From Thermoflexales bacterium (lineage in GTDB: Bacteria; Chloroflexota; Anaerolineae; S140-20), in assembly GCA_015484715.1 (NCBI GenBank), contig WFUY01000581.1, positions 1 through 14,995 on the forward strand: 14,995 nucleotides of DNA. Direction: 5' to 3'. The position numbers were made by a program, and so were the translations under genes. Below, piece after piece: positions 1 to 14,995 of this stretch. Within the stretch, counting starts at the first letter, position 1. Each line of letters starts with the position of its first letter. The notes under the pieces are model-generated. The model was not told the DNA's origin. It ran no database searches and saw only the letters and a list, made by a program, of their open reading frames with translations.

Positions 1-25
1 TACTACGAGGTCCTGATGGTCGGTG

Positions 26-147
26 GCCGATAGCCGACCGCCGACCACAGACCGCCGACCGCCGACGGCCGACCGCCGACCGCGGACTGAGGACTGAGGA
101 CCGAGGACCGAGCGACAAGGGGCAGGGGACAAGGGGCAAGGAGCAAG
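26..147. repeat. Low-complexity degenerate short repeats
   Basis: This stretch is built from short degenerate units. First come several CCGACCG-like heptamers, then GGACTGA/GGACCGA heptamers, then AAGGGGCA-type units. It is purine-rich and G/C-skewed on the plus strand. No promoter-like element or convincing gene is seen. All frames are open only because the repeats lack stop codons. It runs directly into the octamer array that starts at 148. A role is unknown. It resembles intergenic low-complexity DNA that I associate with Chloroflexota. Confidence 0.7.
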
Positions 148-299
148 GACCATCCGACCACCTGACCAAGCGACCAGATGACCACGTGACCAAGCGACCA
201 GATGACCACGTGACCAAGCGACCAGATGACCACGTGACCAAGCGACCACCTGACCAAGCGACCAGACGACCACGTGACCACCCGACCAAGCGACCAAGC
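148..299. repeat. 19-unit GACCAnnn octamer tandem array
   Basis: Nineteen consecutive 8-bp units, each GACCA plus three variable bases, fill exactly 152 bp. The variable triplets in order are TCC, CCT, AGC, GAT, CGT, AGC, GAT, CGT, AGC, GAT, CGT, AGC, CCT, AGC, GAC, CGT, CCC, AGC, AGC. The AGC-GAT-CGT cycle makes a 24-bp higher-order repeat in the middle (about 164-235). The array ends about 20 bp before the start codon of the GH13 gene, so it lies in that gene's upstream region and could be in its 5' leader. Because 24 is a multiple of three, frames through it stay open and create spurious reading frames on both strands. Confidence 0.93.
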
Positions 300-306
300 A
301 ACCATC

Positions 307-311
307 GGAGG
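307..311 (+). promoter_or_regulatory. Ribosome binding site fixing the GH13 start
   Basis: GGAGG lies 9 nt before the ATG at 321 and directly abuts the in-frame ATG at 312. The spacing favours 321. It also argues against the in-frame ATG at 186, which lies inside the octamer array. Confidence 0.75.
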
Positions 312-320
312 ATGAATCCA

Positions 321-2069
321 ATGACGCCTGAACGCCGCATCCGCGATCACCTCGCCTTTCTCTACGGCAAGACCGAGGCGGAGGCGCTGTGGCCCCGGCT
401 GGAGGCCCGGCTGGAGGCCTTTCGCCGGCGCAACCCCCACCTGCGGGAGGAGGTCCCGCCGCCCGAAGAGCGGCTCACGGAGCGGGATGCCTTCCTCATC
501 ACCTATGGGGACCAGTTCCAGGAACCGGGCCGGCCCCTCCTGCAGACGCTGGCGGACTTTCTGGAGCACCACCTGGCCGAGGCGATCAGCGGCGTTCACC
601 TGCTTCCCTTCTACCCCTACTCCTCCGACGACGGCTTCTCGGTTATAGACTACCGCCAGGTGGACCCCCGGCTGGGAACCTGGGAGGACGTGGCCCGTCT
701 GGGCCGGCGCTTCCGGCTGATGTTCGACGCGGTGATCAACCACATCTCCCGCCGGAGCGCCTGGTTCCAAGCCTTCCTGCGAGGCGAGCCGCCCTACACC
801 GACTACTTCATCGTCGTGGACCCGGACACGGACCTCTCGATGGTGGTGCGTCCCCGGGCGCTGCCCCTCCTAACGCCCGTGGAGACGGTCCACGGCCGGC
901 GGTACGTCTGGACGACCTTCAGCGAGGACCAGATAGACCTCAACTACGGGAACCCCCAGGTCTTGCTGGAGATCGTGGACCTCCTGCTCTTCTACGTGGA
1001 GCGGGGGGCGGAGGTGATCCGGCTGGACGCCATCGCCTACCTGTGGAAAGAGATCGGCACCCCCTGCATCCACCTGCCCCAGACCCACCGGGTGGTGAAG
1101 CTCTTCCGCGCCGTCCTGGATGCGGTCGCCCCCGGCGTGCTGCTGATCACGGAGACCAACGTTCCCCACGAGGAGAACATCAGCTACTTCGGCGACGGGA
1201 CCGATGAAGCACAGTTGGTCTACCAGTTCCCCCTGGCCCCCCTGGTGGTGCACGCCTTTCACACAGGGGATGCCCGCCGGCTGAGCGCGTGGGCGGCGAC
1301 GCTCCACACCCCCTCGCCGACGACGACCTTCTTCAACTTCATCGCCTCCCACGACGGCATCGGGGTGATGCCGGCGCGGGGGTTGCTGAGCGAGGCGGAG
1401 ATCCAGGCGCTGGTGGACCGGACACTGGCCCACGGAGGGCAGGTCTCCTACAAGGCCAATGCCGATGGCTCCCGCAGCGTGTACGAGCTCAACATCACCC
1501 TCTTCGACATCCTCAACGACCCTCGGGACCCCCGGCCGGAGGTGGACGTGCGCCGCTTCCTGGCCTCGCAGGTGATCATGCTCTCCCTGGCGGGCGTGCC
1601 GGGCATCTACGTCCATAGCCTCTTCGGTTCCCGCAACTGCCACGAGTGCGTCGCCCGGACGGGGCGGGCCCGGTCCATCAACCGGGAGAAGTTCGACCGG
1701 GCGACGCTGGAAGCCCGTCTGGCCGATCCGGGCACGCTGAGCCATCAGGTCTTCCGGGGGTATCGCCACCTGCTGCGCCGGCGACGGGAGCATCCGGCCT
1801 TTCACCCCAACAGCGAGCAGCGGGTGCTCTCGCTGCATCCGGCGGTCTTCGCCCTGCTGCGCAGCGCCTCCGACGGAGAGGACGTGGTGCTCTGCCTGGT
1901 CAACGTCTCCGGGCGTTCCCAGACGGTCCGGGTAGAGCCGAGGCAGTGGAGGCTGCCGGGGACGCCGGCCTGGCGCGATCTCATCGGTGGAGGATGCTAC
2001 TCCGAAGAGGGCGGAGCCTTCGAGGTCGCGCTAGATGCGTATCAGGCCGTGTGGTTGGTGCCGGCGTAG
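321..2069 (+). CDS. GH13_18 glucoside phosphorylase (sucrose/glucosylglycerate phosphorylase type)
   Basis: This 582-residue retaining glycoside phosphorylase is a glycoside hydrolase family 13 (alpha-amylase fold), subfamily 18 member. Such enzymes reversibly phosphorolyse an alpha-glucoside to glucose-1-phosphate in the cytoplasm. Visible motifs are FDAVINH (135-141, region I), the nucleophile Asp236 in VIRLDAIAY, the acid/base Glu278 in LLITETN, and the transition-state Asp345 in FIASHDGIG. The HLLPFYPYSSDDGFSVIDY block (93-111) and the SINREKFDRATLEARL block (452-467) are typical of the subfamily. The C-terminal beta domain is complete. The length is nearer to glucosylglycerate phosphorylases (about 560 residues, E. 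coli YcjM type) than to classical sucrose phosphorylases (about 500), so glucosylglycerate is the favoured substrate, by inference only. No signal peptide is seen. The gene is convergent with the aldehyde dehydrogenase and has no obvious partner gene in the window. Confidence 0.88.
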   Translation: MTPERRIRDHLAFLYGKTEAEALWPRLEARLEAFRRRNPHLREEVPPPEERLTERDAFLITYGDQFQEPGRPLLQTLADFLEHHLAEAISGVHLLPFYPYSSDDGFSVIDYRQVDPRLGTWEDVARLGRRFRLMFDAVINHISRRSAWFQAFLRGEPPYTDYFIVVDPDTDLSMVVRPRALPLLTPVETVHGRRYVWTTFSEDQIDLNYGNPQVLLEIVDLLLFYVERGAEVIRLDAIAYLWKEIGTPCIHLPQTHRVVKLFRAVLDAVAPGVLLITETNVPHEENISYFGDGTDEAQLVYQFPLAPLVVHAFHTGDARRLSAWAATLHTPSPTTTFFNFIASHDGIGVMPARGLLSEAEIQALVDRTLAHGGQVSYKANADGSRSVYELNITLFDILNDPRDPRPEVDVRRFLASQVIMLSLAGVPGIYVHSLFGSRNCHECVARTGRARSINREKFDRATLEARLADPGTLSHQVFRGYRHLLRRRREHPAFHPNSEQRVLSLHPAVFALLRSASDGEDVVLCLVNVSGRSQTVRVEPRQWRLPGTPAWRDLIGGGCYSEEGGAFEVALDAYQAVWLVPA

Positions 2070-2123
2070 CGGGTTGCAGGGACTCCGGGAATCTGGATCC
2101 CTTGGGAGGGGCTCTGTTGTCGC

Positions 2124-3569
2124 CTACACCCCGTATCCTACGTACACCGTCTTGATGCGCGTGTAGAACTCAATGGCGCTCTGCCCTTGTTCCTTAAAGG
2201 TGTTGGCGCTCGACTGCTTGAATCCACCGAAAGGTGCCTGTAGGGCCAGGCCCGTGGTGGGTTCATTGACCTTGACCACACCGACGTCTGCCTCCTCGGC
2301 GAAGGCAAATGCCCGCTGGAGGTTGCTGGTCACAATGCCTGCCACCAGCCCATAGGCGACGGTATTCGTCTTGGTGATGGCCTCGTCGAAGTCCTTGGCT
2401 CGGATCACCGCGATGACAGGCCCGAAGATCTCCTCCTGGGCCAGGCGCATCTGAGGGTCTACGAAGTCAAAGACCGTGGGTTCCACGAAGTACCCTCCCT
2501 TCTTCGCAATCCCACCTCCCACCAGGAGTTTGGCTCCTTCGGCCTTCCCTATCGCTACGTATTCCAGATCGGTCTCCATCTGCTCCTGGCTCACGGCGGG
2601 TCCCATCTGCGTTGCAGGATCAAGGCCATCGCCCACCACCAGGGACCGGGCCGCGTCGCAGAGGCCCTGGACAAAGGCGTCGGCGATCTTCTCGTCCACG
2701 ATCACGCGACTGGTCGCGGTACATGCCTGTCCCGTCAGTCCAAAGCCACCTCGCACCGCCAACTGCACGGCGAGGTCCAGATCGCCATCCTCCAGCACCA
2801 CCAGCGCATTCTTCCCCCCCATCTCCAACTGAACCCGCTTCATCGCAGGGGCTGCCCTCCGGTAGACCTGGACGCCTACTTCGTAGGAGCCGGTAAAGCT
2901 TACCCCCTTGACCTCTGGATGGATTACCATCGCATCCCCCACTTCTCTACCCGACCCTGTCACGTAATTGACCACTCCGGGGGGGAGCCCCGCCTCGACC
3001 AGGGCCTCCACCAACATAAGGCTGCACTGAGGGGCCAGACTTGCGGGTTTGAACACGACGGTGTTGCCGTACACGAGGGCCGGGGCGATCTTCCAGGCAG
3101 GGATGGCGACAGGGAAGTTCCACGGCGTGATGATGCTGATCACTCCCAAGGGTTCCCGACGGGTGTAGAGCATTTCGCCATGTACATTGCTGGGCAACAC
3201 GCTGCCGCCCATCCGCCAGCCCTCACCTGCGTAGTAGCGAAAGATGTCGCGCGCCCGGGCAACCTCGGCCCGCGCCTCGGCCAAGGTCTTCCCCTCCTCG
3301 CGAGTTAGGGTGACGGCGATCTCCTCCAGTCGTTCGTCAATGAGTTGGCTGGCTCTGTAGAGGATGGCTCCTCGCGTAGGTGGAGGGGTCTCTGCCCACG
3401 CGGGAAGTGCCTCCCTGGCGGATTCAACAGCGCGTCGGGTGTCTTCGCGGGTCATGCTGGGAAACAGCCCCAAGACCTCCTCGGGATTTGCCGGGTTGCG
3501 GTTCTCAAAGGTCGCACCGTTCGAGGAAGTGACCCATTCTCCCCCGATCAGATTACGAAACTTCTCCAT
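2124..3569 (-). CDS. Aldehyde dehydrogenase, probable alpha-ketoglutarate semialdehyde dehydrogenase
   Basis: This 481-residue NAD(P)-dependent aldehyde dehydrogenase is complete. The catalytic Cys283 sits in TGQACTATSR and the general base Glu249 in VQLEMGGK. Asn151 in TPWNFP and Lys174 in VFKPAS contribute to the oxyanion hole and cofactor binding. FTGSYEVG (225-232) is the dinucleotide segment and EEIFGPV (379-385) is conserved. The C-terminal FKEQGQSAIEFYTRIKTVYV resembles 2,5-dioxovalerate dehydrogenases. Within this operon the likely reaction is alpha-ketoglutarate semialdehyde to alpha-ketoglutarate, the last Weimberg step; the assignment depends on context. I chose the ATG at 3569 because GGAGG (3578-3582) lies 8 nt upstream and MEKFRNLIGGEWV is the usual family N terminus. 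A GTG at 3608, overlapping the dehydratase stop, would add 13 residues. It is the last gene of the operon. Confidence 0.87.
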   Translation of the reverse strand: MEKFRNLIGGEWVTSSNGATFENRNPANPEEVLGLFPSMTREDTRRAVESAREALPAWAETPPPTRGAILYRASQLIDERLEEIAVTLTREEGKTLAEARAEVARARDIFRYYAGEGWRMGGSVLPSNVHGEMLYTRREPLGVISIITPWNFPVAIPAWKIAPALVYGNTVVFKPASLAPQCSLMLVEALVEAGLPPGVVNYVTGSGREVGDAMVIHPEVKGVSFTGSYEVGVQVYRRAAPAMKRVQLEMGGKNALVVLEDGDLDLAVQLAVRGGFGLTGQACTATSRVIVDEKIADAFVQGLCDAARSLVVGDGLDPATQMGPAVSQEQMETDLEYVAIGKAEGAKLLVGGGIAKKGGYFVEPTVFDFVDPQMRLAQEEIFGPVIAVIRAKDFDEAITKTNTVAYGLVAGIVTSNLQRAFAFAEEADVGVVKVNEPTTGLALQAPFGGFKQSSANTFKEQGQSAIEFYTRIKTVYVGYGV

Positions 3570-3577
3570 TGCTCTTG

Positions 3578-3582
3578 CCTCC
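3578..3582 (-). promoter_or_regulatory. Ribosome binding site for the aldehyde dehydrogenase
   Basis: On the minus strand GGAGG precedes ATG 3569 by 8 nt. It lies between that ATG and the alternative upstream GTG at 3608, so it supports initiation at 3569. It sits just downstream of the dehydratase stop codon. Confidence 0.7.
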
Positions 3583-3604
3583 ATGTACGGGATGTATGTC
3601 GCGC

Positions 3605-5755
3605 TCACAGGTATGGCCGGGTTGCTTCTGCGAAGACCTCCAGGGGTACGACCCCCTGTGAGGCGTCGGTCACTCGCTGGAGCCGATTAGGGGCGGCGAT
3701 GGATGATCTCCGCTGGACCAGGGGGCGTCGTCGCTCGGCGATCAGGGCGTGGCGCGCCTGGGCAAGATTCACCTCCCAGGGTACCAGGCGACCGGCGGCC
3801 AACGCTTGGGGATCCAACAGGTCAATCCGGCGCTTGCGCAATTGGATGTGCAGGAGATCCCCCGTTTGGAGAAGCCCTATCCAGCCCCCTTGGATCGCCT
3901 CAGGCGTCACGTGGCCGATGGCCGGCCCGTAGGTCACCCCGGAAAAGCGACCGTCGGTCAGGAGCACGGTGACCCGTTGCAGTCTCCTGTTGGCGTTGAT
4001 GTACTGCATAGGCGTGAACATTTCGGGCATGCCGAAGGCTTCAGGCCCTTGCCCGCTGATGACCACGGCAACCTTCAGGATCCCTTCTCCCAACGTCCAG
4101 TCGAACAGGGTGTGGCGGTCCCATACCTCGACGGCAGGGGGCAGAGCGCCCCGTCTCCTGGCATTGTGGGTTGCTATGCTCCGCAGCGTCTCCCGGGTGA
4201 GAAAGGGGGTATCCCGCAGGCGGGACAACAGGTGGGGATCCAACAACTGCTCGTTGGCGTCCTCCTCGTTCTCGAAGAAGAGCACGACGGCCACTTGATC
4301 GTCAAACTGCTCGATCTGTTCATCGGTCATACCGCTGATCTTGACGACAGCCGAATCGAAGAAGTTGCTCTGCAGAACCTCGACGCCGCTGTAGGACCTC
4401 CGGGGAACGTGCAGGATGATGGGATTCTCCCTCACGCCGTCGGCCCTCAGGTGGTTGGGATCGGCCAAGCGTTCATCCCACGTCGTCCCGGTCACCGTAG
4501 GAGCGTCCAGGTCCATAGGAATGCCTTGGCGGAACAGCTCGTAAAACAGGGTCTCAACGCCACGAATGAGGCCGGCAGCCCGCTGTTGGGCCAGGGCGAA
4601 AATGTCTCGTCCTTCCGTGAGGCTGTAGTCAAAGATGTCCGGCACAGGCGGGTGACGCCGAATGTAGTCCACGGTGTGGATGTCCACCTTGTAGCCCGCG
4701 TAGAGCATAGCTGCGACCAGATGGAGCATCAGGTTGGTTGATCCACCCGTGGCACTGTACACGCGCACCGCGTTGGCGAAGTTGCTTGCCAGGATGCGTC
4801 CCACGCTGTAGGACGGGCGTTCGAGACAGGCGAACAGCCCTGCAACAGCCTCCCGGACCTGCTCCAGTTCGGGGGGGCTTGTGAGGAGTTCGACCGAGGG
4901 ATGCACCAGCCCCATAGCCGACAGGGCGATGCGGCTGGAATTGCCGGTCCCGTTGAAGGCACAGATGCCCCCCTTCGGATCACACGTGTGGACGGCCAGA
5001 CGCCGCTCGTAATCGGCGTGTGTTTCTGCGGTAATGAGCCCCGCGTCTCTGGCCCGGGTCAACACAGCCCTGAAGGCCGAGTTTGAAGTGCACTGGAGGA
5101 TGTACTTCATCGTCTCGCGCAGATCGGAGGCGATCTCCTGGTATCCCTCTTCCTCTGCTCGCCGGGCTACCTCCTCCAGTTCGGCGCGCAGGTCTGGTGG
5201 GATGGTGCCTCCGCGCAGGACGTGAGCCGGCTGGAACGTCGCGGTGAGGGGGAGATCGCCCCGTCTCCGGCGCAGCATATCCAGGTGGGCCAATCCGGCC
5301 AGGATGGCAAAAGGGGTCTTGTCGCATCCGGTGACGACGTAGGCGGCATGGTAGGTGTGTGCCTCCATCTGGTTGATCACCATAGCGGCCACAGCGTTGC
5401 GGCTCTGGAGGCTGTAGCTCATGCCCAGGGTGCTTTGGGCGATGGCGTCGCATACCACAGGGATGCTGAAGTAGAAAGGCACTCCGCCTTGCTCCCAGAT
5501 GGCTGCGGCCGCTTTTAGGACGGGTTCCCAATCCACAATGTGGGCCGGATGGTCGAGGGAGCCCCCAATGATGGCAACACGCGGGGCATTCTGGTCCAAT
5601 CTATCGTAGACCGTCTCCAGCCGACCGTCTAGCTCGGTCAGACCCAGCATGGTACGTGCCCTCTCCAGGAGAGCCACGACGGTGATGGGCGCATTGGCCT
5701 TGGCCTGGACGTTCTCTCGATAGGGGTTAGAGCCGGATAGCGTCCTGGGGCTCAT
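3605..5755 (-). CDS. Divergent IlvD/Edd-family sugar-acid dehydratase (probable pentonate dehydratase)
   Basis: This 716-residue protein is an iron-sulfur dehydratase of the IlvD/Edd superfamily, nearest by motif to Edd and YjhG/YagF. It should remove water from an aldonate to give the 2-keto-3-deoxy acid. Three candidate cluster cysteines are present: Cys102 in VVCDAIAQ, Cys144 in GCDKTP, and Cys265 in GGICAFNGTGN. ATGGSTNLMLHL (335-346), GQGPEAFGMPEM (568-579) and DGRFSGVTYGPAIGHV (601-616, with the proposed catalytic Ser605) are conserved. The PCN-type cysteine of the [2Fe-2S] class is missing near residue 71, as in Edd. It is longer than Edd/IlvD (about 600) and YjhG (about 655). About 120 residues separate the second and third cysteines, against roughly 75 in relatives. 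The start at 5755 gives an ATGA overlap with the upstream dehydratase, implying translational coupling. D-xylonate or L-arabinonate is the inferred substrate. Confidence 0.82.
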   Translation of the reverse strand: MSPRTLSGSNPYRENVQAKANAPITVVALLERARTMLGLTELDGRLETVYDRLDQNAPRVAIIGGSLDHPAHIVDWEPVLKAAAAIWEQGGVPFYFSIPVVCDAIAQSTLGMSYSLQSRNAVAAMVINQMEAHTYHAAYVVTGCDKTPFAILAGLAHLDMLRRRRGDLPLTATFQPAHVLRGGTIPPDLRAELEEVARRAEEEGYQEIASDLRETMKYILQCTSNSAFRAVLTRARDAGLITAETHADYERRLAVHTCDPKGGICAFNGTGNSSRIALSAMGLVHPSVELLTSPPELEQVREAVAGLFACLERPSYSVGRILASNFANAVRVYSATGGSTNLMLHLVAAMLYAGYKVDIHTVDYIRRHPPVPDIFDYSLTEGRDIFALAQQRAAGLIRGVETLFYELFRQGIPMDLDAPTVTGTTWDERLADPNHLRADGVRENPIILHVPRRSYSGVEVLQSNFFDSAVVKISGMTDEQIEQFDDQVAVVLFFENEEDANEQLLDPHLLSRLRDTPFLTRETLRSIATHNARRRGALPPAVEVWDRHTLFDWTLGEGILKVAVVISGQGPEAFGMPEMFTPMQYINANRRLQRVTVLLTDGRFSGVTYGPAIGHVTPEAIQGGWIGLLQTGDLLHIQLRKRRIDLLDPQALAAGRLVPWEVNLAQARHALIAERRRPLVQRRSSIAAPNRLQRVTDASQGVVPLEVFAEATRPYL

Positions 5756-6684
5756 TGTTCCATCCGCTTCACCCAATTCCGCAGGATGCCGATGCCTTCG
5801 ATCTCAATCTCCACCTGATCGCCCTCTTCTAGGGCAACGTCATCGTCGGGCACGATGCCCGTTCCGGTGAGCAGGATGACCCCGTGGGGGAAGTCATTGT
5901 ATCGGGCCAGATACCCCACGAGTTCCTCCAGGCTGCGGCGCATCTGACCCGTGCTGACTTCCCCACGAAAGCGCAGTCGGTTCCCCTTCCTGATGGTCAG
6001 ACGGATGGTTAGGTCGTGGGCGTTGATGCCGCTGTCGGCCAGCACAATGACCGGCCCGACAGCACAAGCGTGTCGGTAGATTTTCGCCTGGGGCAGGTAT
6101 AAGGGGTTCTCGCCCTCGATGTCCCGGCTGCTCACGTCGTTTCCAATGGTGTAGCCCACGATCTGCATCGTGGGGTTGACGGTCAGGGCCAGTTCCGGCT
6201 CGGGGACGCTCCAGTGGCTGTCCCCTCGGATGCCGATCCAGTCGTTGGGACCGACGACCTTCTCAGGAGTGGACTTGAAGAAGAGTTCTGGTCGCGCCGC
6301 TTCGTACACCTGGGAATAGACGCTCTGATTTCGTGCCTCCCGCATGCGCGCCTCTCGACTTTGGTGGTATGTCACGCCCGCTGCCCAGATCTCCTGACGA
6401 TCCACAGGGGGCAGCAGGTGGGGGGCTCGTCTGTCCGGCGTGCGGTCCAACTCGCTATACGGGTACACAGGTAGCTTCGTCTTGTCTACCTCCTGCAGCA
6501 GGGTAGCGATGGGCATCTCCGTTGAGGCCTGCAGCAGAGCGGCAAGGGATTGACAAGGGGCGAGGCCACTGGCGGTCAGGTCATAGACCTGCCCGGCAAC
6601 GACCTGACCCACCCGCACCCCTTGATGGGGGTGAAAGAAGCGGCAGAGTTTTACCGGGGCCTGAACCTGGTTGCTTCTCTCCAT
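5752..6684 (-). CDS. FAH-family 2-keto-3-deoxy-pentonate dehydratase
   Basis: This 310-residue protein belongs to the fumarylacetoacetate hydrolase superfamily. It resembles 2-dehydro-3-deoxy-D-arabinonate/xylonate dehydratases (archaeal KdaD, Caulobacter XylX), which convert the 2-keto-3-deoxypentonate to alpha-ketoglutarate semialdehyde. The divalent-metal triad is visible: Glu162 and Glu164 in VPEPELALTV, then Asp183 in GNDVSSRDIEGENPLYL. The IEGENPLYLPQAKIY segment (189-203) is typical of the KdaD-like group and not of catechol-pathway isomerases. ATG 6684 is preferred over an upstream ATG at 6723 because AGGGAG (6691-6696) lies 6 nt upstream and the longer form would overlap the permease gene. 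Its stop overlaps the next gene's start (ATGA). An acylpyruvate hydrolase role is an alternative but fits the neighbours less well. Confidence 0.86.
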   Translation of the reverse strand: MERSNQVQAPVKLCRFFHPHQGVRVGQVVAGQVYDLTASGLAPCQSLAALLQASTEMPIATLLQEVDKTKLPVYPYSELDRTPDRRAPHLLPPVDRQEIWAAGVTYHQSREARMREARNQSVYSQVYEAARPELFFKSTPEKVVGPNDWIGIRGDSHWSVPEPELALTVNPTMQIVGYTIGNDVSSRDIEGENPLYLPQAKIYRHACAVGPVIVLADSGINAHDLTIRLTIRKGNRLRFRGEVSTGQMRRSLEELVGYLARYNDFPHGVILLTGTGIVPDDDVALEEGDQVEIEIEGIGILRNWVKRMEQ

Positions 6685-6694
6685 GAGCGTCTCC

Positions 6695-7684
6695 CTATTC
6701 CCTGATTTGGCTCCCACGTCCATACAGGAATAACATGCCGAGGATCACGAGCCCGTAGATGATGTTGCGCCCTGCCTGCGAAATTTGCATGATGCTGAGG
6801 GTGCTCTCCAACAGGGTGATGATGATGGCGCCCGCTACAGTCCCCATGTAGAGCCCCGATCCTCCCAGGATATTTGTGCCCCCGATGACGACGGCAGCGA
6901 TGCTTGGGAGCAGGTACGGTTCCCCCATCCCGTTGAAACTACGGCCTGCATATCCCACGAGCAGGATGCCTGCGATGGCGTTCATCAGGCCGCTCAAGAC
7001 GAATGCGCTGATCAGCACCCGATGGGATTTCACTCCTGAGAGATAAGCGCAGATCTCGTTGTTCCCCACCGCGTATATCTTGCGGCCCAGCGCACTGCGA
7101 TGTAGCACGATGAAGCAGAAGAGCGAGATAGCGGTCCACACCAGGACCACCGAGGGAAGGCCCCCCCACACTTTGTGGTGCACAATCAGATTCAGCAGTT
7201 CGGGGGATTCACCCTTGGGCTGAGCACCCGTGTAGAGCACGGTTACCCCTTTGACCACAGCGTCCATGCCCAGGGTGAGGACCAGAGAGGGGATGCGCAG
7301 GTAAGCGACTCCCAGCCCGTTGAGGAGGCCCACAATGAGGCCAACGGCCAGCCCGGCCAGCACACCCAACCAGAGACGCTCGTTCTGTCCTTGGGCGATG
7401 GAGGTGACCATCACGGCTGCCAGGTTGAGCGTCCAGCTTACAGACAGGTCAATGTTGCCCGTCAGGATGACCATCATCTGTCCTGCTGCCACCGCGCCTA
7501 GGAAGGAAGCCTTCATAAGCTGGAGCAGCAGGTAGTTGGGGGATGCGAACTGGGGCATGATCAGGGATCCGAGGCCAACGATGGCGACGATCATCAGGTA
7601 AGCGATGACCACGCTTCGCTGTTCCTGATTCAGGCCCCGAAGCCAGCGGTGCAGAGAGAGCCAGGCACGAGAGGTTGTGACCAT
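6695..7684 (-). CDS. Sugar ABC transporter permease 1 (RbsC-type)
   Basis: This 329-residue hydrophobic protein is an inner-membrane permease of the branched-chain amino acid/ribose type (BPD_transp_2). It has about eight to ten membrane-spanning segments, the family motif GNIDLSVSWTLNLAAV near the first third, the cytoplasmic coupling segment HRSALGRKIYAVGNNEICAYLSG, and the GGTNILGGSGLYMGTVAGA signature towards the C terminus. It should form half of a heteromeric channel with the second permease. The start at 7684 has GAGG (7691-7694) 6 nt upstream. It follows permease 2 after 63 nt and precedes the dehydratase by 10 nt. The transported ligand cannot be read from the sequence; a pentose, aldonate or lactone is inferred from context. 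Confidence 0.9.
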   Translation of the reverse strand: MVTTSRAWLSLHRWLRGLNQEQRSVVIAYLMIVAIVGLGSLIMPQFASPNYLLLQLMKASFLGAVAAGQMMVILTGNIDLSVSWTLNLAAVMVTSIAQGQNERLWLGVLAGLAVGLIVGLLNGLGVAYLRIPSLVLTLGMDAVVKGVTVLYTGAQPKGESPELLNLIVHHKVWGGLPSVVLVWTAISLFCFIVLHRSALGRKIYAVGNNEICAYLSGVKSHRVLISAFVLSGLMNAIAGILLVGYAGRSFNGMGEPYLLPSIAAVVIGGTNILGGSGLYMGTVAGAIIITLLESTLSIMQISQAGRNIIYGLVILGMLFLYGRGSQIRE

Positions 7685-7747
7685 AGTTCGCCTCTGTGGG
7701 ATATAGCGTCTCCTGATGGACGCTGCTGCTACCAGCCGTTGTGGTGC

Positions 7748-8749
7748 TCAGCGCATCGTCTCCAGGCGATTGCGCAGGGTGAACGTTCGCGCTGCTCCCA
7801 GGGAAATGGCGATCAAGAGCACCAGCCCCTCGAAAAGGGGTTGGGAGAGAGGGTTGATTCCGGCGAAGAAGAGCACGCTGCTGATGATGCGGATCACGAA
7901 TGCGCCGGCGATCGTTCCCGCCACCCCTCCTGAGCCTCCAAACAGGGAGGTGCCGCCGAGGACCACGGCACCGATGGATTGCAGAGTGTAGACCGCTCCG
8001 ATGGTTGCATCTCCAGAGCTGGTTTGGGCGGTGAGGAAGAGCCCTGCCAGAGCGGCGAGGAAGCCGGCCATCACATATGCCGCCACCTTAGCCCGGTTCA
8101 CGTTCAGCCCGCTCATGTAAGCGGCACGCTCGTCGCTGCCTACAGCATACACGGCCAGGCCCAACCGCGAACGACGGAAGGGTGCCCATATGAAGATTAG
8201 GACGAACGCCAGGAGCACCAACGAGGTGGGGATCAGGTCGAACACCCGCCTGGTCAACAGGTCGCCGTACCATAGGGGCACGTAGCCCCCCGGGCGTGGG
8301 CGCAACATCAGGGCGAAGCCGCTGTAGATGGAGGCTGTGGCTAGGGTGACGATGATGGGCTGTAGACGACCGTACACCACAATCAGACCATTGATCAGGC
8401 CCGCCAGGGCTCCCACCAGGAGCACCAGCACCACCACACCGATGACGCCCGGCACGCTGTCGGGGAACAGGGTTGACGCCAGGGTGTTGGACAGGCTGAC
8501 GATGGGGCCGACGGAGAGATCAATGCCAGCGGTGAGCACCACGGCTGTTTGGCCCATGCTGGCGAGAACCAGGGCCATCCCCTGGTTGGCCGTTGCCGTG
8601 ATGACCGGCTTGGTGAACAGCCGTGGCTGCAGCCCAGCGTACACTCCCAACAGCGCCAGAAGGGCAACATAGGCGATACCTACCTTGAAATTGCGCCTGA
8701 AGAAACGCCTGAGCCATTGGGCACCGTCTGCTATGGACAGGGTCGTCAT
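7748..8749 (-). CDS. Sugar ABC transporter permease 2 (RbsC-type)
   Basis: This 333-residue permease is homologous to, but clearly different from, permease 1. It has many hydrophobic segments, the family motif TAGIDLSVGPIVSLSN, the coupling segment FRRSRLGLAVYAVGSDERAAYMSG, and the signature GGTSLFGGSGGVAGTIAGA. The start at 8749 is preceded by GGAGG with 5-nt spacing, and the ATG overlaps the ATPase stop (ATGA), so translation is probably coupled. Two unequal permeases with one double-domain ATPase resembles the YtfQRT-YjfF and LsrACDB importers and differs from RbsC, which acts as a homodimer. A much longer upstream-extended reading frame lies entirely within the ATPase gene and is not used. 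Confidence 0.9.
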   Translation of the reverse strand: MTTLSIADGAQWLRRFFRRNFKVGIAYVALLALLGVYAGLQPRLFTKPVITATANQGMALVLASMGQTAVVLTAGIDLSVGPIVSLSNTLASTLFPDSVPGVIGVVVLVLLVGALAGLINGLIVVYGRLQPIIVTLATASIYSGFALMLRPRPGGYVPLWYGDLLTRRVFDLIPTSLVLLAFVLIFIWAPFRRSRLGLAVYAVGSDERAAYMSGLNVNRAKVAAYVMAGFLAALAGLFLTAQTSSGDATIGAVYTLQSIGAVVLGGTSLFGGSGGVAGTIAGAFVIRIISSVLFFAGINPLSQPLFEGLVLLIAISLGAARTFTLRNRLETMR

Positions 8750-10287
8750 GCCATCCTCCGCACCGGGCTCTCTTCTCTCCCGTTCGCCTTCATACCCAAG
8801 GCGGTGGCCACCAGATTCTCCTCGCTGAGGGCCTCGCCGGAGAGCTCTGCGCTGATGCGACCTTCGTAAAGCACCAGCACCCGATCGCATAACCCCACCA
8901 GCTCGCTGAGGTCCGTGGAGAAGAACAGGATTCCCGCCCCTTCGTCGGCCAACGCCCGCATCAATTGGTAGATCTCGTGTTTTGTGCCTACGTCTATCCC
9001 TCGTGTCAGATCGTACAGCAGGTAAATCTGGGCCTGGGTGAGCAGCCATTTGGCGATGACCACCTTCTGCTGGTTGCCGCCGCTGAGGCTACGCACGGTG
9101 ACGCTTGGTGAGGGCACCTTGATCCGGAGTTGTTCGATAACGCGGTCCACGGCTGCTCGCTCCTGGTGGTGCATCATGAGGCCGAAGCGTGCGTATTGGT
9201 GCAGCGTGGCGAGGGTGATGTTGTCCTTCACCGGCATAGGCAGGATCAATCCCTCCGTCTTGCGGTCTTCCGGAATCAGGGCCAATCGAATGCCCGCGCT
9301 GGCGGCAGCAGCGGGGCTTGTGATCTGTTTCTCCTCTCCGTTTACGTAGATGCGACCTCGTACATTGCGCAGCACGCCAAAGAGGGCGAGGAGCAACTCT
9401 CGTTGACCCTGGCCTTCCAGTCCTCCGAGACCGAGGATCTCTCCCTCTCCCAGCCTGAAGCTGATGTTGCGAAGGGTATCTCCCCAACTCAGGTCTTCGA
9501 TCACCAGGAGCGGCACCTCGTGAGCGGGAAGGGCGCGTTTGGGGGGAAAGACCTGCTCCAGCTTGCGGCCAATCATCATCTGGACCATCTCTTCCCGGCC
9601 AACCGTGCCGGCCGGGAAGGATGCGACGTTGCGACCGTCGCGGAATATGGTGATGGTATCCGCGATCTCCTCGACTTCGTCCATGCGGTGGGAGATGAAG
9701 ATGACGGAGCGGTTCTGAGCTCGCAACCGTTCCATAATCTCGAAGACTGTGTGGACCTCCTGCATCGTCAGGGCGGAGGTGCCCTCATCCAGGATCAGGA
9801 CCTGAGGATCCCGCGACAGCGCTTTGGCGATCTCCACCAACTGTCGTTGGGCGAGGGGCAGCTCCCCAATGAGGGCATCGGGGTCCACATCCTGGAACCC
9901 CAGTTCCGCCAGGAATTGTTTTGCACGTCTGTACAGGGCCTTTCGGTCAACCAAGCCCAGGTGGGTGCGGGGCGGGTTCGTGATGAAAATGTTCTCTGCC
10001 ACCGTTAGGTCGGGCATCAGGGAGAGCTCCTGGAACACGGCCCCAATCCCCAGGCGTGTAGCCACGATGGGCGAATCAATGACCACGGGACGTCCCCGCA
10101 CGTTGATCGTGCCCGCGTCCGGGATCACTACCCCGCTTAAGATCTTGACCAATGTGCTTTTCCCTGCCCCGTTCTCACCGACGAGGGCGTGGATGCTGCC
10201 TGGTTGACATCGAAAGGAGGCCTGATCGAGGGCGACCACGCCATCGTAGCGCTTTGTTATATCTCGTGCCTCTACCAGCGGTTGCAT
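8746..10287 (-). CDS. Sugar ABC transporter ATPase with two nucleotide-binding domains (RbsA/MglA-type)
   Basis: This 513-residue cytoplasmic ATPase powers the importer. The N-terminal domain has Walker A GENGAGKST (37-45), a signature-like LPLAQRQ (143-149), Walker B VLILDE (163-168) followed by GTSALT, and the H-loop His200. The C-terminal domain has the degenerate P-loop usual for this family (GLGGLEGQGQREL, 286-298), signature LSGGNQQK (401-408) and a Walker B region reading IYLLYDLTRGID (421-432). There the usual Asp-Glu-Pro is replaced by Tyr-Asp-Leu. Only one of the two ATP sites is therefore expected to be fully catalytic. The start at 10287 has AGGAG 4 nt upstream and gives the normal family N terminus. 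An upstream ATG at 10353 would lie in the intergenic hairpin and is rejected. The gene is separated from the binding protein by 141 nt containing that hairpin. Confidence 0.93.
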   Translation of the reverse strand: MQPLVEARDITKRYDGVVALDQASFRCQPGSIHALVGENGAGKSTLVKILSGVVIPDAGTINVRGRPVVIDSPIVATRLGIGAVFQELSLMPDLTVAENIFITNPPRTHLGLVDRKALYRRAKQFLAELGFQDVDPDALIGELPLAQRQLVEIAKALSRDPQVLILDEGTSALTMQEVHTVFEIMERLRAQNRSVIFISHRMDEVEEIADTITIFRDGRNVASFPAGTVGREEMVQMMIGRKLEQVFPPKRALPAHEVPLLVIEDLSWGDTLRNISFRLGEGEILGLGGLEGQGQRELLLALFGVLRNVRGRIYVNGEEKQITSPAAAASAGIRLALIPEDRKTEGLILPMPVKDNITLATLHQYARFGLMMHHQERAAVDRVIEQLRIKVPSPSVTVRSLSGGNQQKVVIAKWLLTQAQIYLLYDLTRGIDVGTKHEIYQLMRALADEGAGILFFSTDLSELVGLCDRVLVLYEGRISAELSGEALSEENLVATALGMKANGREESPVRRMA

Positions 10288-10331
10288 GTTGCTCCTGGGA
10301 CAAGGGAAGTGGATGATGGGATCTGCCACGG

Positions 10332-10419
10332 GTGGGCAGGGATAAGGGTTCACTCCCTGTCCAACCTAACGCATAGGATTGGGGCTGTAGGGAGTGAACC
10401 CTGACTCACCCCTGCCCAC
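10332..10419 (-). promoter_or_regulatory. Long imperfect hairpin between binding-protein and ATPase genes
   Basis: Two nested perfect arms are present. GTGGGCAGGG (10332-10341) pairs with CCCTGCCCAC (10410-10419). AGGGTTCACTCCCT (10345-10358) pairs with AGGGAGTGAACCCT (10389-10402). The apical 30 nt can pair further (CCAACCTA with TAGGATTGG, one bulge). There is no U-tract after the hairpin in the direction of transcription, so it is not a classical intrinsic terminator. By analogy with sugar-transport operons, such a structure may protect the upstream binding-protein mRNA from 3' decay or cause partial attenuation. That role is inference. Confidence 0.85.
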
Positions 10420-10428
10420 GATCAGAGG

Positions 10429-11640
10429 CTACTTGGCCGATTCTGCCAGAATCTCCTCAGGTGTGAGGTCTACACCGCAGGACGGGAACTTGATCGGTGT
10501 GAAGAAGTCATCGGGCAGATCGGGGAAGTAGTTGACGCCGGGTTGCAGGTCTTCTGACCGGGCGACCGGCAGTGGGACGGAGATGATCCGAGGCAGCTCT
10601 TTGCCCTGGAGCAACTCCAGAGCCGCCTGGATGGAGACTGCCACGAGGGCGGGGCTCTGTCCTACCGAGATGCCCACCAGGCCCTCATCCTTATATTCGG
10701 CCATCAGCTTGCGGAAGCCGTTCTCTGCCTCGCCGGCAATGGGCACGAAGGGCCGGCCTGCATCCATAAAGGCCTTCACTGCGCCCACCGTCCCCGCCTG
10801 CACCCATACCCCGTCAATGTCATCGCGGGTGGCGAGGAGATCGGCCATCACCTTCTGGGTGACTCCATCATCCCACATACCGACCACTTCAGCGATGATG
10901 TTGATCCCCGGGTATTGGGAGAAGACCTCTTTGGCTCCCTTGTTGCGGTCCCGGTCCACGCTCGTGCCGGGCACGCCGTTCACCATCACGACGTTCCCCT
11001 TCTCGTTCAACCGCTCCACCAGATCGCGGGCCATAACACGGCCAAACTCGACCTGATCTTCGTTCACCAGGACGGCGTCGGGTGAGGTGACGATGTTATC
11101 GAAGGAGACGACGATGATGCCTGCCTCCTTTGCCCGACGGATGACCGCGTCAAAGCCCGTTGGGGTGGCCGCGTTCAGGATGATAGCGTCCACACCCGCA
11201 GCGATCATATTGTCCATCTGGGCGATCTGTGCCGCCACGTCCTGCCCAGAGCTGATCACCGTGAACTCTTCGATCAAGGGAGCCACGTGGGGCTGTTTCA
11301 CATAGGCCTTGGCGATCTGGATCATCTGGGTGCGCCAGGCATTGCCGATGTAGGAGTTGCTGACCGCGATCTTGTAGGGCGGCGGCTTGGGGGCGAATTT
11401 GACCGTTTGATCGTTGTTGACAGCAGGCTGGAAGCAGGCTGCCGGATCGTACTCAGGCGGATATTGGACCGTCGCGGAAGTGGGGGACGGTACCGGCGTT
11501 GGGGGCTCTGTGGACTTGGGCATTGGTGTGGGAGTGGGGGCAGCAGGTGAACAGGCTCCTATCACCAATGCCACCACAATGAGGGCTGCCAGGGATGTGC
11601 TGATGGATCGCCAGCCCCTTGGAGCGCTTCTGCGGTTCAT
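10429..11640 (-). CDS. Sugar ABC transporter substrate-binding lipoprotein
   Basis: This 403-residue extracytoplasmic solute-binding protein is of the periplasmic-binding-protein type used with RbsA/RbsC systems (Peripla_BP_4-like). A basic N terminus is followed by a hydrophobic segment and a lipobox ending at Cys30 (ALVIGAC), so it is probably a membrane-anchored lipoprotein. A Pro/Thr/Ser-rich linker spans about 31-60. The mature domain begins around PPPYKIAVSNSYIGNAWR. DNMIAAGVDAIILNAATPTGFDAVIRRAKEAGIIVVSFDN is the typical sugar-binding-protein core. The start is strongly supported by AGGAGGAGG upstream of ATG 11640. The ATG overlaps the stop of the transposase remnant. It is the first of the transport genes, consistent with needing the highest expression. 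The ligand is not identifiable from sequence. Confidence 0.92.
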   Translation of the reverse strand: MNRRSAPRGWRSISTSLAALIVVALVIGACSPAAPTPTPMPKSTEPPTPVPSPTSATVQYPPEYDPAACFQPAVNNDQTVKFAPKPPPYKIAVSNSYIGNAWRTQMIQIAKAYVKQPHVAPLIEEFTVISSGQDVAAQIAQMDNMIAAGVDAIILNAATPTGFDAVIRRAKEAGIIVVSFDNIVTSPDAVLVNEDQVEFGRVMARDLVERLNEKGNVVMVNGVPGTSVDRDRNKGAKEVFSQYPGINIIAEVVGMWDDGVTQKVMADLLATRDDIDGVWVQAGTVGAVKAFMDAGRPFVPIAGEAENGFRKLMAEYKDEGLVGISVGQSPALVAVSIQAALELLQGKELPRIISVPLPVARSEDLQPGVNYFPDLPDDFFTPIKFPSCGVDLTPEEILAESAK

Positions 11641-12317
11641 AGGTCACCTCCTCCTGGTAATGGTGCGCATATTGCAGACTTTACCCTTTGCTTAGGCCCG
11701 CGAATGGGCGAGCCTTCTCCTACCGTCCGGACTTGAGCCCCGACGATGGACGCCAGGGGCTCCACCCTCTGCCTGAGGGATTGCACCTCATCCGGTAACA
11801 GACCGCTGACTTCTACCGTCCAGCAGCGGGAACCGTGTATGTGTAGCCTCACGGACAGCCATCGTCCCCCATATTGCACCGCTGCCATACCACAACTAGG
11901 CCCCGACACCCGTGCCCTTTGGAAGAGGGATTCCCGGCGTACCCCCTGGGTGTGGGCCAGCGTGTTGTGGACGACCCCGTATACTTGGCTCTTGCACAGG
12001 TAGATCCCCAGCGCATCCAATACCCGGGCAACAGCACCGTAGCTCAGTCCCAGCAGGTACAACAAGAGGGCCACCTTTTGCACTCGCTGGGAGGTGTGGG
12101 CTCGTGACACGCCTGAGGGATAGACTCGGAAGGTGCGTCCACACACCAAGCATTGGTAGCGGTGAGCCCACACCTCTTCGCATACGGCATCCCGCACGAG
12201 CTTCTTGACCACTTGCCTCAGTCGGACCTGGGTGCTGTTGCAACCCGGGTAGGGACACCGCGTTGGGTGAGGGATGCCCTTGGGATCATCCCAGTGGAAG
12301 GTGAATACCAGGCGCAT
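11637..12317 (-). pseudogene. Truncated zinc-ribbon/HTH transposase fragment
   Basis: This 226-codon open frame matches the N-terminal half of an insertion-sequence transposase. It has a zinc ribbon (Cys21, Cys26 in CPYPGC; Cys56, Cys59 in CLVCG), a helix-turn-helix around 86-115 (LYLLGLSYGAVARVLDALGIYLCKSQV), and the beginning of a DDE catalytic domain (GGRWLSV onward). Recognisable similarity stops near residue 199 (about 11721), just where the second catalytic Asp would be expected. The first expected Asp also appears absent (GPSCGMAAV). The last 27 codons read through the binding protein's leader, including its ribosome binding site, and the TGA overlaps that gene's ATG. It cannot be an active transposase. 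It may be a decaying IS remnant or a retained DNA-binding protein. The IS family is not assigned and no terminal inverted repeats were recognised. Confidence 0.68.
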
Positions 12318-12397
12318 ACATCCTCGCCTTGCATCCTCGAGGGTCTTCCTATGGTCGTGGGGGACTGCACTTCATCGTGGGGCATCAAGAGCCCGAT

Positions 12398-13078
12398 CTA
12401 TCGAGGAAACTCGGCCACTACCGTGCACGGGCTCCCGTCAGAGCCCTCTATGAATAAGGGCCAGGCATAGATGCGCACAGCCTTGTCCAAGTCAGGGTCA
12501 ATCCGCAGGTCCTCCAAGATCAACAGGAACCGGCCATCCTCACGCCCCACCCCTGTCAGGACCTGATGGGTTTCGATCGCCTCTTCCTCATACTGGGGAG
12601 AACCGATGGAGACCGCGTCAATGGCGATAGCCTTCAAACGGGGGAACTGCTCTATCAGAAAGCGTGCAGCTTCTGGATGCAAGGCGGGTCCTTCCCATAC
12701 GTAGCGTCGGGGATCTTGAGGTCGCACAGCGCTCCAGCCGGTGTACAACAATGCCAGATCGGCAGCGGCAAGTTGATCGGCGAATGGTTCGAGTTCTGCC
12801 CTGTGGATCAATCCCCCTTCGGGTTTGGGCACCTCAATCACCACGGGGGCGAAGAAAACGTAAGCATCTACAGGCAGATCAACCGCTGCAGGACCACGCT
12901 CGTTGAAGTGCTTTGGAGCATCCAGGTGTGTCCCAGAGTGAGAGAACAGGTGCAGGATCGTGGTATTGACCACGTCCCCACGGGCGATTGCCTGAAACGG
13001 CTCTGAACGGACTGGCGGTGGATTTCCCGGCCAAACAGGGTCGGTTGACCGCAGGGGATACGAGAGCATCCGAAACAT
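12398..13078 (-). CDS. Cyclase/KynB-like metal-dependent hydrolase
   Basis: This 226-residue protein belongs to the cyclase family (PF04199; includes bacterial kynurenine formamidase KynB and isatin hydrolase). The defining motif SHSGTHLDAPKHF gives His47, His51, Asp53 and His57, with spacing as in KynB-type metal sites. His171 in ETHQVL and Glu189 in LILEDL are candidate additional metal or catalytic residues. It should hydrolyse an amide or ester-like bond, including lactones or lactams in some relatives. It lies 37 nt downstream of iclR on the same strand and upstream of the sugar-acid genes. No kyn gene is near, so tryptophan catabolism is not supported here. A role in lactone opening within the pentonate pathway is a hypothesis. 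ATG 13078 has a purine-rich GGAAGAG about 7 nt upstream. Confidence 0.8.
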   Translation of the reverse strand: MFRMLSYPLRSTDPVWPGNPPPVRSEPFQAIARGDVVNTTILHLFSHSGTHLDAPKHFNERGPAAVDLPVDAYVFFAPVVIEVPKPEGGLIHRAELEPFADQLAAADLALLYTGWSAVRPQDPRRYVWEGPALHPEAARFLIEQFPRLKAIAIDAVSIGSPQYEEEAIETHQVLTGVGREDGRFLLILEDLRIDPDLDKAVRIYAWPLFIEGSDGSPCTVVAEFPR

Positions 13079-13115
13079 GTCTGATCTCTTCCTTGGTGAC
13101 CAGCTTTGCCCGTGA

Positions 13116-13886
13116 TCAGGCCCGGTTGATGTACCCCAATCGGCGGGACAGTTCTTGGGCTAAGATGCAGACCCGCTGTGCCAGTTCCTTCTCGCGTTCG
13201 TCGTCCATACGGGTGATGGGTACCGAGATGCTGACCGCGGCGACGACGGTCCCATGGGCGTCACATACAGGGGCCCCCACGCAGCGGAGGTCCTCAAGGG
13301 TTTCCCCGCGATCCACAGCGTATCCCCGGACCCGGACCTCTGCTATCTCCCGTTTCAAGTCGGCCAGGTTGCCGATGGTCTGCGGAGTCCGTTTTTCCAG
13401 AGTGACGCCTTCGTAGAGCTCGTCAATGGCCGCGTCAGAGAGTCCCGCCAACAGGGATTTGCCCAACGCCGTGGTATGGGCTGGCAGCTCACTTCCCACC
13501 TCGCTGGCGAGCCGGACCGGCTGGGTCCCATCCTGCTTGCCGATGTACAGGACGTTCCGCCCGCGCAGAATGGCCAACTGTACGGTTTCTCCGCACTCCC
13601 GTGCCACCTCCGCCGCCAACACCTGGAACTCTTTCAGCAAGTTGATTCGTTGGACGTAAGCCAACCCTAGGACCAGCAACTGGGGGCCTAGGGAGTATCG
13701 CTTGGTCACCGGGTCCTTCACGATGAAGTCCCGTTGTTCCATAGTGGTGAGCACCACGTACAGGCTGCTCTTCGCCGCCTTCAGTGTGCGGGCCAGTTCG
13801 CTGACTCCCATCCCATCGGGATGGTCGGCGAGCAGGGTGAGTACGCTGAGAGCTCGGTCTACAGAGGGGGAGATGGGCTTGTTCAT
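13116..13886 (-). CDS. IclR-family transcriptional regulator
   Basis: This 256-residue regulator has an N-terminal winged helix-turn-helix (about 9-67; HTH around GVSELARTLKAAKSSLYVVLTTM) and a C-terminal IclR effector-binding domain (about 80-250). The latter shows the conserved PAHTTALGKSLLA (135-147) and GYAVDRGETLEDLRCVGAPV (188-207). Family members often respond to small organic or 2-keto-3-deoxy sugar acids (KdgR), and haloarchaeal XacR controls pentose oxidation genes, so control of the downstream operon is likely by analogy. The start is uncertain: ATGs at 13886, 13901 and 13916 are all in frame, and none has a strong ribosome binding site. 13886 gives the usual six residues before the SVDRALSVL helix. 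A GGTG upstream of 13901 makes that start possible too. The promoter and operator-like repeats lie directly upstream and overlap the alternative starts. Confidence 0.9.
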   Translation of the reverse strand: MNKPISPSVDRALSVLTLLADHPDGMGVSELARTLKAAKSSLYVVLTTMEQRDFIVKDPVTKRYSLGPQLLVLGLAYVQRINLLKEFQVLAAEVARECGETVQLAILRGRNVLYIGKQDGTQPVRLASEVGSELPAHTTALGKSLLAGLSDAAIDELYEGVTLEKRTPQTIGNLADLKREIAEVRVRGYAVDRGETLEDLRCVGAPVCDAHGTVVAAVSISVPITRMDDEREKELAQRVCILAQELSRRLGYINRA

Positions 13887-13894
13887 CGCTCTGT

Positions 13895-13931
13895 TGTTCA
13901 TAATACAGAACACCATTCGGTATTTGGAACA
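13895..13931 (-). promoter_or_regulatory. Candidate tandem operator at the iclR transcription start
   Basis: On the minus strand two 18-bp units, each TGTTC, eight bases, then GAA, start 19 bp apart (13931 and 13912). The second is a perfect five-base-arm palindrome (TGTTC-N8-GAACA, 13895-13912). The first has three matching arm bases (TTC-N8-GAA). They sit at about +1 to +37 relative to the predicted start, where repressor binding would block transcription. Autoregulation by the IclR protein is the natural guess but is unproven. Confidence 0.5.
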
Positions 13932-13937
13932 CTTTTC

Positions 13938-13965
13938 ATTATACCGTCCCTGGGGCCTGTGTCAA
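13938..13965 (-). promoter_or_regulatory. Consensus sigma-70 promoter for iclR and possibly the whole operon
   Basis: On the minus strand TTGACA (13960-13965) and TATAAT (13938-13943) are separated by 16 nt, both boxes being perfect consensus. Transcription would start near 13931, giving a leader of about 45 nt to ATG 13886. No comparable promoter is visible before the binding-protein gene, so this may drive all same-strand genes to 2124. Confidence 0.85.
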
Positions 13966-14004
13966 GCCTTCTCTCCCAAATTTGTCGTTCGAAATTTGGT
14001 ACTG

Positions 14005-14083
14005 TATTCGCGTATTCATGCCCCATTCGTGGACGGCTACTCTCCCTACCCCCCAGATATGGGTCATCCCCAGTGCGTGCGTG
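14005..14083 (+). repeat. Intergenic repeat copy A (direct)
   Basis: This copy is about 79 bp long and parallels copy B 169 bp downstream. The shared core includes CCCCATTCGTGGACGGCT (14021-14038 here, 18/18 identical), followed by TCTCCCTA and a later GTGCGTG. Divergence is concentrated in the middle of the unit. Confidence 0.85.
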
Positions 14084-14129
14084 ATCGCGGTGATTACACA
14101 CAAGGGAGCGAGAGAGGGGTCCGTAGCAG

Positions 14130-14161
14130 GCCGTCCACGAATTTCTCACCAATGCACGAAT
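14130..14161 (-). repeat. Intergenic repeat copy C (inverted, partial)
   Basis: This is the reverse complement of the first 32 bp of the repeat. 26 of 32 positions match copy B, with mismatches clustered in a four-base block. Only 13 bp separate it from copy B, so the two could form a 32-bp imperfect cruciform or RNA hairpin. Confidence 0.8.
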
Positions 14162-14172
14162 GAGGCGGTCCT

Positions 14173-14250
14173 TAATTCGTGTATTCGTGCCCCATTCGTG
14201 GACGGCTGGTCTCCCTATCTCCAAAGATAGGGGTAATCACCGGTGCGTGA
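14173..14250 (+). repeat. Intergenic repeat copy B (direct) with internal hairpin
   Basis: This is a second direct copy of the ATTCGTG-rich repeat. It contains a perfect 8-bp stem with a four-base loop (CCCTATCT, CCAA, AGATAGGG; 14213-14232). The equivalent stem in copy A is degenerate. No T-tract follows the stem. The 13966-14255 interval otherwise shows no gene; short open frames there follow the repeats. Confidence 0.85.
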
Positions 14251-14255
14251 TTCCC

Positions 14256-14285
14256 TTGACTGAGCGATGGAAGGTATGCTATAAT
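14256..14285 (+). promoter_or_regulatory. Sigma-70 promoter for the SARP regulator
   Basis: TTGACT (14256-14261) and TATAAT (14280-14285) are separated by 18 nt. The predicted transcription start is near 14292, about 200 nt before the SARP domain begins. It starts directly after repeat copy B. Confidence 0.75.
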
Positions 14286-14491
14286 GGATGCGAGCCAAAG
14301 GACGGAGCCAGCCTGGATGCCGGGCACTCGTGGGGGCCATAGGGGATGACGTGGCAGGCATCCATCCCGAGTGGTGCTCACAGTGTCCGGCCTTGTCTTT
14401 GGGCGATTGGGACGATGGACTTTGCTATGTCGCAAGTCGGCGGCCAAACCGAGTTAAAAAACGGTCTTGGAGGGTTAGTCCGGGGGGAGGA
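14286..14491 (+). other. Leader region of uncertain content before the SARP gene
   Basis: About 200 nt separate the promoter from the recognisable SARP domain. The SARP frame is open back to a stop inside the -10 box. It contains a GTG at 14351 preceded by AGGGGA, and would encode a CxxC-containing segment (EWCSQCPALSLGDWDDGLCY). A competing frame, ATG 14346 to TGA 14493-14495, encodes 49 residues and its stop overlaps the TTG at 14492. Neither can be confirmed by sequence alone. Confidence 0.4.
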
Positions 14492-14995
14492 TTGAGTTTA
14501 CGGCTGTACTTGTTGGGCACCCTCGATATCCGTGATGGAGACCGGCCATTGCCCAGGCCGCCTACGTTGAAATCCCAGTCCCTGCTGGCTTACCTGGTTC
14601 GCCATCGCGACCGGCCACAACCTCGGGACAGGCTGGTGGGCCTCTTCTGGGGCGACAGGCCGGAGCGCAAGGCGCGCCGCTCCCTCGCCACCGCCCTGTG
14701 GCACATCCGCCATCGTTGCCTCCCCGACGCCGACCTCATCCTGAGCGATGCCCACACGGTGCAGTTCGATCCCCAGACAGACCTCTGGCTCGACGTGGAT
14801 GCCTTCGAGGCCCTGGCCTCACGCGATGACCTGACCAGCCTGCAGTCGGCGGTGGCCCTCTACCGGGGCGACTTCCTCGAAGGGTTCTACGACGATTGGG
14901 TCATCGGCGAACGCTATCGGCTGGAGGCGCTGCTCTTCGAGGTGCTGGAGCGGCTGATGGCCGGCCAGGAGGCCCAGGGGGAGTACGAAGCGGCC
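14492..14995 (+). CDS. SARP/BTAD-family transcriptional regulator, 5' part (runs off the window)
   Basis: 168 codons are visible. Residues about 3-90 form an OmpR/PhoB-like winged helix of the SARP type (LRLYLLGTLDIRDGDRPL at the start; QSLLAYLVRHRDRPQPRDRLVGLFWGD; RRSLATALWHIRH). It is followed from about 98 by the start of a bacterial transcriptional activation domain (DVDAFEALAS; LYRGDFLEGFYDDWVIGERYRLEALLFEVLERLM). In Chloroflexota such proteins often continue into an NB-ARC/AAA ATPase and TPR repeats, but that part is outside the window. The start is unsure: TTG 14492 has GGGAGG too close (1 nt) to act normally, while GTG 14351 has a better-spaced AGGGGA and would add 47 residues. It is divergent from iclR and no functional link to the sugar operon is evident. 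Confidence 0.85.
   Translation, partial: MSLRLYLLGTLDIRDGDRPLPRPPTLKSQSLLAYLVRHRDRPQPRDRLVGLFWGDRPERKARRSLATALWHIRHRCLPDADLILSDAHTVQFDPQTDLWLDVDAFEALASRDDLTSLQSAVALYRGDFLEGFYDDWVIGERYRLEALLFEVLERLMAGQEAQGEYEAA

What the first reader, a model, noticed from the sequence alone, without database searches (positions are those of the whole stretch)
2124..13965. Compact lower-Weimberg pentonate operon with its own importer and IclR regulator, but no sugar-oxidising step
IclR, binding protein, ATPase, two permeases, KDX/KDA-type FAH dehydratase, IlvD/Edd dehydratase and KGSA-type aldehyde dehydrogenase all lie on one strand with short gaps or ATGA overlaps. Together the enzymes would take a pentonate to alpha-ketoglutarate. 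No pentose dehydrogenase or SMP-30 lactonase is present, so the importer may bring in an aldonate or lactone directly, an arrangement different from the Caulobacter xyl and Haloferax xac clusters.
Basis: partly seen in the sequence, partly recalled or inferred. Interest (0 to 1): 0.7.

Follow-up and report, generated by a model that had tools for sequence, protein, structure and literature searches.

The report
Sugar-acid catabolic operon with dead transposase

Summary
The operon is real. It has ten genes, not eight: IclR, a PF04199 hydrolase, a transposase-derived ORF, CUT2 lipoprotein/ATPase/two permeases, FAH, IlvD/Edd, ALDH. It starts at a perfect sigma-70 promoter followed by two palindromes. 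The same ten genes, promoter and palindromes occur in one other Anaerolineae MAG, L004. [quoted passage not shown] ALDH scores best with 2,5-dioxovalerate dehydrogenase, below cut-off. The IlvD/Edd protein belongs to a separate ~720-aa clade; I found no characterised member. Of its 80 best loci 54 carry FAH and ALDH, 18 neither. A lower-Weimberg (Route II) module is well supported; the substrate is inferred. A cluster without the sugar-oxidising step is not new (Pseudomonas xylDXA), and a CUT2 importer fits a neutral sugar or lactone at least as well as an aldonate. The PF04199 gene is a candidate lactone opener. Most unusual is the ORF at 11637-12317: half of an IS66-like transposase, catalytic aspartates lost, in the same operon position in L004. 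Verdict: new variant of a known kind.

The parts
13938..13965 (-). sigma-70 promoter TTGACA-16-TATAAT of the operon
   Evidence: 12 of 12 consensus positions; conserved in L004 as TTGACA-17-TATAAT (my count) within a 112-column stretch at 76% identity. The scan as a whole found no more promoter-like sites than shuffles (3 against mean 3.0), so the evidence is the perfect match plus conservation.
13897..13929 (-). two palindromes TTCNNNATNNNGAA (13916-13929 and 13897-13910), 19 bases apart, just downstream of the -10 box: probable IclR operator
   Evidence: the only 2 matches in the 14995-base window; 0 of 200 shuffles had 2; the same pair at 1949-1962 and 1968-1981 of L004, which has 3 matches in all. 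The pattern was chosen after seeing the alignment. Binding by this IclR is inferred.
13116..13901 (-). IclR-family regulator (open frame runs to 13916; conserved ATG at 13901)
   Evidence: PF01614 and PF09339; best NCBIfam models BhcR 196.1 of 350 and KdgR 160.8 of 275 bits, both below cut-off
12398..13078 (-).
   Evidence: PF04199 E 1e-22; HSGTHLDAPKH present (its role as metal motif is recalled); 78% identical in L004
10429..11640 (-). CUT2 sugar-binding lipoprotein
   Evidence: PF13407 E 8.5e-55; best solved relative 4pe6 E 1.4e-40; 90% identical in L004; lipobox LIGAC read by eye
8746..10353 (-). CUT2 two-domain ATPase (first codons uncertain)
   Evidence: PF00005 in 2 stretches; best NCBIfam models AraG, xylose, RbsA, all below cut-off
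7748..8749 (-). CUT2 permease 1
   Evidence: PF02653 E 1.2e-32
6695..7684 (-). CUT2 permease 2
   Evidence: PF02653 E 7.2e-31
5752..6723 (-). FAH-family 2-keto-3-deoxy-D-pentonate dehydratase
   Evidence: [quoted passage not shown] E175, E177, D196 align with E143, E145, D164 of that chain (their role as Mg ligands is recalled); [quoted passage not shown]
3605..5776 (-). IlvD/Edd-family dehydratase of a separate ~720-aa clade (likely start 5755)
   Evidence: PF00920 and PF24877; clade 100/100 apart from EcIlvD, EcEdd, EcYjhG and 11 homologues from same-class genomes; model pLDDT 84.0, all 25 PDB matches at E<=0.001 are IlvD/Edd-family entries
2124..3608 (-). alpha-ketoglutarate-semialdehyde-type aldehyde dehydrogenase (start uncertain)
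   Evidence: best NCBIfam model 2,5-dioxovalerate dehydrogenase 625.8 bits (cut-off 750), second alpha-KGSA dehydrogenase 588.9 (cut-off 770)

Best explanation
An inducible operon for oxidative, non-phosphorylative (Route II, lower Weimberg) use of a D-configured pentose derivative. An IclR repressor binds two palindromes just downstream of a consensus promoter until a sugar-acid effector appears (inferred). The CUT2 ABC importer brings in a neutral pentose or pentonolactone (inferred). If a pentose enters, it is oxidised by a dehydrogenase encoded elsewhere; the lactone is opened spontaneously or by the PF04199 hydrolase (inferred). The IlvD/Edd-clade enzyme removes water from the D-pentonate to give 2-keto-3-deoxy-D-pentonate (inferred from partners), the FAH enzyme removes a second water to give alpha-ketoglutarate semialdehyde (strong homology), and the ALDH oxidises this to alpha-ketoglutarate (homology, below equivalog cut-off). 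One FAH enzyme suffices for every D-pentonate because all give the same 2-keto-3-deoxy compound (PMC9795676, passage seen).
For: [quoted passage not shown] ALDH best with 2,5-dioxovalerate and alpha-KGSA dehydrogenase models. FAH (>=40% identity) in 59, ALDH (>=40%) in 57, both in 54 of the 80 loci kept. Nine contig lengths are shared between the 120 listed IlvD hits and 119 of the 120 listed FAH hits; chance mean 0.65, maximum 4 in 2000 trials. The same 80 loci carry other sugar-acid genes: GD_AH C-terminal 41, DHDPS family 37, LarA-like 46, TRAP DctP 53. The protein is not the valine/isoleucine enzyme: the four relatives found with it (G437, G443, G467, G489) each also have a strong PF00920 gene of canonical type. 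No xylose isomerase model match in the window's genome or in G437.
Against: No assay. The IlvD clade also occurs without FAH and ALDH: 18 of 80 loci have neither at my thresholds, among them L005 and L006 from Chloroflexota; some of the 18 are cut by contig ends. In G443 and G489 only a different FAH (25-28% identity) is near. NCBIfam models for L-arabinonate and D-xylonate dehydratase score far below cut-off (87.8 of 882 and 131.1 of 808 bits), lower than generic ilvD (205.2 of 644). The ALDH is below both equivalog cut-offs. The IclR and CUT2 ligands are unknown. The window's genome shows no canonical ilvD, but it is 70.55% complete.
Confidence: 0.68

Rival explanations
1. One reading: the importer carries the aldonate itself, so no oxidation or ring opening is needed in the cell.
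For: No dehydrogenase or SMP-30 lactonase in the operon. SMP-30 (PF08450) hits elsewhere are marginal: one in the genome (25.5 bits, 37.4 with neighbours, cut-off 26.3, in a 1226-aa frame) and three in G437 (28.1, 28, 22.4 bits). TRAP genes in 52-53 of 80 loci suggest the acid is the imported form there.
Against: The importer is CUT2; the best models for its binding protein are YtfQ, RbsB, XylF and RhaS. The operon has an unexplained hydrolase (PF04199). The genome is 70.55% complete, so absences are weak; five MDR dehydrogenase-like hits exist in it, 2 over the cut-off.
Confidence: 0.2
2. The IlvD-clade enzyme has a different substrate (a hexonate, tetronate or other 2,3-dihydroxy acid) and FAH plus ALDH serve another branch that merges at alpha-ketoglutarate semialdehyde.
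For: 18 of 80 loci have the clade without FAH and ALDH; Bacilli loci also carry GD_AH and DHDPS-family genes that could reach the same semialdehyde by another route.
Against: In the window operon no other gene looks able to make the FAH substrate, and IlvD and FAH are adjacent and overlap; FAH is near the clade in 59 of 80 loci.
Confidence: 0.2
3. The ORF at 11637-12317 is only an old insertion-sequence remnant with no function.
For: It is homologous to the N-terminal half of IS66-like transposases, and truncated transposases are common debris (recalled). In L004 its first 60 residues are no closer to the window copy (39%) than those of four true transposases are (42-51%), and in L004 it does not overlap the binding-protein gene (coordinates).
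Against: Four related copies (217-226 aa) share the truncation and the loss of both catalytic aspartates and form one clade (100/100); open frame kept with pN 0.352 against pS 0.790 versus L004; same operon position in L004; no other copy found in the genome. The genomic places of P0122 and P0123 are not known.
Confidence: 0.35

Closest known systems
Route II (Weimberg) clusters of bacteria, e.g. Pseudomonas xylDXA/araDXA
   Same: aldonate dehydratase, second dehydratase (FAH for xylose), semialdehyde dehydrogenase and, for xylose, a transporter; no evident pentose dehydrogenase (PMC10107873, passages seen)
   Different: Xylose clusters there use MFS-type transporters; here the IlvD/Edd protein is of another clade, the FAH is of the Sulfolobus type and the importer is a CUT2 ABC system
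[quoted passage not shown]
   Same: FAH dehydratase with aligned metal-site residues; Route II end product
   Different: Archaeal D-arabinonate dehydratase is of the enolase superfamily (PMC6336799, section read); here it is IlvD/Edd
IlvD/Edd sugar-acid dehydratases (RlArDHT, CcXylDHT; PMC9314677, two sections read) and E. coli YjhG/Edd
   Same: Fold; CDK, GxC and DGRxSG motifs. Cysteine pattern CD/CDK/GxC as in E. coli Edd and YjhG
   Different: Separate clade of about 716-740 aa with GGSxDHPAH and CAFNGTGNS signatures; lacks the PCN cysteine of the [2Fe-2S] type (motif recalled; seen in L099)
Bacilli TRAP loci with the same IlvD clade (e.g. L008, L042)
   Same: IlvD clade (about 55%), FAH (about 48%), ALDH (about 48%), IclR (about 30%) in one locus
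   Different: TRAP importer, LarA-like, GD_AH, enolase-superfamily and DHDPS-family genes instead of CUT2 and, as a rule, PF04199
IS66-like transposases (PF03050)
   Same: Zinc-ribbon-like cysteines, helix-turn-helix-like helices and first strands of the catalytic part (my reading)
   Different: 226 instead of about 388 aa; both catalytic aspartates replaced

Membership tests
Route II / lower Weimberg module | aldonate dehydratase + 2-keto-3-deoxy-pentonate dehydratase + alpha-KGSA dehydrogenase in one unit | tested here: inconclusive
   three genes adjacent; FAH type clear, ALDH type best-scoring but below cut-off; aldonate specificity of the first enzyme not shown
Route II / lower Weimberg module | conversion of a pentonate to alpha-ketoglutarate | not testable with these tools
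   needs enzyme assay
FAH-type 2-keto-3-deoxy-D-pentonate dehydratase | sequence similarity to 2q18 and its metal-site residues | tested here: met
   E 1.7e-62; E175/E177/D196 aligned with E143/E145/D164
alpha-KGSA / 2,5-dioxovalerate dehydrogenase | score above equivalog cut-off | tested here: not met
   best-scoring models of 45, but 625.8 of 750 and 588.9 of 770 bits; so 'works like', not filed as a member
IlvD/Edd superfamily | PF00920 and PF24877 domains, fold | tested here: met
[2Fe-2S] sugar-acid dehydratase branch | PCN first-cysteine motif (recalled) | tested here: not met
   GGSxDHPAH instead; H72 in 119 of 120
known pentonate dehydratase subfamilies (L-arabinonate PRK13016, YjhG/YagF) | NCBIfam cut-off | tested here: not met
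   87.8 of 882 and 131.1 of 808.15 bits
CUT2 sugar ABC importer | PF13407 binding protein, double-domain ATPase, two PF02653 permeases | tested here: met
PF04199 lactonase (hypothetical) | lactone hydrolysis | not testable with these tools
   one paper search (3 of 4 terms needed) gave 0 papers
IS66-like transposase | catalytic aspartates (role inferred from conservation and recalled) | tested here: not met
   first Asp in 115 of 117 relatives, H/H/C/H in the 4 copies; second in 114 of 117, G/E/G/G in the 4

The most novel reading that the evidence does not exclude
A catalytically dead IS66-like transposase half has been domesticated as a second DNA-binding regulator (or translational coupling partner) of a sugar-acid operon, sitting between the hydrolase and the importer genes, while a PF04199 hydrolase serves as a new kind of pentonolactonase for a lactone taken up by the CUT2 system.
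Probability: 0.2. Interest if true: 0.6.

Novelty: new variant of a known kind. Interest (0 to 1): 0.4.

Why it matters
It ties an IlvD/Edd clade in which I found no characterised member to an identifiable pathway, making its substrate directly testable. The clade is large: the 120 listed proteins are all at least 56% identical (1178 hits in all, not all necessarily of the clade) and 236 genome stretches were confirmed (80 seen, all at least 53%). It adds a version that pairs a bacterial-type first dehydratase with an archaeal-type second one. If the transposase-derived gene is functional it would be an example of a domesticated transposase inside a bacterial metabolic operon.

Tried and rejected
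Altered Fe-S ligation: at first the loss of the PCN cysteine in the homologues looked like a new cluster site. E. coli Edd and YjhG show the same pattern of cysteines, so I rejected novelty.

DHAD misannotation: rejected because the four relatives found with this protein also have a canonical PF00920 gene. The window's own genome shows only this one PF00920 gene, but it is 70.55% complete.

Hydroxyproline cluster in Bacilli: considered from gene lengths, rejected after Pfam.

PF04199 near IlvD elsewhere: 3 of 80 loci including L004; L017 (33% identity) and L070 are too few to show linkage.

Structural search with the transposase-derived model (pLDDT 87.4, residues 213-225 below 50) gave no match at E<=0.001, so the fold gives no independent support. 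A check of a C-terminal ERA motif was uninformative: 37 of 85 full-length relatives have it as I wrote it, and none of the 4 copies.

The IlvD model has low-confidence stretches at 104-112, 222-224, 264-270 and 379-382, which include motif regions, so I drew nothing on active-site geometry from it.

Distribution: 1 of 400 phylum genomes at E<=1e-60, that one being the window's own genome, and 5 of 150 relatives at E<=1e-20, own genome included; so 0 of 399 and 4 of 149 others. The complete operon was seen in two genomes only: the window and L004. G437 is very probably the L004 assembly (contig of 52527 bases, same position of the match), so it is not an independent case.

Papers: the listings (0 papers; 0 papers) showed nothing on this clade in Chloroflexota or on PF04199 lactonases; several listings were cut (8 of 24, 13, 271, 877 and 212 papers shown; 20 of 23), and papers outside the held library were not searched.
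Full report
What is there. The window is the whole of contig C581 (14995 bases) of a genome of 2.99 Mb in 588 contigs, 70.55% complete. On the minus strand, from 13965 to 2124, lie a promoter and ten genes: IclR, PF04199 hydrolase, a transposase-derived ORF, CUT2 binding protein, ATPase, two permeases, FAH, IlvD/Edd and ALDH. Gaps are short and several junctions overlap by 4 bases.

Conservation. A scan of genome contigs with an alignment of 23 IlvD-clade proteins gave 236 confirmed stretches, of which the best 80 were kept. One of them, L004 (MAG Anaerolineae bacterium S141_23), has all ten genes in the same order: IclR 82%, PF04199 78%, ORFx 53%, binding protein 90%, ATPase 66%, permeases 83 and 80%, FAH 74%, IlvD 73%, ALDH 82% BLAST identity. 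pN is 0.079-0.352 and pS 0.653-0.847 for the ten genes, which indicates purifying selection on the proteins. The binding protein is the most conserved, which suggests one fixed ligand.

Control region. A 12-of-12 sigma-70 match (TTGACA, 16, TATAAT) lies at 13965-13938. It is followed by two palindromes TTCNNNATNNNGAA at 13929-13916 and 13910-13897. These are the only two in the window, and none of 200 shuffles had two. L004 has the same pair with the same 19-base step and the same promoter. I wrote the pattern after seeing this alignment, so the shuffle count flatters it; the conservation between the two genomes is the stronger point. The pattern, with 8 fixed bases, also occurs scattered in many Bacilli loci (58 of 128 loci have at least one match). 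The likely reading is autoregulation by the IclR. The second palindrome covers the conserved IclR start at 13901.

Enzymes. [quoted passage not shown] E175, E177 and D196 align with E143, E145 and D164 of that enzyme; that these bind Mg is recalled. [quoted passage not shown] The ALDH scores best with 2,5-dioxovalerate dehydrogenase and next with alpha-KGSA dehydrogenase, below both cut-offs.

The IlvD/Edd protein is the interesting one. It is a clear superfamily member by domain and fold (model pLDDT 84.0 with some low-confidence stretches; the 25 PDB matches at E<=0.001 are all IlvD/Edd-family entries). In a tree with E. coli IlvD, Edd and YjhG and 11 homologues from same-class genomes, the 11 clade members stand apart with 100/100 support on a long branch (the tool warns that long branches such as Edd and YjhG may be misplaced). 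Signatures are GGSxDHPAH (H72 in 119 of 120), CD (C102, 120 of 120), GCDK (C144, 120 of 120) and CAFNGTGNS (C265, 120 of 120). I first took the missing PCN cysteine for something new; E. coli Edd and YjhG have the same three-cysteine arrangement, so it is ordinary for part of the superfamily. The four relatives carrying this protein (G437, G443, G467, G489) each also have a canonical PF00920 gene at 467-476 bits.

Partners. In the 80 loci FAH (at least 40% identity) occurs in 59, ALDH in 57, both in 54, IclR in 58; 18 have neither FAH nor ALDH. CUT2 genes like those of the window occur only in L004 (binding protein and permeases 1 of 80; an ATPase also in L013). Other neighbours are TRAP genes (DctP 53, DctM 52, DctQ 40 of 80), a LarA-like protein (46), GD_AH dehydratase (41), DHDPS family (37), enolase superfamily (31), 2-hydroxyacid dehydrogenase (47), nearly all in Bacilli. 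These fit sugar-acid metabolism that converges on alpha-ketoglutarate semialdehyde; PMC6336799 (introduction read) states that this semialdehyde is shared by pentose, galacturonate and hexarate routes. LarA-family members include gluconate 2-epimerases (PMC11770544, passages seen), so a C2 epimerase next to this dehydratase would make sense. As a second sign of linkage, nine contig lengths are shared between the listed IlvD and FAH protein hits (chance mean 0.65), six of them above 15000 bases (chance mean 0.03). Results against: Chloroflexota loci L005 and L006 lack FAH and ALDH, and in G443 and G489 only a distant FAH is near, so the clade is not always tied to this pathway.

Missing oxidation step. 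No xylose isomerase match in the window's genome or in G437, listed as 99% complete. SMP-30 hits are marginal in both, though some pass the family cut-off. Glucose-dehydrogenase-like MDR hits exist in both (5 and 3) and a PF07995 dehydrogenase-type gene in G437 but not G000. A GMC oxidoreductase lies about 27 kb from the operon in G437. None is linked to the operon. Such a gap is not unusual: Pseudomonas putida group isolates lack an evident pentose dehydrogenase and depend on Gcd (PMC10107873, passages), and Sulfolobus solfataricus lacks a lactonase gene in its cluster (PMC9795676, passage). Because the importer is CUT2, I favour uptake of a neutral pentose or lactone over the aldonate; this rests on family habit (recalled) and on the best NCBIfam models, not on a test.

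The transposase-derived gene. ORF 11637-12317 has no Pfam or NCBIfam match at E<=0.001, but most of its listed relatives are transposase-like proteins of about 388 aa, several with PF03050. Against four of them it shares 42-51% over residues 1-60 and 55-66% over 61-125, but only 21-29% over 126-200. Of 117 other relatives 115 keep the first and 114 the second catalytic aspartate; the window copy, P0122, P0123 and the L004 copy have lost both and form one clade at 100/100 in a tree of 29 rows (the tool flags L004 as a long branch). No other copy was found in the genome. A model folds well except for the last residues (pLDDT 87.4), but no PDB structure matches at E<=0.001. So it is either a domesticated DNA-binding protein of the operon or a slowly decaying remnant. 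Shared catalytic loss with a kept frame and the same operon position favour the former; the L004 copy's weak N-terminal similarity (39% over 1-60) and its lack of overlap with the binding-protein gene speak against tight constraint. The places of P0122 and P0123 are unknown.

Verdict. Observation right but incomplete; interpretation partly supported; new variant of a known kind. Substrate, importer ligand, lactonase role and the role of the transposase-derived protein are all inferred and testable.

Noticed in passing
window 264-2069 (+): GH13 sucrose-phosphorylase/amylosucrase-like protein (best PDB chain 7qqj, E 1.6e-55; Pfam Alpha-amylase), convergent with the operon.
   Followed up: partly
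window 156-296: Tandem array of a 24-base unit GACCACGTGACCAAGCGACCAGAT, 5.9 copies, before the GH13 gene and inside its upstream open frame.
   Followed up: no
window 13998-14053, 14167-14222, 14130-14161: A 56-base direct repeat (84%) with an inverted third partial copy between the IclR promoter and the divergent gene.
   Followed up: no
window 14256-14995 (+): Divergent promoter-like site (11 of 12) and the start of a BTAD-type regulator that runs off the contig.
   Followed up: partly
L042, L023 and other loci: A U32-peptidase-like protein of about 315 aa in 63 of 80 loci of the IlvD clade; role unknown. A 447-aa protein without Pfam match (L023) with relatives in 10 of 80.
   Followed up: partly
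L071, L059, L061, L073: The IlvD clade in Poribacteria and Acidobacteria MAGs without FAH or ALDH at my thresholds; in L071 beside peptidase genes.
   Followed up: no
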